From Hyphomicrobiales bacterium (GTDB lineage: Bacteria > Pseudomonadota > Alphaproteobacteria > Rhizobiales > Beijerinckiaceae), in assembly GCA_930633495.1 (NCBI GenBank), contig CAKNFJ010000001.1, forward strand, positions 3,433,001 to 3,497,000: a DNA stretch of 64,000 nucleotides. The letters are read 5' to 3'. A model generated the notes under the pieces. It was not told the DNA's origin. It searched no databases and worked only from the letters and a program-made list of their open reading frames with translations. Both the position numbers and the translations under genes were made by a program. Below, piece by piece: positions 1 through 64,000 of the stretch; the first letter of the stretch is position 1, and the number at the start of each line of letters is the position of its first letter.

Positions 1-693
1 CGTCACCAACTGATCGAGGCGATGACCAGCCTGAAGCTCTACGACATGCGCGCCAGCTTCGACGAGATTGCCGGGAAAGGCCTGACGCCGCGAAGAGATC
101 TATCACCTGCTGGCGAGCCTGATCCGCGCGGAGCTGACCCATCGCCAGCCGCGTTCAATCAACTATCGCATTAGCGGCGCCAGATTCCCGGTGCTGAAGG
201 ACCTCGATGCCTTCATCTTCGACGACACGCCGGTGGACGAGGGGCACATCCGCGAGCTCGCTGCCGGCGAGTTCATCGACGCCAGGCGCAATCTCATCCT
301 GATCGGCGGCACCGGAACGGGAAAGACCCATCTCGCCATTGCGATCTCCGCCGCTTCTTTAACCTGGCCGACCTGGTCAATCAGCTTGAACAGGAGAAGG
401 CCGCCGGCAAGAGCGGGCGCATCGTCGAAGCCCTGCTGCGCCAGGATCTCGTCGTCATCGATGAGCTCGGCTATCTGCCTTTCAGCCAGACCGGCGCACT
501 GTTGCTCTTCCACCTGGTCAGCAAGCTCTACGAGAATACATCGATCATCATCACCACCAATCTCGCCTTTGCCAATTGGCCCCAGATCTTCGCCGACGCC
601 AAGATGGCGACTGCGATGTTGGATCGGCTCACGCATCACTGCGATATCGTTGAGACCGGCAACGAGAGCTGGCGTTTCAAGAACCGAGCCTGA
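1..693 (+). pseudogene. istB: IstB-like ATP-binding protein of an IS21-type element, frameshifted and 5'-truncated
   Basis: IstB is the AAA+ helper of IS21-family transposition. The reading frame starts outside the window and continues in frame 1 to about base 90 (EAMTSLKLYDMRASFDEIAG), moves to frame 2 up to about base 352 with the Walker A motif GGTGTGKTH, then returns to frame 1 from about base 349 ([12 protein letters not shown]) through [14 protein letters not shown] and [12 protein letters not shown] to a TGA at 691-693. At the second junction roughly ten codons normally found between the Walker A region and the RRFFN segment are missing, so it is a deletion and not only a sequencing error. 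No istA transposase is visible because the window begins here. The element is most likely dead. Confidence 0.85.
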
Positions 694-1734
694 TCGCGGC
701 ATCCATCATTCCATTCTGGACGCCGAAATCGCCCTGACCCAGCAACCCAAACCAGCTCAGCCGGGGCGATCCCGGCACGCTGACGCATGCTTCAGGGAGG
801 TTAGCCTTCAACGCGGCCAATTGGCGGTGCTTTAGTACGATTTGATGCTCAGATTCGGCAAGATTCTATAGATTCGCTACGGTGATATCGGATAATGGTC
901 GCGCTATTTCTGAAAGGGAATGTGCAGAGATATTTTTAAAATTGCGGCTTTGTCGTCAGATTTCCTTGTGGTCTGATTTAATTCTAGTAAATTTTTTTCG
1001 GAATAAGATCTGTATTGAATTGAGTTTTAGTTATTTAAATTGTATATGAGGTTTTTGCTCGTAGGATTTTGTAAATAATTGGTCGACACCCTGCTTCCAA
1101 CAGGGGGGCGACCATGAAATTGATTCGACAATAGCGGCATGCCAACCAACGGCGGTAGTGTCTCGCCGCGACCATCATCCTAGACCAAGTCCTGTTGATC
1201 CGAGCCGATGAGTCCATCCGCGCACGCCGATGAACATGATGCGCCAGCTGAGCGTTGAATCTGTTCCCGGCATATTAGCAGTGTGCGAAGATATAGGCGC
1301 AGGATTCGACGGCGCCGTTCGGGAGCCAACTGCGAGGCAGTCTCTTGCGGGCGGTGATCAAGCAGCGTGCTTGCGCGGCGCGATCGCGGCGAACTGCGGA
1401 TTCATTGCCTGCACATTACCTATCGGTAGGGCAAGGGGCGTGCCTTGGTCCTGCTCATGGGTTTGAAAAAAGTAGATTGAGGCACGTTCGGCATGTTGGA
1501 TCAGTATCCCGTTGTTTTGAAAGGCTTAACCCGATCTCTTTCTCCGGGATCTGGCATTAGATTTCAATTGCTTTCGGGCGTTCTGTGCCCCCGTCCCAAA
1601 AAAGCCTTAAGTAGACTTTTATGATCAGGCAATCCGCTTATGGATTTGGAAAAAGACGAGTGCGATTGCTCACGAAACTTGATGGGTTAATCGGGCGCGG
1701 CGCTTGACGAGGCCACTCGATCAGGGAGAACTAA
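694..1734. other. Intergenic region without a convincing gene
   Basis: The first about 140 bases after istB probably contain the degenerate right end of the insertion element. Bases about 840-1080 are clearly AT-rich compared with the flanking sequence. Short open frames at 1230-1560 show no family features and overlap one another. The last 130 bases should hold the promoter of the large secreted-protein gene, but no clear -35/-10 pair could be assigned. Confidence 0.5.
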
Positions 1735-4700
1735 ATGGCTATCAGCGACGGCTCCACCAACGCTACGGTTGGAACAGCACAGCTTCCTCATCTGCTCGAC
1801 AGCTACGGGGCCAACCGCCCTACGTGGCAGGTTGCGGGGGTTGATTATCATGTAGGCGTTCCCGACGGCCTTGCGCTGAAGGACCCGGCCACGATTTCGA
1901 TGGCGGGCGTGACGGTGAACAAATCGACCCATGTGGTCACGGTGACGGGCAGCAACGTTACGCTCGACGGCTATGACTTCTCGCTTGCGGGGGGCTGGGC
2001 CGTGGTCATCAGCGGCAGCAATACGACGGTCACGAATTCGAACTTCCTGGTGGGGTCGAACGGCAACCCGCCCATCCTGGGGACGAGCTCGTCCTCGAAC
2101 ATCACGGTGACGAACAGCACGATCGACGGCAACAACTCCGCCGCGGTCGGCGGGCTGATCGAGATGCGCGGCTCGGGCACGCTGACGGTTGATCATTCCT
2201 GGCTGAAGAATGCCGGGGGCGACATGATCCAGATGCACACCTCGGGCCAGGCGGCCTCGGCGGTGATCCAGTACAACCTGATCCAGAACGCTGGCATGGC
2301 GCCGGGCGCGCATGGCGACTACACCGAGTTCATCGACGGTCCGTACACCGCGACGATCATGTACAATACGACGACGCAGAAGGGCGGCGCCACGCAGGGC
2401 TTCATGGTCGAGCCCGACATGGGCTCCAATGCCGGCGTGATTACGTCCGGCGAAATCGGCAACAACACCATGACCGGGAGCGTGAACGCCTTCACCGCGA
2501 TCACTGTGGCCGACATCGTCAACAGCTTCACGGTTCACGACAACTACTTCGACCCCTCCCAGACCTCCAGCGGCCTTGCCTTCGGCGGCGTTCGCGGGGG
2601 ACCAAACGACAGCACCTCGAAGTCCGTCTATATTCACAATGTGGATATGGTGTCCGGCTCGGTCTGGCAGGACTCGAACGCTCCCACCACCCCCACCACT
2701 CCGAGCGTCCCTTCCAACCCGACCAGCGCCCCTGTGATCTCCTCTTGGTCGCCGGATACCGGCGTGACCGGCGACGGCGTCACCAACGTCAGCAAGTTGA
2801 CGTTGAAGGGCACCGCGGCAGCCAACAGCACCGTGAAGCTGTATGACGGCTCGACCCAGATCGGCAGCACGACGGCCGATTCATCTGGTGCCTGGAGCTA
2901 TACGACGGCGGCGTTAAGCGACGCCAAGCATGTGCTGACGGCAACTGCGACGGCGAGCAGCACCGGCAAGGCCAGTGCGGCCTCCGCCGCAGTCAATGTG
3001 ACCGTGGACACGGTTACGCCAAATGCTCCGGCTTTGACGACCAATTCCATCGTCAACACCAACAAGGTTCTGCTGTCGGGAACCGCCGAGGCGAACAGCA
3101 CCATCACCATCTATGACGGGACGAAGGCGATCGGCACCGCCACGGCGAATGCGTCCGGAAGCTGGAGCGTGACGACATCCGTTCTGTCGACCGGGACCCA
3201 CAGCCTGTCAGTCACCGCGACGGATACCGCAGGCAACGTCAGCGCCAAGTCGAAGGCCTTCGATGCGGTCATCAGTGCGACGTCGACGCCGACGACAACG
3301 CCGACGATCTCCTCCTTCTCTCAGGATAGCGGCGTGGTTGGTGACAAGATCACCAACGACAACACGCTGACCCTGACCGGGACTGCGACCGCAAACAGCA
3401 CCGTCAAGGTGTTCGACGGTGCCACCCAGGTCGGGACCGCGACGGCGAACAGCAGCGGTCAGTGGACGCTGACGACGTCGACGTTGGCGGATGGCGGTCA
3501 CAACCTGACGGCGACGGCAACGAACGCTTCCGGGCAGACTAGTGCTACCTCGACGGCGCTGTCCCTCACGATCGATACGAAAGCGCCTGTTGTCCCGACC
3601 GTGGAGGTCTATTCGCAGGCCAGCGCCGCGATCGCAAGCACGGCCACCCTCGACAAGTTCATCCTGAGGGGGACCGCCGAGGCCGCCAGCACCGTGAAAG
3701 TGTTCGACGGCGCCAAGCAGATTGGGACGGTGACGGCGAACAGCAGCGGCGGTTGGAGTTTCGACCCCGGCGAACTCAGCAAGGGTTCTCACAGCTTCTC
3801 CGCGGTTGCGACGGACGTCGCCGGCAACGCCAGCACGGCGTCGGCGGCCAAGAGCGTGAACGTGTCGGGGGCGGGGGGGGCGGCACCTGCGATCGCTTCC
3901 TTCTCCAACGATAGCGGCGTCGTTGGCGACAAGATCACCAACGACAACACGCTGACCCTGACCGGGACGGCGGTGGCCAACGGCACCGTGAAGGTGTTCG
4001 ACGGTTCCACGCAGGTCGGGACTGCGACGGCGAACAGCAGCGGCCAGTGGACGCTGACGACGTCGACGCTGAAAGACGGTGGCCACAGCCTGACGGCGAC
4101 CGTGACCAACGCTTCCGGCCTGACCAGTGCTGCCTCGACGGCGCTTGCCCTCACCATCGACACGAAGGCGCCGAGCGCTCCGACACTGAAGGTCTATTCG
4201 CAATCCGGCGCCTCCGTCGGAAGCACGACCAGCCTCGACGACTTCACTCTGAAGGGGACGGCCGAGGCCAACAGCACGGTGAAAGTGTTCGACGGTGCCA
4301 AGCAGATCGGGACGGCGACGGCGAACGGCAGCGGTGCCTGGAGCGTCGACGTCAGCGATCTCAAGGCTGGCGCCCACAGCTTCACCGCAATCGCGACCGA
4401 CGTTGCGGGTAATGGCGGCACGGCTTCCACCGCGGCGAGCGTGACCGTTAAGGCGGCGCCGGCGGCGATTGCGTTCACCAGCCTATCCGAGGCGTGGGAC
4501 TACACCACGATCAAGGGCACTGCAGATCCCAATAGCCAGATCAAGCTGTATGACGGCAAGACGGCGATCGGGCAGGTGACCGCGAGCTCGGACGGTACTT
4601 GGACTTTCCAGACCAAGGGCTTGTCCGACACGATCCACACCTTCACGGCTAAGGGGGTCGACGGCGCCGGAAACGTTCTCGTCACCAGCTCGGGCCAGGC

Positions 4701-5013
4701 GATCCTTGGCTCCAGCAAGGGCAACGCCTTGACAGGCACTTCGGGTGACGATTATTTCTTCGGTAACGGTCATCCCGACACCTTTGTGTTCGCCCCTAAT
4801 TTTGGCAACGACGTCATCAAGGACTTCGCTGCGACGGGGTGGAAGCATGATACGATCAAGTTCAGTTCGAGTGTGTTCGATAGCTTCGCCAGCGTGCTCT
4901 CTCACGCGTCGCAGGTCGGTCAGGACGTAGTCATCGCGTCCGGACAAGACACGCTGACGCTGAAGAACGTCAAGCTGTCGTCGCTTAACTCGCACGACTT
5001 CCAGTTCGCGTAG
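1735..5013 (+). CDS. Secreted beta-helix / Ig-repeat protein with RTX-like C-terminus, likely type I secretion substrate
   Basis: The 1092-aa product starts at an ATG preceded by a GGGAG ribosome-binding site. Residues about 1-310 are rich in short parallel beta-helix strands of the pectate-lyase type (repeated N-x-T/S turns). Seven bacterial Ig-like domains of 85-100 residues follow (about 330-980), each with the signature G-T-A-x-A-N-S-T-V-K-x-x-D-G and ending in an A-T-D/N-A-G-N or similar strand. The last about 100 residues contain LTGTSGDDYFFG and DTFVFAPNFGNDVI, a degenerate RTX calcium-binding turn, before a short C-terminal tail. There is no Sec signal peptide, as expected for type I export. 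The transporter and adaptor genes follow directly, so the three probably form one export unit. A surface adhesin or polysaccharide-acting role is inferred; no catalytic residues were identified. Confidence 0.8.
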   Translation: MAISDGSTNATVGTAQLPHLLDSYGANRPTWQVAGVDYHVGVPDGLALKDPATISMAGVTVNKSTHVVTVTGSNVTLDGYDFSLAGGWAVVISGSNTTVTNSNFLVGSNGNPPILGTSSSSNITVTNSTIDGNNSAAVGGLIEMRGSGTLTVDHSWLKNAGGDMIQMHTSGQAASAVIQYNLIQNAGMAPGAHGDYTEFIDGPYTATIMYNTTTQKGGATQGFMVEPDMGSNAGVITSGEIGNNTMTGSVNAFTAITVADIVNSFTVHDNYFDPSQTSSGLAFGGVRGGPNDSTSKSVYIHNVDMVSGSVWQDSNAPTTPTTPSVPSNPTSAPVISSWSPDTGVTGDGVTNVSKLTLKGTAAANSTVKLYDGSTQIGSTTADSSGAWSYTTAALSDAKHVLTATATASSTGKASAASAAVNVTVDTVTPNAPALTTNSIVNTNKVLLSGTAEANSTITIYDGTKAIGTATANASGSWSVTTSVLSTGTHSLSVTATDTAGNVSAKSKAFDAVISATSTPTTTPTISSFSQDSGVVGDKITNDNTLTLTGTATANSTVKVFDGATQVGTATANSSGQWTLTTSTLADGGHNLTATATNASGQTSATSTALSLTIDTKAPVVPTVEVYSQASAAIASTATLDKFILRGTAEAASTVKVFDGAKQIGTVTANSSGGWSFDPGELSKGSHSFSAVATDVAGNASTASAAKSVNVSGAGGAAPAIASFSNDSGVVGDKITNDNTLTLTGTAVANGTVKVFDGSTQVGTATANSSGQWTLTTSTLKDGGHSLTATVTNASGLTSAASTALALTIDTKAPSAPTLKVYSQSGASVGSTTSLDDFTLKGTAEANSTVKVFDGAKQIGTATANGSGAWSVDVSDLKAGAHSFTAIATDVAGNGGTASTAASVTVKAAPAAIAFTSLSEAWDYTTIKGTADPNSQIKLYDGKTAIGQVTASSDGTWTFQTKGLSDTIHTFTAKGVDGAGNVLVTSSGQAILGSSKGNALTGTSGDDYFFGNGHPDTFVFAPNFGNDVIKDFAATGWKHDTIKFSSSVFDSFASVLSHASQVGQDVVIASGQDTLTLKNVKLSSLNSHDFQFA

Positions 5014-5098
5014 GTCAGCTAGCTGACAGAACGGAGTCATCGGTCAAACAGCCTTGGGGGACTCGCCTCGCCGAAGGCTCGGTCAGAGGCAGGAAAAC

Positions 5099-7069
5099 AT
5101 GGCTGATTTCGAACGGCGGAGAGAAATCCCCGAGTTCGGACGGCGGAGGGCGGTCCCTCCGCCGGACCATCTTGGAAAGAATGGGACCTCACGCCTGGCG
5201 GCTTTCGGTGCTTTTGCACAGCGCGGGCGTTCAGGTGTCACCAAGCTGATCTTCTCGGCCGCACAGCCGGTGGAGGCTGTGCGGCGGGGATTGGTTTCCG
5301 AGCGCATTCAACCGGTCAAACAGCCGGCAAATGATTACGACGAGCCGCGTTCCGAGGTTGCGGCTTTTCTGAAGTCGTGCAGGCGGATTTTCTGGGGCCT
5401 CGCGGCGTTCAGCGGCCTCAGCAATCTGCTGATGCTGACCGGCTCCTTCTTCATGCTGCAGGTCTATGATCGGGTCTTGCCGAGCCGGAGCGTGCCGACC
5501 TTGCTGGCGCTCCTGGCGCTGGCGATCCTGCTCTATCTGTTTCAGGGCGGTCTCGATCTTGTCCGCAGCCGCATCAGCGTTCGTGTCGGCCGCTATTTCG
5601 ATGAGCAACTGGGCGCGCGTGTCTTCGACGCCGTCGTTCGCATGCCGTTGAAAACCCGCGGCGATGGCGACGGAATGCAGCCCTTGCGCGACCTCGATCA
5701 GGTCCGCAGCTTTCTCGCTGGCGGTGGGCCGACGGCGCTGTTCGATCTGCCCTGGATGCCTATCTATCTCGGAGTCTGCTTCCTGTTCCATTTTTGGATC
5801 GGCGTCACGGCGTTGGTCGGCGCGGCCGTGCTGGTCGCGGTGACCCTTTTGACCGAGCTTCGAACGAAGGGGCCGGCAAAGGCGTTTTCTCAGCTCAGCG
5901 CCCAGCGTGCGGCATTGGCCGGGGAAAGCAGGCGGAATGCCGAAGTCCTGCAAGCGATGGGTATGCGACGGCAGGCCATCGAGCGCTGGCAGGAGATCAA
6001 CGGCAAATACCTCGCCGCTCATGAGCGCGCGAGCGACGTCGCCAGCGGCCTCGGCGGCATCTCGAAAGTGTTTCGGATGATCCTGCAATCCGGCGTTCTC
6101 GCCGTCGGCGCCTATCTGGTGATCAATCAGGAGACGACCGCGGGTATCATCATTGCGGGATCGATCCTGACGGCTCGGGCGCTTGCACCGGTCGAGGTCG
6201 CCATCGCGAATTGGAAGGGCTTCGTGGCTGCGCGCCAGTCGGGGCAGCGGCTCGATCAGCTGCTGTCGCTCCTGCCTAAGGAGGCTGAGCCTCTGGCACT
6301 GCGGCCGCCGACCGGGGCGCTTGTGGTCGAGGATCTCTATGTTGCCGCGCCGGGCTCCGAGCGGTCGATCCTGGCCGATGTTTCATTCAAGGCGAGCAGT
6401 GGTCAGGGGATCGGGATCATCGGCCCGAGCGGAGCGGGCAAATCCACGCTGGCGCGGGCGCTGGTGGGAGTGTGGCCGCGCGTTCGCGGCAGGATCAAGC
6501 TCGACAACGCGGCTTTGGATCAATGGTCGGCCGAGGCGCTCGGCAAGTATATCGGCTACCTCCCGCAGGATGTGGAGCTGTTCGACGGCAGCATCGCGGT
6601 CAATATCGCCCGCTTTGATCCCGAGGCCACGCCGGCCTCGGTTCTGGAAGCGACGCGCATTGCCGGCGTGCATGAGATGATCCTGTCACTTCCCGAGGGT
6701 TACGGCACGAAGATCGGGGAAGGCGGCGTTACGTTGTCCGTGGGTCAACGGCAGAGGATCGGCCTGGCACGCGCCTTGTACGGCAATCCGTTCCTGGTGG
6801 TGCTCGACGAGCCCTCGTCGAATCTCGATAGCGAGGGCGAGGAAGCGCTGACGCAGGCGATCCTCAGCGTTCGCCAGCGAGGTGGCGTCGTCATCGTCGT
6901 CGCTCATCGCCCGAAGGCCCTAGAGGGGGTCGACCATGTGATGGTCATCGGCGAAGGGCGCCTGCAGTCCTACGGGCCGAAGCAGGAGATCCTGAGGAAG
7001 GTGCTGCATATGCCCACCCCGCTGAATGTCGTGGCTGGCCAGGGAGGCGGACGATGGACCGCCCGGTGA
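5099..7069 (+). CDS. Type I secretion ABC transporter (PrtD-type permease/ATPase)
   Basis: Inner-membrane exporter subunit that energises one-step secretion. From the chosen start it has 656 residues. An N-terminal extension of about 100 residues is charged and has no C39 domain. A six-helix membrane domain follows (from FWGLAAFSGLSNLLML onward), then an ATPase with Walker A GPSGAGKST, signature LSVGQRQR and Walker B LVVLDEP followed by a switch His in VVAHRP. An in-frame TTG at 5054 would add 15 residues; the ATG at 5099 is preferred because AGGCAGG precedes it. The 3' end overlaps the next gene by 16 bases. The substrate is most likely the upstream Ig-repeat protein. Typical PrtD proteins have about 550-600 residues, so the N-terminal extension is longer than usual. 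Confidence 0.9.
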   Translation: MADFERRREIPEFGRRRAVPPPDHLGKNGTSRLAAFGAFAQRGRSGVTKLIFSAAQPVEAVRRGLVSERIQPVKQPANDYDEPRSEVAAFLKSCRRIFWGLAAFSGLSNLLMLTGSFFMLQVYDRVLPSRSVPTLLALLALAILLYLFQGGLDLVRSRISVRVGRYFDEQLGARVFDAVVRMPLKTRGDGDGMQPLRDLDQVRSFLAGGGPTALFDLPWMPIYLGVCFLFHFWIGVTALVGAAVLVAVTLLTELRTKGPAKAFSQLSAQRAALAGESRRNAEVLQAMGMRRQAIERWQEINGKYLAAHERASDVASGLGGISKVFRMILQSGVLAVGAYLVINQETTAGIIIAGSILTARALAPVEVAIANWKGFVAARQSGQRLDQLLSLLPKEAEPLALRPPTGALVVEDLYVAAPGSERSILADVSFKASSGQGIGIIGPSGAGKSTLARALVGVWPRVRGRIKLDNAALDQWSAEALGKYIGYLPQDVELFDGSIAVNIARFDPEATPASVLEATRIAGVHEMILSLPEGYGTKIGEGGVTLSVGQRQRIGLARALYGNPFLVVLDEPSSNLDSEGEEALTQAILSVRQRGGVVIVVAHRPKALEGVDHVMVIGEGRLQSYGPKQEILRKVLHMPTPLNVVAGQGGGRWTAR

Positions 7070-8367
7070 GCTCGGCTCTGCATTCGATCCAGCGCTACAT
7101 GATCGTCGGCCTGGCGATGTTCGTCGCCGTGACGTTCGGGATCGGCGGCTGGGCTGCAACGACGCAACTCGCAGGCGCGATCATCGGCCAGGGCGTCGTC
7201 GTGGTTGATTCAAGCGTCAAGAAGGTGCAGCACGCCACCGGTGGTATCGTGGGCGAATTGCGCGTCCGTGAAGGCGACCGGGTCAATGCCGGCGATATTC
7301 TGATCCGCCTCGACGAAACGCAGACGCTGGCCAACGCCACCATCGTGACGAAGGGCATGGATGAACTGCTCGCGCGTCAGGCTCGCCTCGAGACTGAACG
7401 CGACGGCGTCGACGAGGTCGTGTTTCCGAAGGCACTGCTGGACCGCGTCCAGGCCCCGGGTTCGGAGGCGGGGCGGGCCATTACGGCGGAGCGCACGCTG
7501 TTCGATCTACGAAGCCGGGCCAGGAGCGGTCTGAAGGCGCAGCTCAAGGAGCGCAGCGCGCAATTTCAGGACGAGACCAAAGGTTACACTGGGCAGGCAG
7601 AAGCCAAGCAGAAGGAAGTCGACCTGATCCAGAAGGAGCTCAGTGGCGTCCGCGCGCTCTGGCAGAAGAATCTGATCCCGGTCACCAGGCTGAACGCGCT
7701 GGAGCGCGAGGTCGCTCGGCTCGAAGGCGAGCGCAGTCAGCTGACGGGATCGATTGCGCAGACGCGTGGCAAGATCGCCGAAATCGCGCTGCAGATCATC
7801 CAGATCGATCAGGATCTCCGGACCGAGGTCGGCAAGGATCTGATCGAGACCCGCTCCAAGCTTTCCGAACTGGCAGAGCGGAAGACCGCGGCTGTCGATC
7901 AGCTCAACCGGATCGACATCCGGGCGCCTCAGTCCGGCCGCGTCCACCAGCTCTCGGTTCACACCGTCGGTGGCGTGATTGCGCCTGGCGAGCAGATCAT
8001 GACCATCGTTCCCGATTCCGATGCCTTGGTCGTCGAGGTCAAGGTTGCGCCGCGTGACATCGATCATGTCCATCTCGGTCAGGCCGCGACGATGCGCTTC
8101 GCCGCTTTCAACCAGAAATCCACCCCGGAGATCGATGGCGAGATCAGCATGGTGTCAGCGGACCTGACGCAGGACCAGCGCTCCGGCACCAGCTATTACA
8201 CGGCGCGCGTGGCGCTCAAGCAGGAAGAAGTCGCCCGTCTCGGGCAGGCCAAGCTGGTACCGGGCATGCCGGTGGACGTCTTCATCAAGACACCGGGGCG
8301 GACAGCACTGTCCTATCTGACCAAACCCCTGTGGGACCAGGCTGAGCGCGCGATGAAGGAGCGCTGA
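7054..8367 (+). CDS. HlyD-family membrane fusion protein of type I secretion system 1
   Basis: Periplasmic adaptor that links the ABC exporter to an outer-membrane channel. The 437-aa protein has one N-terminal membrane helix (IVGLAMFVAVTFGIGGWAAT), a biotinyl-lipoyl-like half motif (GGIVGELRVREGDRVNAGD), a long coiled-coil hairpin at residues about 95-280, the second half motif near IRAPQSGRVHQLSVHTVGG and a beta-barrel tail. An ATG with GGAGG seven bases upstream overlaps the end of the transporter gene, so the two are translationally coupled. No TolC-like partner gene is in the window, so the outer channel must be encoded elsewhere. Confidence 0.92.
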   Translation: MDRPVSSALHSIQRYMIVGLAMFVAVTFGIGGWAATTQLAGAIIGQGVVVVDSSVKKVQHATGGIVGELRVREGDRVNAGDILIRLDETQTLANATIVTKGMDELLARQARLETERDGVDEVVFPKALLDRVQAPGSEAGRAITAERTLFDLRSRARSGLKAQLKERSAQFQDETKGYTGQAEAKQKEVDLIQKELSGVRALWQKNLIPVTRLNALEREVARLEGERSQLTGSIAQTRGKIAEIALQIIQIDQDLRTEVGKDLIETRSKLSELAERKTAAVDQLNRIDIRAPQSGRVHQLSVHTVGGVIAPGEQIMTIVPDSDALVVEVKVAPRDIDHVHLGQAATMRFAAFNQKSTPEIDGEISMVSADLTQDQRSGTSYYTARVALKQEEVARLGQAKLVPGMPVDVFIKTPGRTALSYLTKPLWDQAERAMKER

Positions 8368-8539
8368 GGCGTGCGCTCGCCGGCGCTGACAACCGGCTCG
8401 GCGGGCCAGCCTTTCCGGGTGTCGCGCAGGCGCGTTGGTTCCGTTACTGATTTCGCTCTGCACGGCATTACTGGCCGGCTTTCGAGCCGTTGCTCGAGGC
8501 TGCCCGGATCCGTTGCTCCAGCTTGGCAGGACGCAAGCA

Positions 8540-9085
8540 ATGCCGCCTTCCCCTGATCCGCGCCCGTCCTTCGAGGATGCCGATACCTGGCTGCGGAGCG
8601 TCCGGCGTTTCCTCAGCATCCTTGCCGAGCGCAAGAAGGGGCAGTTCAACCGGAGGGTCTCCGTCGGCGATCTTCTGACGGAGCGTGACGACAATGCCGC
8701 TGCCTATGGCTTCGGCAAAGGCACGACGATGTACGACAATGCCCTGGTGCTCGGGGATGTCAAAGTCGGGTGCAACACCTGGATCGGGCCTGGCTGCATC
8801 CTTGACGGCTCCGGTGGGGGCTTGCGGATCGGGGACTGGTGCTCGATTTCCGCCGGCGTCCAGATCTACACTCACCACACGGTCAATCGCTCGATTTCGC
8901 TCGGGCAACTGCCCGTCGATTATGCGCCGACCAGGATCGGCGACGGCGTGTATATCGGGCCGAACACGGTCGTCCAGATGGGGGTGACGATCGGGGACAA
9001 GGCCATTATCGGCGCTAATTCCCTGGTCAACCGCGATATCCCTTCCGGCGCAAAAGCTTACGGTTCACCGGCGCGGATACGATAA
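8540..9085 (+). CDS. Left-handed beta-helix (hexapeptide-repeat) acyltransferase
   Basis: A 181-aa protein with a hexapeptide-repeat core: stretches such as VKVGCNTWIGPGCIL, LRIGDWCSISAGV, RIGDGVYIGPNTV and VTIGDKAIIGANSLV, ending in the typical IPSGAKAYGSPAR tail. The His pair in IYTHHTVN is placed like the acetyl-CoA-dependent catalytic His of LbetaH O-acetyltransferases. The ATG at 8540 has AGGA eight bases upstream and is preferred over a TTG at 8435. The family transfers acetyl or other acyl groups to sugars or antibiotics; here a surface sugar or glycan substrate is likely from the neighbours, but the exact acceptor is unknown. It lies 172 bases after the HlyD gene on the same strand. 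Confidence 0.75.
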   Translation: MPPSPDPRPSFEDADTWLRSVRRFLSILAERKKGQFNRRVSVGDLLTERDDNAAAYGFGKGTTMYDNALVLGDVKVGCNTWIGPGCILDGSGGGLRIGDWCSISAGVQIYTHHTVNRSISLGQLPVDYAPTRIGDGVYIGPNTVVQMGVTIGDKAIIGANSLVNRDIPSGAKAYGSPARIR

Positions 9086-9147
9086 GACCGATCACTCGCA
9101 GGATGGGACGCTCCGCCATCGGGAGCTTTCGGGCATTTGTCGGCGAA

Positions 9148-9915
9148 TTACTCCGAGCCGGTTGACAGAAAGCGGCGCTGGTCGCCTTCCAGTACGAGAG
9201 CGGTCAGCTTCGACGTGGCGTAGGCGCCGGTATCGATATTGATGCGATTGAAGTGCTGCTCCGGCTCCGGCGCTGGTGTGTGGCCGTGCACTATCACTTT
9301 TCCGAACGCGCCTGGATATCCGAGAAACTCATCGCGGATCCAAAGCAGATCCTGCGTGCACTGCTCGTCCAACGGGATGCCCGGTTTCACGCCGGCATGG
9401 CAGAAAAAGTAGTCCCCTACCGAGACGCTGGCCCGAGTCTCCTTCAGGAACTCGACGTGGCTGTCGGGGAGCGCGCGCCGGAGAGCGTTACGGGCGGCCT
9501 TGTAGCCGATGCCGCGCATGGGCTCGGCAACCGGGACGCCGTAGGAATGCAGCGTCTCGAGGCCGCCGAATTTGCGCCAGCTGTCGAGGACGCTTTCATC
9601 TTCGAGGAAGCGGAGCAGGATTTCCTCATGATTGCCGCGCAGTGCGAGAAAAGGTACCGGAAAAGCTCCACGGGCCAACTCCTCGATTACGGCCGCTGAC
9701 TGCGGGCCGCGGTCGATATAGTCGCCGAGGAAGACGGCGCTGATCCGATTTGCTCCTGCGTTCCCGAGATCCTCCGAGATCTTGCTGGCCAATTGCCGGA
9801 GCAGGTCGAGGCGCCCGTGGATATCGCCGATGGCGTAGAGGCGCATGCCTTCGGGAAGACTGGGTACGGAAGCCCGTTTTGACTTCTGCAAGCGATTGAG
9901 CGCCGAGCCGATCAT
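9148..9915 (-). CDS. PPP-family serine/threonine protein phosphatase (metallophosphoesterase)
   Basis: A 255-aa cytosolic phosphoesterase. The three metal-binding signatures are clear: GDIHG near residue 31, GDYIDRGP near residue 65 and RGNHE near residue 95, followed by the His of FCHAGV and the HGHTP motif near the C-terminus. This is the bacterial PrpA/ApaH-like branch of the PPP superfamily, which removes phosphate from proteins or splits dinucleotide polyphosphates. It is convergent with the acyltransferase gene and shares no operon with its neighbours, so its target cannot be inferred. Confidence 0.88.
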   Translation of the reverse strand: MIGSALNRLQKSKRASVPSLPEGMRLYAIGDIHGRLDLLRQLASKISEDLGNAGANRISAVFLGDYIDRGPQSAAVIEELARGAFPVPFLALRGNHEEILLRFLEDESVLDSWRKFGGLETLHSYGVPVAEPMRGIGYKAARNALRRALPDSHVEFLKETRASVSVGDYFFCHAGVKPGIPLDEQCTQDLLWIRDEFLGYPGAFGKVIVHGHTPAPEPEQHFNRINIDTGAYATSKLTALVLEGDQRRFLSTGSE

Positions 9916-10535
9916 TCCGGCAATCTATCAGATCGCCACGCCCGCGGGAGCCCGCATCCGCGCAGCTGCCGCACTGTCCCGTCTGTTGCCTATCGGCCGG
10001 AGTGACGCCGCGAGAGATTGTTTACCAACACAGCGATCTTGGGCGGCCTGACTTGGAAACCATGTTAGAATCCAAGAGTTTGGAAGCGCCGAGAGGGATG
10101 TCGTGACCGCGCGGGACTGGCTTCAGATCAGAGGCGAACTCGACGAGTTGCTGCCGGGCGACGCAGAGCGTCCGGAGACGAGGGATGTGAACGATGTGCA
10201 GCCCTCTCGTGTGCGAAGCTTCTCCGAAGACGCCCTCATGAGGCATGTCGCCGATGCGCTGCGCGGCAGTGAGATCGGACCACTCGGCGGGAATGCGCCG
10301 CGGCCCCGGCCGCGTCCTCGATAGATGCGAGAACCTCGCCGCATTTCGGCAGGCGAGCCCTGTAGGTTGATTGGCATTTTTGTCCGGAGCCGAACGCCGG
10401 ACACCCGCAATACGACCCATGGCCCACACAAAAGCCATAGCGGTTGCGAGCATAGCCGCACCGTCTTTCTGACTTGACGCCGACGCCCTTACGGCGCGCC
10501 GCATGATCAGCAGGCGTCCTGCTGAATACCTCCGG
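9916..10535. other. Intergenic region, one doubtful short open frame
   Basis: No gene with family features is seen in these 620 bases. A GTG-started frame at 10103-10324 (+) has GAGAGGG five bases upstream and encodes 73 residues ending in an Arg-Pro repeat produced by a simple-sequence GC stretch. It could be a small gene, but composition and ending argue against it. Confidence 0.3.
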
Positions 10536-13500
10536 CTAGGCCACGAGTTGCGGACGGAATAGAACGTCGACGCCGTAGCTTGTGGAGTTGTAACTGTTGG
10601 TCGGAAACAGGCTGCTCGACCCATACGCATACACACCATTGCCTCCGCTGGAGGATGAGGATGGCGCGGTCAGCAGTCCGTTGGTGAGGTCCGTGGCAAA
10701 CAGGTTGGGATCGGCCGCATAGTTTCCTGAGGTATGATAGGACGCAACATAGGTTGTGTCCGCAGAGATCGTCACCGGGGTGGCGAAGTTCACCTGCTGC
10801 CAGCCGCTCGCCGTCTCGTTGGTGAAGGTGGCCGTCGCGAGCAGGGTACCGGTGCTGGTCCACAGATTCGCGACATGGGTCCCCGTATTCGATGCGCCCT
10901 TGTAGAAGCGCAGGCCCGTGATGTCGCCGGCGCTGGAGGCCTGGAACTTGACCCCTAGTTCCACCGAGTTGGGGTCGTTGACCGCGGTCATGCTGGGCGT
11001 TGGATTGGAGCTGAACAGGCTGACGATATTCGCGGATGCGGGGTTCACCGCAAGGGAAACGGAGGCGCTCGCCGTCCCGCCCCGGCCGTCGGAGATGGCA
11101 TAACTGAAGGATGCCGGTCCGGTGTAGCCGGAGTTCGGCGTGAAGGTCACGGTGTTGGACTGAGCATTGAAGCTTGCCGTACCGTTGGTGCCGCTGCTCA
11201 CGCCGGTCACGGTCAGGCTGTCGCCGTCCGGGTCGCTGTCATTGGCAAGCAAGGTCGAGGCCGAGATCGACAGTGCGGAGTTCTGGGTCGCGTTCAAGCC
11301 GGTGTCGTTTGCTGCTACCGGCATCTGGTTGGCTGTGCCGCTTGCCGGGCTAAAGGTTACGTCCACCCAATAATTGGTCGCGCCGTAGGTGCTGGAGGGG
11401 AACAGATTGCCGCTGCCATAGGCGTACAGGCCATTGTTCCCGGCAGAGGCCGTGAGCGGGCCGCTGACCTGGGCCGTTGTGAAGTAGTTGCCGGTCGCGG
11501 CATAATGGCCGTTGCTGTGATAGCTGGCCACATAGGTCGTGCCGGCCGTGATGGCGATCGGGTTGCTGAATGTCACGGTTTGCCAGCCGCTCGCTGTTTC
11601 ATTTGTGAATGTCGCGGTGGCGAGCAGGGTGCCCGTGCTGCTCCACAGAGAGCCGGTATGGGTCCCGGTATCGTTGACCCCCTTGTAGAACTTAATCCCC
11701 GTGATGGTGCCGGCGGAAGACGAAGAGAAACGCACGCCGAGATTGACCTGCGACGAATCAGGATCGGACAGGATTGCCGGCGTGGCCGAGCTGGAAAAGA
11801 GGCTCACGGTGGCCCCCGCCACGACGATATTGAAGGTCTCGCTCGCTGCGAGGCCGCCGCCATCGGTCGCCGATACCTTGACGCTGATCGTGCCGGTGGC
11901 ACTGGGCGTGCCGCTGAAGGTGCGTGTCGTCGTGTTGAAGGTCAGCCATGCGGGCAGGGCCGAGCCGTCGCCGGCCGTCGCGGAATAGGTCAGCGAGTCG
12001 CCGGTGTCGATGTCGGTGAAGGTGCCGGCGGGAAGCGTCAGGGAGAAGGCCGAGCCGACGCTGGTGTTTTGGTTGCTGGTCTGGACCGCCAGCACCGGGG
12101 CGTCGTTCGCACCATGAACGGTGACCGTCAGCGTCGCCGAGGAGGTGGCGCCGGCCGTGTCGCGCATGGTGTAGGTGAAGACCTCGGTCAGCGTGTTGGA
12201 CGCCTGCCGCAAGGCCTGGACCGTGGCATTGGTCTCGTTGACCGTGTAGGTGAACGCGCCGGAGGCATTGAGCACGAGGCTGCCATAGGCTCCGGCCAGG
12301 GCCGCGCCGAGCGTGCCGGCCGTCGCGCCGAAGCTCACGGCCGAGACGGTCTTGGTGTCGCCGGCATCCGGGTCGGTGTCGTTGGTCAGCACGTTGCCGG
12401 CCGCGGCCGAGCCGCCGCTGGCATTGGCGATGCCGCCCTTCTCGGTCGCGTCACCCGTATCGGCCACCGCCGTCGGAGCGACATTCGGCGCCCCCGCCAC
12501 GACGATATTGAAGGTCTCGCTCGCTGCGAGGCCGCCGCCATCGGTCGCCGATACCTTGACGCTGATCGTGCCGGTGGCACTGGGCGTGCCGCTGAAGGTG
12601 CGTGTCGTCGGGTTGAAGGTCAGCCATGCGGGCAGGGCCGAGCCGTCGCCGGCCGTCGCGGAATAGGTCAGCGAGTCGCCGGTGTCGATGTCGGTGAAGG
12701 TGCCGGCGGGAAGCGTCAGGGAGAAGGCCGAGCCGACGCTGGTGTTTTGGTTGCTGGTCTGGACCGCCAGCACCGGGGCGTCGTTCGCACCATGAACGGT
12801 GACCGTCAGCGTCGCCGAGGAGGTGGCGCCGGCCGTGTCGCGCATGGTGTAGGTGAAGACCTCGGTCAACGTGTTGGACGCCTGCCGCAAGGCCTGGACC
12901 GTGGCATTGGTCTCGTTGACCGTGTAGGTGAACGCGCCGGAGGCATTGAGCACGAGGCTGCCATAGGCTCCGGCCAGGGCCGCGCCGAGCGTGCCGGCCG
13001 TCGCGCCGAAGCTCACGGCCGAGACGGTCTTGGTGTCGCCGGCATCCGGGTCGGTGTCGTTGGTCAGCACGTTGCCGGCCGCGGCCGAGCCGCCGCTGGC
13101 ATTGGCGATGCCGCCCTTCTCGGTCGCGTCACCCGTATCGGCCACCGCCGTCGGAGCCAGATTGCTGCTGGCGCCCGAGGTGAAGACGACATCGACCCAA
13201 TAGTTCGCGGCACCATAGGTGCTGGTCGGGAAGATACCGGTCGAACTGTTGCCGCCATAGGAATAGACGCCGTTCCCGCCGGCGACCGTTGTTGTGGCGG
13301 GGGCGGTGAGAGGGCCGTTCGTCACGGCTGTCGTGAAGTAATTGTCGGTCGCCACATAGGCGCCGGTCGTATGGTAGGAGGCAATGTAGGTCGTGTTGGC
13401 CGCGATCGAAACGGCTGACGGCAAGACGACCGTCTGCCAGCCGCTCGCCGTCGTATTGGTGAAGGTCGTGCTGCCGAGGAGGGTGCCGGTCGATGTCCAG

Positions 13501-16500
13501 ATATCGACGACGTTGATGCCGGCGTCGCTGGCACTGCGATAGAATTTGAGAGCGGTGACCTGGCCTGCCACGGAGGATGTGAACTTCATCCCCAGTTCGA
13601 GTGGCGACCCGTCATTGAGGTTGAGCAACGACGGCGTGCTCGAGGCGCTGAACAGGCTGACGGGAGCCGCTCCGGGAGGAAGGACGGTCAAGCTGACACT
13701 GGCCGTGGCTGTCCCGCCGCGCCCGTCGGAGACCGTGTAGCCGAAGCTCGCCGGCCCCGTATAGCCGGGGTTGGGCGTGAAGGTGATGGTGTTGTTCTGC
13801 GGATTGGACTGGGTGTTGAGAACGACGGTGCCGTTCGTCGCCGCACTCACCCCGATGATGATCAACGCATCGCCATCCGGATCGCTGTCGTTGGCGATCA
13901 GAGATGCCGCCGTGATGGTCGCGGCCAGGTTTTGTGAGAGGGCCGGCCCGGTGTCGTTCGCGGCGACGGGCAAGCTGTTGACGGTGCTGGGATTGAACAT
14001 GACGTCAACCCAGTAATTCTCCGATGAATACGTGTTTGACGGGAACGCGGTACTGCTGCCGTAAACATAGACGCCATTGCCGTTTGCGAGGGCCGTCAAC
14101 GGGCCGCTCGTCACATTGCTCGTGAAATAGTCTGGTGTGACAGAGTAGTGGCCTACATTCGTGTGATAGGAGGCGACATAGGTGGTATTCGCCGACACCG
14201 TGATCGGGTTGGCAAAGGTCACGGTTTGCCAGCCGGTCACGCTTTCGTTCGTGAAAGTTGCGGTTCCCAGCAAGGTGCCGGTGCTCGACCAGAGCTGGCC
14301 GGTGTGGGTTCCGGTGTCCTGGCTGCTCTTGTAATAGCGGATGCCGCTGATCGTGCCGGCTATCGAGCTTTGAAACCGGATGCCCAGCGTCACGGCGCTT
14401 GAATCCGTGACGTTCAGGAGTGCGGGGGTTGCCGAGCCTGGGAAAAGGGTAACGTAAGACGGAGCGGTCACGACGACCGTGCGGCCCGCGGAAGGCGTTT
14501 CCAGATTGATGGAATCGTCGACCGCACGTGTCTTGATGGTGTAGGTGCCGGCGACCTGTGGAGACCAAGTATAGGTCCAGTTCTCATCGCCCGTTGCATT
14601 ATACCAGTTCAGGCCACCATCGGTCGATACTTCGACGGCGCCTATGACGCCGCCGCCGTAATCAATTGCCGTTCCGGAAATCGTGATTGCCGTTTCGGCT
14701 ACGAAGCTTGCGATCGGATTGATGGTGGAGACCGGAGCGGTGGTGTCCGTCGAAGCGGTCGCGGCGACCAGCCCCGACTGAAGCGTCGTCGGCTGAATCC
14801 CCATATCGGCCAAAAGGTTGATCATCGCCTGCTGCACGCGCGGGTCGGTCGGCGTCGGTGCGAGATCATGGTTGTCGCTCAGGCCCCAGGACCAATAGAC
14901 CGTCCCGGCTCCGAAGACCAATGCGCCGCTGGGGGCGCGATAAAGCGTCAGGCTGTGCGTGGAGATGCCGGCTCCAACGGTGTTGCCGTAATCGAGCAGA
15001 TAGCTGTTGACCGGAAGCGTGGTCGAAGAGAGCCGAACCAGGCCCGCAGGGTCGAAGCCGTTATCGGGCGCTTCATCCCACTCGTAGCCGAGATAGTTCT
15101 GTGTCAGCGTCGCCGTTTGCCCGGGCTGAAGATCGGCGACGCTGGTGTCGCGCCAGAAGCGCAGATCGGCGTCGTCGTAGGAAATCGTGATAGCTTGAAG
15201 ATTGTTCTGGCCGACATCGTCGACCTGGAACATCTGTCCGATCAGGGCGTTTTCCGGCACCCCTGCGCCATTCGCCGGCGTGCTCAGGCGCGGGTCGCGG
15301 AACGTCCCGGTCCATTCGTCGCTCGGATCGATCGAGCCCGAAGGCGACCAGGTTTCCTTGTAGGAGATCAGGGTGCGGTAGGCGGTGGCGTCGCTGCTGA
15401 TGCTGTTGCCCCAGCGCGTGCGCCAATACATCTCGTTGCCGCTCCAGAAGGCCAGATTGACGCCCGCATCGCGTGCGGCCTGGACGTTGGCGCGCTGTTG
15501 CCCCGACCAATACTCGTCGTGACCGACATCGAGGTAGAGATTGTGGTTGAGAAGCAGGCTGCCGTAACGGTCGACGTCGACTCCCGCCATGTAGGAGACA
15601 TCATAACCGTTCTGTTCCAGCCAGTAGATCGCGGAATATTCGGCTCCGAACAGATAATCCTGCGGGCCCGAAGCGGTCCCCACGCTTCCACGGGTGGCGA
15701 TCGGACGATTATAGCTTACTGCATAGGCGCGCCCGGCTCCTTGCCCCGTCGCGGGGCCGTTACCGCCGTAGAAATTCGCGCCCCCCCAGCCATTATAGGC
15801 CTGCCAGGTCGTGTCCGAGGTCTGGAAAACAATGTCGCTCGTGCTGCTGTCGTCCCGCACGATGAACGGGATATGGTTTACGCCGAAGGTTCCATCCTGA
15901 CGGACCAGCTTCGCGATATAGACGCCTGACACCGCATCGGTTGGTATATCCCAGGACGCGGAAATGCCCCAGTTGCCGGCGTCGACGAGGCCGGTGGTCG
16001 CGTCGCGCAATGGCGCAGGCTGGTTTTGCGTGCCCGTGTGTTGGATGGTGGAGACCAATCGAGCACCCATGCCGCCATAGTAGCCGAGCCGGTAGATCTC
16101 GATCCGATAGTTCGAGGAATCCGTGTTGATCTTGAAGTCGACCCGATTGCCGATATTGGTGCTGATGTCGGTCGCAAAGCCTTCGATATTCGAACTGCCG
16201 GCGCCCTCGATATCCCATACGCTTTGCGGGGTTCCCTGCTTCTGGTTTTCGAGCGCGATCCGGCTCAGGCCAGTCGGTGCGGCGGCCGCAAGGAGGTTGG
16301 AGGAGGCCGTATCCGTTGCCGAAGGGGCGGCGGTCATGGTCGTCACCGAACCGGACAGGGTTCCGATCTGACCGGTCGTGCTGGAAGCAGCCTGTCCACC
16401 CACCAGCGCCCATTCCTTGATCGGGGCGACGTTCTGTGTGGACATGTCGGCGCTGACCGAGGCACCCATCGTGGCGGTCATATCGGCCAACAGGTAGTCC

Positions 16501-17024
16501 GCTCCGCCGGATGCCTGGGTGCCCTGCAACTGGCCGCTCAGATGCACATGCTCCGGATGGGCCGCGATCTGGTCGAGCACCAGTGTTGGCGCGAGGAAGT
16601 AGCCGCAGCCGCAAATGGTGGTGGCAGCCTGTGGTGGCGTCGAAGATCCGACGGGGGTAGGAACCGCTGCCGCCGAAGGGACACTGCCGAGGAGAACGAC
16701 GGGCTCCGCTGCAGGGGCCGAGGCGGGGGCGCTTGCCGTTCCCGTTGTAAAGGGGGAATCCGCCGTCCCGCCGGCGCCAGTCCGGATGGTGACGTTCATA
16801 GCCGCCTTCTCCGCGAAAGGAGGCGCGGTTTCGGCAACTGCGAGCGGAGCAATACCGGAGGCGCTCAAGCCCGGAAACTTCCACCAGTTCCGCAAGCTCA
16901 GTAGCGACTTGTATTCGGCGTCAAAATCGAACGCTCCGGCGCTGCCTCGCCGGATAAGGCGCTTCCAGGTTTGTACGTCGAAGCCGGTCTGGTTCAGATC
17001 GGAGGTTTTGTACAGGGACCTCAT
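10536..17024 (-). CDS. Giant multidomain surface/secreted protein with N,N-dimethylformamidase-like and DUF4082 domains
   Basis: The 2162-aa product starts at an ATG with GAGGA upstream. Approximate order: unstructured Ala/Thr-rich N-terminus (1-275); a domain resembling the large subunit of N,N-dimethylformamidase (278-758; EIYRLGYYGGMGARL, VGHDEYWSG, FWSGNEMYWR); an Ig-like domain (770-850); DUF4082 domain 1 (856-1007); a cadherin-like domain (1018-1113); DUF4082 domain 2 (1119-1284); two almost identical VCBS plus Ig units (1290-1512 and 1516-1737); DUF4082 domain 3 (1739-1890); a cadherin-like domain (1898-1994); DUF4082 domain 4 (1998-2160). No Sec signal peptide and no RTX nonapeptides were seen. 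The domain set is that of an exported adhesin-like protein, and two type I systems flank it. Whether the amidase-like domain is active is unknown. Confidence 0.8.
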   Translation of the reverse strand: MRSLYKTSDLNQTGFDVQTWKRLIRRGSAGAFDFDAEYKSLLSLRNWWKFPGLSASGIAPLAVAETAPPFAEKAAMNVTIRTGAGGTADSPFTTGTASAPASAPAAEPVVLLGSVPSAAAVPTPVGSSTPPQAATTICGCGYFLAPTLVLDQIAAHPEHVHLSGQLQGTQASGGADYLLADMTATMGASVSADMSTQNVAPIKEWALVGGQAASSTTGQIGTLSGSVTTMTAAPSATDTASSNLLAAAAPTGLSRIALENQKQGTPQSVWDIEGAGSSNIEGFATDISTNIGNRVDFKINTDSSNYRIEIYRLGYYGGMGARLVSTIQHTGTQNQPAPLRDATTGLVDAGNWGISASWDIPTDAVSGVYIAKLVRQDGTFGVNHIPFIVRDDSSTSDIVFQTSDTTWQAYNGWGGANFYGGNGPATGQGAGRAYAVSYNRPIATRGSVGTASGPQDYLFGAEYSAIYWLEQNGYDVSYMAGVDVDRYGSLLLNHNLYLDVGHDEYWSGQQRANVQAARDAGVNLAFWSGNEMYWRTRWGNSISSDATAYRTLISYKETWSPSGSIDPSDEWTGTFRDPRLSTPANGAGVPENALIGQMFQVDDVGQNNLQAITISYDDADLRFWRDTSVADLQPGQTATLTQNYLGYEWDEAPDNGFDPAGLVRLSSTTLPVNSYLLDYGNTVGAGISTHSLTLYRAPSGALVFGAGTVYWSWGLSDNHDLAPTPTDPRVQQAMINLLADMGIQPTTLQSGLVAATASTDTTAPVSTINPIASFVAETAITISGTAIDYGGGVIGAVEVSTDGGLNWYNATGDENWTYTWSPQVAGTYTIKTRAVDDSINLETPSAGRTVVVTAPSYVTLFPGSATPALLNVTDSSAVTLGIRFQSSIAGTISGIRYYKSSQDTGTHTGQLWSSTGTLLGTATFTNESVTGWQTVTFANPITVSANTTYVASYHTNVGHYSVTPDYFTSNVTSGPLTALANGNGVYVYGSSTAFPSNTYSSENYWVDVMFNPSTVNSLPVAANDTGPALSQNLAATITAASLIANDSDPDGDALIIIGVSAATNGTVVLNTQSNPQNNTITFTPNPGYTGPASFGYTVSDGRGGTATASVSLTVLPPGAAPVSLFSASSTPSLLNLNDGSPLELGMKFTSSVAGQVTALKFYRSASDAGINVVDIWTSTGTLLGSTTFTNTTASGWQTVVLPSAVSIAANTTYIASYHTTGAYVATDNYFTTAVTNGPLTAPATTTVAGGNGVYSYGGNSSTGIFPTSTYGAANYWVDVVFTSGASSNLAPTAVADTGDATEKGGIANASGGSAAAGNVLTNDTDPDAGDTKTVSAVSFGATAGTLGAALAGAYGSLVLNASGAFTYTVNETNATVQALRQASNTLTEVFTYTMRDTAGATSSATLTVTVHGANDAPVLAVQTSNQNTSVGSAFSLTLPAGTFTDIDTGDSLTYSATAGDGSALPAWLTFNPTTRTFSGTPSATGTISVKVSATDGGGLAASETFNIVVAGAPNVAPTAVADTGDATEKGGIANASGGSAAAGNVLTNDTDPDAGDTKTVSAVSFGATAGTLGAALAGAYGSLVLNASGAFTYTVNETNATVQALRQASNTLTEVFTYTMRDTAGATSSATLTVTVHGANDAPVLAVQTSNQNTSVGSAFSLTLPAGTFTDIDTGDSLTYSATAGDGSALPAWLTFNTTTRTFSGTPSATGTISVKVSATDGGGLAASETFNIVVAGATVSLFSSSATPAILSDPDSSQVNLGVRFSSSSAGTITGIKFYKGVNDTGTHTGSLWSSTGTLLATATFTNETASGWQTVTFSNPIAITAGTTYVASYHSNGHYAATGNYFTTAQVSGPLTASAGNNGLYAYGSGNLFPSSTYGATNYWVDVTFSPASGTANQMPVAANDTGLNATQNSALSISASTLLANDSDPDGDSLTVTGVSSGTNGTASFNAQSNTVTFTPNSGYTGPASFSYAISDGRGGTASASVSLAVNPASANIVSLFSSNPTPSMTAVNDPNSVELGVKFQASSAGDITGLRFYKGASNTGTHVANLWTSTGTLLATATFTNETASGWQQVNFATPVTISADTTYVASYHTSGNYAADPNLFATDLTNGLLTAPSSSSSGGNGVYAYGSSSLFPTNSYNSTSYGVDVLFRPQLVA
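11812..12479. repeat. Tandem long repeat, copy 1 (VCBS plus Ig unit)
   Basis: Direct repeat inside the 2162-aa protein gene, 678 bp offset from copy 2. Reading both copies base by base, only two substitutions were found in 668 bases (T versus G near 11932/12610 and G versus A near 12191/12869). The first changes a residue in the FNxTTRTFSGT segment; the second is silent in a Leu-Thr stretch. Confidence 0.95.
12490..13157. repeat. Tandem long repeat, copy 2 (VCBS plus Ig unit)
   Basis: Second copy of the 668-bp unit, separated from copy 1 by ten bases. It encodes residues about 1290-1512 of the giant protein, before copy 1 in reading order. Such identity at synonymous sites points to recent duplication or continuing gene conversion. 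Confidence 0.95.
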
Positions 17025-17768
17025 AATATCCTCGCGGAGAAATAAGAATATATGCGGTTGGATCAGAATTTTTTGGCTTTGATGACTGAGTGTTTAGAAG
17101 GATTTTAACTTGTGCTTACGTACTGTTTGATGAAATTATAGTAATCGTATAATTTAAATTATGGCATACTTTTTTGGCATTTTTACAATATAGATCGTTC
17201 AATGTGCCAATTTTTGGCAAAATCATTGTTGAGTGTGTTGATTTCTAAGGTCATTCTTTGCCAAAAATTTTCATTTTCAACCGAACTAAACGCTAAAAAC
17301 GTCGCTTTAACACATTTTAAAGGAATTTTCCCTTGTGTCTAGCCGCAAAATTCGATGATTGTTCATATCTGGGCATAAGCATTCGTCGGATGGTTAATCA
17401 ACAGCTTGAGGAATTGGGATCGGGCCGATACGAGGACTTCGTCCCGGCCTTCGGCGACGATCCGAAGCGCGAATAAGGCGTGGGGACATTGCGTCATTGC
17501 GCTCGATGGTGCCTTTCAATTGGACGCATTTGCCTCGAAAATCACATTCGCCCCTGATCTTGCTGTGATCTCGGCGAGACTCGTCTTGGTGACGGTGCGG
17601 TGATGTCGCGAATTCCTGTCACAAGGCAGAAGATGCATGTCGCGGCGGCGCGGAGGTCTCAGTGCCTGCGAGACCGCGCGGGCGGTTCTTCGGCCCGCGC
17701 TAGCCGGAAAGCAGCCCATCCATTAACAATCGAGCAGACCCCCTCGGCGGTGACGGGCCTGGATCGAC
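17025..17768. other. Long AT-rich intergenic region between divergent genes
   Basis: The region separates the giant minus-strand gene from the plus-strand CobW gene. Bases about 17040-17340 are markedly AT-rich and carry repeated TTGGCA/TGCCAA elements. From about 17400 the composition returns to the genome average; small frames there (for example a 28-codon one at 17390-17476) have no ribosome-binding site or recognisable family. Confidence 0.5.
17209..17269. promoter_or_regulatory. 13-bp inverted repeat with extra half-sites, possible operator
   Basis: AATTTTTGGCAAA at 17209-17221 is repeated in exact inverted orientation at 17257-17269. The first arm is itself part of a shorter palindrome, TGCCAA-N3-TTGGCA (17205-17219), and a further TTTTTGGCA lies at 17171-17179. 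The group is 150-250 bases upstream of the start of the giant surface-protein gene. Such clustered half-sites suggest binding of a regulator, but none can be named. Confidence 0.45.
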
Positions 17769-18995
17769 ATGCAGATGGAGCAAGCGGGCGAGATCGATCG
17801 GCTGCCGGTCACCGTGCTCAGCGGATTCTTGGGTGCGGGTAAGACGACGTTGCTCAATCATGTCCTGACGAATCGCGAAGGCCTGCGCGTCGCGGTCATC
17901 GTCAACGACATGAGCCAATTGAACATCGATGCGGATCTGGTCCGCAGCGGCGGCGCGAACCTCTCGCATACGACCGAAACGCTGGTCGAGCTCAGCAATG
18001 GTTGCATATGCTGCACGTTGCGCGACGATCTCCTGCTCGAGGTCAGGCGTTTGGCCGAGGAGCGGCGCTTCGATTATCTTCTGATCGAGGGGACCGGGAT
18101 CGCTGAGCCCCTGCCGATTGCGGCAACGTTTTCCTTTCGCGACGAAGCCGGCCTATCCCTGTCCGATGTTGCGAGGCTCGACACGATGGTGACCGTCGTG
18201 GACGCGTTGAGCCTGCTCTCCAGCTATGACAGCCGCGATCTGCTTCGCGACCGCGGCGAGCGGCGCGATCCCTATGACCAGCGGACGCTGGTTGATCTCC
18301 TGGTCGAGCAGATCGAATTTGCCGATGTGGTCGTGATCAACAAAGTGTCGGAGGCGACCGAGGCGACGCGCGCGGCCGTCCGTAAGGTGGTTGCGGCACT
18401 CAATCCCCGGGCCCGCCAGATCGAGACCGACTTCGGCGCGGTTCCGCTCGCGGCGATCCTCGGCACCGGTCTGTTCAGCGAAGCCAAGGCCGCGACGCAT
18501 CCGCTCTGGCACAAGGAGCTCAACAGCCCCGAGACCCATGTGCCGGAGACTGAGGAATACGGCATATCCAGTTTCGTTTACCGGGAAAGACGCCCCTTCG
18601 ATCCCGTCAAGTTTCTGGCGTTTCTCAATCAACCCTGGCCGGGTGTAATTCGCGCCAAGGGGCATTTCTGGCTCGCGACCCGTCCGGACTGGGCGGGCCT
18701 GCTGTCCGTCGCCGGGATGCAGCGCCGGTGCGAACCCATGGGCCTTTGGTGGGCGGCGGTTCCGAGGTCGACCTGGCCGGAGCACCCTCAGTTTCGCGAA
18801 GAGATCGACAGCCGATCGGACGCGATGTGGGGCGATCGCCGTCAGGAGCTCGTGTTCATCGGTTCGGAGATGGACGAAGCCGCCATCCGGGCGTCGCTGG
18901 ACGCCTGTGTCGTCCCATCGGAAAGTGGGTTCGCCCCGCAAACCTGGCGCGGCCTCGACGACCCGTTTCCAGAGTGGCGCTATCCCGATCGATGA
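17769..18995 (+). CDS. CobW/COG0523-family GTPase metallochaperone
   Basis: A 408-aa GTP-binding protein. It has Walker [10 protein letters not shown] near residue 20, the metal-binding CxCC motif in [12 protein letters not shown] near residue 80, a Walker B-type EGTG and the NKxD-like segment VVINKVSE, followed by the CobW C-terminal domain. COG0523 proteins insert or deliver zinc, cobalt or other metals; the long single-CxCC form here is typical of the zinc-limitation branch (ZigA/YciC-like). The ATG at 17769 begins just before the conserved [14 protein letters not shown] stretch. No Zur-type palindrome was recognised upstream and no metal importer is adjacent, so the metal is uncertain. 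Confidence 0.88.
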
Positions 18996-19344
18996 GATCC
19001 GATGCGGCATCGGAATGGCCGCAAATACGCCGCAGGGCGGGGCGGGCTTGATCCGCGCCCAGGCTCGGATACTCATCGCTTAACCCTGCGGGAAGATCGG
19101 GGACCCAGTCAAATTGACGCTGCTCCCAAATACGGATTAGCTGTATAAATACTTTTCTTGTCGACCAATTCAGGTTTGACCGTCATGCTGTTGCGTCAAG
19201 TGCCTGTCGATCGCTATTCTGACTTCGGTGTCGGTGCTCTTATCTGTAATATTTTCGGGTGCCGGTTTATTTTCGCCGAAATTATATAGATATTCCTCCA
19301 TTTTGTTTGGTAATTTTGCAATCTATGCCCCGGGAGACGCAGTA
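18996..19344. other. Intergenic region, partly AT-rich
   Basis: No gene seen. Bases from about 19130 to 19330 are AT-rich and probably contain the promoter of the second type I secretion operon; no clear promoter hexamers were assigned. Confidence 0.4.
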
Positions 19345-19638
19345 ATGAACACCGAACTCTTTACCGATGGGATCAGCGAAATCACCATCGGCGGCTCGAT
19401 CGTGCGGGTGGACCTGTTCAGTCTTTCGCCGACGGAGCGGGATGCCGACAACGCGCCGAAACGCGTGTTCCGCCAAAGACTGATCTTCTCGGTGGAGTCG
19501 TTCGCGAACTCGGTCGAGGTGATGCAGAAGGCGCTTCAGGGGCTGGTCGATGCCGGTGCGGTTCGGCGGACCGAACCCACTGAGACGCCTCCCTCGAACA
19601 GCCCGCGGTCCCCGAATGTCTCGAGCAATTTCCGCTGA
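19345..19638 (+). CDS. Small conserved protein at the head of the second type I secretion operon
   Basis: A 97-aa cytosolic-looking protein without membrane segments. The ATG at 19345 has GGGAG ten bases upstream; upstream in-frame codons are AT-rich leader and are not likely translated. The central part (ITIGGSIVRVDLFSLSPTE, then RQRLIFSVESFANSVEVM) forms alternating strands and a helix; the tail is Pro/Ser-rich. Its 3' end overlaps the transporter gene, so it is part of the operon. Function is unknown; a role in regulating export or binding the substrate is only a guess. Confidence 0.7.
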   Translation: MNTELFTDGISEITIGGSIVRVDLFSLSPTERDADNAPKRVFRQRLIFSVESFANSVEVMQKALQGLVDAGAVRRTEPTETPPSNSPRSPNVSSNFR

Positions 19639-21832
19639 AGCAGACGCCGCCGGCGCGGCAGCGGGGCCGATCGCAGCGTCGAACGACCCGCGACCGCAGA
19701 CCGCGCTGGATTGTTTGGCCAGGGTCGCAGCGCATCACGGCATCGATCTACCGGCGGAGCGTCTGCGGCACGCCTATGCCGTCGACGGCACTCCGACGCC
19801 GGTCGATCTCCTGCTGCGGATGGCGAAGGAGGGAGGTCTGCGCGCGCAGGCCGCGCAGCTCGATTGGGGCGATCTCGTTCGGATGGGAGAAGCCTATCCG
19901 GTTCTGCTGCGGCTCTCGAACGGCAATTGGGTGGTCGTTTTTCGTGCCGTCGAGACATCCGACGGTGCCGAGGCTGTTGTCGTCTTCGATCCGCTGGCCG
20001 AGCGTCAGGACGAGCCGGTTGTCGTCGCCCGCGAGCGGTTCTGCGCCCAATGGCAGGGCGATGCCGTTCTGATCAAGCGTGAAAACCTGTCGTCCGAGGG
20101 CCAGAGGGCTTTCGGAATCCGGTGGTTTATTCCCGAGCTGCTGCGTCAGTGGCGGCTGTTCAGAGACGTCGCCGTTTGCGCCTTGCTGCTTTACGCCCTC
20201 GGTCTCACGCTTCCCATCTTCTTCCAGCTGGTCATCGACAAGGTTCTGGTGCACGAGAGCTTCACCACGCTCTATGTCGTGGCGACCGGTGCCGCCGCGG
20301 CCTTGGTCTTCGAAGCCATATTCGGCTTTTTGCGACGCTATCTGCTGCTCTACGCCACGAACAAGATCGACATTCGCGTCGCGACCAAGACATTCGGCCA
20401 TCTGCTCGGCCTGCCGGTGACCTTCTTCGAGCATATTTCGGCCGGCGTTCTCGTGAAGCATATGCAGCAGGCCGGGCGCATTCGCGAATTCCTGACGGGG
20501 CGGCTGTTCCTGACGACGCTCGATGCCTTGTCGCTATTGGTCTTCATTCCGGTGCTGGCGCTTTACAGCTTGAAGCTGACCGCCGTGGTGCTGGCTTTCA
20601 CCGCGGCCATCGCCATCGTCGTCATGCTGCTGATGGGGCCGTTCCGCAGGCGTCTCTACGATCTGTACCAGGCGGAGGGGGCGCGGCAGGCGTTGCTGGT
20701 CGAGACCGTGCACGGCATGCGCACGGTCAAGTCGCTCGCGATGGAGCCGATGCAGGGCAAGACCTGGGGCGACCGCTGCGCGCAGGCGGTGTCCATGCGG
20801 TTCGGCGTCGAGAAGATTTCGGCGGTCGCGCAGGCGCTGACCGGCTTCCTCGAGAAGATGATGACGCTCGGGATCATCGGCCTGGGAGCGCTCGACGTCT
20901 TCAGCGGCGAACTGACCATCGGTGCGCTGGTCGCCTTCAACATGCTGGCGGGGCGGGTTTCAGGGCCGCTGGTGCAGATGGTGACGATGGTCCACGAATA
21001 TCAGGAAGTCGCCCTGGCGGTGAAGATGCTGGGCGAGGTGATGGGCCAGAAGCCCGAGAGGGACAGCAGCCGCGACGGGTTGCGGCCGGCCCTGACCGGG
21101 AAGATCGAATTCGAGAACGTCTCTTTCCGATACGGTGCCGAAGGCGCGCCCGCGCTCGATGATGTCTCGTTCTCGATCGCGCCCGGCTCGATCTTCGGCA
21201 TGGTCGGGCGAAGCGGCTCGGGCAAGACGACGCTCACGCGCCTGATTTCCGGAATGTACCCGGTGCAGCAGGGGTTGCTGCGGATCGACGGCTACGATTC
21301 CCGGGAGTTGGAACTGGAGCATCTGCGCCGGAATCTCGGCGTGGTCCTGCAGGACAGCTTTCTGTTTCGGGGTACGGTCCGCGAGAACATCGCCTGCGTG
21401 AAGCGCGACGCGACCTTCGCTGAAATCGTCAAGGCTGCCCAGCTCGCCGGCGCCGACGAGTTCATCGAGCGCCTGCCGCGCGGCTTCGACACGATGATCG
21501 AGGAGAACGCCTCGAACCTGTCGGGCGGGCAGAAGCAGCGCCTGGCGATCGCCCGGGCGCTGATCACCAATCCCCCGATCCTGATCCTCGACGAGGCGAC
21601 GAGCGCGCTCGATTCCGAAAGCGAGATGATCATCCGCCGCAATTTGAAGGGGATTGCCGAAGGTCGCACCGTCATCATCGTGTCCCACCGGCTGTCGATG
21701 CTCACAGATGCCGACGAGATCCTGGTGATCGACCGCGGTCGGATCGTCGACGTGGATCGGCATGATCGCCTGCTGTCGCAATGCACGATCTACCGCCATC
21801 TCTGGAACCAGCAGACGAAGCAGAGCGCATGA
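19616..21832 (+). CDS. Type I secretion ABC transporter with inactive C39-like domain (LapB/HlyB type)
   Basis: Exporter subunit with three parts: an N-terminal C39-like domain (ALDCLARVAAHHGI, then AYPVLLRLSNGNWVVVF), a six-helix membrane domain from about residue 165 and an ATPase with Walker A GRSGSGKTT, signature LSGGQKQR and Walker B ILILDEAT. The peptidase-type DCGxxC nucleophile is not present: the only Cys aligns with the second, non-catalytic position. The domain therefore probably binds the substrate and does not cleave it, as in HlyB and LapB. Start choice: the ATG at 19616 (738 aa) gives a 23-base overlap with the preceding gene; an ATG at 19550 would give 760 aa with a larger overlap. 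Neither has a strong ribosome-binding site. The giant DUF4082 protein is a plausible substrate. Confidence 0.88.
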   Translation: MSRAISAEADAAGAAAGPIAASNDPRPQTALDCLARVAAHHGIDLPAERLRHAYAVDGTPTPVDLLLRMAKEGGLRAQAAQLDWGDLVRMGEAYPVLLRLSNGNWVVVFRAVETSDGAEAVVVFDPLAERQDEPVVVARERFCAQWQGDAVLIKRENLSSEGQRAFGIRWFIPELLRQWRLFRDVAVCALLLYALGLTLPIFFQLVIDKVLVHESFTTLYVVATGAAAALVFEAIFGFLRRYLLLYATNKIDIRVATKTFGHLLGLPVTFFEHISAGVLVKHMQQAGRIREFLTGRLFLTTLDALSLLVFIPVLALYSLKLTAVVLAFTAAIAIVVMLLMGPFRRRLYDLYQAEGARQALLVETVHGMRTVKSLAMEPMQGKTWGDRCAQAVSMRFGVEKISAVAQALTGFLEKMMTLGIIGLGALDVFSGELTIGALVAFNMLAGRVSGPLVQMVTMVHEYQEVALAVKMLGEVMGQKPERDSSRDGLRPALTGKIEFENVSFRYGAEGAPALDDVSFSIAPGSIFGMVGRSGSGKTTLTRLISGMYPVQQGLLRIDGYDSRELELEHLRRNLGVVLQDSFLFRGTVRENIACVKRDATFAEIVKAAQLAGADEFIERLPRGFDTMIEENASNLSGGQKQRLAIARALITNPPILILDEATSALDSESEMIIRRNLKGIAEGRTVIIVSHRLSMLTDADEILVIDRGRIVDVDRHDRLLSQCTIYRHLWNQQTKQSA

Positions 21833-23256
21833 AACCGGAGAAGCCGCGAACCGTCGTGAAAGCCGACAAGACGGCGCCTTCCCGGGATGCCGGGCGGCGG
21901 CGGGGGAAGCTGTTTCCAGCCCCGGTTCGGCAACCGCGCGTGATCGCCGAGTTCCAGTCCGACGCCGTCGAGGTGGAGCAGCGGTCGCCGCCCCGTTTTG
22001 CGCACCTCACGCTCTATTGCATCCTGGCGCTCATCGTGGCGGCGGTGGCCTGGGCCTCGGTGTCGCAGGTCGACATGATCGTCACCGCCCAGGGCAAGCT
22101 GGTCACCACGCGCCCCAACCTCGTGGTGCAGCCGCTCGAGACCTCCGTGATCCGGGATATTCACGTCAAGGTCGGGGACCGGGTCAATCGCGGCGACCTG
22201 CTGGCGACGCTCGATCCGACCTTCTCGCAGGCGGACCACGATCAGCTACGCAACAGGGTTGCCGCCTTCGATGCATCGATTGCCCGCCTGAAGGCCGAGC
22301 TGGCGGGCGAGGATTACGCCGCGACCGACCCCGGCGATGCCGATGCCGTCCTGCAGCAAAAGATGTTCCTGCAGAGGAAGTCGGCTCGCGATGCCCAGAT
22401 CCAGAATTTCGATGCCCAGATCGCGTCCGCACAGGCCAATTTGAAGACGGCGCAAAACGAAGAAGTCGTGCTGACGCAGCGCCTCGACAATATGCGGGCG
22501 ATCGAGATGATGCGCAGCATGTTGATGGACAAGGAACTCGGGTCGCGGTTGAATTTCCTGCTGTCCCGCGATGCCCGCCTCGACGTCGAAAGCAATCTGG
22601 CTCGCGTTCGCGGCAACATTGCGGACTACATGCATCGCGTCGACAAGGCGCGCGCCGACCAGAAAGTGTTCTCCGAGGATTTCCTTCGCACCGCCTACCA
22701 GGACCTCGTCGAAGTGCTGGCCAAGCGGGACACGGCCGCGGAAGAGCTGAAGAAGGTCGATTTGCGCCGGCAATTGATCGTCTTGAAGGCTCCTGCCGAT
22801 GCCATCGTGCTCGAGATCGCCAACCGCACGATCGGCTCGGTCGTGCGCGAGGCGGAGACGCTTTTCGTCCTGGTCCCGCGCGACGTCGCGCTTCAGGCGG
22901 AAGTCAATGTCGAGGGCAGGGATGTCGGGCAAATTTCGGTGGGCCAGCCCGTCCGGATCAAGTTCGAACCGTTTCCGTTCCAGAAATACGGAACGGGGAA
23001 GGGGACGGTCCGCGTCATCAGCCAGGATTCGTTCGCGCCGGATCCCAAAGCCGATGCCGCACGCCGCAGCCCGGTTCCCTATTACCGTGTGCTGATCGAC
23101 TTGTCCGATGTGGAGCTTCGGCTGCCGGCCGCCCGGGCGCAGATGATCCCCGGCATGGCTGTCACGGCGGAACTGAAAGTGGGGCAGCGTAGCGTGATCT
23201 CGTATTTCCTCTACCCGCTGTTGCGGGGCTTGGACGAGAGCATTCGCGAATATTGA
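21829..23256 (+). CDS. HlyD-family membrane fusion protein of type I secretion system 2
   Basis: Periplasmic adaptor of 475 residues. The start ATG overlaps the transporter stop (ATGA), which shows translational coupling. A basic N-terminal tail of about 60 residues precedes one membrane helix (LYCILALIVAAVAWASV). Then come a lipoyl half motif (VIRDIHVKVGDRVNRGD), a long coiled coil (about 130-320), the second half motif (LKAPADAIVLEIANRTIGS) and a beta-barrel domain near the C-terminus. It fits the LapC/HlyD group. No outer-membrane channel gene accompanies it. Confidence 0.92.
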   Translation: MKPEKPRTVVKADKTAPSRDAGRRRGKLFPAPVRQPRVIAEFQSDAVEVEQRSPPRFAHLTLYCILALIVAAVAWASVSQVDMIVTAQGKLVTTRPNLVVQPLETSVIRDIHVKVGDRVNRGDLLATLDPTFSQADHDQLRNRVAAFDASIARLKAELAGEDYAATDPGDADAVLQQKMFLQRKSARDAQIQNFDAQIASAQANLKTAQNEEVVLTQRLDNMRAIEMMRSMLMDKELGSRLNFLLSRDARLDVESNLARVRGNIADYMHRVDKARADQKVFSEDFLRTAYQDLVEVLAKRDTAAEELKKVDLRRQLIVLKAPADAIVLEIANRTIGSVVREAETLFVLVPRDVALQAEVNVEGRDVGQISVGQPVRIKFEPFPFQKYGTGKGTVRVISQDSFAPDPKADAARRSPVPYYRVLIDLSDVELRLPAARAQMIPGMAVTAELKVGQRSVISYFLYPLLRGLDESIREY

Positions 23257-23277
23257 AGCTGGCCTGAGGCCAGCTTC
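23255..23277 (+). terminator. Strong hairpin after the second type I secretion operon
   Basis: GAAGCTGGCC-TGA-GGCCAGCTTC forms a perfect 10-bp stem with a 3-base loop, starting inside the hlyD-like stop codon. The following run is only moderately T-rich, so an intrinsic terminator is likely but not certain. It lies between convergent genes. Confidence 0.6.
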
Positions 23278-23315
23278 TCCTTCAGCCCAAGGGAGCTTCC
23301 CGAGCTTCGTTCGGA

Positions 23316-25787
23316 TCACACGGAACGAAAATGGGCGGTCGCGGCGTTGAGTGCGCGCACCGTTCCCGCCGGCGGTTCCGTTTCCGTGTTCAGGCTTGTC
23401 AGTCTGATGTGCCTGCCGCCGCCCGGGGCGAGATGAAACCAGTTGTCGGCGGGTTGGAAACCCGGGGCATCGATCTGGACCGATTGTGCCAGCCGATCCG
23501 TCGACAGCGCGAGCTGCCAGCCGTCTGCATCCCGCGTGAGCTGCACGGAGAGCGTTGCGTTCGCCATGGCGCGCGCGCGGCCAAGCGGGAAATGGAAGGC
23601 CTCGGCCAGCGGATCTCCTCCCTCGGGCGACCTGATCCGCGCGACCACGACATCGTGCGAGGGTGGCCCGAAGCGGAAGGCATAGCCCGTATCGAAGAAG
23701 GCGCCGAAGATCTCCGTTGCGGGGAGGCTCAGCCCTTGCCGCGCCTTCAGTTCGATCTCGCGGCGGCCTTGCACCACCGGCTGCGCGCCATCCCGCAGGC
23801 AGGCGAGCTCAAGGACGACATGGCGCGTTGCTGCGGTCTCGTTGAGAAGGTGAACGTCGATGCCGTTTGTCCCCTCGTCGGTCAGGGTCACCTGCACCGG
23901 GCGGAAGGCGCGCTTCAGGGCGAAATAAGCGGGCTTCGGCACGCCTGTCGCATCGACGATCCCCCAGCCTGCGCCGGGGAGCAGATCCTGGAAGGTCCAG
24001 ACGAGCGCGCCGTTGCAGGAGGAGCCGGGCCGGCGCCATTCGGCGAAGGTGGCTTCCATCACCTCGCCGCTGGCGGCCCGCGACAGGTCGAGATAGCGGC
24101 TCGGGTCCTCCCGGCGCAGTCGTGCCGGATCGTTGCCGTAGAGGACGGTCAGATAATGGTCCCGGACATCCTCGAAATCCCATGAAGCGCTGCGGTCGCG
24201 CGGCACGCGGGCCTTCCAGCGCGGATCATGGACGGCCGGCACCGCCAGCCCGGCGTCGAGGCTGCGCTGTTCCGGTACATTGGCGAAGGCAAGACACTCG
24301 GCGGCGAAGCGAACCTGGGCCCGCCGGGCATCCTCCAGAGGGCGGCAATAGGCGCCGACGCCGTAATAATGTGTCACGCCGGTATTGGGCGAGAACGGCA
24401 TCGCGCCGCCGCCCGGCGTATTGGAGAGATAGGCCACGTCCGGCCGCCAGCGCGCCGCCAGTTCCGGCAGAACGATGTCGGTGAGCGGGCTGGACCAGGC
24501 ATCGGGGGGCAGGCCCAGCATTGCCGCCTGCTGTGCCATCTCGCTTCCGCCGCACAGGATGGTGAGCGACGGCGAGGCGGCATGGCGATTGAGGAGCAAC
24601 TCGGCTTCTTCCCGGACCTGCGCGAGGAAATCCGGATCGCGATCGGGATAATGGAAATTGGCGAACATGAAGTCCTGCCAGACCATGATCCCGAGCTCGT
24701 CGCAGAGATCGAAGAAGGCTTGCGTCTCGTAGGTCGTGATGCCGCTGAGCCGCAGCATGTTCATGCCGGCTTCCGCCGCCAGCCGCAGAAGCGGCTCATA
24801 GGCGGCCCTGTCGCCGGGCAGGTCGACGATGTCGGCATTCGTCCAGCATGCGCCCCGGCAGAAGATGTGCTGCCCGTTGATCGATATGGCGAAGTCGCGC
24901 CCATCCACTCCCCGGTCGATCGCGATGCGGCGAAAGCCCGTCCGCCCGATCTTGCGACGAGTGCCTGCGGCAGCGATCTCGACATCGTGCAGGATCGGCA
25001 GGCCATGGCTGAGCGGCCACCATGCGGCGACGTTGGGGAGCGCCAGCTCGCCCGCGAAGCCCGTCTCGGTACGGCGCAATTCCGTCTGCGCGCCCGCGCA
25101 ATGGAGCATGACCGGCTCGTCCAGCCCTGATGCTGCGAAATCGACGCGGAGCCGCCCGGTGCCATCCTCGTCGAGATGGGACCGGATCCGAATGTTCCGC
25201 GGTTGCCCGGCCTCGTCGCGTGTGAGCGTGACCGGCCGATAGGGCCCGGCCGGGTGGATGGACGGGCACCAGCCGGGCATGTAGCCGAGCAGGCTGGTGC
25301 GGACCAGCCGCAGACCCGGCGGCGTGATCATCTGCTGCCGCCAGCGGGCTCTGGGGCCCCGTTTCTCGAAATGCGGGGCCAGCGCCCGAAAGCAGATCGC
25401 CAGCCGGTCGGATCCCGAGAGGATGACGGGCAGCTCTCGCTCGACGAACATCGAAGCGCAGTCCAGCTTCCGTTCGCCGTTCCAGAAGATTTCGGCGATG
25501 GTGCCGAGCCCCTCGAAGCGGAGGGTCGCGGGCCCCGGCGCTTCGCCCTGCAGGTCGAGCAGATACCACGCGTCCTCGGTGTTGAGCGGACGCGGCTCGG
25601 TCCGGTCGAAGCGTCCCGCCCGTTCCAGAGCCCCCGCGACCGTTCCCGGCACGGGCGCTTCGATCAGGTCCAGGCCGTCGCGTTCGGCCGGCGGGGCATT
25701 CCAGGTGTCGGCGGCCGTCATGATCATCCGCCAGCCTCGGTCGAGCCGCTGGCTGTTGTCGTTCCGGCTCGCGCCGGTGCTGCGCAT
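23316..25787 (-). CDS. GH2 beta-mannosidase-like glycoside hydrolase
   Basis: An 823-aa protein with the GH2 arrangement: N-terminal jelly-roll sugar-binding domain (LDRGWRM ... PVPGTVAGAL), Ig-like domain, TIM barrel (CRGACWTNADI, GMNMLRLSG, LGIMVWQDFMFAN) and C-terminal beta domains. The nucleophile position is kept (FAAECLAFANVPEQ aligns with the SEFG region of beta-mannosidases). The acid/base Glu is in LCGGSEMAQQ, where the usual Asn before Glu is replaced by Ser. There is no signal peptide. It is the last gene of the carrier-protein operon, eight bases after the DUF1839 gene. The ATG at 25787 keeps the first conserved strand. Substrate is unknown; a mannoside or a modified glycan from this operon is possible. 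Confidence 0.82.
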   Translation of the reverse strand: MRSTGASRNDNSQRLDRGWRMIMTAADTWNAPPAERDGLDLIEAPVPGTVAGALERAGRFDRTEPRPLNTEDAWYLLDLQGEAPGPATLRFEGLGTIAEIFWNGERKLDCASMFVERELPVILSGSDRLAICFRALAPHFEKRGPRARWRQQMITPPGLRLVRTSLLGYMPGWCPSIHPAGPYRPVTLTRDEAGQPRNIRIRSHLDEDGTGRLRVDFAASGLDEPVMLHCAGAQTELRRTETGFAGELALPNVAAWWPLSHGLPILHDVEIAAAGTRRKIGRTGFRRIAIDRGVDGRDFAISINGQHIFCRGACWTNADIVDLPGDRAAYEPLLRLAAEAGMNMLRLSGITTYETQAFFDLCDELGIMVWQDFMFANFHYPDRDPDFLAQVREEAELLLNRHAASPSLTILCGGSEMAQQAAMLGLPPDAWSSPLTDIVLPELAARWRPDVAYLSNTPGGGAMPFSPNTGVTHYYGVGAYCRPLEDARRAQVRFAAECLAFANVPEQRSLDAGLAVPAVHDPRWKARVPRDRSASWDFEDVRDHYLTVLYGNDPARLRREDPSRYLDLSRAASGEVMEATFAEWRRPGSSCNGALVWTFQDLLPGAGWGIVDATGVPKPAYFALKRAFRPVQVTLTDEGTNGIDVHLLNETAATRHVVLELACLRDGAQPVVQGRREIELKARQGLSLPATEIFGAFFDTGYAFRFGPPSHDVVVARIRSPEGGDPLAEAFHFPLGRARAMANATLSVQLTRDADGWQLALSTDRLAQSVQIDAPGFQPADNWFHLAPGGGRHIRLTSLNTETEPPAGTVRALNAATAHFRSV

Positions 25788-25795
25788 CTCGGTTT

Positions 25796-26770
25796 TCACC
25801 GCAGCCGGGTCGCCAGCCCGGCCATCAGCTTGTCCCAGGCCTCGGCGGCCGGGTCTAGCACCGTGGCGAGCGGCTCGAATTTGCGGCGCGTCACTGCCCG
25901 GGCGAGCTGGAACTGCGTCGACTTGGCAATTTCGGCGATACGTCGCGCGTGGCCGGCAGCCTCGGCGTAGCGGCCATCGGACCCGATCCAGTCGAGATGG
26001 GCGGCAGCCAGCTCGAAATTGCTGCCGAGCTGCCGCAGCGTGTTGAAGGCGTATTTGTGGAAGAAGTCGAAGGGCCGTTCCGCAACGGCGCGCACCTGTT
26101 CCGGAAAGCGCGCGGCGAAGCCGGCGATCGGATTGTGCGCGGGACGGCGCCCGAAATGATGCGCCAGCAGCCTTTCCGCCTCCCTGCGGAGATGGGCACG
26201 GTCGGGCAATGCGGCGGGGAAGCGGGCGAATTCGGTATAGGGCAGGAAGGGGAGGTCTTCGGGGCCGTCCTTCATCCGAAACAACCCATCGAAATCCTCG
26301 CCTTCCAGCCGGAAGAAGCCGGCATTGTGGAAGTAGTCGATGGCGCGCCCGTCCATGTCCAGCCGATTGATCGCGACCGTCGTCTTGCCGTGGTCGGTCC
26401 GATAGGAGACGCCACGCGTATCCGGCAGGAAATAGCTGTCCATCTCCACCAGGCACAGCCGCCCGCGGCCGATCTGCTCGGTCACATGGCGTTCGACCCG
26501 GTCGTAGATCGCAAGCTCGGTGCAGCGGATATCGTAGAGCTTCTCGAGATCCTCGAGAGGGATCTTGAAGAAGGTGAACTGGTCGCCTTCGAAATCCTGC
26601 GTCAGGGTGAAGGCGAGCATGGCCGCCGGTTCGGCGCCGATGGCATGCAGAACCTCGATCCAGAGGTCGACATAGCAGTTGGTTTCCGGCCACAGCCGTT
26701 CCGGGTGGTGCAGCGCGTGCGGCTGGTAGTCCGCAGGGTCGAGCCCCTTGACGACGGCTGGCCCCTGCAA
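25796..26770 (-). CDS. DUF1839 family protein
   Basis: About 324 residues, recognised as DUF1839 by segments such as ETNCYVDLWIEVLHA, FEGDQFTFFKIP and VEMDSYFLPDTRGVSYR. The family is of unknown function and is known to occur beside amino acid:[carrier protein] ligases, as here. Acidic and aromatic residues are frequent, and the VEMDSYFLPDT motif suggests a thiol- or amide-handling fold, but no catalytic site is established. No ATG is available near the family start; a TTG at 26770, one base after the ligase stop, is the best candidate. It is the fourth gene of the operon. Confidence 0.75.
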   Translation of the reverse strand: MQGPAVVKGLDPADYQPHALHHPERLWPETNCYVDLWIEVLHAIGAEPAAMLAFTLTQDFEGDQFTFFKIPLEDLEKLYDIRCTELAIYDRVERHVTEQIGRGRLCLVEMDSYFLPDTRGVSYRTDHGKTTVAINRLDMDGRAIDYFHNAGFFRLEGEDFDGLFRMKDGPEDLPFLPYTEFARFPAALPDRAHLRREAERLLAHHFGRRPAHNPIAGFAARFPEQVRAVAERPFDFFHKYAFNTLRQLGSNFELAAAHLDWIGSDGRYAEAAGHARRIAEIAKSTQFQLARAVTRRKFEPLATVLDPAAEAWDKLMAGLATRLR

Positions 26771-26771
26771 G

Positions 26772-27680
26772 TCAGTACCCAAGTGCCTTGCGCACCGTCG
26801 CCGGCCAGGCGGCGACATCGAGCCCGTGATGCTTGAAGAGCGCCAGCGCGATGCGCTCCAGGCCGAAGCCGACACAGGCCGTATGGGCGGTTTCGCCATC
26901 GGCGGTCTGCAGCCCCCAGGTCTTGCCGAAATGGTCCTGATGGTAGTTGAAGCTCATGCAGGCCGTCGGCTTTTCGACCGAGGTGACCGGGATCAGCAGT
27001 TCGAACTTCAGGTTCTGGTCGCGCTGGTTGTTCTTCATCATCCGCCCGGCGCGGCCGAAGAAGGGATCGTTGGCGACGTCGATCTCCACCGGGAGCTCGA
27101 CCTGCGCCATCAACGCCTTGCCCCGCTCCATCCAGCCATTGCGGAAGGCGGTGACATGCTCCGGCGTTCCCATGCAGACATATTCGCGCATGCGGAAGAG
27201 CTGCATCCGGGCCGGATCCATCGAGGGCTCGTGGCGGAAGCAGTAGGATTGCAGGTCGAACAGGGCGCCGCTCGCGGGAAGCGCGCCGCGTTTGGCCACG
27301 ATCGGATAGAGCGGGTAGCAGGCGGCCGGCGTCAGGACGATGTCGGTCGACTCCTGCCCCTTGGTCCAGTCCTCGCCGATCTCCATGCACTGCAGAAGGT
27401 TCGCATGGTCGAGGTCGTGGCCGCAGAAGCTGTGGACCGTGCCGGCGAGCTGCGGGAAGCTCTTCATGTAGCCGCTGCCCTCGAAATGGACGCGGTTCAT
27501 GCCGGGCGGAAAGCGGATCATCTCGGCGCCGTCAGCGCGGCCGAAGGTGCCGATCAGCGCCTCGAAGCGGGTGATGACGTCCTCGAAGACGCCGCTGCGG
27601 CCATAGAGGCCCTCGACGCCGGTATCGATCAGCAGGCCGCTCTCGAAGAGGCGGTCCAGCAAGGTGGTCTGCATGTCCAT
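26772..27680 (-). CDS. Amino acid:[carrier protein] ligase (SerRS-like class II aaRS homologue)
   Basis: A 302-aa stand-alone catalytic core of a class II aminoacyl-tRNA synthetase without a tRNA-binding arm. This family activates a small amino acid (glycine or alanine in the studied Bradyrhizobium and Agrobacterium proteins) and loads it on the phosphopantetheine arm of a carrier protein. Motif 2 is visible in [20 protein letters not shown] and motif 3 in [12 protein letters not shown]121, E166 and C269 have exactly the spacing of the zinc ligands of the atypical archaeal-type SerRS and of Bll0957 of Bradyrhizobium. The carrier protein gene is two genes upstream in the same operon, so its partner is most likely that protein. 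Three bases separate it from the dehydrogenase gene. Confidence 0.9.
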
Positions 27681-27683
27681 CGC

Positions 27684-28856
27684 TCAACCCATTAGGCTGG
27701 TGTCCTGCCGGTGCACCAGCAGGAGTGTCGAAGTGTTGCCGAGAATGCGGTCGTTCGAGATCATCAGCTGCGCCGAATGTGCGTCGCGCAGATGCCGCCC
27801 AAGGCTATAGGGGGTGCCGTTCTTGTAGCCGAGGATACCGCAGACCAGCATCGCATGGTTGATTACGGTCAGAATGATTTCCGACGCGCCGACCTTCACG
27901 TTGTTCATCGCCACGGCGAAGCCGACGGAGGAGAGGCGGTCCGCATCCTCCCGCGCTGCTTGGTATTCCCGGATGCCGGCAATGATGCTGGCCTTCAGCT
28001 GCTGGAGCAGGCTCGAGGCTTCTGCCAGACGGAGCGCGCCGGGCGGCGGCGCATTCGGACTCTTGCGTGCCGCGGCGCGCACGAAGCTCTGCGCCCGGCT
28101 CATCGCGTTGACGGCAATGCCGTACCAGACGGAGCTCCACAGCAGATGGGAGATCGCCAGCATGGATTGCGCCGCGATCTCGGCGAAAGGCTTGGGCAGG
28201 ATCTGCTCGGCCGGGGCATCGCCCTTGAACAGATAACCTTCCGAGCAGGTGCCGCGCATGCCGAGCGTGTCCCACTCCTGCGTGCGCTCCAGCGTGTACT
28301 GGTCCTTGCAGAACACGGTCATCACCTGGTCGGTGGAGGCCGCATCGGCATGGGCGCGCGAGGTGATGAGGATGGCGTCGGCATTAGCGCCATAGGAGAT
28401 GACGGTGGCATCCTTCTCCAGATGGCAGGCCGCGCCGTCGACCTCGATGGCGCAGATGCTGTTGCGCAGATTGCCGCCGATGCCGCCTTCGGTCGTCGCG
28501 GATGCGAGGAGGAGCTGTTCGTCGGCGACGCGGCGCATGAAGCCCCGGTGCCAGTCGCTCTCCACCCCGTGCGTGACGAGGCTGGAGAGCTTGATATGGT
28601 GCATGGCGAAGACCATCGCCGCGGACGCGCAGGACTGGCCCAGCAGCGAGCAGATTTCCGCCACGTCGGACAGCGCCGCGTCCTCTCCGCCCAGCGTGCC
28701 CGCGATCTGGATCGACAGGAGCCGTTCGGCGCGCATCGCATCGACGGCTTCGCGCGGGAAACGCGCCTTGGCGTCCACGTCTTCGGCGTGGATCGCAGCG
28801 ACGGCCGCAACGCGGCCGGCGCGCTCGGAGAGGCTCATGGCGCGAAGGTCGTTCAT
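27684..28856 (-). CDS. Acyl-CoA dehydrogenase-like flavoprotein of the carrier-protein operon
   Basis: A 390-aa protein of the acyl-CoA dehydrogenase fold: N-terminal helical domain, middle beta domain (ASATTEGGIGGNLRNS, KDATVISYGANADAILITSRA) and C-terminal helices. The start overlaps the carrier-protein stop (ATGA), so the two are coupled. Because it is encoded with a carrier protein and an aminoacyl:carrier-protein ligase, its substrate is probably the aminoacyl or acyl group on that carrier protein and not a CoA ester; this is inference. Flavin-dependent alpha,beta-oxidation of carrier-bound aminoacyl groups is known for related enzymes in pyrrole biosynthesis. A catalytic Glu could not be assigned by eye. 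Confidence 0.82.
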   Translation of the reverse strand: MNDLRAMSLSERAGRVAAVAAIHAEDVDAKARFPREAVDAMRAERLLSIQIAGTLGGEDAALSDVAEICSLLGQSCASAAMVFAMHHIKLSSLVTHGVESDWHRGFMRRVADEQLLLASATTEGGIGGNLRNSICAIEVDGAACHLEKDATVISYGANADAILITSRAHADAASTDQVMTVFCKDQYTLERTQEWDTLGMRGTCSEGYLFKGDAPAEQILPKPFAEIAAQSMLAISHLLWSSVWYGIAVNAMSRAQSFVRAAARKSPNAPPPGALRLAEASSLLQQLKASIIAGIREYQAAREDADRLSSVGFAVAMNNVKVGASEIILTVINHAMLVCGILGYKNGTPYSLGRHLRDAHSAQLMISNDRILGNTSTLLLVHRQDTSLMG

Positions 28857-29116
28857 TTGTCGACGGTTGCCCCGCCGGTGAGCTGGGTGATGGCGGTTGA
28901 AATGGCGCCGATGCTCTGGAACGACTTGCGGTTCAACAGGGAGTCGGGGAACTCGACATCGAAGGCTTCTTCGAGCGCCAGCATGGTCTGGACGGAGGCG
29001 AAGGACGACAGCCCGGCCGCGTAGAGATCCGCATCCTTCCCGAGCGATGCCGCATCGACCGACAGCTCGCTGTGAGCCGCCAGAATTTTGCGGACCCTGG
29101 ATTCGATGTCGTTCAT
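28853..29116 (-). CDS. Acyl carrier protein, partner of the amino acid ligase
   Basis: An 87-aa carrier protein. The phosphopantetheine attachment site is S38 in AAGLSSFAS, which aligns with the G-x-D-S-L motif of standard carrier proteins; here Asp is replaced by Ser. The helix after it (VQTMLALEEAF) is well conserved. ATG at 29116 has GAGGG upstream. It is the first gene of a five-gene minus-strand operon (carrier protein, dehydrogenase, ligase, DUF1839, GH2). It is too specialised to be the fatty-acid AcpP. Confidence 0.9.
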   Translation of the reverse strand: MNDIESRVRKILAAHSELSVDAASLGKDADLYAAGLSSFASVQTMLALEEAFDVEFPDSLLNRKSFQSIGAISTAITQLTGGATVDK

Positions 29117-29484
29117 CGTGTTCCCTCGAAGATGGTGCGATTATTCCACGGATATGTGAGCGATGGAGCGCTGGGCATCAACCCGAGCCGGCGAAAACCG
29201 CCGATCTGGGTAAATTTATCTTTTTTTTCGTGGGGCGCTGCCATGAGGTCTTGGAGCGTGCGCGCGTGGCGTTCACCCATGTTGACCAACACGGGTGGGC
29301 TAGGAACGGGGGCTGGCGATGAAGCTCGCGATTGCTCGCGCGGCGGCGGCGCGGGCACCAAATTCACGTCGCCGCGTGCTGGCGCACGCTCCGAGCACGC
29401 GCCAGCACACCAAGGCTGTCATGGCCGGGGCGGCTTAGGTTGCGATCCCACGCCTGAAGCTTCGCGCAATCCGAGGCTGAGACT
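29117..29484. other. Intergenic region upstream of the carrier-protein operon
   Basis: 368 bases without a supported gene. It should hold the promoter for the minus-strand carrier-protein operon. An A/T run at 29217-29230 is the only notable element. Confidence 0.4.
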
Positions 29485-30258
29485 TCACTGGGAGAAGAAC
29501 AGCAATCTCCACAGTGCGACAGGATTCGTCTTCATATACCTGCCGAACAGTCGTTTCGACTCAAGCTTGGTCCGATAGAGCCATTCCAGGCCGGCGTTCT
29601 GCATCCATTTCGGCGCACGGCTGTTTTTTCCGGAAAGGAAGTCGAACAACCCACCCGATGTTTTGATGACGCCGATTCCGCGGAGCTTCTCGATATTTCT
29701 CTCGACGAATTTCTGCTCATACGGGACGCCGAGGCCGATCCAGAGGATATCCGGCTTCAACTCCGATATCTCCTTGACGATATCGGCTTCTTCGCCCCTC
29801 GAAAAATAGCCGTGCCGCGATCCGGCGAATCTAAGCCTCGGGTACAGCCTCTGCATGTTCGCGACGGCGCGCCGGTTCACATCCGGGGTTCCGCCCAGAA
29901 AATAGAAGCTGACATTCGTCCGCTCCGCCATTTCGGCGACGGCATGGACGAGATCGGTGGTGGCGACGCGTTCCGGAACGGGGTGCTTTGAGACGAAGCG
30001 CGACAGCAGCACCATCGGCATGCCATCCGCGTGTATTTGGTCGGCTTTCAGGAGCGACTGCCGGAACGAGGCATCATCGTGAGCGAGGGCGATGACCTGC
30101 CCGTTCGCGGAGGTCGAGTAAAACGGACGTTGGTGCCTGCCGCGAGCGTTCAGCGATGTCTCGATCAGGGCGCGAGCAGCGTCTTGCATCCCGATGCAGG
30201 AGATTGGCAGGCCACCGAGAATGGCGGTCGGCACCTCACTGCGATGCTGCCGCGACAT
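29485..30258 (-). CDS. WecG/TagA/CpsF-family glycosyltransferase
   Basis: A GT26-family inverting transferase that adds the second sugar (ManNAc or ManNAcA type) to an undecaprenyl-diphosphate-linked sugar at the cytosolic membrane face. Family motifs: TANxQ-like STSANGQVIALA, the ADGMPMVLLSR segment with the catalytic Asp, YFLGGTPDV, and LKPDILWIGLGVPYEQKF. The C-terminus is hydrophobic and basic, as required for membrane binding. ATG at 30258 (257 aa) with AAGGA close upstream fits the family length; an ATG at 30342 would give 285 aa without a good ribosome-binding site. It lies among other polysaccharide genes. Confidence 0.87.
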   Translation of the reverse strand: MSRQHRSEVPTAILGGLPISCIGMQDAARALIETSLNARGRHQRPFYSTSANGQVIALAHDDASFRQSLLKADQIHADGMPMVLLSRFVSKHPVPERVATTDLVHAVAEMAERTNVSFYFLGGTPDVNRRAVANMQRLYPRLRFAGSRHGYFSRGEEADIVKEISELKPDILWIGLGVPYEQKFVERNIEKLRGIGVIKTSGGLFDFLSGKNSRAPKWMQNAGLEWLYRTKLESKRLFGRYMKTNPVALWRLLFFSQ

Positions 30259-30721
30259 GAATCCTTCGATACCCATCGGCCCGTTCCCGCACTTGGATCG
30301 CGGAAGGCAATCTTCCAGGCCGCCGACTAGAAGCGAGCGCATCCAAGTATTTCATTTCCTTTAAAGGCTGTTTGTCCGGCTGTCGATCGCGATTTCGCTG
30401 CTCCTGTGTATAAAGTTTGTAATTGAGCTTTTTTTCTATACGATTTTCGGCGAATTTTTAGTGAGTGAATTATGATATTATTAGTCAATTTCCCTAAGGT
30501 TTATTCTGTATTTTCATCATATCTTAAATGTATTCAATGATATTTCGCCCGTCTGCGGCGGAAGATGCTTCTTGATTGTCGTCGGATGTTCGGCGGTCGC
30601 TCGTATGGGAGCTGGCCCGGGACGATTTGAAGAAGTCGTTCTCACAGCGACGACCGGGCGCGGCAGGCACCACCCCGGCCTCGTACAGGTTTTGCGACGA
30701 ACGCGGGACGCCGAGCTGACG
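30259..30721. other. AT-rich intergenic region
   Basis: No gene seen. Bases about 30390-30550 are strongly AT-rich in a GC-rich background. The promoter of the WecG-type gene is probably here. Confidence 0.45.
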
Positions 30722-31789
30722 TCAGCCCTTTCCCTGATCGACATCGGCGACGATCAGGCGCCACATGCTTTCGACCTCCCGATCGAAGTCGATCTTGCCT
30801 GCTCCTGTTTCGCGCGCCTGCAGCACGGTTTCCGCCACGGTCGAGATATCGGCGTTCGTCTCGACGAGACGAAGGGCGTGGATCGCCAGGAGGCTCTGAA
30901 ACAGGCCGTGATGGGAGAGCGTATCGCTTCGTTCCGGGGCGTTCACGACGACCGGCTTGCCGGAGAGGGCGGCTGCGAGCACGCTTCCCCGGCGCGAGGT
31001 CAGCCCCTCCTGAAAGAGGTAGCAGAAGACGTCGACCTGCTCGAAAATCGCGAAAAGCTCATCCTCGCCGGCGATGTAACCTGTGACCTGAACACGATCG
31101 GCCAAGCCGAGACGCCGCACCTGATCGAAGAACTGCTCCTCGACATCGTCCATGCCCTTGATGAACGAGCCGGCAAACACGACGCCGACATCATGGCCTT
31201 GCGACAACAGGCAGGAAGCGACCTCCAGAACTGTGGTCGATTGCTTCTTCGGATAGATCGAGCCGAACTGGCCGATGATGAGGCGCCCGCTCCGACGCTG
31301 CTCACTGAGGCTCTCGCTAATGCGGGACGGGCGCGCCGCCGCCGGGGGGAGAAGATTGGGCGGGACCGGCAACAGGCGCCGATCGCGCGGCGCGAGTGCG
31401 GATAGCCGCGTTCCCGCGAATTCGGATGCGATCTCCGGAGCGGAAAAATAGATGCGTCTCGCGAGCAGCACGACCGGGCTCAGCACGAGGCGCCGCTTCC
31501 AGTCGAGCGCCAGCCATTCGTGCAAAATGACGACGACGTCCCGCCTGAAGATCCGCGCTACGAGTGCGACGACAATGGGGGATAGGAGCCTGCGCTTCCA
31601 GGCGACGATCGGGAAACTGAGGATCACGCCATCGGCGTCGCGCACCATCCTGGCGATGCCGGGAAGATTTCCGTCGAGGGCGCGCATCAGCGCGCGCGGC
31701 TGCATCCGTCTGGCCAGCTGGCGCGTGAATTCCTCGACACCGCATGTCTGCTCGGCATCGGATATCAGGACGAGGTAGCGCAGCTTCAT
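30722..31789 (-). CDS. GT4-like glycosyltransferase
   Basis: A 355-aa protein with the GT-B fold. The C-terminal half has the typical pattern GRLIIGQFGSIYPKKQ, then VVFAGSFIKGM, VTGYIAGEDELFAIFEQVDVFCY and a Glu-containing loop (FQEGLTSRRGSVLAAALSG) that resembles the E-x7-E nucleotide-sugar binding motif with the first acidic residue kept. The N-terminal part begins MKLRYLVLISDAEQTCGVEEF, similar to acceptor domains. It probably transfers one sugar in the local exopolysaccharide or O-chain pathway; donor and acceptor cannot be read from sequence. Confidence 0.8.
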   Translation of the reverse strand: MKLRYLVLISDAEQTCGVEEFTRQLARRMQPRALMRALDGNLPGIARMVRDADGVILSFPIVAWKRRLLSPIVVALVARIFRRDVVVILHEWLALDWKRRLVLSPVVLLARRIYFSAPEIASEFAGTRLSALAPRDRRLLPVPPNLLPPAAARPSRISESLSEQRRSGRLIIGQFGSIYPKKQSTTVLEVASCLLSQGHDVGVVFAGSFIKGMDDVEEQFFDQVRRLGLADRVQVTGYIAGEDELFAIFEQVDVFCYLFQEGLTSRRGSVLAAALSGKPVVVNAPERSDTLSHHGLFQSLLAIHALRLVETNADISTVAETVLQARETGAGKIDFDREVESMWRLIVADVDQGKG

Positions 31790-31917
31790 CGAGGCGGTCT
31801 TTCAGAGTCTTTTTAGAAGGTGCGGCCTAATTTGATAAGAATATTCGCTCAAGAAATGCGGCGGACGATAAAAGCAGGGAATTGCTAAATTAGAGTTTCC
31901 CTGCCCGAGGGGTCATG

Positions 31918-32790
31918 ATGTTTCCGACTGTTTCCGTGGTGACGCCGAGTTATTCTCGTGATTTCGAGAGTTGCAGTCTTCTTTGTGAAAGCATGGATCG
32001 CTATGTTGTCGGCCACGAGATGCACCATATCGTCGTCGGCGATGAGGATGCCGCTCTTTTCGCCGCGCTGGCGGGGCCGAAGCGCCGTATCGTCAAGGCA
32101 TCGGAGTTGTTGCCAAGGCTCTGGCCCGTCGCCGTCTGGCGGGGGCGCAGCTACTGGTGGGCGCCCGGTCTCGGGATGCCGATCTATGGCTGGCATCTCC
32201 AGCAGATGCGCAAGATCGCGATGGCTTTGACCCAGACGAGCGACCGGGTGATGTGCGTCGATTCCGATAATTGCTTCTGCCGGCCGCTCGACCTGTCCCT
32301 CGTCGCAGTCGAGCCGAAGGTGCCGCATTTCGCCCGGCCGGGCGAAATCAGGCCGGAGCGCCCAAATCATGTGGTCTGGCTCCGGAACGCCCACCGGATG
32401 CTGGGGCTTTCGGCGCCGCCGCTGCCGGCGGACGATTTCATCGGGCCGATGATCGTCTGGGAGCGGCAGAGCGTACGCAACATGGTCGAGCGGATCGAGG
32501 CTGTGTCCGGGGATGCGTGGTGGCGCGTGCTCGCTCGTATCCGGGATTTTTCGGAGTACCTGATCTATGGCGCCGCCGTCGCTGCCGATCCCGTTCTGGC
32601 CGACCGTCATCAGCGCACGTCGCAATCGCGCTGCCTGACATATTGGGCCGGGCCGGCGCTCGACGAGGCAGGGCTCTCGCAGTTCATGGCCGGGCTGGAG
32701 CCGCATCAAAGCGCCATCACGATTCAATCCCATACGCGGACCCCGATCGAACTCATTCGGAGGGCCGCGCTTCGGAAGGCTGCCGGCTAG
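31918..32790 (+). CDS. DUF6492 family protein, GT-A-like
   Basis: About 290 residues with a nucleotide-sugar-transferase-like N-terminus (TVSVVTPSYSRDFE), a probable metal-binding DxD in VMCVDSDNCF, and conserved PHFARPGEI and GPMIVWERQSVRNM segments. The family is commonly found in polysaccharide clusters and is annotated DUF6492. Two ATG codons at 31915 and 31918 follow GAGGGG; the second gives the better spacing. It is the only gene on the plus strand between two minus-strand transferase genes, so it has its own promoter. Confidence 0.75.
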   Translation: MFPTVSVVTPSYSRDFESCSLLCESMDRYVVGHEMHHIVVGDEDAALFAALAGPKRRIVKASELLPRLWPVAVWRGRSYWWAPGLGMPIYGWHLQQMRKIAMALTQTSDRVMCVDSDNCFCRPLDLSLVAVEPKVPHFARPGEIRPERPNHVVWLRNAHRMLGLSAPPLPADDFIGPMIVWERQSVRNMVERIEAVSGDAWWRVLARIRDFSEYLIYGAAVAADPVLADRHQRTSQSRCLTYWAGPALDEAGLSQFMAGLEPHQSAITIQSHTRTPIELIRRAALRKAAG

Positions 32791-32800
32791 TGTCGGTCGC

Positions 32801-33751
32801 TCAATCCGAGGCCTTGTAGGGTTGCGGCAGGACGTTGAAGCTTGCGGTGATCCTGCCGACCGACATCAGGAACGGGTGACTTGCGGGCAGAAGATCGCGG
32901 GTCGATGCGAAAAGCGCCAGCGAGCGGAAGACGCTCAATCCCAGGCTGGCGACGTTCTTGGCGAGCACATGGGCGGCCGTGCCGTGCAGGCGATCGATCG
33001 TGTAGTTGATGCTTCCGGTCCGGATCGAGCGCGTCGTCAGAAAGCGCGCCGTGGTGCGTTCGGCCGGCACGAATTCGTGGATCTCGGCCTCGCTGCACCA
33101 CCATGAGGTGAAGCCCGCCTTGCGGCAGCGCGTGAAGAATTCCATGTCGCCGCCGCCGAGAAAGTTGAAACGCCGGTCGAAGGGCGGGGAGGGCAGGCTT
33201 TCGAAGACGCGCCGGCGGATCAGGCAGTTGCCCGAGCCGTAGATCTGGCTCACGGCACGGGTGCTGCCATCGATCGATTGAAAGAGCGGATGCTGCCTGA
33301 CGGCGTCCGGCGTGGGCGCCTCGAACTCGCGGATGACCGGGCCGCCGACAATGTCGGCCTCCTGCCGGCGCGCCAGCTCGACGATGTTCGCAAGCCAACC
33401 GGGCATGGCGATCTCGTCGTCGTCGATCATCAGGAAGAACTCGGCGGCGGGGTAAGCCGCCATCGCGTCCGTGAATGCGCGGTTGATGGCGTGGCAGTTG
33501 CCCTGCTGGGCCTCGACGCCGATCCGATGCGGGATATCGGTTGCGGACAGCAGCGCGTGCGCGCAATCGGCGCCAACCGGGTTTGCGCTGTCGTTGTCGA
33601 TGACCACGATGGCAAAGCCGAAGGGCGTCTCCTGGCCTGCGACGGACGGAATCGTGCGGGCCAGCCAGTCCGGCCTGCGGAACGTCGGAATGCAGATGAC
33701 AGCCTCGATCGGCCTGCCGCTGCCGTCTCGGCTTTCCTCGTCTGAGGCCAT
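32801..33751 (-). CDS. GT2-family glycosyltransferase
   Basis: A 316-aa GT-A transferase. N-terminal EAVICIPTFRRPDWLARTI is the usual family-2 opening, FAIVVIDNDSAN follows, the DxD-type motif is MIDDDEIAMPGW and the acceptor-site region is RFNFLGGGDMEFFTRC, close to the ED-x-E/D catalytic segment. There is a weak C-terminal hydrophobic stretch. The ATG at 33751 is directly before the conserved domain; longer in-frame starts would overlap the ligase gene. It probably acts in the same polysaccharide pathway as the neighbouring ligase. Confidence 0.83.
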   Translation of the reverse strand: MASDEESRDGSGRPIEAVICIPTFRRPDWLARTIPSVAGQETPFGFAIVVIDNDSANPVGADCAHALLSATDIPHRIGVEAQQGNCHAINRAFTDAMAAYPAAEFFLMIDDDEIAMPGWLANIVELARRQEADIVGGPVIREFEAPTPDAVRQHPLFQSIDGSTRAVSQIYGSGNCLIRRRVFESLPSPPFDRRFNFLGGGDMEFFTRCRKAGFTSWWCSEAEIHEFVPAERTTARFLTTRSIRTGSINYTIDRLHGTAAHVLAKNVASLGLSVFRSLALFASTRDLLPASHPFLMSVGRITASFNVLPQPYKASD

Positions 33752-33833
33752 CGCTTCTGTACCCTCGTCTTGCGCGGACGCGACGTTCTTTCCCGTCGGA
33801 AAGCCGGCGCCCGGATCGTCTGTTGGCGGTTGC

Positions 33834-35204
33834 TCAGCTCGCTGCCGGATAGCCCGGCGTGGGCGTCGTTCCAAGGTTCGCTATCGGCTGTTGTTGATGG
33901 GCGCGGGCCTGGTAGCGCAGCCCGAAAACGGCCATCAGCATCGTGAACCAGATCGGGCCGTTATTGCCGAAGAACGGGTTTTCGAGGCAGCTGAAGAACA
34001 GCGAGAAGAGCCAGATGCGGATGAAGAGGCGCGTCAATTCCGGCTCCTGACGGCGCTTCAGGGCGACGCCAGCGTGATGCGAGGGCAATACGACCAGCCA
34101 GACGAGGACGAGCAGGAGCAGCGGCAGGCCGCCATTGATGATCTGATCGAGGTAGCCATTATGCGCGTTGGCGGCTGTGACGGCCCAGGTGTTCTCCGAT
34201 TGGCCGCCATGCACGAGCGCGCTCATCTGCCAGAAGGACTGGAAACCGTAACCCTTCAGGGGATTGGCGGCTGCTGCCGCGAGGGCGAGCTCCCAGATCG
34301 ATGTGCGATCCGTGAAAGTCGGGTCGACCCTGATGGAGGCCAGGAAGCTGCGCATCTCCGGCGAGACCGCTGCCGACATCAGAATGAAGTTCAGCATCGC
34401 CAGCCCGCCCAGCAGCAGAGGGGTGCGCAGGGCCCCGCAGCGCTCGAACAGCCAGCCGGCCGCCAGGATCGCGGGCAGCATGGCGGCCGAGGTTTTCCCG
34501 CCGGATTTGAGCAGGAAGAGGCCGGCTGCGGCCGTGATCAGGATCCCGAGCCAGAACGAGTAGCGTTTGGAAATGTAGAGGCCGAAGAAGACCGCATAGA
34601 CCATCGCGGCTGCCGCCACGTTCTTGTGGCCGAAATGCCCGCGCCAATCGCCGGCCAGCGATTGTTCCAGGCTATCGGAGGCCTGGTGAATGGCCCGGTC
34701 GGGCAATGCGATAACGCCGAGAAGAGACAAGCCGATTGCCGCGAGCAGGCCGATGCTCATCAGCTTCGCAAACTGGGAACTGTTGCGAGGGAGCAGGAGG
34801 ACGGCGCTGGCACACATGCAGACGAGAGCGGAGTAGACGATGCGCCGGAACGCCGTTGCCGGGGAGTCGGAGAAAAGAGACGACAGCATCATCCACGCAA
34901 ACAGGACGCCGATGATCATGTAGGATTCAAAGACGACCTGACGCGCCGGATGCTGCAGAAGCGCAATGAAGACGATGGCGGACATCGTGACGACGATCAG
35001 CTGGTTGAGCTGGTCGGAGCTGTTGCCATAGGCCGTCAGCAGGCCGGCATCGTTCGGATTGGGGAAGGGGGCCAGCCCGATCCAGAAATAGAAAAAGACG
35101 AGGATGAACAGCGCCGGCCGAAAGCTGCCGGCATGGTGGCCATGGACCGCACGGGACTCAGGCGCGGGCGCTGTTTCGGTCGACTGCAAGACAAGGGCTC
35201 TCAT
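33834..35204 (-). CDS. O-antigen ligase / Wzy-type polymerase (membrane protein)
   Basis: A 456-aa integral membrane protein with about ten to twelve hydrophobic helices and a large periplasmic loop. The ligase-family signature is visible in SLAGDWRGHFGHKNVAAA (helix start) and in the loop TDRTSIWELALAAAAANPLKGYGF followed by AHNGYLDQIINGG, where the conserved Arg and His are thought to bind the lipid-linked glycan. The family either polymerises repeats (Wzy) or attaches them to lipid A core or another acceptor; sequence alone does not decide. It is upstream of, and probably cotranscribed with, the GT2 gene. Confidence 0.85.
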   Translation of the reverse strand: MRALVLQSTETAPAPESRAVHGHHAGSFRPALFILVFFYFWIGLAPFPNPNDAGLLTAYGNSSDQLNQLIVVTMSAIVFIALLQHPARQVVFESYMIIGVLFAWMMLSSLFSDSPATAFRRIVYSALVCMCASAVLLLPRNSSQFAKLMSIGLLAAIGLSLLGVIALPDRAIHQASDSLEQSLAGDWRGHFGHKNVAAAAMVYAVFFGLYISKRYSFWLGILITAAAGLFLLKSGGKTSAAMLPAILAAGWLFERCGALRTPLLLGGLAMLNFILMSAAVSPEMRSFLASIRVDPTFTDRTSIWELALAAAAANPLKGYGFQSFWQMSALVHGGQSENTWAVTAANAHNGYLDQIINGGLPLLLLVLVWLVVLPSHHAGVALKRRQEPELTRLFIRIWLFSLFFSCLENPFFGNNGPIWFTMLMAVFGLRYQARAHQQQPIANLGTTPTPGYPAAS

Positions 35205-35561
35205 GTGAGAAGGTGGACACCGCAATCTCACTCGAACGGGACGGGCGCCGACAATGCCGTCAGACGCAGCACGCTCCAAATTGCAGAGCAGGAATGTACG
35301 AACCGCTAAAACGGCGAGCCGCGGGCAGGGCCGGCGCAGCCTTTGACCGCTGGAACGAGCGCGTTTCTCCGGCGAGGGTTAACACCGGCAATTCGGGCAG
35401 GCCAGACTGTTTCTGCCGGCTGCCGCTCCGCGTTGGGGCCGCGCCTTGCGGTCTCCATCGAACGATGCCCGGTCCGATCGCGCCTTGATATTCGCCGCCC
35501 GGGTGGGCATCATTTTCGATTGAAAGATCTATCGCGCTCCTGAGCCCCAACAGAAACAACT
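35205..35561. other. Divergent intergenic region
   Basis: 357 bases between the ligase gene and the hydrolase gene, which are transcribed away from each other. Promoters for both should be here, but no recognisable sites were found and no gene is supported. Confidence 0.4.
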
Positions 35562-37343
35562 ATGATCATGCCGCCGGGAGTTTCGACGCAGATCTCCATT
35601 TTTGAGAATGATTATGGGCTCTTCACGTCACATTGCGAGATTGCTCGGCGCCGGGACGTAGCTGTTCTTTTTCTTAATGCATGGGGACTGGAGGGATTAT
35701 ACATCCAGTCTTACCATCGGGATCTGGCGGAAAAATTCGCGTCTATTGGCATCTCCAGCCTGCGGTTCGATTTCCCTGGCACGGGAAACGCCTTGGATGG
35801 CGTGCCGGAAGAGATGACGTTGAACAGCTGGTTCGACGCCATGCAATCGGCCGCGCGGGAGCTGAGGCGGCTTGCGGGCACGCAGAATATCGCCCTGCTG
35901 GGTCATGGCCTCGGTGCGAGCCTTGCCTTTCTGGAAGCTCGGTCCACGGCCGATCTTGCCGGCCTGATCTTGATGGCCCCTGTTCTGGCCGGCCGTCGCT
36001 ATCTGCGGGACCTTTCCGTCATGTCGAAGTTCATCGACAACGTGATGGGTCTGAAGGCCGAGCAATATGACGCCGCTCCGGGCAGCATCGCGGGATTGCG
36101 CATGGCCCCGCAGATCGCGGCGCAGATCAAAGACATCAACCTCGAGAAGGCGCTTCCCCCGGAGCCCACGGTGCCGGTCCTGATCGTCTCGCAGCCCGGC
36201 AGGCCCGATCAGGCATGGGCCGATCAGCTGAGAGAGAAGGGGCATTCCGTCGATACGCTTCGCTATGATGGCTATGACGCGCTCGTCAGCGGCTCGCTGC
36301 CGCCGAAGCTTCCGAAAATCGGCGGGCAGATTTGCGCCTGGCTCCAGGGGCTTCCGGCCTATCGGGCGGGCGCGCGCGCCACATCACAGGTGCCGTCGGT
36401 CAAGCCTCTCGTGGTGGGCTCCGCGCTCGAAACGCCCGTTTTTTTTGGCGAGGAGCCCGCATTCTTCGGCACCGTCTGCGAACCCATCGGACCTGCCACG
36501 GGTGTCGCGGTCCTGATCCTGACGACCGGGTACGACCCGCAATCCGGCTGGGCGCGATCGGCCGCCGAACTGGCGCGGCGGCTTGCGGCACGCGGTATCG
36601 CATCGTTGCGTTACGACAGTGCAGGCGTCGGCGAGAGCCCGGCGGTGCCGGGGCGGCGTCGGCAGATCCTGTATGACCCGGTTCAGAGCAAGGATGTCGG
36701 TGTTGCCTTCGCCTATCTTCGCGAACGCCTCAGGCCCAGCAAGACCATGGTGGTGGGGCGTTGCAGCGGGGCCTATCTCGCCTTTCGCGCGGCTGTGGCC
36801 GATCCCGGATGGGATGCGTGCGTCGTCGTCAACCCACCGGATTTCCGCTGGCGCTTCAGAGGTCTCCCGCGCACGCTGAACGCCTATTCGGAGAAGCTCA
36901 GGAAACGCGACCTCGCCAAGGCCTTGCGGGCAGGCGAGGTCGATGCGAGGGCGGCTCTCCAGAACATTGGCGTGCGTCTGATCGACCGCGCCGCCGGGGC
37001 AATGGCCAAGGTCCTTCCGGGTGCCCCGCGCTTGGTGCGCCGCAGCGATCTCGTCATGCGCGATTTCGAGAAGCTGGCTCGCCGCAAGACCGAGGTGACG
37101 ATCCTTTATTCCGAGGGGGATGAGGGCGAGGGGAGCTTCCGCATTCATTTCGGCACCGATGGCGAAAAGCTGGCCGCCTTCCCGAATATCCGGCTGCTGA
37201 GGATTCCGGCCGCCGATCACAACGTGACCCCGAGGCCCGCCCGAGAAATGATGTTCGAAGCGATCGAGCAGCAAGCGCTCGCTCTGGCCTCCGGGACGAC
37301 CGTCGGCGTGGAGACGGAGCGCGCAAGCTCGCCAGCCGGCTGA
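35562..37343 (+). CDS. Double alpha/beta-hydrolase protein, first domain inactive, second with Cys nucleophile
   Basis: A 593-aa protein made of two alpha/beta-hydrolase domains of the type found in exopolysaccharide and exosortase loci. Domain 1 covers about residues 1-265, domain 2 about 285-575. In domain 1 the nucleophile elbow is G114-H-G-L-G118, with Gly in place of the nucleophile, and no catalytic His is apparent near the end, so it is probably a pseudo-enzyme. In domain 2 the elbow is G399-R-C-S-G403, with Cys401 as nucleophile, D520 and H553 as likely partners. No signal peptide or membrane helix. It is single on the plus strand. A thioesterase-like or acyl-transfer role on activated acyl or aminoacyl groups is possible but is inference. 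Confidence 0.8.
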   Translation: MIMPPGVSTQISIFENDYGLFTSHCEIARRRDVAVLFLNAWGLEGLYIQSYHRDLAEKFASIGISSLRFDFPGTGNALDGVPEEMTLNSWFDAMQSAARELRRLAGTQNIALLGHGLGASLAFLEARSTADLAGLILMAPVLAGRRYLRDLSVMSKFIDNVMGLKAEQYDAAPGSIAGLRMAPQIAAQIKDINLEKALPPEPTVPVLIVSQPGRPDQAWADQLREKGHSVDTLRYDGYDALVSGSLPPKLPKIGGQICAWLQGLPAYRAGARATSQVPSVKPLVVGSALETPVFFGEEPAFFGTVCEPIGPATGVAVLILTTGYDPQSGWARSAAELARRLAARGIASLRYDSAGVGESPAVPGRRRQILYDPVQSKDVGVAFAYLRERLRPSKTMVVGRCSGAYLAFRAAVADPGWDACVVVNPPDFRWRFRGLPRTLNAYSEKLRKRDLAKALRAGEVDARAALQNIGVRLIDRAAGAMAKVLPGAPRLVRRSDLVMRDFEKLARRKTEVTILYSEGDEGEGSFRIHFGTDGEKLAAFPNIRLLRIPAADHNVTPRPAREMMFEAIEQQALALASGTTVGVETERASSPAG

Positions 37344-37396
37344 CCGGGGACGGCGCCCGGCTGCCTCTAACGGTCAGGAACCATGGCTTTTTGGGA

Positions 37397-38815
37397 TCAG
37401 GCGCGGGCCGCAAGCCGTGCCATCGTCCCGGTCCGGATATCGGCCACGTTCAGGGCGAACGACGCGAGGACATAGACGATCGCGCCGGTGACCACCGGAA
37501 GCGCAAGGTCGAGGGCGCCGCTCCCGGGGAAGCTGCGGTCCACCACATAGGTCGGCAGCGCCATGAGGGCCGTCGCCAGGCAGACCTTCGCGGTCGAGAC
37601 GAGATCGAAGGGGAGCTTGTAGGCTTTGCGTGACAGCGCGTAACCGACCAGCGTGCCGATCACCTCCGACAGCAGGAGCGACCAGGCCGCGCCGATCAGC
37701 TGATAGCGCGGAATCAGGATCGACATGGCAGCGATGTTGCTGACCAGGGTGATGACACCCTGCGCGATCATCAGCAGCGGCTTCTTGTGAAGCTGAAAGC
37801 TCACATGGATGAACTGGTAGGATATCGAGCGGAAGAGCCAGGCAAAGGCAATGATCGGGATGAGGTTCGCTGCCGCCTCGTGGAATTCTCCACCCAGAAT
37901 CAGGCCGGCGAGTTTCCTGGCGACCAGCGCCATGCCCACGACGGCCGGCATCAAAACGCCCAGCAGCAGCTCCATGCTGTGCAGCATGTGCCGGGTTGCC
38001 GCTTCCTTGTTGCCTTGGGTCAGCAAGCGAATGGCGATCGGGATGATGGCCGAGCCGACCGCGACGCCCGGGAACAGAATGACCTGGCGCACGAGATCGG
38101 CCGAGGCGCCGTAGATGCCGGCCGCATGCTCGCCGAGATACGCGCCGATGACGAGCCGGTCGAGCATCGCGTGCAGCATGAAAACCGCTCCCGAAACCGT
38201 CATGGGCAGACCGAACCGAAGCATTTCCTTCAGGATGCGGCTGTCGAAGGGCTTGAGCGGGCGGCGCCAGATATAAGCCGAGTAGAGCGCCGAGGTCAGC
38301 ACATAGGAAAGCGCGACGCTCAGGATGAGCCCGTCGCCGCCGAGGTCGAAAACGATCACCAGCAGGCAGGAGGAGGCGAGCGCCAGCGCCGCGCGGATGA
38401 TCGTCGACCACATATAGGCGGTCGTTCTTTGGCTCGACCGGAACAGTTCGAGGTAAAACTCGAAAAATCCGATCGAATAGGCCAGCGCTATCGCCGACAT
38501 CGGATAGTCGAAAGTCGTCGGGAAAAACTTGATCGCGATGCTCGCGAGTATCGGAATGAGTAATATCAACGCCAGGAACGAAAACAAAACCGTCGTTCGG
38601 ATGTCTGCGGCCCCCTCTTCGGAGGCAAGGCGCACGATCGAGACCTTGATCCAACCGAACAGGACGGTCGATATCATCGCGGCAATGCCGGAACCGATGA
38701 TATAGATTCCGTACTCGTTCGGCGACAGCACGCGCGTGAACAAGACAACGGAGATGAAGCCAAACACCGCCGAAACGACATTGGCCGTCATGTAGGACGA
38801 GACTTGACGAAACAT
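37397..38815 (-). CDS. Wzx-type polysaccharide flippase (MOP superfamily)
   Basis: A 472-aa membrane protein with about twelve to fourteen hydrophobic helices and few charged loops. The N-terminus MFRQVSSYMTANVVSAVFGF and VLFTRVLSPNEYGIYI match the PST/Wzx opening, and later LGEHAAGIYGASADLVRQV is the usual mid-protein signature. Such proteins flip undecaprenyl-linked repeats across the inner membrane. Its ATG overlaps the stop of the GH10 gene (TGATG), so the two are translationally coupled. With the ligase and transferases nearby it completes a Wzx/Wzy-type set, although no chain-length regulator is in the window. Confidence 0.9.
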   Translation of the reverse strand: MFRQVSSYMTANVVSAVFGFISVVLFTRVLSPNEYGIYIIGSGIAAMISTVLFGWIKVSIVRLASEEGAADIRTTVLFSFLALILLIPILASIAIKFFPTTFDYPMSAIALAYSIGFFEFYLELFRSSQRTTAYMWSTIIRAALALASSCLLVIVFDLGGDGLILSVALSYVLTSALYSAYIWRRPLKPFDSRILKEMLRFGLPMTVSGAVFMLHAMLDRLVIGAYLGEHAAGIYGASADLVRQVILFPGVAVGSAIIPIAIRLLTQGNKEAATRHMLHSMELLLGVLMPAVVGMALVARKLAGLILGGEFHEAAANLIPIIAFAWLFRSISYQFIHVSFQLHKKPLLMIAQGVITLVSNIAAMSILIPRYQLIGAAWSLLLSEVIGTLVGYALSRKAYKLPFDLVSTAKVCLATALMALPTYVVDRSFPGSGALDLALPVVTGAIVYVLASFALNVADIRTGTMARLAARA

Positions 38816-39897
38816 CAGCCGCTGCCGCGCGTGAATTCCTGGATGACCCGCATCAGCGCCTTGGGCTTGTAGTCCGCGTCGAGCGGCAGCGGGCGGTTGG
38901 GCTTCCCGTCCTTGCGGCTGAACCAGATCGGCACCCAGGTGAAGCGATCCGTGATTCCCCAGGTCATGATCGCTTCCGGACGGCAGGCGGCGGTGACGGC
39001 GCCGAGGAAGTCGCGGGCTCGCGAAGCGACGATCTCGTCGCGCTCGGCCGGTGAGGCCGGCAGCTTGTTGTCGATGACGTCGAGCTCGGTGACGAGGATG
39101 GCGAGGCCCATGCCGTGAAGCTCGGCGACGAAGCGGGACAGGCCGTCCTTGTCGATCTCCTGATCGCCGACCAGATGGCCCTGCAGGCCGACGGCGTGGA
39201 GCGGCACGCCGCGATCCTTGAGATCGCGCACCATCGCGAGGAACGCCTTGCGGCGCGCCCTGCATTGCGCCGTCGGATTCTCGAAATTGTAGTCGTTGAT
39301 CGTGAGCTGGGCGGCTGGATCGACGGCCGCCGCCGTCCTGAGCGAGAGCTCGCAATACCGTTTGCCGAGGCGCGTCTGCCAGATCGATTCCCGCATCGGC
39401 GCGGCATCCGTCGGATGGTCGGCAATCGCCTCGTTGATCACGTCCCAGCTATAGAGGCGGCCCTTGTAGCGCCGGACCACGGTCTCGATGTGGCGGGTGA
39501 GCTCGGCTTCCGCCTCCTTGGCCGTGGCGATCGTGTTCGTCCATTCCGGCATCGCGCCATACCAGGCGAGGGTGTGCCCGCGCATGCGCAAGCGGTTTTC
39601 CTCGGCGAAGGCGAGGAGACGGTCCGGCTGGTCGAAGACGAATTGGTCGCGGGTCGGGCGCAGGTCGATCCACTTCAGGCCGCCTTCCCCCACGACGATC
39701 TGGCAATGGGAGAGGATGGCCTGCCGGTATTCGACGTTGTCCTTCAGGTAGCCCGCACGAACCGCGGCGCCGAACGGAATGCGGGCAGCAGGCTGGGCGG
39801 CTCTGGCTTCGAGAGAGCCGTGGGCTACGAGATCAAGCGGGCCGGGACTCGCCACGCCGGCGCCCAAGGCGCCCAAGACAAATGTTCGCCTGTGCAT
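38815..39897 (-). CDS. GH10 endo-beta-1,4-xylanase-like hydrolase with Tat-type signal
   Basis: A 360-aa GH10 enzyme. The N-terminus MHRRTFVLGALGAGVASPG carries a twin-arginine signal, so it is probably exported folded. GH10 landmarks: RGHTLAWYGAMPEW, the acid/base Glu in LYSWDVINEAIAD, LTINDYNFE, LHAVGLQGHL and the nucleophile Glu in LAILVTELDVID; TWGITDRFTW is near the end. The ATG at 39897 begins at the signal peptide. It is directly upstream of the flippase gene. In rhizobial polysaccharide loci GH10 proteins such as exported glycanases can trim or modify the bacterium's own polymer; a role in plant xylan breakdown is the alternative. Confidence 0.9.
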   Translation of the reverse strand: MHRRTFVLGALGAGVASPGPLDLVAHGSLEARAAQPAARIPFGAAVRAGYLKDNVEYRQAILSHCQIVVGEGGLKWIDLRPTRDQFVFDQPDRLLAFAEENRLRMRGHTLAWYGAMPEWTNTIATAKEAEAELTRHIETVVRRYKGRLYSWDVINEAIADHPTDAAPMRESIWQTRLGKRYCELSLRTAAAVDPAAQLTINDYNFENPTAQCRARRKAFLAMVRDLKDRGVPLHAVGLQGHLVGDQEIDKDGLSRFVAELHGMGLAILVTELDVIDNKLPASPAERDEIVASRARDFLGAVTAACRPEAIMTWGITDRFTWVPIWFSRKDGKPNRPLPLDADYKPKALMRVIQEFTRGSG

Positions 39898-40529
39898 GAA
39901 AACCGTGCCCTTTACGGCGGGTGCGTACGGCCTGCACGCATTGGCGCTCAAACTAGTTGATGTTGTGCAGCGCGACAATCGCTGCGCGGGCCCCCGGAGG
40001 AACATGTCATGTTAGGGTTGACGCCGGTTCTCCGGCGTTTTCGCGGTTGCTGCCGGCACGACGCGGCGGGGCTGCTTCCGGTCAGTTCCCCAATGGCAAA
40101 CCGTCCGCCAAAGCGGGCGCGCCATATCCTGTCAGTCATGCCAGGGCAGGTCGGGTGCCGTTTCGCACATGAAGCCGATCACGATGACGGCCGCGAGATG
40201 GAACAACAGAAGGTTCATCATGAGCTGCCCCCGGCGATGCAGATGCCATGCAGGTGCAGGCATCTTCACGAGCGAACACCTGCGGAAGCGTTAATGTCTG
40301 CCGGGGGCTGACGGGCGCCGGGGCGCGGAGCGCCGAACTTTCTCCGGCGGTGTATCGCCGTGACCGGGGTGCGGGCGGTTGGAGAAGGCGTCCGGCCGTG
40401 CGCGGCAGGCGGCCGGCAGCATCACCTGTCTGGTCTGCGGAAGAGGAAGCTGGTGCGCAAAGTCGACGCCTCCGCCGCGAGGTCGTCGCCCATGCTCCGC
40501 CGGTTCTTCCCGATGGCCTTGCTGTCGTT
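39898..40529. other. Intergenic region with one very small candidate gene
   Basis: 632 bases upstream of the GH10 gene and downstream of the shikimate-dehydrogenase-like gene. Other than the 29-codon frame at 40132-40221 (listed separately) no supported feature was found. Confidence 0.5.
40132..40221 (-). CDS. Candidate 29-aa membrane microprotein
   Basis: A 30-codon frame beginning with two ATG codons. It encodes an N-terminal hydrophobic helix (LLLFHLAAVIVIGFM) followed by a short acidic/Pro tail (CETAPDLPWHD). A GGGGG stretch lies six to ten bases upstream of the first ATG. The arrangement is that of a single-pass microprotein. It has no named relative known to me and could also be chance; it lies just upstream of the GH10/flippase pair on the same strand. 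Confidence 0.35.
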   Translation of the reverse strand: MMNLLLFHLAAVIVIGFMCETAPDLPWHD

Positions 40530-41360
40530 TCAGCCCAGCCGCGCGACGGCGCGCAGGTCCTCCGCGGTGGTCGTCGGCAGCCCGAAGAATTCGAGATAGG
40601 CCGGAATCTGCTCGAACAGCATATCGGTGCCGACCTGAACCTCGCAGCCACGCTGCTGCGCAGCCGCGAGGAAGGGCGTGATGGTCTGCGCCATCACCAC
40701 CTCTCCGACGAAGGCCGTGGGAGACAGGCGCCCGATATCGAGCGGCAGAGGATCGCCCGGCTTCATGCCGAGCGGCGTCGCGTTGACGACGATGTCGAAG
40801 CCTGCGGGGTCGTTCGAGCCGGTCGATACCGCGAGCGCGGAATAGTATTGCGAAAGCCGCCCGCCGAGCGCTTCGGCCGCCTTGCCGTTCATGTCGAACA
40901 GGCCGAGCGCCGCGACGCCCGCCTTGGCGAGCGAGGCCGCGATCGCCGAACCGACGCCGCCTGCGCCGATCACCAACGCCCGCGCGCCATCGAGCTTGCG
41001 GCCCTTACGCAGCACGCCGCGCACGAAGCCCTCGCCGTCGAACATGTCGCCGGTCAGCCGGCCATCGGCTTCGCGGCGCACGGCGTTGCAGGCTCCGGCG
41101 ATGGCGGCCGTCGGCATCAGCTCGTCGACGAGGCCGATCGTGACGATCTTGTGGGGCATCGTGACCAGCGCGCCATGGGCATTGGAAAGGCGGAAGAACA
41201 GCTTGAGGAAATCGGGATAGTCCTCGCTGCGGCTGCCGAGCGGAACGACGACCGCATCGATGCCTTCGCGCTCGAAATAGGGATTGTAGATCAGTGGCGC
41301 CTTGAAGCTCTCGGTCGGGAAGCCGAGATGGCCGATGAGTTTTGTTTTTCCGCTGATCAT
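40530..41360 (-). CDS. Shikimate-dehydrogenase-like NAD(P)-dependent oxidoreductase
   Basis: A 276-aa AroE-fold protein. The cofactor motif is GAGGVGSAIA, and the catalytic Lys (VTMPHKIVTI) and Asp (GDMFDGEGFV) are kept; NATPLGM is also present. The Ser-x-Ser substrate-carboxylate motif of true AroE is replaced here by TESFKAP, so the substrate is probably not plain shikimate in the biosynthetic pathway. The ATG at 41360 follows AGGACC. It is the last gene in the direction of the pca operon, separated from scoB by 166 bases containing hairpins. Quinate/shikimate dehydrogenases can feed 3-dehydroshikimate to protocatechuate, which fits this locus. Confidence 0.82.
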   Translation of the reverse strand: MISGKTKLIGHLGFPTESFKAPLIYNPYFEREGIDAVVVPLGSRSEDYPDFLKLFFRLSNAHGALVTMPHKIVTIGLVDELMPTAAIAGACNAVRREADGRLTGDMFDGEGFVRGVLRKGRKLDGARALVIGAGGVGSAIAASLAKAGVAALGLFDMNGKAAEALGGRLSQYYSALAVSTGSNDPAGFDIVVNATPLGMKPGDPLPLDIGRLSPTAFVGEVVMAQTITPFLAAAQQRGCEVQVGTDMLFEQIPAYLEFFGLPTTTAEDLRAVARLG

Positions 41361-41431
41361 GGGCCGAGGTCCTGTGCCTGGCTGGAGTGTCGGGTCGGCG
41401 GCCTCATGGGTCTGGCCGAGAATGTCGGCGG

Positions 41432-41463
41432 ATGCGGCCGGTCCCGGTCGGGACAGGCCGCAT
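41432..41463 (-). terminator. Long hairpin between scoB and the shikimate-dehydrogenase-like gene
   Basis: ATGCGGCC, one mismatch, GTCCC, a 4-base loop, GGGAC and GGCCGCAT form a 14-position stem with a single mispair. A second weaker stem (AGCCTGC ... GCAGGCT, 41482-41514) lies next to it. No T-run follows on the minus strand, so it may reduce and not end transcription. Confidence 0.4.
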
Positions 41464-41526
41464 GGCCAGTGTGGCGGAGGAAGCCTGCATGGCCATGGCG
41501 TCGCCGCGCAGGCTCCCCCGAGGGCC

Positions 41527-42156
41527 TCAGTCGACGAGCGTGGCCTCGGTCGCGGCGCGGAACTCGGCCTCGCTGACGCCATCCGCCAGCTCGACGAGCT
41601 TGAGCCCGCCTGCGACGACGTCGAGCACGCCGAGATTGGTGATGATGCGGTCGACCACGCGCTGGCCGGTCAGCGGCAGGGTGCAGGACTTCAGCACCTT
41701 GGACTCGCCGGCCTTGTTGGTGTGGTCCATCACCACCACGACGCGGCCGACGCCGGCGACGAGGTCCATCGCGCCGCCCATGCCCTTCACCAGCTTGCCC
41801 GGGATCATCCAGTTCGCCAGATCGCCGTTCTCCGCCACTTCCATCGCGCCCAGGATCGCCATGGCGATCTTGCCGCCGCGGATCATCGCGAAGCTCTCCG
41901 AGGAGTCGAAGAAGGCGGTCTGGGGCAGGGCCGTGACGGTCTGCTTGCCGGCATTGATCAGGTCGGCGTCCTCCTCGCCCTCATAGGGGAAGGGGCCGAT
42001 GCCGAGCATGCCGTTCTCGGACTGCAAGGTGACGTTGACGCCCTCGGGAATGTAGTTCGCCACCAGCGTCGGAATGCCGATGCCGAGATTGACGTACCAG
42101 CCGTCCTGCAGCTCGCGGGCGGCGCGGGCCGCCATCTGGTTGCGGTCCCAGCCCAT
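41527..42156 (-). CDS. scoB: Succinyl-CoA:3-ketoacid CoA-transferase, subunit B
   Basis: A 209-aa CoA-transferase subunit carrying the catalytic Glu in [12 protein letters not shown]. It forms an alpha2-beta2 type enzyme with ScoA and exchanges CoA between succinyl-CoA and a beta-keto acid. Other conserved parts: [16 protein letters not shown] and [19 protein letters not shown] [16 protein letters not shown]. The ATG overlaps the scoA stop by one base (TGATG). Sequence signatures are those of the acetoacetate-type (Sco) enzyme; PcaJ is the alternative because of the pca context. Confidence 0.88.
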
Positions 42157-42860
42157 CACGCGGCCTCCTTCTTGCGGGTCGTGCGCTGTTCGATGCGCTT
42201 CTCGTGCTGGCCCTTGATCAGCCGGTGGACATAGATGCCGGGCAGATGGATGGCATCGGGATCGAGCGAGCCGGTCGGTACGATCTCCTCGACCTCGCAG
42301 ACGCAGATGCGGCCGCATTTCGCCGCCGGCACGTTGAAGTTGCGCGCCGTCTTGCGGAAGACGACGTTGCCGCTCTCGTCGGCCTTCCAGCCCTTGACGA
42401 TCGCGAGATCGGCGACGATGCCGCGTTCGAGGATATAGGTCTGGCCGTCGAACTCCTTGTGCTCCTTGCCGTCGGCGATCACCGTGCCGACGCCGGTCTT
42501 GGTGTAGAAGCCCGGGATGCCCGCTCCGCCGGCGCGCATGCGCTCGGCCAGCGTGCCCTGCGGATTGAATTCGAGCTCCAGTTCGCCCGAGAGATACTGG
42601 CGCATGAACTCGGCGTTCTCGCCGACATAGGACGAGATCATCTTGCTGATCTGGCGGCTGTCGAGCAGCACGCCGAGGCCGAAGCCGTCGACACCGCAAT
42701 TGTTGCTGGCGACGGTCAGGTTCTTCGTCCCCGCCTTCAGGATGGCGTCGATCAGCAATTCCGGAATGCCGCAGAGTCCGAAGCCGCCCGCGGCGATCAG
42801 CATCCCGTCCTTCAGGACGCCGTCGAGCGCCTCCGACGCACTGCCATAGATCTTTTTCAT
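42156..42860 (-). CDS. scoA: Succinyl-CoA:3-ketoacid CoA-transferase, subunit A
   Basis: A 234-aa subunit A of a family I CoA-transferase. Characteristic segments are [34 protein letters not shown] and [13 protein letters not shown]. The length and the [10 protein letters not shown] opening are nearer to acetoacetate CoA-transferases than to PcaI. The start has AGGGAGG seven bases upstream, the strongest ribosome-binding site in the operon. If the BKACE upstream makes acetoacetate from beta-ketoadipate, this enzyme would activate it to acetoacetyl-CoA with the succinyl-CoA formed at the same time; that link is inference. PcaI is the other possible assignment. Confidence 0.87.
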
Positions 42861-42871
42861 TGTCCTCCCTT

Positions 42872-43708
42872 TCAGGCTTTCAGCGGAATGCCGAGAATGT
42901 CGCGCGCCTGCTGCCAGGTCGCAACCGGGCGACCGTATTTCCGGCACAACTCCGCGGCCCGCTCGACCAGCGCGGCGTTCGAGGGCGCCAGCCGCTGGCG
43001 GTCGAGGCGCACATTGTCTTCGAGGCCGGTGCGGGCATGGCCGCCAGCGGCGATCGCCCATTCGTTCAGCACGATCTGGTTCGAGCCGATGCCGGCGGCG
43101 CACCAGGGCACGTTCTCGCCGAAGAGCCGTTTCACGGTGCGGATGTAGTAGTCGAACACGTCGCGATCGACCGGCATCGCGTTCTTCACGCCCATGACGA
43201 ACTGGACGTAGGGTCGATCGACGATCTGGCCGCGCTGCCACATCTCATGCGCTTTCAGGATGTGCGAGAGGTCGAAGGCCTCGATCTCCGGCTTGACGCC
43301 ATGGGCGACCATCTCGGCGGCGAGCCAGTCGACCAGATCGGGCGCGTTCTCATAGACGCGGTTGGGGAAGTTGTTCGAGCCGACGGCGAGCGAGGCCATG
43401 TCCGGGCGTAGCCGCAGCATGGCGCCGCGGGCCTGGCCGGCGCCCGAGCGGCCGCCGGTCGAAAGCTGGACGATCAGGCCGGGGCAGTGCTTCTCCAGCG
43501 CTTCCTTGAGGCGGCCATAGCGCTCGGGGTCCGAGGTCGGCTTGCCCTCGTCGTCGCGCACATGACAGTGCGCGATCGAGGCGCCGGCCTCGAAGGCTTC
43601 CTGCGTGCTCTCGACCTGTTCGGCGATGGTGATCGGGACGGCCGGGTTGTTGGCCTTGGTGGGCAGCGAGCCGGTGATGGCGACACAGATGATGCAGGGT
43701 TGCGACAT
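42872..43708 (-). CDS. BKACE-family beta-keto acid cleavage enzyme (DUF849)
   Basis: A 278-aa TIM-barrel zinc enzyme. BKACEs react a beta-keto acid with acetyl-CoA to give acetoacetate and a new acyl-CoA. The zinc motif [14 protein letters not shown] is near residue 48, and the later EAFDLSHI and [27 protein letters not shown] segments are typical. The gene is placed between pcaG and the CoA-transferase genes, with three bases to pcaG. Members of this family accept beta-ketoadipate, which in this position is the most likely substrate: beta-ketoadipate plus acetyl-CoA would give succinyl-CoA and acetoacetate. This would replace PcaIJ plus PcaF. The substrate assignment is inference from context. 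Confidence 0.88.
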
Positions 43709-43711
43709 GGT

Positions 43712-44323
43712 TCAGATATCCAGAAACACGGTTTCGTCTTCGCCCTGAAGCCGGATGTCGAAGCGATAAACGCCGGGGGCGGTGCGGCGGGCGATCAGGG
43801 TCTGGCGGCGGTTGACCTGCTCGATCAGGTTCAGGACCGGGTCGGCGCCATTGTCCTCGTCCTCGAAATACATCCGGGTGTTGAGCCCGATATTGATGCC
43901 GCGCGAGACGAGCCAGAGGTTGATGTGCGGCGCCATCATGCGCTTGTTGCGCCCCGGAACGGCGCCGGGCTTGATCGTCTCGAAGCTCCAGAGTCCGGTC
44001 TCGAAATCGGTGATGATCCGGCCCCAGCCACGGAAGCCAGGCGCCACCTCGGCATGGCAGGGGTCTTCGGGATGCGGATAGATGCCGTTGGCATCGGCGT
44101 GCCAGGCTTCGAGCAGGACGTCTTTCACCGGCGCGCCGGCGCCGTCATAGACCAGACCCTCGACGCGGATGCGCTCGCCCGGCACTTCGGGGGCGGCGAT
44201 CTGCCAGCCGAGCTCCTGGCGGTAGATGTCGAAGCCCGCGGCGCCCGGCGCCAGTCCGATATGGACATAGGGGCCGGCGGTCTGGGAGGCGGTTTCCTTC
44301 AGATAAGGCAGAGGCTGGACCAT
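43712..44323 (-). CDS. pcaG: Protocatechuate 3,4-dioxygenase alpha subunit
   Basis: A 203-aa subunit of the non-haem Fe(III) intradiol dioxygenase that opens protocatechuate to 3-carboxy-cis,cis-muconate. It has the intradiol fold (TAGPYVHIGLAP, LEAWHADANGIYPH, GRIITDFETGLWSFETIKPG, HINLWLVSRGI) but lacks the full set of Fe ligands, as normal for the alpha chain. It follows pcaH by two bases in the operon. Confidence 0.95.
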   Translation of the reverse strand: MVQPLPYLKETASQTAGPYVHIGLAPGAAGFDIYRQELGWQIAAPEVPGERIRVEGLVYDGAGAPVKDVLLEAWHADANGIYPHPEDPCHAEVAPGFRGWGRIITDFETGLWSFETIKPGAVPGRNKRMMAPHINLWLVSRGINIGLNTRMYFEDEDNGADPVLNLIEQVNRRQTLIARRTAPGVYRFDIRLQGEDETVFLDI

Positions 44324-44325
44324 GA

Positions 44326-45048
44326 TCAGTTCCCCTCCAGGCGGTTCTCGAACAGGGTCGAGCGGCGGCCGCGCAGCACGATGTCGAATTTGTAGGCGAG
44401 GCAGTCAAGCGGCACGGCCGCGTTCAGATCGAGCGGGGCGATGAGCTGGTCGATCGCGCGCTGGTCCGGAATCGTCGCGACGATCGGGCATTTCGCGATC
44501 AGCGGATCACCTTCGAAATACATCTGCGTGATCAGGCGCTGCGCGAAGGCCGTGCCGAAGACCGAGACGTGGATATGGGCCGGGCGCCAGTTGTTGACCC
44601 AGTTGCGCCAGGGATAGGCGCCGGGCTTGATCGTGCGGAAGAAGTAGTAACCGTTCCCGTCGGTCAGCGTGCGGCCGCAGCCACCGAAATTCGGGTCGAT
44701 CGGCGCGAGATAGGTGTCCTTCTTGTGGCGGTAGCGCCCGCCGGCATTGGCCTGCCAGATCTCGACCAGCGTGTTCGGCACGCCGCGGCCGTTCTCGTCG
44801 AGGACGCGGCCGTGGACGATGATGCGCTCGCCCACCGGATCGCCGGTCTTGGCGTAGTTCTTGACCAGGTCGTTGTCGATCGGGTCGATGTCGCTATGGC
44901 CGAAGGTCGGCCCGGTGATCTCCGACATCGAGCCCTGCAGCGATAGCATCGCCAGGCGCGGGCTGCGTGCGACGGAGGTCTTGTAGTTCGGCGTCAGCGC
45001 GGGCGGCTGCCACATCCGGTCACGTTGATGGAACTCGGCTGGTTTCAT
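44326..45048 (-). CDS. pcaH: Protocatechuate 3,4-dioxygenase beta subunit
   Basis: A 240-aa catalytic subunit of protocatechuate 3,4-dioxygenase. The Fe(III) ligands are visible as the Tyr in [12 protein letters not shown], the Tyr in [12 protein letters not shown] and the two His of [11 protein letters not shown]. The N-terminal arm ([20 protein letters not shown]) matches the beta-chain type. A strong AGGAGG lies before the ATG. Thirty-four bases separate it from pcaC. Confidence 0.96.
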
Positions 45049-45082
45049 GGCTTTTCCTCCTCATCTTCAGTTTTCTTGATGT

Positions 45083-45463
45083 TCAGTTTTCTTGGGCCAT
45101 GGCCGCGAAGATGTCCTTCGCGATCTTGATGGCGTGATTGGCGCGCGGGACGCCGGCATAGATCGCGACATGAAGGAGGGCCTCCATGACGTCGTCCTCG
45201 CTCGCGCCGGTGTTGCGGGTGGCGCGAAGATGCAGGGCGAGTTCCTCGTAATTGCCGAGCCCGGCCAGTAGCGCGATCGTCATCAGCGAGCGCTCGCGCA
45301 GCGGGAGCGTGTTCCGCGCCCAGACATGCCCCCAGGCGGCGTCGGTAATCATCGCCTGGAACGGAGCATCGAACGCGGATTTGTTGGCTTCGGCACGGTT
45401 CACATGCGCCTCGCCCAGAACGCGGCGGCGGATGGACATGCCTTTCTTGGCAAGTTCAGTCAT
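45083..45463 (-). CDS. pcaC: 4-carboxymuconolactone decarboxylase
   Basis: A 126-aa AhpD-like helical enzyme that decarboxylates 4-carboxymuconolactone to beta-ketoadipate enol-lactone. Family segments include RRRVLGEAHVNRA, ITDAAWGHVWARNTLPLRERS and EVLLHVAIYAGVPRANHA-like EALLHVAIYAGVPRANHA. Its start overlaps the end of pcaD by eight bases. It is a separate protein here and not the PcaCD fusion found in some bacteria. Confidence 0.94.
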   Translation of the reverse strand: MTELAKKGMSIRRRVLGEAHVNRAEANKSAFDAPFQAMITDAAWGHVWARNTLPLRERSLMTIALLAGLGNYEELALHLRATRNTGASEDDVMEALLHVAIYAGVPRANHAIKIAKDIFAAMAQEN

Positions 45464-46241
45464 GGGCGTGGGCCCTCAGGAACGGGGACAGGATGGCAGC
45501 ATAGGCCGCAGGCTTCTCGACGCAGGGCAGATGGCCTGCGCCGGGAATGACGTGAAAGGCGGCGCCGGGGATGAGATCGGCGGTCGCCTTCACCAGTTCG
45601 GGCGGGGAGGCGCCATCGGCATCCCCGGCGATCGCCAGCGCGGGCTGGCGCAGTGCGGCGGTCGCGGTGGTCTGATCGGCTCGCGACAGCGCCTCGCAAG
45701 CCGCGATGTAGCCCTCCGCAGGGGTGCGGATCAGCATGTTGCGCCAGAGCGCGAGATCCGGCGTGGCGCGGAAGGCGGAAGCGAACCAGCGCTCCATGAT
45801 GCCGTCGGCGATGGAGGCCAGCCCTTGTCCGGCGACCGCGTCGATGCGGGTTTGCCAGCTTTCCGCCGTGCCGAGCCTGGCGGCGGTGTTCGAGAGCACG
45901 AGGCCCCGCACCAGATCCGGCCGAAGGCTGGCCATGGTCTGGGCGATCAGCCCTCCGATCGACAGCCCGACGAAGACGACGGGCTTCGCCGCGACGGCTT
46001 CGATGAGCGCGATCGCGTCGGCGGCATGCGCCGCGATAGAGCTGCCGTCGCCGAGCGTCGAGAGCCCGTGGCCCTGCTTGTCGTAGCGGATATAGCGCAA
46101 ATCGTTCGGCAGGAGCGGCAGCAGCGCGTCCCAGAGCCGCAGATCGGTGCCGAGGGAGTTGGCGAAGACCACCGCCGGGGCGTCCGGGGGACCGTCCGTG
46201 CGGTAGTGGAGGACTCCGTAGGGGCGGGTTAGCACTTGCAC
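45456..46241 (-). CDS. pcaD: Beta-ketoadipate enol-lactone hydrolase
   Basis: A 261-aa alpha/beta hydrolase that opens the enol-lactone to beta-ketoadipate. Nucleophile elbow GLSIGG, acid in AIAGDADGASPPE and His in GAGHLPCVE are present. The GTG at 46241 is chosen because GGAGGAG precedes it by seven bases and because a TTG at 46295 would lie in the predicted -10 region. First gene of the operon pcaD-C-H-G-BKACE-scoA-scoB. The divergent pcaQ gene and the operator between them indicate PcaQ control. Confidence 0.93.
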   Translation of the reverse strand: MQVLTRPYGVLHYRTDGPPDAPAVVFANSLGTDLRLWDALLPLLPNDLRYIRYDKQGHGLSTLGDGSSIAAHAADAIALIEAVAAKPVVFVGLSIGGLIAQTMASLRPDLVRGLVLSNTAARLGTAESWQTRIDAVAGQGLASIADGIMERWFASAFRATPDLALWRNMLIRTPAEGYIAACEALSRADQTTATAALRQPALAIAGDADGASPPELVKATADLIPGAAFHVIPGAGHLPCVEKPAAYAAILSPFLRAHAHD

Positions 46242-46286
46242 GATCTCTCCTCCTGCCCATAACCTAACAGCGCGAAACCGGGGCGG

Positions 46287-46327
46287 ATAATGCAAAGATC
46301 GCTTGGAATCATAATCTCATGATTATG
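46287..46327 (-). promoter_or_regulatory. pcaD promoter with PcaQ-type operator
   Basis: Read on the minus strand: CATAATC-N4-GATTATG, then 13 bases, then TTTGCATTAT, a likely -10 region. The core ATAATC-N4-GATTAT has the same 6-4-6 geometry as the known Sinorhizobium PcaQ site (ATAACC-N4-GGTTAA) and is a T-N11-A type LysR box. The -35 region is poor, as expected for an activated promoter. The inverted repeat lies over the start codon of pcaQ. Confidence 0.7.
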
Positions 46328-47227
46328 CATCCCGCCATCAAGCTGCGGCATATCCGGGCTTTCCTGGATATTGCCGTCGAGGGCAGCCTGTCGGCCGTCG
46401 CACGGCGCCAGGGCATCACCCAGCCGGCGCTGAGCCGCACGCTCGCCGAGCTCGAGGAGCTGCTGGCGGTGCCATTGTTCCGGCGCGAGAAGCGGCGCCT
46501 CGTCCTGAGCGAGCAGGGCGCGCTGTTTCGCCGCCATGCCAGCGTCGGCCTGCAGGCTTTCGAAGCCGGCGCGGCTGCCCTGCATCCGGGTGCGGCCGGG
46601 AGCAGGATTCGTGTCGGCGTCCTCCCGACGGCGGCGACCCGGCTGTTCCCGCTTGTGGCGCTGCGCTTTCGCGAGATCGCGCCGGAAACCGTGCTGACGA
46701 TCGAGACGGGGCCGCATTCCTACCTGGTCGGCCTGCTGCGCGAGGGCGCGATCGACCTCATGCTCGGACGCATGCCGGCGGCCAGCGAGATGGCTGGCCT
46801 GGTCTTCACGCATCTCTACGAGGAGGAGGTCACGCTGGTTGCCCGTCACGACCATCCGCTGCGTGACGAACCGGCGGCGCAGCTTCTGCAGCAGGTGCCG
46901 GTGATCCTGCCGCCCGATACCGCGATCATCCGCCGTGTGGTCGACGAGTATCTGATGACGCTCAACCTCGCAGGCCTGAACCCTGCCTTCGAGACGGTGG
47001 CCCTGCCGGTCGGTCGCGCGATCCTGCTGCGCTCGGATGCCGTCTGGTTCATCTCGCGGGGCGTCGTCGCGGATGAGCTCGATCGCGGTGAATTATGCGA
47101 AATCTCGACGGGCGCCCGGTTCCTGTCCGGCGCGGTCGGCCTGACCCGGCGGCAGGGAGGGCCGGCGGTCCCGGGCCTGGACCTGCTGGAGCGACTGACC
47201 AAGGAAACCGCCGACCGGCAAGCCTGA
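46319..47227 (+). CDS. pcaQ: LysR-type regulator of protocatechuate catabolism
   Basis: A 302-aa LysR-type transcription activator. The N-terminal winged helix is clear (IKLRHIRAFLDIAVEGSLSAVARRQGITQPALSRTLAELE), followed by the effector domain (IRVGVLPTAATRLFPL, LMLGRMPAASEMAGL). Divergent position to pcaD is the classic PcaQ arrangement; the coactivator in rhizobia is beta-carboxy-cis,cis-muconate. Start codons at 46319 and 46325 are both inside the operator and have no good ribosome-binding site, so expression is probably weak and autoregulated. Confidence 0.92.
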   Translation: MIMHPAIKLRHIRAFLDIAVEGSLSAVARRQGITQPALSRTLAELEELLAVPLFRREKRRLVLSEQGALFRRHASVGLQAFEAGAAALHPGAAGSRIRVGVLPTAATRLFPLVALRFREIAPETVLTIETGPHSYLVGLLREGAIDLMLGRMPAASEMAGLVFTHLYEEEVTLVARHDHPLRDEPAAQLLQQVPVILPPDTAIIRRVVDEYLMTLNLAGLNPAFETVALPVGRAILLRSDAVWFISRGVVADELDRGELCEISTGARFLSGAVGLTRRQGGPAVPGLDLLERLTKETADRQA

Positions 47228-47715
47228 AGCGTGCTGATTTTATCAGGAGCCAGGCCGTCATTCCGGCGGAAGCTGTCGCACGCGCTCCGACACATGCGGT
47301 CGGTCCTGCAAACTGGCCGCATGCCGGAATTCATAATCCTCAGCTTATGATCTTGAGCATGCTTTGCATTATTCAGCGCAGTTTTGTGCTGGTAGGTTAT
47401 AAGCAGGAGGAAAGAGCAAATAAGGCCGAATGGCCCCGCGGGCACATCCGCTGTCTCATGAAGGCCCGGCGCAAACGCTGGCGGGGTCCCGCTTCGCGCC
47501 GTGTCTCGACATTGCACTTAATGCATTCCCGCTGACGGCGTTCCGCTTCCCGGCTTCCAGCCGAGGGGCGCCAGACGGAGCGGGCAAGCGATCGCGCCAG
47601 ACTTCGCGCGATCGGCCGCGACGCCATCAGGCGTCGCCAGTATCTGCTTTGCCAAAAAACCGTTCCCGGCCTGGGAATACAAGTCAGAAGATAAACTTCT
47701 ACTCGGGAGAAATTC
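47228..47715. other. Long leader region of the symporter gene
   Basis: 488 bases between pcaQ and the symporter gene. The 5' part contains the duplicated pcaD-type promoter and an AGGAGGA box at 47405-47411 that has no start codon after it. The remaining 300 bases have no supported gene and would form a long untranslated leader if transcription starts near 47380. Confidence 0.6.
47332..47372 (+). promoter_or_regulatory. Second PcaQ-type operator and promoter, upstream of the symporter gene
   Basis: CATAATC-N4-GCTTATG, then 13 bases, then TTTGCATTAT: the same elements and the same spacing as the pcaD promoter. The similarity goes on downstream (TAGGTTAT, then GCAGGAGGA). About 64 of 89 aligned positions are identical without gaps. 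Confidence 0.7.
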
Positions 47716-49110
47716 ATGACGGTGGCACTACAAGCCGAGCCGAAAGGCAAGCATCAATCAATTAAGGCGGCTGCCAGCGGCTGGATCGGATCGGCTCTGG
47801 AATATTATGACTTCTTCATCTATGCGACGGCCGCGTCGCTGATCTTTCCGCAAATCTTCTTCCCGTCCAGCAATCCTACGGTCGCAATCGTCGCTTCGCT
47901 TGCGACCTATGGGGTCGGTTATGTCGCGCGCCCCGTCGGCGCCTTCTTTCTGGGGCATTGGGGCGATACGCATGGGCGCAAGAACGTGCTCATCCTCTGC
48001 ATGTTCCTGATGGGTTTCTCGACCATCGCCGTCGGCCTGCTGCCGACCTATGAACAGGTCGGCATCCTGGCGCCGATCCTGCTCGTCATCATGCGCCTGA
48101 TCCAGGGCTTCGCCGTCGCGGGAGAAATCTCCGGGGCAAGCTCGATGATCCTCGAGCATGCGCCCTTCGGCCGCCGCGGCTTCTATGCCAGCTTCACGCT
48201 GCAGGGCGTGCAGGCGGGCCAGATCTTGGCCGCCGCCGTGTTCCTGCCGCTGGCTCATTTCATGCCGGAAGCGGCCTTCAACAGCTGGGGCTGGCGCATC
48301 CCCTTCCTGCTGAGCTTCGTCGTCATCATTGCCGGCTGGATCATCCGCCGCGAGGTCGACGAGACGCCGGCCTTCCAGGAGGAGGGCAGCCAGAATGCCA
48401 CACCGCGCTCGCCGATCGTCGAGGCGATCCAGACCACCTGGCCCGACATGATCCGCGTCATCCTGATGGCGCTGATGAATGTGATCCCGGTCGTCGCCAC
48501 CATCTTCGGCGCTGCCTATGCGGTGCAGGCTGCCTATGGCATCGGCTTCCACAAGGACGTCTATCTGTGGATCCCGGTTCTGGGCAACATCGTCGCCTGC
48601 ATCGTCATCCCCTATGTCGGCAACCTCTCCGACAAGATCGGCCGCCGTCCGCCGATGATCGTCGGCGCTCTCGGCTCGGGCCTGCTCGCCTTCGGCTATC
48701 TCTATGCGATCTCGATCCACAGCGTGCCGCTGGCCATCGTGATGTCGCTGCTGATGTGGGGCGTGGTCTACCAGGGCTACAATGCGGTGTTCCCCAGCTT
48801 CTATCCGGAGCTGTTCCCGACCCGCACCCGTGTCTCGTCGATGGCGATCTCGCAGAATCTCGGTACTGCGGTGACTGCGCTGCTGCCGGCTCTGTTTGCC
48901 ACGGTCGCTCCTCCGGGCTCGCAGAATGTCCCGCTGATCGTGGGGTCGATTGCCTTCGCGATCTGTGCCGTCGCAGCCGCCGCCGTCTGGTCGGCCCGTG
49001 AAACCTACCGTGTCCAGATGAGCGATCTCGGCAATCCCGATGCGGTTCCGGTCGATCAGGCCAGCTATGATCGGCTGCGGGAGGAGAGCATCGCCGGCTC
49101 GCGTGGCTAA
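47716..49110 (+). CDS. MHS-family MFS metabolite:H+ symporter
   Basis: A 464-aa transporter with twelve predicted helices of the metabolite:H+ symporter group (like PcaT, ShiA, KgtP). Group features: GWIGSALEYYDFFIYATAA at the first helix, GHWGDTHGRKNVLI in the loop between helices 2 and 3, and GNLSDKIGRRPPM in the middle repeat. The ATG has GGGAGA seven bases upstream. The PcaQ-type promoter upstream suggests that it imports an aromatic or beta-ketoadipate-pathway acid such as protocatechuate, or shikimate/quinate. The substrate is not readable from sequence. Confidence 0.88.
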   Translation: MTVALQAEPKGKHQSIKAAASGWIGSALEYYDFFIYATAASLIFPQIFFPSSNPTVAIVASLATYGVGYVARPVGAFFLGHWGDTHGRKNVLILCMFLMGFSTIAVGLLPTYEQVGILAPILLVIMRLIQGFAVAGEISGASSMILEHAPFGRRGFYASFTLQGVQAGQILAAAVFLPLAHFMPEAAFNSWGWRIPFLLSFVVIIAGWIIRREVDETPAFQEEGSQNATPRSPIVEAIQTTWPDMIRVILMALMNVIPVVATIFGAAYAVQAAYGIGFHKDVYLWIPVLGNIVACIVIPYVGNLSDKIGRRPPMIVGALGSGLLAFGYLYAISIHSVPLAIVMSLLMWGVVYQGYNAVFPSFYPELFPTRTRVSSMAISQNLGTAVTALLPALFATVAPPGSQNVPLIVGSIAFAICAVAAAAVWSARETYRVQMSDLGNPDAVPVDQASYDRLREESIAGSRG

Positions 49111-49165
49111 GGAGCACTGCGCTCCCAAACCGGACGTGAGGCGCAGACCCGGCCCTTTACCAATC

Positions 49166-49338
49166 GCATCGGACCTTCGGCCCGATGCCTCAACCGGGTC
49201 CGGTCAGGTCGAAACGACCTGACCGATCAACCCGTTTCTAGAGTATCGGACTGAATATCGTGTTCAGTCCGATACTCTAGCTCTTTGATTTTGCATCGGC
49301 TTTTTCCGAAAGCCGCAGTCCACTTTTCGGGCCTATGC
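49166..49338. repeat. Array of intergenic palindromes (REP-like)
   Basis: Four hairpins are packed between convergent genes: GCATCGG/CCGATGC (49166-49188), a perfect 11-bp stem CGGTCAGGTCG with AAA loop (49201-49225), a perfect 18-bp stem beginning CTAGAGTATCGG with 7-base loop (49238-49280), and an imperfect nested palindrome GCATCGGC ... CCGAAA ... TTTCGG ... GCCTATGC (49293-49338) that ends next to the SDR stop codon. The last type is a common dispersed repeat in Hyphomicrobiales genomes. Confidence 0.8.
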
Positions 49339-49339
49339 T

Positions 49340-50047
49340 CTAATATGTCGCGCGGCCGCCGGAGAGATCGAAGCAGGCGCCCGTCGAAAACGAGCATTCG
49401 TCGGACGCCAGCCAGGCGATCATCGCCGCGACTTCCTCCGGCTGTCCGGGGCGCCCGAGCGGGATCTTGGCAACGACCGCCGCATAAGCCTCCGGCGTCA
49501 TCTGTTGGTTCATCGGCGTGGCGATGACGGCGGGTGCGACGCAGTTCACGCGAACCTCGGTGTCGGCGAGTTCCTTGCCGAGCGCCTTGGTCAAAGCGAT
49601 CACAGCACCTTTCGCCGCCGAATAGGCCGTCATCGTCGCGTTGCCTTCCTTGCCGGCGATGGAGGCGAGATTGACGATGCGGCCGCTGTTCTGCGCCCGC
49701 ATAGTCGGCACGACGGCCCGGCAGCACAGGAAGGTGCTGGTCAGGCTGATGTCGACGGTGCGCTGCCAATCGGCGAAGGAATAGTCCTCGATCAGTTTGT
49801 TGGGGCCGGTGATGCCGGCGCAATTGACGAGGATGTCGACACGGCCATGCCGGTCGAGCAAGCGTTCCGCCGCTCGCTCCACGGCGCCCTCGTCGGTGAC
49901 GTCGACGTGATCGTCCGCCTCCGCCGCCAGATCCCAGGTCACGACTGTCGCCCCTGATGCCGAGAACCGTTTTGCCACGGCGCGGCCGATGCCGCCGCAA
50001 CCGCCGCTCAGCAGGGCTATGCGTCCCCCGAGGTCGATCGCATTCAC
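49340..50047 (-). CDS. Short-chain dehydrogenase/reductase
   Basis: A 235-aa classical SDR. Cofactor motif LSGGCGGIGRAV, an Asp in TWDLAAEADD that favours NAD(H), NCAGITG, catalytic Ser in NLASIAG and the YSAAK motif are all present. The GTG start overlaps the stop of the preceding isomerase gene (GTGA). It is the last gene of the long minus-strand catabolic operon. Likely role is oxidation of a secondary alcohol on the imported compound; FabG-type reductase is the alternative. Confidence 0.88.
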   Translation of the reverse strand: MNAIDLGGRIALLSGGCGGIGRAVAKRFSASGATVVTWDLAAEADDHVDVTDEGAVERAAERLLDRHGRVDILVNCAGITGPNKLIEDYSFADWQRTVDISLTSTFLCCRAVVPTMRAQNSGRIVNLASIAGKEGNATMTAYSAAKGAVIALTKALGKELADTEVRVNCVAPAVIATPMNQQMTPEAYAAVVAKIPLGRPGQPEEVAAMIAWLASDECSFSTGACFDLSGGRATY

Positions 50048-50898
50048 CGTGTGGCCTCCGGCTGGCGCAGCGATGCTCCGTTGCTCATCGCCATGTCGCG
50101 GGTGGCCAGCGCCGTTCGCGTGGCGGCCAGGGCTTGCCGCGCCCATTCGCGGACGCCGAGCTGCGCGGAGCGTTCGAGATGGGGCACCTCGACGCTGATC
50201 GGCAGATCGGCCGGCAACTGGCTGAAGATGCCGGTGAGGTCGATCCCGCCTTCGCCGGGCAGGAGCCGCGCCTGGCGGGCGGTATGGATAAGGCCCTCAT
50301 CCGTCGTCGGGACTTCGCCCGGCGCGTCGCAGATCTGGGCGTAGCTCAAGCGTGCCGTGGGGATCGCGGCGATATCGGCAAGCGTCGTGCTTGAGCGGCC
50401 GGCATGGAGGGCGTCGACAAGCACCCGGCCATTGGGCTGAGCTGCGGCTGCGACGATGCGCAGCGCGGAGCGGGCATCGGGCACCTTCGTCCAGGGCATG
50501 AATTCGAGATCGCCGGTCAGGCCGTAAGGCGCCGCGGCCTCGCAGAAGGCGGCGAAGGAGGCGGTGAGCCGCGCCTCATCGGGGTCGTCGCCCGCGACGA
50601 GGATCGCACGCGCACCGAGCTCGCCGCAGAGATCGAGGAAGGGTCGGAAGGTTTCGACCGAAAAATCCGCGCCCAGCCGGACGATCTCGACATCGAAGAC
50701 CGGCACGCCCGAGGCGAGCGCCCGGCGCGTTTCCGCCCTCAATGCGGCCTCCTCGATGAGCGGGCTGGCATCGCCGCCCGGAGCCGCAGGCAAGGCGCGC
50801 AAGCCGACGGCATCGTAGCCGAGATCGGTGGCGAGGCGAACGGCGTCGGGCGGGCTGAGTGGGACGCTGGTGAGATAGGCGAGCGAGATCGTCGGCAT
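50044..50898 (-). CDS. Sugar phosphate isomerase/epimerase-like TIM-barrel protein
   Basis: About 284 residues of the xylose-isomerase-like TIM barrel (AP endonuclease 2 superfamily). Features: ISLAYLTSVPLSPPDAVRLA, GARAILVAGDDPDE, LEFMPWTKVP with a metal-type Glu, VLVDALHAGRS with Asp and His and ISVEVPHLER with Glu. The superfamily includes isomerases, epimerases and 3-dehydroshikimate dehydratases (AsbF/QuiC type). The ATG at 50898 is preferred over a GTG at 50907. In this operon both an isomerase and a dehydratase role are possible. Confidence 0.78.
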   Translation of the reverse strand: MPTISLAYLTSVPLSPPDAVRLATDLGYDAVGLRALPAAPGGDASPLIEEAALRAETRRALASGVPVFDVEIVRLGADFSVETFRPFLDLCGELGARAILVAGDDPDEARLTASFAAFCEAAAPYGLTGDLEFMPWTKVPDARSALRIVAAAAQPNGRVLVDALHAGRSSTTLADIAAIPTARLSYAQICDAPGEVPTTDEGLIHTARQARLLPGEGGIDLTGIFSQLPADLPISVEVPHLERSAQLGVREWARQALAATRTALATRDMAMSNGASLRQPEATR

Positions 50899-50913
50899 GG
50901 CCTGCACTCCGGA

Positions 50914-51528
50914 TCAGGCGAGCGGGGAGATCGCGGTGGGCAGCGCAACCGTCGAATACATCTCCCCGGTCAGCCATTGCGGACCGCCCTTCGGCGGCCA
51001 GAGCCCCTTCGCCACGGAATCGGCGCGGATGGCGGCGCGCTGATCGAGGCTGGCGAAGGGCCAGATATGGGTGAAGCGCGCCGGGCCATCGAGCGCGTAC
51101 ATGGCGATGACGAGCGGCGAGAGTTCGACACGGGCCGGCACGGCCGCCTCCCAGGCCGAGATCGTGGGAGGGACGCCGCCATGCTTCAGCATGTAGGTGC
51201 GGATCTCGTAGACACTGCCATAGCGGCCGGGCGTGATCGGCGGCAGGAAGGGGAAGGGTGCGTAGCTGTCGAAGGCGAGCGACACGATATCCTCGCCGCA
51301 GCCGAAGGGGTTGCTGCTGGCCAGGATGCGCTCGCGCTCCCGGCGCAATTCCGCCTCGTCCGCGAAGCCGCGCAGGAGGATGATCTGGTTCAGCGTGCCG
51401 ATCTCGCTCGCCCAGCAGCCGTAAAGCTCTCCTTTCGCCTCGCCGGCCTTGAAGGCGGCGTCGATCGCGGCGGTGACGGCGCCGGCCTTGCCGAGACGAA
51501 TGGTCAAGGTGGCGATTTCATAGCGCAT
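50914..51528 (-). CDS. NIPSNAP family protein
   Basis: A 204-aa protein with two ferredoxin-like NIPSNAP halves: MRYEIATLTIRLGKAGAV at the start and YEIRTYMLKHGGVPPTISAWEAAV in the second half. GGAGAG lies before the ATG at 51528. NIPSNAP proteins often accompany catabolic clusters as small binding or dimeric ring-modifying enzymes, but no reaction is established for most. Here it follows the flavoprotein pair in the operon. Confidence 0.82.
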   Translation of the reverse strand: MRYEIATLTIRLGKAGAVTAAIDAAFKAGEAKGELYGCWASEIGTLNQIILLRGFADEAELRRERERILASSNPFGCGEDIVSLAFDSYAPFPFLPPITPGRYGSVYEIRTYMLKHGGVPPTISAWEAAVPARVELSPLVIAMYALDGPARFTHIWPFASLDQRAAIRADSVAKGLWPPKGGPQWLTGEMYSTVALPTAISPLA

Positions 51529-51542
51529 GGCTCTCTCCGGCA

Positions 51543-53264
51543 TCAGGAACGGTTGTTGGCGAGCGGCACGCCGCTGGCATGATGGGCGGCGACATAGCCG
51601 AAGGTCATGGCCGGCCCGAGGGTGATGCCGCCGGCCGGATAGCGCCCGGCCATCATGCTCGACATGTCGTTGCCGACGGCATAGAGGCCCGGAATCGGCG
51701 CGCCCTCACCATCGAGCACGCGGGCCGAGGCGTCCGTCTTCAGCCCCGAGAAGGTGCCGAGGCTGCCGGGGACGATCTTCACGGCATAGAAGGGGCCGGG
51801 CCCGAGCGGGCGGACGCAGGGATTGGGCTGGTGCTCGGGATCGCCCTGCACGCGGTTATACGGGGTGTCGCCGCGTCCGAAGGCGGGATCGCGGCCTTGT
51901 TCCGCTTCGTGATTGTACTGCGCGACCGTCTCCGACAGCCCGGTGCCGTCGATGCCACAGGCGGCGGCGAGCGCCTCGATCGTGTCGCCGCGGCGCAGAT
52001 AGCCGTTTTGCAGCCAGGGGCGGATCGGGAAGGGGCGGGGCCTGGCGCGACCGAGCCCGTAGCGGCGCTGGAAAGCGTGGTCGCAGATCAGCCAGCATTC
52101 GGCCGGCTCGCCGGGCGGCGTGGCGGCGAACAGCGCCTGCATCACGTCATGATAGGAATCGGCTTCGTTGCAGAAGCGCCGGCCGTCGCGGCGGATCATG
52201 ATCGCGCCGGGCTTGGCGCGCTCGATCAGATGTGGAAAGCGGCCGGTGGAACCGTCCGGCTTCGGCACGAGCGAGACCGGAGCCCAGGCGCCGGCATTGG
52301 GCAGGCCGGGCTCGACATGTCCGCCAGCCGTCTCGCCGAGCCTGATGCCGTCGCCCGTATTGGCCGAAGGCGCTGCCGACCAATGCTCCTCGCCTGTCGG
52401 CGCGTGCGGAAACAGTTCGGCCTTGCGCCTGGTGTCGTGGGGGAAGCCGCCGGTCGCGAGCACCACGCCACGCTCGGCCCGGATGCTTTGCCGCAGCCCT
52501 CCCGTCTCGACCACGGCGCCAGCGATCTGGCCACCCTCCCGCAGCATCTCGATCGCGGCGGTGTTGGTCCGCAGCGTCACACCGAGGTCGTCGGCCGATT
52601 TCAGGAGACGCGCCGCCAGCGCATTGCCGTTGACCAGCTGCAGGCCGCGGCCATGGCCGGCGCGATCGGCGAAATGCCGTGCGAGGCGCTGCAGCACATG
52701 CAGGAAGGAAGGGAGCTTGCGCGTGGCGTTGAGGAAATGGCGCAGATCGGCGCCGGAGCCGATATTCATGCCGAAGGGCGCGATCTCGTCGAGCGGCGGG
52801 CGCAGATCCTTGAGCCGGGCGCCGAGCGCGCGCCCGTCGAAGGGTTTGGCGCAGAGCGAGCGTCCGCCCGTGCCGGCGCCCGGCGTCTTGCCGTGGAAAT
52901 CCGGAATGAGATTGCCGTCGACGAAATCGACAGCCGTCTCGCGCTGGAAGAAGGACACCATGCGCGGCCCCTGTTCCAGCAGGGTCGTGACAAAAGCCTC
53001 GTCGTAGTCGCCGCCGAGCTCATGGCGCAGATAGGTGCGGATCGTCGCCTCGTCCTCGTCGATCCCGGCTGCCCGGGCGAGCGGGTTGCGCGGAATCCAC
53101 ATCCAGCCGCCGGACCAGGCCGTGGTGCCGCCGAAATGGCTCTCCTTCTCGACCACGACGACGTCGAGGCCGAGCGCGGCCGCGGTGACGGCGGCGGCGA
53201 GCCCGCCGGCGCCCGAACCGATCACCAGCAGGTCGCAGGATTGCGGCAGCGCCTCGCTCATCAT
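51543..53264 (-). CDS. FAD-dependent ketosteroid-dehydrogenase-like oxidoreductase, copy 2
   Basis: A 573-aa flavoprotein of the fumarate reductase/3-ketosteroid Delta1-dehydrogenase family. FAD site: DLLVIGSGAGGLAAAV and VVEKESHFGGTTAWSGGWMWIP; the C-terminal FAD contact is in GLYAVGNDMSSMMAGRYPAGG. Such enzymes introduce a C=C bond next to a ring ketone. The ATG overlaps the stop of the upstream paralogue (ATGA). Together with that paralogue it could make two successive desaturations of a cyclic ketone. Substrate unknown. Confidence 0.85.
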   Translation of the reverse strand: MMSEALPQSCDLLVIGSGAGGLAAAVTAAALGLDVVVVEKESHFGGTTAWSGGWMWIPRNPLARAAGIDEDEATIRTYLRHELGGDYDEAFVTTLLEQGPRMVSFFQRETAVDFVDGNLIPDFHGKTPGAGTGGRSLCAKPFDGRALGARLKDLRPPLDEIAPFGMNIGSGADLRHFLNATRKLPSFLHVLQRLARHFADRAGHGRGLQLVNGNALAARLLKSADDLGVTLRTNTAAIEMLREGGQIAGAVVETGGLRQSIRAERGVVLATGGFPHDTRRKAELFPHAPTGEEHWSAAPSANTGDGIRLGETAGGHVEPGLPNAGAWAPVSLVPKPDGSTGRFPHLIERAKPGAIMIRRDGRRFCNEADSYHDVMQALFAATPPGEPAECWLICDHAFQRRYGLGRARPRPFPIRPWLQNGYLRRGDTIEALAAACGIDGTGLSETVAQYNHEAEQGRDPAFGRGDTPYNRVQGDPEHQPNPCVRPLGPGPFYAVKIVPGSLGTFSGLKTDASARVLDGEGAPIPGLYAVGNDMSSMMAGRYPAGGITLGPAMTFGYVAAHHASGVPLANNRS

Positions 53265-55012
53265 GCGGCCCGCTCCGGCGCCGGGGAGGCCTGCCGATCC
53301 GCGCCATGGCCGAGCGCATGCCGGACCGCGCGGAAAGCGAAGGTGATCGCCGGGCCGATCGTGATGCCCGGCCCCGGATAGGTGCCGCCCATGATCGAGT
53401 TCGCCTCGTTGCCGCAGGCATAGAGATGGCCGATCGGCCGGTCGCCCTCGCCCAGCACCTGCGCGTCCTCGTCGATGACGAGCCCGGTCGCGGCGCCGAT
53501 ATCGCCCGGCGTGAGCTTGACGGCGTAGAAGGGCGCGGTTGCGATCGGCCCGAGCGTCGGGTTGGGGAAGCCGCGCGAGGCGTCGCCATTGATGCGGTGA
53601 TAATCGGTCGTGCCGCGGCCGAACTCCGGGTCGACGCCGCTGCGGGCATATTCGTTCATATGGGCGATAGTCTCGGCCAACGCGCTCGGATCCACGCCGA
53701 TCTTGCCGGCGAGTTCCGCGATAGTGGCGCCTTCGATCAGATAGCTGTCGGCAAGGAAGGGCTGCAGGTTCTTCGTGCCCATGCGGACCATGCCGAGGCC
53801 GTAGCGTCGCAGGCCCTCGGCATCGGTGACGATCCAGCAGGGGATCGTTGGGCGGTTGCGGTTGGCCTCGAACATCGCCCGGCTGAACAGGTGGTAGGAG
53901 GTCGATTCATTGACGAAGCGCCGGCCGGTCTGGTCGACGCAGACCGTGCCGGGCTTGCTGCGGTCGAGCACGAAATGTGGGAAGACCGCGGTCGTGCCGT
54001 CCGCCCGCTTGCGGGTCGAGACCGGCGCCCAGAAGGCGTTGTCGAGATTGCCCTCGCCGAAGCGCGCGCCGAGCTTCAGCGCAAGGTCCTGCATTGCGCC
54101 GGTATGGCCGGGGGCGGCCGGGCTGAAGGAGGGAGCCGGCGCGTTGAGCATTTCGTCGCGCCGCTGCGGGTGTCGGTTGTAGCCGCCGGCCGCGAGCACG
54201 ACGCCGAGCCGCGCGGCGACGGAACGGCGGGCGCCCTCCTGCGTGACGACGGCGCCGGTAACGCCCGTCGGCGCGGTGAGGAGTTCCGTCACCGAGGCGT
54301 TCGTCAGCACCGTGCCGCCATGCTTCTTCAGGGTCAGGAGCAGGCTGCCGATCAGGGCATTGCCCATGACCAGCCGGGTGCCGCGCCGTCCGCTCAAACG
54401 GTCCAGCCCGTAGCGGCCGAGGATGCTCACAGCATGCCGAAAGGATGCAAGGGATTTGCGCAGGTTGAGCAGGTGGCCGATATCGGTTCGGTCGATCATC
54501 ATGCCGCCGAACAGCGTGAATTCCGGGATCGGCGGGCGGATGCGGTTCATATCCGCGCCGAGCCGGCGGCCGTCGAAGGGCACCGGTTCCAGCGCGCGGC
54601 CACGCAGGGTCGAGCCCTCGACATCGGATTCATAATCAGGGTGGGTGGCATAGGGCCGGAAATGTACGTCGGTGCGGCTTTCCAGCGCCGCGATGGCCTC
54701 AGGGCCAGCGCGCAGGAAGGCGTCGCGTAGCCGCGCGGAGGAACGGTTGCCGACGACGCCGTCGAGGAAGCGGGAGACCTTCTCCAGGCTGTCGCCGGTC
54801 GCGACCTTCTCCGCATGCATCGAGTTGGGGATCCAGGTCGTGGCGGCCGAAAGAGCGCTCGTGCCGCCGACATGCTCGGTCCGTTCAATGACGAGGACGG
54901 AGTGGCCCTCGATCGCGGCGAAGACGGCGGCTGACAGGCCGGCGGCGCCGGAGCCTGCCACGATGAGATCGTATTCCGCCTGCTCGGGCAGGCTCTTCAG
55001 CGTCGTGAACAT
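53261..55012 (-). CDS. FAD-dependent ketosteroid-dehydrogenase-like oxidoreductase, copy 1
   Basis: A 583-aa paralogue of the next gene. FAD motif DLIVAGSGAAGLSAAVFAA, ERTEHVGGTSALSAATTWIP, and C-terminal LYACGNEANSIMGGTYPGPG. Similarity to copy 2 is spread over the whole length but is moderate, so the pair is an old duplication with probably different substrates. It is translationally coupled to copy 2 and follows the shikimate-dehydrogenase-like gene by seven bases. Confidence 0.85.
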   Translation of the reverse strand: MFTTLKSLPEQAEYDLIVAGSGAAGLSAAVFAAIEGHSVLVIERTEHVGGTSALSAATTWIPNSMHAEKVATGDSLEKVSRFLDGVVGNRSSARLRDAFLRAGPEAIAALESRTDVHFRPYATHPDYESDVEGSTLRGRALEPVPFDGRRLGADMNRIRPPIPEFTLFGGMMIDRTDIGHLLNLRKSLASFRHAVSILGRYGLDRLSGRRGTRLVMGNALIGSLLLTLKKHGGTVLTNASVTELLTAPTGVTGAVVTQEGARRSVAARLGVVLAAGGYNRHPQRRDEMLNAPAPSFSPAAPGHTGAMQDLALKLGARFGEGNLDNAFWAPVSTRKRADGTTAVFPHFVLDRSKPGTVCVDQTGRRFVNESTSYHLFSRAMFEANRNRPTIPCWIVTDAEGLRRYGLGMVRMGTKNLQPFLADSYLIEGATIAELAGKIGVDPSALAETIAHMNEYARSGVDPEFGRGTTDYHRINGDASRGFPNPTLGPIATAPFYAVKLTPGDIGAATGLVIDEDAQVLGEGDRPIGHLYACGNEANSIMGGTYPGPGITIGPAITFAFRAVRHALGHGADRQASPAPERAA

Positions 55013-55019
55013 GGCAGCC

Positions 55020-55826
55020 TCAGCCGATGCGCTCGCCGGCGAGCAGGAAGTCCACCATCGCGGTCTGCAGCGCCTGGTACATCTGCGTGCCCGTCGAGGT
55101 GCGGCATCCGCGGGCGCGCGCCGCCTCGATCAGCGGCGAGACGGCGGGGACGGTGATGACGCAGCCGACGAAGGTCTCGGGCGAGAGCTTGTCGATTTCG
55201 ACCGGCAGCGCATCGCCCGGCTTCATGCCGGCGGGCGTCGCATTGGCGACGAGGCCGAAGCCCGTCGGATCGGGCGAGCCGGCGAAGACCTTCGCCTTGC
55301 CCTTGCGGTTCAGCCGCGCGATCAGCTCGTCACGCCGGGCCGTATCGGCGTCGTGGATCGCGAGCTCGCTGACGCCGGCATCGACGAGGGCGAGCGCGAT
55401 GGCCGAGCCTGCGCCGCCCGCGCCGATCAGCAGGGCGCGCTTGCCTTCCGGCTTGCCGCCATTGGCCTTGACCGCGCCGACGAAGCCGAGCCCGTCGACC
55501 ATCTCGCCATGCCAGGCGCCGTCCTTGCGGCGGCGCATGATGTTGACCGCGCCGAGGAAATCGCCGCGCTCGGTCGCGCTGGCGCAGTGGCGGTGGCAGG
55601 CGAATTTGTGCGGGACGGTGACGATGATGCCGTCGAGATTCGGCAGGTGGTCGGCGGCCTTGAGGAAGGCGTCGAGATGTTCGGGCGCGACCCGCACCGG
55701 GGCGACGATGCCGTCATGGCCGCGCTCGGCGAAGGCCGCTGTCATGCCGCCCGGCGATTTCACCTGCGCGATCGGCTCGCCGACGATGACGTTGAGGCGG
55801 GTCGCCCCGGTGATCTGGACATCCAC
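55020..55826 (-). CDS. Shikimate-dehydrogenase-like oxidoreductase, second paralogue
   Basis: A 268-aa AroE-fold protein. NAD(P) motif GAGGAGSAIA, catalytic Lys in VTVPHKFAC and Asp in GEMVDGLGFVG, NATPAGM. The Ser-x-Ser motif of biosynthetic AroE is altered (GEPIAQVKSP), as in the first paralogue at 40530. GTG at 55826 has AGAGGAG seven bases upstream. It follows the LivMGF gene in the operon, so it probably acts on the imported compound, for example oxidation of a quinate- or shikimate-like hydroxyl. Confidence 0.83.
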   Translation of the reverse strand: MDVQITGATRLNVIVGEPIAQVKSPGGMTAAFAERGHDGIVAPVRVAPEHLDAFLKAADHLPNLDGIIVTVPHKFACHRHCASATERGDFLGAVNIMRRRKDGAWHGEMVDGLGFVGAVKANGGKPEGKRALLIGAGGAGSAIALALVDAGVSELAIHDADTARRDELIARLNRKGKAKVFAGSPDPTGFGLVANATPAGMKPGDALPVEIDKLSPETFVGCVITVPAVSPLIEAARARGCRTSTGTQMYQALQTAMVDFLLAGERIG

Positions 55827-55852
55827 GGTCTTTCTCCTCTCGCGCGGCCCGG

Positions 55853-58375
55853 TCATGCCGCGCATTGTCCCTGGGTTTCGACGACGCCGAGCAGGCGCGC
55901 CTGCATCGCCTCGTCATGTTCGAGCTCCGCGGCGTCGCCCGCGAAGGCGACCTGCCCGTTGACCAGCACATAGGCGCGGTCGACGATCGGCAGCACGAGT
56001 TCGGCATGGTGCTCGACGATCACCATCGCGACGCGGCCGCGCAGCTTGACCAAGGCCTCCATGACCTCGTTGACCACGGCCGGGGCCAGCCCCTCGAAGG
56101 GCTCGTCGAGCAGGATGAGCTTGCTCGGCACCATCAGGGCACGCGCGATCGCGACCATCTGGCGCTCGCCGCCGGAAAGGTTCTCGGCCTTCGCCGCCTG
56201 TCGCGTGCGGAGGCGGGGGAACAGGGTGAAGACCTCTTCCAGGTCGATGCCGCCGGGACGCTGCGCGAGCAGCAGGTTCTCGGTGACGGTCAGGTTCGGG
56301 AACAGGCGCCGCCCTTCCGGCACCAGCGAGATGCCGAGACGGTTGATCTCGAAGGGGCGGAGCTTGCGCAGATCCGTGCCTGCGAAGCGGATATCGCCCC
56401 GGTCGAGTGGTAGGCTGCCGGTCAGCGCTCGCAGCAATGTCGTCTTGCCGACGCCGTTGCGGCCGAGCAGCGCCACCGCCTCGCCCTCGCGGATCGTCAG
56501 GTCGATGCCGGAGAGAACCGTGCTGCCGCTATAGCCGGCGGCGATGTCCGTGGCTTGGAGCAGGACGGGGCTCTCGGCCGTCTTGCCGCGTTTCACGGCA
56601 GGCGCCGTCGCGCGTTCGCCATCCTTGGCGGCGCCGAGATAGGCGGCGATCACTTCCGGGTTGCGCGCGACGTCGGCCGGCTTGCCGTCGGCGATCATGC
56701 GGCCCTGATGCAGCACGGAGATGCGGTCGGAGATCGCCAGAACCCGGTCGATGTCGTGCTCGATCAGCAGCACGGCGTGGCGCTGGGCGAGACGGCGGAT
56801 CAGGTCTGCGACGACGATACGGTCGGCTTCGGCGAGGCCGGCGAGGGGTTCGTCCAGTAGCAGCAGCTTGGATTCGATCGCCAGCGTCACCGCGATCTCG
56901 AGCAGGCGCTTGGCGCCGTGCGGCAGGTCCTGGCTGGTCTCAGCCGCCTGCTCGACGAGGCCGACCGCATCGAGCAGGGACCAACTGCGGGCATTGATCG
57001 CGTCGATGTCATGGGCGTCACGCAGCAGGCCGCGGGCGCCGAGGCGCTGCGCCTGCACGGCGATGCGGACATTCTCGAACACGGTCAGGTTCGGGAAGAT
57101 CGACAGGATCTGGAAGGAGCGGGCGATGCCGAGCCGGGCACGGGCATGCATTGGCAGCCTGGTGATATCGCGCCCCTCGAAGAAGACTTGTCCCGCGCTC
57201 GGCGGCAGCACGCCGGTCAGCATGTTGTAGAAGGTCGTCTTGCCGGCACCGTTGGGGCCGATGATCGAGTGCAGGACGAAGGGCCTGACCTGAAGATCGA
57301 TCTCCTTGGCCGTGACCAGGCTGCCGAACTGCTTGGAGAGCTTGCGTGTCTCCAGGATCGGCTTGTCCGGGTCCATCGCCTGGGCGGCGCTGACATAGGG
57401 CTCGATCACCGCCGGGCGCGGCGGAATCGTGTTGCGCGTCAGGGTCCAGCGCTGGCGTCCGCTGAAGCGCTGCACGAGGCCGGTGATGCCTTCCGGCGAC
57501 AGCAGCGCGAACAGGATCAGGATCGGCGCGAAGATCAGCCACCAGTTTTCGGTGACGGCCGAGAGCCGGTTCTCCAGGATGATGAAGCTGATCGCGCCCC
57601 AGAGCGGGCCGAGGAAGTGATGGACGCCGCCGAGCACGGTCATGAGCAGGGCGTCGCCGGCATGCTGCCAGCTCAGATTGTTGGCGTAGACGCCCTGCAG
57701 CAGGAAGGTCAGCAGCGAACCGGCGAAGCCGACGAAGCCGGCCATCAGCACGAAGGAGCCGAGCCTGAGCAGATAGACGTTGAAGCCGAGGCTGCGTGCC
57801 CGCTGCTCATTGTCGCGCACCGCCTGCAAGGCCCGCCCGAACGGCGAATGCACGATGCGCCAGAGCAGCCAGACGCCCGCGACGACACAGGCGATGACGA
57901 AGCCGTGGAAGGCGAGGTCGTTCTGGAAGCTCGGGCGCGCGACGCCCTGCAGGCCGTTCTCGCCGCCGGTCACCGCCGTCCATTTGAAGGCGACCTCGAA
58001 GGCGATCTGCGAGCAGGCCAAAGTGAGAAGCGAGAAATACAGGCCCTTGCGGCGCAGGATCAGGGCGCCGAGCACGAGGCCGAGCCCCAGCGAGAACAAG
58101 ACCGAGAGCAGGATGCCGCCGAGATCGTTCGACATCCGGCCGAGCACGAAGAAGGCGGCGGCGTAGCTGGCGCAGCCGAAGAAGACGGAGGCGCCGAAGG
58201 GCACGAGCCCGGTATAGCCGACGAGCAGGTTCACCCCCATGCCGTAGAGCGTGTAGATCGCGATCTGGGTGATCAGGCCGACGGGCGCGCCGAGCATCAG
58301 CCACAGCCCGGTGAGGGCGCTGAGGACGATACCGACCCAGAGGGCGGGGTGCGTGAGCAGGGTGCTAGGGCTCAT
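55853..58375 (-). CDS. Branched-chain amino acid-type ABC transporter: LivM-LivG-LivF fusion in one polypeptide
   Basis: An 840-aa protein joins three parts usually encoded separately. Residues 1-about 320: LivM permease (YTLYGMGVNLLVGYTGLVPFG, HFLGPLWGAISFI). About 333-590: LivG ATPase with Walker A IIGPNGAGKTT, an unusual signature LPHGAKRLLEIA and LLLLDEPLAGLAE. About 600-840: LivF ATPase with LLGRNGVGKTT, LSGGERQMVAIA and LILLDEPFEGLAP. The ATG overlaps the livH stop (ATGA). Reading is open throughout, so it is a real fusion in the sequence. Substrates of such clusters in catabolic operons are often aromatic or alicyclic acids. Confidence 0.92.
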   Translation of the reverse strand: MSPSTLLTHPALWVGIVLSALTGLWLMLGAPVGLITQIAIYTLYGMGVNLLVGYTGLVPFGASVFFGCASYAAAFFVLGRMSNDLGGILLSVLFSLGLGLVLGALILRRKGLYFSLLTLACSQIAFEVAFKWTAVTGGENGLQGVARPSFQNDLAFHGFVIACVVAGVWLLWRIVHSPFGRALQAVRDNEQRARSLGFNVYLLRLGSFVLMAGFVGFAGSLLTFLLQGVYANNLSWQHAGDALLMTVLGGVHHFLGPLWGAISFIILENRLSAVTENWWLIFAPILILFALLSPEGITGLVQRFSGRQRWTLTRNTIPPRPAVIEPYVSAAQAMDPDKPILETRKLSKQFGSLVTAKEIDLQVRPFVLHSIIGPNGAGKTTFYNMLTGVLPPSAGQVFFEGRDITRLPMHARARLGIARSFQILSIFPNLTVFENVRIAVQAQRLGARGLLRDAHDIDAINARSWSLLDAVGLVEQAAETSQDLPHGAKRLLEIAVTLAIESKLLLLDEPLAGLAEADRIVVADLIRRLAQRHAVLLIEHDIDRVLAISDRISVLHQGRMIADGKPADVARNPEVIAAYLGAAKDGERATAPAVKRGKTAESPVLLQATDIAAGYSGSTVLSGIDLTIREGEAVALLGRNGVGKTTLLRALTGSLPLDRGDIRFAGTDLRKLRPFEINRLGISLVPEGRRLFPNLTVTENLLLAQRPGGIDLEEVFTLFPRLRTRQAAKAENLSGGERQMVAIARALMVPSKLILLDEPFEGLAPAVVNEVMEALVKLRGRVAMVIVEHHAELVLPIVDRAYVLVNGQVAFAGDAAELEHDEAMQARLLGVVETQGQCAA

Positions 58376-59241
58376 TCGAAGCGCTCCCATTTTTCGCCGA
58401 AGAGGCCGCGAGGGCGCACGAGCAGGATGGCCGCCATCAGGACGTACATGGCCGCGCCCGACCATTCCGGCTGGAACTGGATGGTCATGGCGATGGTGAT
58501 GCCGACGAGCAGCCCGGCGATGATCGCACCGGCATAGGAGCCGAGACCGCCGATGGTGACGATGACGAAGGCCGGCATGATCGCGCTCGCCGCCATCGAG
58601 GGGGTCACCGTCCAGAGCGGCGCGGCCAGCAGCCCGGCGAGACCGGCGAGCAGGCAGCCGATGCCGAAGACGAAGCTGAACACCACGGGCAGGTTGATGC
58701 CGAGGAGGCCGACCATCTCGGCGTCGCGGGAGCCCGCCCGGATGATGCGGCCGAAGGGTGTGTAGGTCAGGAAGGCCCAGAAGGCGATGAGAGCGGCGAT
58801 CGTCACCAGCAGGACGAAAAGCCGGTATTTGGTCAGCAGGATCGGACCATATTCGACGAAGCCGGCGAGGAAGCGCGGCGCGCTGAAGGGCAGGGGCGCC
58901 CCGCCGAAGATCATGCGCAGGATCGCCTCGATCAACAGCGCCAGCGCGAAGGTCAGGATCAGGCCGAGAAGCGGTTCCTTGCCATAGAGATGGCGGATCA
59001 GCACGACCTCGACCACCATGCCGATGCCGCCCGTCAGCAGCGGCGCGAGCAGCGCCGCCCACCAGCCGAATTCGCGGGCGAGCACCAGGGCGAGATAGGC
59101 GCCGAGCGCGAAGAAGGCGCCATGGGCGAAGTTCACGATGCCGAGCAGGCCGAAGATGATCGACAGCCCGACCGCGATCAGGACGTAGAGAAAACCGAGG
59201 ATCAGACCGTTGACGGTCTGGGACAGTATCATGTCCAGCAT
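58372..59241 (-). CDS. livH: LivH-type ABC transporter permease
   Basis: A 289-aa inner-membrane permease with about eight helices. Family segments: NGLILGFLYVLIAVGLSIIFGLLGIVNFAHG at the N-terminus, TPFGRIIRAGSRDAEMVGLLGIN as the EAA-type loop, and GGLGSYAGAIIAGLLVG near the end. ATG at 59241 is preferred; a TTG at 59259 is also in frame. It follows the binding-protein gene by 82 bases. Confidence 0.9.
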   Translation of the reverse strand: MLDMILSQTVNGLILGFLYVLIAVGLSIIFGLLGIVNFAHGAFFALGAYLALVLAREFGWWAALLAPLLTGGIGMVVEVVLIRHLYGKEPLLGLILTFALALLIEAILRMIFGGAPLPFSAPRFLAGFVEYGPILLTKYRLFVLLVTIAALIAFWAFLTYTPFGRIIRAGSRDAEMVGLLGINLPVVFSFVFGIGCLLAGLAGLLAAPLWTVTPSMAASAIMPAFVIVTIGGLGSYAGAIIAGLLVGITIAMTIQFQPEWSGAAMYVLMAAILLVRPRGLFGEKWERFE

Positions 59242-59323
59242 GAAAGGCCGCTCCTGCAAGGATGCGAGGGACGAGCCGGCCGCATGATGCCATGCGGCCG
59301 CAGCGACGTCGGGAATGGCTGCC

Positions 59324-60595
59324 TCAGACGGCGTCCATCTTGCAGGCGCTGCCCGCCTGGTTGCCGAAGGCCTTCTCGATATCGGCCGGGGTCTTGGGCA
59401 GCTCGGCCTTGATGTCGAAATAGTCCCATTTGTCGGTGATCTTCGGCTTGATGCCGGCGACCAGAAGGCGGCTGATCATCTGGTGGTCGAAGTCGCGATA
59501 ATGCACGTCGAGCCCGTCGCGCTTGGTCGACCATTTCTCCAGCGCGGCGACGATGGCCGCCGAATCCGTCGATTTCGCCGCCTCGATCGAGTCGAGCAGG
59601 GTCTTCATGCCCATCCAGCCCATCCAGGCCTTGTCGGCGGCCGGGCGGTTGTATTTCTTCTCGTAGGCGGCGGCCATCGCCTGCTCTTCGGGCGGGTTGT
59701 TGGGGTTCTTGTAGTACCAGGTGAGGGTGTAGAGGCCGTCGGCCGCCTCGGGGCCGACGCCCCAGAGATCGGTGTTGCCGACCGAGATTTCGGCGAAGGG
59801 GATGCGGCCCTTCATGCCGAGTTCGTTCCACTGCTTCAGGAAGGTGGTGAGGTCGCTGGCGGCGATGCCGCCGATGACGACGTCGGGCTTGGCCTGCCGG
59901 ATCTTGAGGATGAAGGAGGAATAGTCGGGCGTGCCGACCGGCACCTCGTCGGCGCCGACGATGGTGATGCCGTTGGCCTTGGCGTATTCCTCGAAGGAGC
60001 GCTTGATGTCCTGGCCGAAGGCATAGGCCGCGGTCAGCAGATACCATTTCTTGCCGATATCGGCGCAGTAGGGCGCCAGCACCCGCACATGCACGTCGAC
60101 CGGCGGCTGCAGGCGGAAGGTGTATTTGTTGCAGGATTTGCCGGTGAGCTCGCCGGTGGCGGCGTTGGCGGCGATGTAGGGCACCTTGGCCTTCTTGGCG
60201 ACGGCGGAGATCGCGAGCGCGAAGGAGCTGAGCGCGCCGCCGACCATGCCGACGACCTTGTGCTCGCCGACGAGGCGCTCGGCATTCTGCTGGGCGCCTT
60301 GCGGATTGGGCTCGTCGAGCCAGACGATCTCGGCGGGGCGGCCGAGCAGCATGTTGTTGCGCTGTTCCAGCGCCAGCATGCCGCCCTGGGCGAGATATTC
60401 CGATTGATCGACGATGGTGCCGGTCTTGGCCCAGATCATGCCGATCTTGATCGGCTCGGCCGCAGCGGCGTTGCCGATATAGGGCATGCCGAGCCTGGCT
60501 GAAACGATGCCGCTGGCGCCGAGCGATCCGGCCCCGAGAAGCAGGCTGCGGCGCCCGATGGCGCTGGTGAAAGTTGGTTTGCGAGCGTCTGTCAC
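59324..60595 (-). CDS. ABC transporter substrate-binding protein, Tat-type signal
   Basis: A 423-aa periplasmic binding protein of the LivJ/amide-binding group. The N-terminus has RRSLLLGAGSLGASGI, a twin-arginine signal, with likely cleavage after AAAAEP. Mature protein: IKIGMIWAKTGTIVDQSEYLA, VVGMVGGALSSFALA, WYLLTAAYAFGQDI. A GTG start with GGGAGG seven to eight bases upstream is used. It is the first gene of the transport/catabolism operon, divergent from the Gfo/Idh gene. The ligand is probably a small acid, not necessarily an amino acid. Confidence 0.9.
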   Translation of the reverse strand: MTDARKPTFTSAIGRRSLLLGAGSLGASGIVSARLGMPYIGNAAAAEPIKIGMIWAKTGTIVDQSEYLAQGGMLALEQRNNMLLGRPAEIVWLDEPNPQGAQQNAERLVGEHKVVGMVGGALSSFALAISAVAKKAKVPYIAANAATGELTGKSCNKYTFRLQPPVDVHVRVLAPYCADIGKKWYLLTAAYAFGQDIKRSFEEYAKANGITIVGADEVPVGTPDYSSFILKIRQAKPDVVIGGIAASDLTTFLKQWNELGMKGRIPFAEISVGNTDLWGVGPEAADGLYTLTWYYKNPNNPPEEQAMAAAYEKKYNRPAADKAWMGWMGMKTLLDSIEAAKSTDSAAIVAALEKWSTKRDGLDVHYRDFDHQMISRLLVAGIKPKITDKWDYFDIKAELPKTPADIEKAFGNQAGSACKMDAV

Positions 60596-60689
60596 GACGT
60601 CCTCCCTGTCTGGCGTTCCCTTGCCGTGTCGATCTTCCTGTCGGCCCGTCCGTTCCGGCGGCGTGCGGCGGCGAAGGCTGTAGCATAAC

Positions 60690-60735
60690 TGGAATCCAAT
60701 TCCACTCTAAATTTCAAAATTGGAATAGAATTCTG
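60690..60735. promoter_or_regulatory. Two IclR-type operator palindromes
   Basis: TGGAAT-CCA-ATTCCA (60690-60704) is a perfect palindrome and resembles the IclR-family consensus TGGAAAT-N-ATTTCCA. A second, less perfect copy TGGAAT-AGA-ATTCTG begins at 60721. The copies are 31 bp apart, about three helical turns. They lie between the divergent transporter and dehydrogenase operons and near the gene of an IclR regulator. Confidence 0.7.
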
Positions 60736-60742
60736 ATTTCTG

Positions 60743-60771
60743 TTGACGCTCCCCAGGGCGGGCGACATAAA
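60743..60771 (+). promoter_or_regulatory. Sigma70-type promoter of the Gfo/Idh operon
   Basis: TTGACG at 60743 and CATAAA at 60766 are separated by 17 bases. The second IclR-type palindrome ends seven bases before the -35 element. A GGAGAG ribosome-binding site follows before the ATG at 60792. Confidence 0.55.
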
Positions 60772-60791
60772 CGGGCGAGGGAGAGAAACGC

Positions 60792-61838
60792 ATGAAACCG
60801 CTATCGATCGGGCTCGTCGGGGCCGGCGCCATCGGCCGCATGCATGCCGACGTGATTGCAGGCAGCGATGTCGCGACGATCGCCGCCGTCGCCGACCCGA
60901 CCGAGGCCGGACGCCTCTATTGCCTGGAACGCGGGCTGCCCTGGCATGTGAGCCACCATGAACTGCTGGAGGCAGGCGGCGTAGAGGCGCTCATCGTCGC
61001 GACGCCCAATCAGAGCCATCTCGAAATCGGTCTTGCGGCGATCGCCCATGGTGTTCCCGCACTGATCGAGAAGCCGGTCACCGTCACGGTCGCGGAAGGC
61101 GAGGAGCTGTCGACGGCCTCGGCCAGGGCCGGTGTGCCGATCCTGGTCGGGCATCACCGCCGGCACAATCCGATCATCGCGAAGGCGCGCGAGCTGGTCG
61201 GGCGGGGCGCGCTCGGGCGGCTGACGAATGCGACGGTGCTCTACACATTCTACAAGCACGACGCCTATTTCGACCTGGCCTGGCGGCGCGAACCGGGCGG
61301 CGGGCCGATCCTCATCAACCTGATCCACGAGATCGACCTGATCCGTTTCGTCTGCGGCGAGGTCGCGGCCGTGCAGGCGGTGACGTCAGGCCGGGTTCGC
61401 GGGCTGCCGGTCGAGGATACGGCGGCGGTGCTGCTGGAGCTCGAGAACGGTGCGCTCGTCACGGTCAGCCTGTGCGATACGGCGGTGGCGCCCTGGAGCT
61501 GGGATCTGGTTTCCGGCGAGTTGCCGAACTACCCCCGGCAGGCGAAGCCGGTGAACTCCCATTTCATCTCGGGCACGGAAGGTTCGCTGGCGCTGCCCAG
61601 CCTCGACCATTGGCGCTATGACGGCGAGAAGAGCTGGTTTGCCCCGATCACGCAGGGCTCGATCCGCGTCGAGCGCGAAAGCCCCTACATCCGCCAGCTC
61701 CGGCATCTCTTCGACGTCGTGCGCCATGGTGCCAAGCCGCTGATCGATGCCGCCGATGCGACGCGTACGCTGAAAGTGACCCTTGCCGTCCAGGACGCGG
61801 CGCGCCAGAGACAGCGTCTGGAGATGCAGTTTGGGTAG
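60792..61838 (+). CDS. Gfo/Idh/MocA family NAD(P)-dependent oxidoreductase
   Basis: A 348-aa two-domain dehydrogenase. N-terminal Rossmann motif IGLVGAGAIGRMHAD, the EKPVTVT motif with catalytic Lys, and the substrate-side HEIDLIRF with His in GGGPILINLIHEIDLIRF. Family members oxidise hydroxyls of sugars, inositols and related cyclic polyols. ATG with GGAGAG upstream. It is the first gene of a four-gene plus-strand group and is likely controlled by the IclR-type sites in front. Confidence 0.9.
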   Translation: MKPLSIGLVGAGAIGRMHADVIAGSDVATIAAVADPTEAGRLYCLERGLPWHVSHHELLEAGGVEALIVATPNQSHLEIGLAAIAHGVPALIEKPVTVTVAEGEELSTASARAGVPILVGHHRRHNPIIAKARELVGRGALGRLTNATVLYTFYKHDAYFDLAWRREPGGGPILINLIHEIDLIRFVCGEVAAVQAVTSGRVRGLPVEDTAAVLLELENGALVTVSLCDTAVAPWSWDLVSGELPNYPRQAKPVNSHFISGTEGSLALPSLDHWRYDGEKSWFAPITQGSIRVERESPYIRQLRHLFDVVRHGAKPLIDAADATRTLKVTLAVQDAARQRQRLEMQFG

Positions 61839-61842
61839 GGCG

Positions 61843-62700
61843 ATGGCGAAGCGGATCGAGGACGAGGCAGGGCTGGACGAAGCCGAGCAGGCCCCGAGCG
61901 GCCTGCTCGAACGCACTCTCGGCGTTCTCGAACTGCTCGCGCATAACGCGCGCGGGCTGCCGCTCTTCGAGATCGCGGAGCGGCTGAAGATTCCGCGCAG
62001 CGCCACGCATCGCGTGCTCTCCAGCCTCGTCGACCATGGCTATGTCCGGCAGGAGCGCCATCACGGCACCTATGAGCTGACCGCGAAGATCGCATCGCTC
62101 GCCTTCGCCTTCCTGGCGGGGACGGGCATCACCGATCTCGCTCAGCCGATCCTGGACCATCTGGCGCGTGAATCGGGGGAGCTGGTGCGCCTCGCCCTGA
62201 TCGACGGGCGCGAACTCGTCTGGGTGGCGAAGTCGCAAGGCTCGCCCTTCGGGTTGCGCTACGATCCCGATATGGGGCAGGCGGGGCGGCTTTCCTGCTC
62301 GGCCAGCGGGCATGCCTGGTTGTCCTGTCTGTCGGACGAGGAGGCGATCGCGCTCATCGAGCGGCAGGGCTACGGCTCGCGCGAGGAATTCGGTCCGCGC
62401 GCGCCGCAGACGCAGGCCGCTGTGCTGAAGTATCTGCGTCAGGCGCGCAAGCGCGGCTTCAGCATCGTCATCCAGACCTATTCGCCCTGGATGAATGCGA
62501 TCGCCGCTCCGATCCGCAATCCGCAGACGAATGACGTCGTCGGCGCCGTCGTGATCGCGGGGCCGCATATCCGGTTGACGGAAGAGAAGATGCTGTCGCT
62601 CTCGCCGATGCTATTGAGCACGGCGCGGGAATTGTCGCTGGCGATGGGAGCGAGCCCCAGCCTCGCCTCGCGGCAGTCGCGCGGTCCGTTCTTCGGCTGA
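61843..62700 (+). CDS. IclR-family transcription regulator
   Basis: A 285-aa regulator. The winged helix is in LLERTLGVLELLAHNARGLP ... FEIAERLKIPRSATHRVLSSL, and the effector domain contains GRLSCSASGHAWLSCLSDEEA and AIAAPIRNPQTNDVVGAVVIAGP. The ATG at 61843 is four bases after the dehydrogenase stop; the gene is in the same transcript. The two palindromes upstream of the operon are the likely binding sites, which means autoregulation plus control of the divergent transporter operon. Confidence 0.92.
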   Translation: MAKRIEDEAGLDEAEQAPSGLLERTLGVLELLAHNARGLPLFEIAERLKIPRSATHRVLSSLVDHGYVRQERHHGTYELTAKIASLAFAFLAGTGITDLAQPILDHLARESGELVRLALIDGRELVWVAKSQGSPFGLRYDPDMGQAGRLSCSASGHAWLSCLSDEEAIALIERQGYGSREEFGPRAPQTQAAVLKYLRQARKRGFSIVIQTYSPWMNAIAAPIRNPQTNDVVGAVVIAGPHIRLTEEKMLSLSPMLLSTARELSLAMGASPSLASRQSRGPFFG

Positions 62701-62764
62701 GCCGGCTTGTTACCCTGTCGAGGGGGAACCGCCCGCCGGCCCGGCAACATGACGGGAGGTTCGA

Positions 62765-63664
62765 TTGAAGGTTCTCATCACCGGCGGCGCCGGTTTTCTC
62801 GGCGCCTGGATCTGCCGGCGCCTGTCGCGTCGCGGCGACGCTATCCGCATCTTCGACCGAGCCGAGAACAGGGCGACCATCGCGGCGATCGCGGGAGCTG
62901 AAGCCGCGAACGCCTGCCAATGGGTGACCGGCGATATCGTAGACGGCGAGGGTGTCGTGGCGGCCGCGCGCGGCTGCGATGCGATCGTCCACCTCGCCGG
63001 TGTGCTGACACTGGCCTGCAAGGAGAGCCCGGTTCGCGGCGCCGAGATCAACCTGATCGGAACGCTCAACGTGTTCGAGGCGGCGCTGCGTCACGGCATC
63101 GGCAAGGTGGTCTACACCAGCAGTGCCGGTGCCTATGGGCCGCAGAGCGGCGAGCTTCCGGTTCCCACATCGCATTACGGGGCGTTCAAGCTCGCCTGCG
63201 AGGGCAGCGCGCGGGCCTATTTCGCCGATCACGGTCTCTCCAGCATCGGCTTCCGGCCTTATGTCGTCTACGGGCCGGGCCGCGAGAGCGGCCTCAGTGC
63301 CGGGCCTTCTCTCGCCTGTCGGGCCGCGGCGCGCGGCGAACCCTATGTCTTTCCCTATGAGGGCATGGCGGGGCTCGTCTATGCCGGCGATGTCGCGGCG
63401 GCCTATGACAGCGCGCTGCGCTATCAGGGCGCGGGAGCGCATGTCTTCAACATGATCGGCGAACAGGCCGCGCCCGAAGACGTAATCGCCGAGCTTCGCA
63501 AGCTGGCGCCGGATTGCGATATCCGCCGCGGCGGCAAGCCGATGCCCTCGGCGCCGGAGATCGCGGAAGGCCCGCTGCGGGAGGTTCTCGCCGACGTGCC
63601 CTTCACCCCGCTTCGGGAAGGCATCGCGCGCACCTTCGCCTTCTATCGCGACGGGAGTCTCTAG
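62765..63664 (+). CDS. NAD-dependent epimerase/dehydratase (extended SDR)
   Basis: A 299-aa extended SDR. N-terminal motif LITGGAGFLGAWI, catalytic Ser/Thr in VYTSSAGAYGP and the Y-x3-K motif in SHYGAFKLACEG are present. The TTG start at 62765 is supported by GGGAGG five bases upstream and by the conserved domain beginning at the next residue. Likely acts on a sugar or cyclitol-type intermediate; exact reaction unknown. Confidence 0.88.
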   Translation: MKVLITGGAGFLGAWICRRLSRRGDAIRIFDRAENRATIAAIAGAEAANACQWVTGDIVDGEGVVAAARGCDAIVHLAGVLTLACKESPVRGAEINLIGTLNVFEAALRHGIGKVVYTSSAGAYGPQSGELPVPTSHYGAFKLACEGSARAYFADHGLSSIGFRPYVVYGPGRESGLSAGPSLACRAAARGEPYVFPYEGMAGLVYAGDVAAAYDSALRYQGAGAHVFNMIGEQAAPEDVIAELRKLAPDCDIRRGGKPMPSAPEIAEGPLREVLADVPFTPLREGIARTFAFYRDGSL

Positions 63665-63667
63665 CCC

Positions 63668-64000
63668 ATGCAGCTTGCTGCCCACACCTTCGGTTTCGTC
63701 TGGCAGGAGGAGGCCGAGCCCGCGCTGGAGGCCATCGCTTCGGCCGGGTTCCGTCAGGTCCAGCTCATGGCCGCGCCGCCGCATTTCGATCCCTGGCGCA
63801 GCGATGCTGCACGCACGGCGCGGTTGCGGGAGCTGATCGCGCGATATGGCCTCGAATTGCTGGCGGGCGACCTCGCAAGCAGCGACATCAATCTGGCGAG
63901 TGCTTCCGCCGAGGTGACGAGCTTTTCGGTCGATGCCTATAAGCGGCTGATCGCGCGTTGCGCCGAGCTTGGGGCTGCCGCGGTCTGTGTCGGCTCGGGG
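63668..64000 (+). CDS. Sugar phosphate isomerase/epimerase-like TIM-barrel protein, truncated by window end
   Basis: The first 111 residues are visible, from an ATG three bases after the epimerase stop. MQLAAHTFGFVWQEEAEPALEAIASAGFRQVQLMA and GLELLAGDLASSDINLAS match the xylose-isomerase-like TIM barrel. The superfamily includes 3-dehydroshikimate dehydratases and myo-inosose dehydratases, both possible in this context. The rest of the gene is outside the window. Confidence 0.78.
   Translation, partial: MQLAAHTFGFVWQEEAEPALEAIASAGFRQVQLMAAPPHFDPWRSDAARTARLRELIARYGLELLAGDLASSDINLASASAEVTSFSVDAYKRLIARCAELGAAAVCVGSG

Follow-up and report, generated by a model that had tools for sequence, protein, structure and literature searches.

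The 64,000-nucleotide stretch of DNA from a Hyphomicrobiales bacterium analysed here (the window) carries five closely spaced genes, all on the minus strand, which encode in order a carrier protein, a flavoenzyme of the acyl-CoA dehydrogenase fold, an amino acid:[carrier protein] ligase, a DUF1839 protein and a GH2-like glycosidase (Table 1). Open reading frame coordinates and profile matches agree with the first-pass annotation that these genes exist, are tightly packed and follow this order. For DUF1839, the 324-residue form was used as the gene model in preference to a longer open reading frame; for the GH2-like gene, of which a longer frame also exists, we chose the ATG located 8 bp past the DUF1839 stop as the start. 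The proposed position within a polysaccharide region is likewise borne out by glycosyltransferase, Wzy-type and Wzx-type neighbours. A tandem alpha/beta-hydrolase, encoded outside the 23316..29116 interval, is counted below as a sixth member of the set.

Table 1. Genes of the carrier-protein unit and of the adjoining polysaccharide region, in window coordinates.
Feature	Position	Strand	Remarks
GH2-like glycosidase	23316..25787	-	PF22666 31.5 bits and PF17753 26.1 bits
DUF1839 protein	25796..26770	-	1-bp gap to ligase gene; PF08893 435.2 bits
Amino acid:[carrier protein] ligase	26772..27680	-	302 aa; 3-bp gap to flavoenzyme gene
Acyl-CoA-dehydrogenase-fold flavoenzyme	27684..28856	-	overlaps carrier gene by 4 bp; PF02771 26.6 bits
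Aminoacyl carrier protein	28853..29116	-	87 aa; phosphopantetheine Ser38 within GLSS
WecG/TagA/CpsF glycosyltransferase	29485..30342	-	PF03808 187 bits
GT4 glycosyltransferase	30722..31789	-	PF13692 35.3 bits
GT2 glycosyltransferase	32801..33874	-	PF00535 58 bits
Wzy-type O-antigen ligase/polymerase	33834..35279	-	PF04932 35.1 bits; weak TIGR03097
Tandem alpha/beta-hydrolase	35562..37343	+	sixth member; resembles exosortase-A hydrolases 2 and 1
Wzx-type flippase	37397..39355	-	PF01943 75.6 bits, residues 183-441; frame probably over-long at 5' end

The ligase scores 517.6 bits against NF005479 (cut-off 357) and the carrier 106.4 bits against NF005480 (cut-off 72), and these scores, together with matches to solved structures, confirm the earlier assignment of a ligase of this family with its partner carrier protein. 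Solved relatives of the ligase include 4h2w (E 5e-103) and 3mey (Bll0957; E 1e-98). The protein consists of a class II aminoacyl-tRNA synthetase catalytic core without the tRNA-binding domain; residues 113-297 align to residues 311-506 of the type-2 seryl-tRNA synthetase 3w3s, and the PF00587 match, at 23.0 bits, falls under its cut-off of 29.3. Cys121, Glu166 and Cys269, which we take to be the Cys/Glu/Cys zinc ligands, are invariant across 120 aligned rows. The carrier also matches PF00550 (33.7 bits), finds its best solved relatives in 4h2w_C and Atu2571 (2jq4), both at E about 2.5e-22, and preserves the Gly and Ser38 of its GxxS motif in all 118 aligned rows. Ligases of this kind were reportedly described in 2010, and those studied use glycine. 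As late as 2022, a review still described what they do in the cell as unknown (excerpts of PMC9437257). Among the matches listed by a literature search there was no functional study tying these ligases to a polysaccharide, a statement about those matches and not about the printed record.

All five genes occur on one strand and in the same order at 117 of 121 loci, the window counted in, so the order is not a product of chance. The exceptions comprise two loci close to contig ends (L090 and L109), a DUF1839 copy situated at a contig end (L152) and a locus from which GH2 is absent (L127). Among 397 genomes searched, the ligase gene lies immediately upstream of DUF1839 in all 65 that encode DUF1839, which span 24 genera and represent non-independent samples. 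Ligase loci fall into two types: DUF1839 is missing from 23 of the 88 genomes that encode the ligase. At the DUF1839-free loci (20 of the 23 genomes examined), the flavoenzyme adjoins the ligase in 20/20 and a carrier accompanies the ligase in 18/20, and neither DUF1839 nor GH2 was found nearby. The prediction that DUF1839 and GH2 are retained alongside the ligase thus holds for the DUF1839-bearing type and fails for the other. Neither the DUF1839-free loci nor the sixth gene appeared in the first-pass annotation.

The tandem hydrolase was sought with a query derived from the DUF1839 loci and occurs in exactly those 65 of the 397 genomes that encode DUF1839, with genomes scored on their best three candidates or, in a further run, on up to 32. 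Its two domains match TIGR03101 and TIGR03100, both under cut-off; scores for exosortase A hydrolases 1 and 2 are 75.6 bits against 168.45 and 62.3 bits against 202.75, respectively. The second domain retains Ser402, Asp520 and His553 in 8/8 aligned sequences, and we read these residues as its catalytic triad.

DUF1839, previously listed as a family of unknown function, can now be placed more narrowly. The family is papain-like, with a triad proposed as Cys-Thr/Ser-His, according to excerpts of a published study (PMC10318531), and its closest folds are those of CcbD, CtaG and AziU3, which match over the full length and stand far above the next entry. The connection to CcbD and CtaG is one of fold only; a profile search of solved chains returned a single, irrelevant match. 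Cys32 is present in 118 of 120 aligned letters, His127 and His148 in 121/121 and Thr131 in 118/121. Cys32 is taken as the nucleophile because of its position and the excerpted triad proposal (PMC10318531). DUF1839 is a probable aminoacyl transferase with a papain fold.

Beyond the six genes, the neighbourhood is variable, with no single polysaccharide family found at more than a few of 23 loci. This tally covers 100 of 135 picked open reading frames, selected by hand, from 23 of 24 picked loci; the neighbour clusters are rough, having been built by single linkage on greedily chosen frames, some of them annotated through one representative each, and a genome-wide search followed for the hydrolase cluster only. 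In NCBIfam terms, ABC transporters dominate the same frames, and exosortase A hydrolases 1 and 2 head the list with six each. None of the 25 most frequent Pfam families among the 100 neighbours is an amino-sugar family, and the tally consequently offers no gene-level candidate for the acceptor amine. The window DUF1839 clusters with that of Mesorhizobium loti LU, apart from two genus-mates, and to judge by this grouping the unit appears to have moved horizontally. Such mobility, the variable surroundings and the likeness of DUF1839 to proteins of antibiotic pathways, to which CtaG and AziU3 presumably belong, would suit a product that is a small secreted aminoacyl-sugar metabolite, comparable to those of the lincosamide and butirosin pathways, with the polysaccharide genes as mere neighbours. 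However, where the hydrolase lies at a distance from the operon, the stretches read around it still carry Wzz, Wzx, WecG and GT4 genes, and a dedicated sugar-nucleotide gene set was not seen within the unit, making a secreted metabolite unlikely.

An alternative role for DUF1839 itself would be transfer to a hydroxyl, giving an ester like the D-alanyl groups of teichoic acids, or action as a thioesterase, with the tandem hydrolase removing the group. Papain-fold enzymes do comprise hydrolases as well as acyltransferases (excerpts of PMC10318531), and the conserved Ser-Asp-His set of the second hydrolase domain is in keeping with such removal. The folds that stand so clearly closest to DUF1839 nevertheless include CcbD, an amide-forming enzyme, and both variants are considered improbable.

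The GH2-like protein matches the solved structures 2je8 (E 3.1e-45) and 5n6u (E 3.1e-46). Its acid/base region had been described as unusual; the acid/base Glu is in fact intact (118/118), and the oddity resides in the preceding Asn, replaced by Ser in 117/118 to give an SE motif. A second site, which is His, Trp or Glu elsewhere, holds Gly in 88, Pro in 16, Ser in 11 and Ala in 3 of the 118 proteins, in the register of the 2je8 alignment; the window protein has Ser there and not Gly. No signal peptide is evident from the hydropathy of the N termini, and the enzyme is apparently cytosolic. Excerpts of a study of subfamily GH2_14 (PMC12243196) report SE in place of NE, a small residue in place of His/Trp/Glu and few signal peptides, and the two enzymes assayed so far turned over pNP-galactoside slowly and showed weak or no activity towards the oligosaccharides offered.

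The nature of the oxidation step depends on the flavoenzyme. The place of the usual acyl-CoA dehydrogenase catalytic Glu, located through the 8i4p alignment and equivalent to E372 of CaeB1 and presumably to position 376 of MCAD, is occupied by Ile or Val in 119/119 type I and by Ile in 20/20 type II flavoenzymes, and the counts shown contain no acidic residue at 236 or 88. Best sequence matches mix acyl-CoA dehydrogenases with nitrososynthases. Fold comparison, tried as an arbiter between dehydrogenase and oxygenase, was not decisive: Foldseek ranks the monooxygenase TdsC first, dehydrogenases lead the Z ranking with DszC only at rank 25, and both rankings mix the two kinds. A flavin reductase partner, sought as one reductase family among linked genes, turned up close by at just 4 of 161 loci. 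Dehydrogenation of carrier-bound cysteine by CaeB1 and ColB1 offers a precedent for a true alpha,beta-dehydrogenase, but the E372L substitution in CaeB1 abolishes product formation (excerpts of PMC8149447). Absence of the Glu does not exclude dehydrogenation, because 7p98, the top sequence match and a dehydrogenase, itself lacks Glu at that place in the printed alignments. With the Glu missing from 139/139 sequences, required in the carrier-acting CaeB1, and glycine having no beta carbon at which alpha,beta-dehydrogenation could occur, the dehydro-aminoacyl product, one of the two options in the first-pass annotation, is weakened and very unlikely. The flavoenzyme probably acts on the carrier-bound amino acid as an oxidase or oxygenase.

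This rhizobium-group gene set probably loads an amino acid on a carrier, oxidises it and passes it to a sugar, and we put at about one in two the probability of the pathway set out below, in which a polysaccharide precursor receives, by way of the carrier protein, an acyl group derived from an amino acid. Gene order, co-inheritance, fold and residue conservation are the observations from which we infer the chemistry of each step, the amino acid, the acceptor and the final product. The ligase would activate a small amino acid, of which glycine is the likeliest, before transferring it to the carrier phosphopantetheine, where the flavoenzyme would oxidise it at nitrogen or the C-N bond, to the hydroxylamine, oxime or imine level, and not across the alpha and beta carbons. 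Cys32 of DUF1839 may then accept the acyl group and deliver it to an amine, most likely that of an amino sugar, to form an amide in the manner of CcbD. GH2 and the tandem hydrolase might serve in trimming, release or editing, with the substituted sugar or its carrier form as their substrate, before Wzx/Wzy-type machinery would export the glycan. A more specific version, tentative and on balance doubtful, has the six genes place N-oxidised glycine, for example as an amide of the N-hydroxyglycyl or oxime kind carried by a 2-amino sugar, on a cytosolic polysaccharide precursor by means of a synthetase-derived loader and a CcbD-like transferase, with the GH2_14-type enzyme and the tandem hydrolase recognising the substituted sugar. 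We know of no bacterial glycan bearing an N-oxidised glycine substituent. Recognition of a substituted sugar would explain the poor activity of GH2_14 enzymes on pNP-galactoside and oligosaccharides (excerpts of PMC12243196).

The co-inherited six-gene parts list, the fold-based transfer step and the active-site test together make the role of these ligases testable by assay. If correct, the proposed pathway would also provide a physiological setting for two little-known groups, DUF1839 and the SE-type GH2 enzymes. Its outline, including the amide to a sugar, was already proposed in a 2010 note added in proof (PMC2922099). The gene-neighbourhood prediction of that paper tied a carrier, a redox enzyme, the conserved ORF Atu2574 and a glycosidase to surface-sugar genes and suggested monooxygenation (PMC2922099). 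The 2010 note had no fold for the ORF, sixth gene, DUF1839-free type or active-site test, all of which are added here.

The lincosamide condensing enzymes CcbD/LmbD share 11-12% identity with DUF1839, and the Cys-His-Glu triad of CcbD differs from the Cys-Thr/Ser-His triad proposed for DUF1839 (excerpts of PMC10318531). CaeB1 and ColB1 rely on a Glu base (E372), in the excerpted account, whereas the window flavoenzyme family lacks it. Window-type GH2 proteins resemble GH2_14, as excerpted, in the SE motif, the mostly small second-site residue and the lack of an evident signal peptide, a likeness by motif and not by subfamily model. Exosortase-A hydrolases 1 and 2 are matched by the two domains of the tandem hydrolase and by the presence of polysaccharide genes nearby, but the window domains are fused and both score below the cut-offs. 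The ligase and carrier are close relatives of Bll0957 (3mey, 4h2w) and of the Agrobacterium carrier Atu2571 (2jq4); studies of those proteins end at carrier loading.

The five genes follow one another on the minus strand within 5.8 kb of the window, part of a 5.94-Mb genome. The first-pass annotation had read them as a tightly coupled operon pairing an aminoacyl ligase with its carrier protein, and this reading holds, with the gene order kept in 117 of 121 loci and both ligase and carrier scoring above curated cut-offs. The nearest solved structures are a Bll0957-type ligase (E 5e-103) and an Agrobacterium carrier (E 2.5e-22); glycine is presumably the main substrate of the ligase's closest relatives. 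The polysaccharide setting proposed for the operon is likewise borne out by genes for WecG, GT4, GT2, Wzy, and Wzx past its 5' end. This cluster also contains a gene of the xylanase family GH10 (38815-40005), and GH5 genes recur in other loci. Positions 10536-17024 and 19550-23256 are occupied by a 2162-aa protein (DMFA2_C, DUF4082, cadherin-like repeats) and an adjoining type I secretion ABC transporter with HlyD; the HlyD gene is convergent with the GH2 gene and ends ~60 bp from it.

Components of the pathway in the window
Feature	Position	Strand	Remark
GH2-like protein	23316-25787	minus	start chosen among possible ORF starts
DUF1839 (PF08893)	25796-26770	minus	start chosen among possible ORF starts
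Amino acid:[carrier protein] ligase	26772-27680	minus	NF005479, 517.6 vs cut-off 357 bits
Acyl-CoA-dehydrogenase-fold flavoenzyme	27684-28856	minus	
Carrier protein	28853-29116	minus	NF005480, 106.4 vs cut-off 72 bits
Tandem alpha/beta-hydrolase	35562-37343	plus	6.4 kb past operon 5' end

DUF1839 occurs in 4/289 class, 65/397 order, and 16/398 phylum genomes (overlapping draws). In all 65 order genomes the ligase lies immediately upstream on the same strand, with a median spacing between matched domains of 41 bp (maximum 473). The locus sample comprised the best 80 of 520 confirmed loci, nearly all from Rhizobiaceae and relatives, 40 further stretches, and the window; wherever the five-gene set is complete, order and strand are constant. 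The exceptions are two loci near contig ends (L090, L109), one missing GH2 (L127), and one with its DUF1839 copy at a contig end (L152); L131 has additional ORFs between DUF1839 and GH2. The unit is real and conserved, a new form of an already known type of pathway, and its function, taken as a whole, is inferred.

Several loci show irregularities of their own. Both L157 and L158 have DUF1839 broken across two frames, L158 the flavoenzyme match as well, and GH2 is fragmented in L091. Genomes G887 and G948 (loci L040, L041, L034, L035) each carry two DUF1839 copies, the operon copy having lost the catalytic Cys that the other keeps, a likely pseudoenzyme-enzyme pair. A typical Rhizobiales operon (L116; DUF1839 identity 69%) occurs in a MAG labelled Arenimonas, possibly a mixed bin. 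Public records name three DUF1839 proteins (P0017, P0044, P0114) 'serine--tRNA ligase' or 'succinylarginine dihydrolase', names that were probably inherited from adjacent genes or from weak matches.

The expectation that DUF1839 and GH2 would be conserved with the ligase stands for loci of the DUF1839 type (type I) and fails in 23 of the 88 order genomes (of 397) with an above-cut-off ligase, which lack DUF1839. Among 20 of these 23 loci (type II), viewed over 7 kb on each side of the ligase, none contains DUF1839 or GH2; the flavoenzyme adjoins the ligase in 20/20, and a carrier gene lies on the opposite strand in 18/20. This places the flavoenzyme in the aminoacyl-carrier step proper, and DUF1839 and GH2 in the later use of the aminoacyl-carrier. 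Residues common to flavoenzymes of both types include Trp195, His237, Trp240, Trp244, Arg357, Asp358, Ile366, Asn368, and Arg370.

Sequence and fold rankings of the flavoenzyme intermix dehydrogenases with the oxygenases DnmZ, KijD3, DszC, and TdsC. A dehydrogenase, 7p98, is the top match by sequence, and dehydrogenases head the Z ranking. The position of the usual dehydrogenase Glu holds Ile/Val in 119/119 type I and Ile in 20/20 type II proteins, and no acid appears in the counts shown for residue 236, which aligns with the alternative Glu site of the fold. CaeB1, which dehydrogenates carrier-bound cysteine, has this Glu, and its mutation abolishes product formation (PMC8149447, in excerpt). 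Judged from these residues, the missing Glu speaks for an oxidation other than alpha,beta-dehydrogenation; it is not proof, because 7p98 also lacks the Glu at that position of the alignments and few loci (4/161) have a flavin reductase of the one family sought nearby. The dehydro-aminoacyl product first proposed is weakened by the absence of Glu in 139/139 proteins rather than eliminated. Monooxygenation was already guessed in 2010 (PMC2922099).

Clustering of neighbouring ORFs revealed a sixth component, a ~600-aa protein with two alpha/beta-hydrolase domains, in 74/121 loci; the two halves are similar to exosortase-A hydrolases 2 and 1, yet score under their cut-offs. A search of 397 order genomes with an alignment from DUF1839 loci, scoring the three best first-look candidates per genome, found it (E<=1e-60) in exactly the 65 with DUF1839, within 20 kb in 51 and elsewhere in 14. 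The pairing is not explained by ancestry alone, since three families (f1, f173, f185) have DUF1839-positive and DUF1839-free members, and within all of them the hydrolase tracks DUF1839. In 41 chosen genomes, a deeper search at a looser threshold (E<=1e-5), with as many as 32 candidates being scored, recovered it in 6/6 DUF1839-positive genomes outside the order (E 5e-102 to 8e-147); 23/35 DUF1839-free genomes gave only weak matches (best 1.6e-11), G538 excepted. That genome, with a ligase and no DUF1839, holds a broken remnant (G538:C1:1694274-1695609; 4.5e-42), which suggests loss of the later part of the pathway. In twenty stretches around distant or second copies, from all 14 distant-copy genomes and four others, the recurring neighbour clusters were Wzz/GNVR (8 loci), Wzx (4 and 3), GT4 (4), GH5 (4), WecG (3), a GINT1_N protein (3), and flavin reductase (3); the hydrolase ORF itself was picked up by script in 14/20, and each neighbour cluster was annotated from one representative.

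For GH2, a profile search of the same 41 genomes found it in 6/6 DUF1839-positive genomes (1086-1299 bits) and at that level in 0/35 DUF1839-free ones, three of which hold distant matches (163-180 bits). In G186 it is absent from the DUF1839 locus and lies on another contig, its stop overlapping the tandem-hydrolase start by one base.

The operon looks horizontally acquired, because DUF1839 of the window clusters with that of Mesorhizobium loti LU (support 96/93), apart from two genus-mates. For the remaining four proteins, identity is 61-87% to locus L047 and 52-72% to L122.

Aligned with 2je8, the GH2-like protein retains both catalytic Glu residues (118/118), with Ser in place of Asn before the acid/base in 117/118 and Gly (88), Pro (16), Ser (11), or Ala (3) at the mannosidase Trp position; a simple hydropathy test finds no N-terminal hydrophobic stretch in 118/119. 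Traits of this sort are reported for subfamily GH2_14 in excerpts from PMC12243196, where two assayed members were slow on pNP-galactoside, one was weak on two galactosides, neither acted on mannobiose, and substituted substrates were suggested. Ser likewise precedes the acid/base in the glucosaminidase CsxA (PMC6566704, in excerpt). The ligase was tied to a carrier, a redox enzyme, ORF Atu2574, and a glycosidase in a note added in proof that put forward an amide link to a surface sugar (PMC2922099), and excerpts of a review tabulate Gly, Ala, and Ser ligases (PMC9437257). Absent from the portions of this literature examined, and added by this analysis, are the sixth gene, the ligase loci free of DUF1839, the resemblance of the DUF1839 fold to CcbD, the loss of the usual Glu from the flavoenzyme, and the motif of the GH2-like protein.
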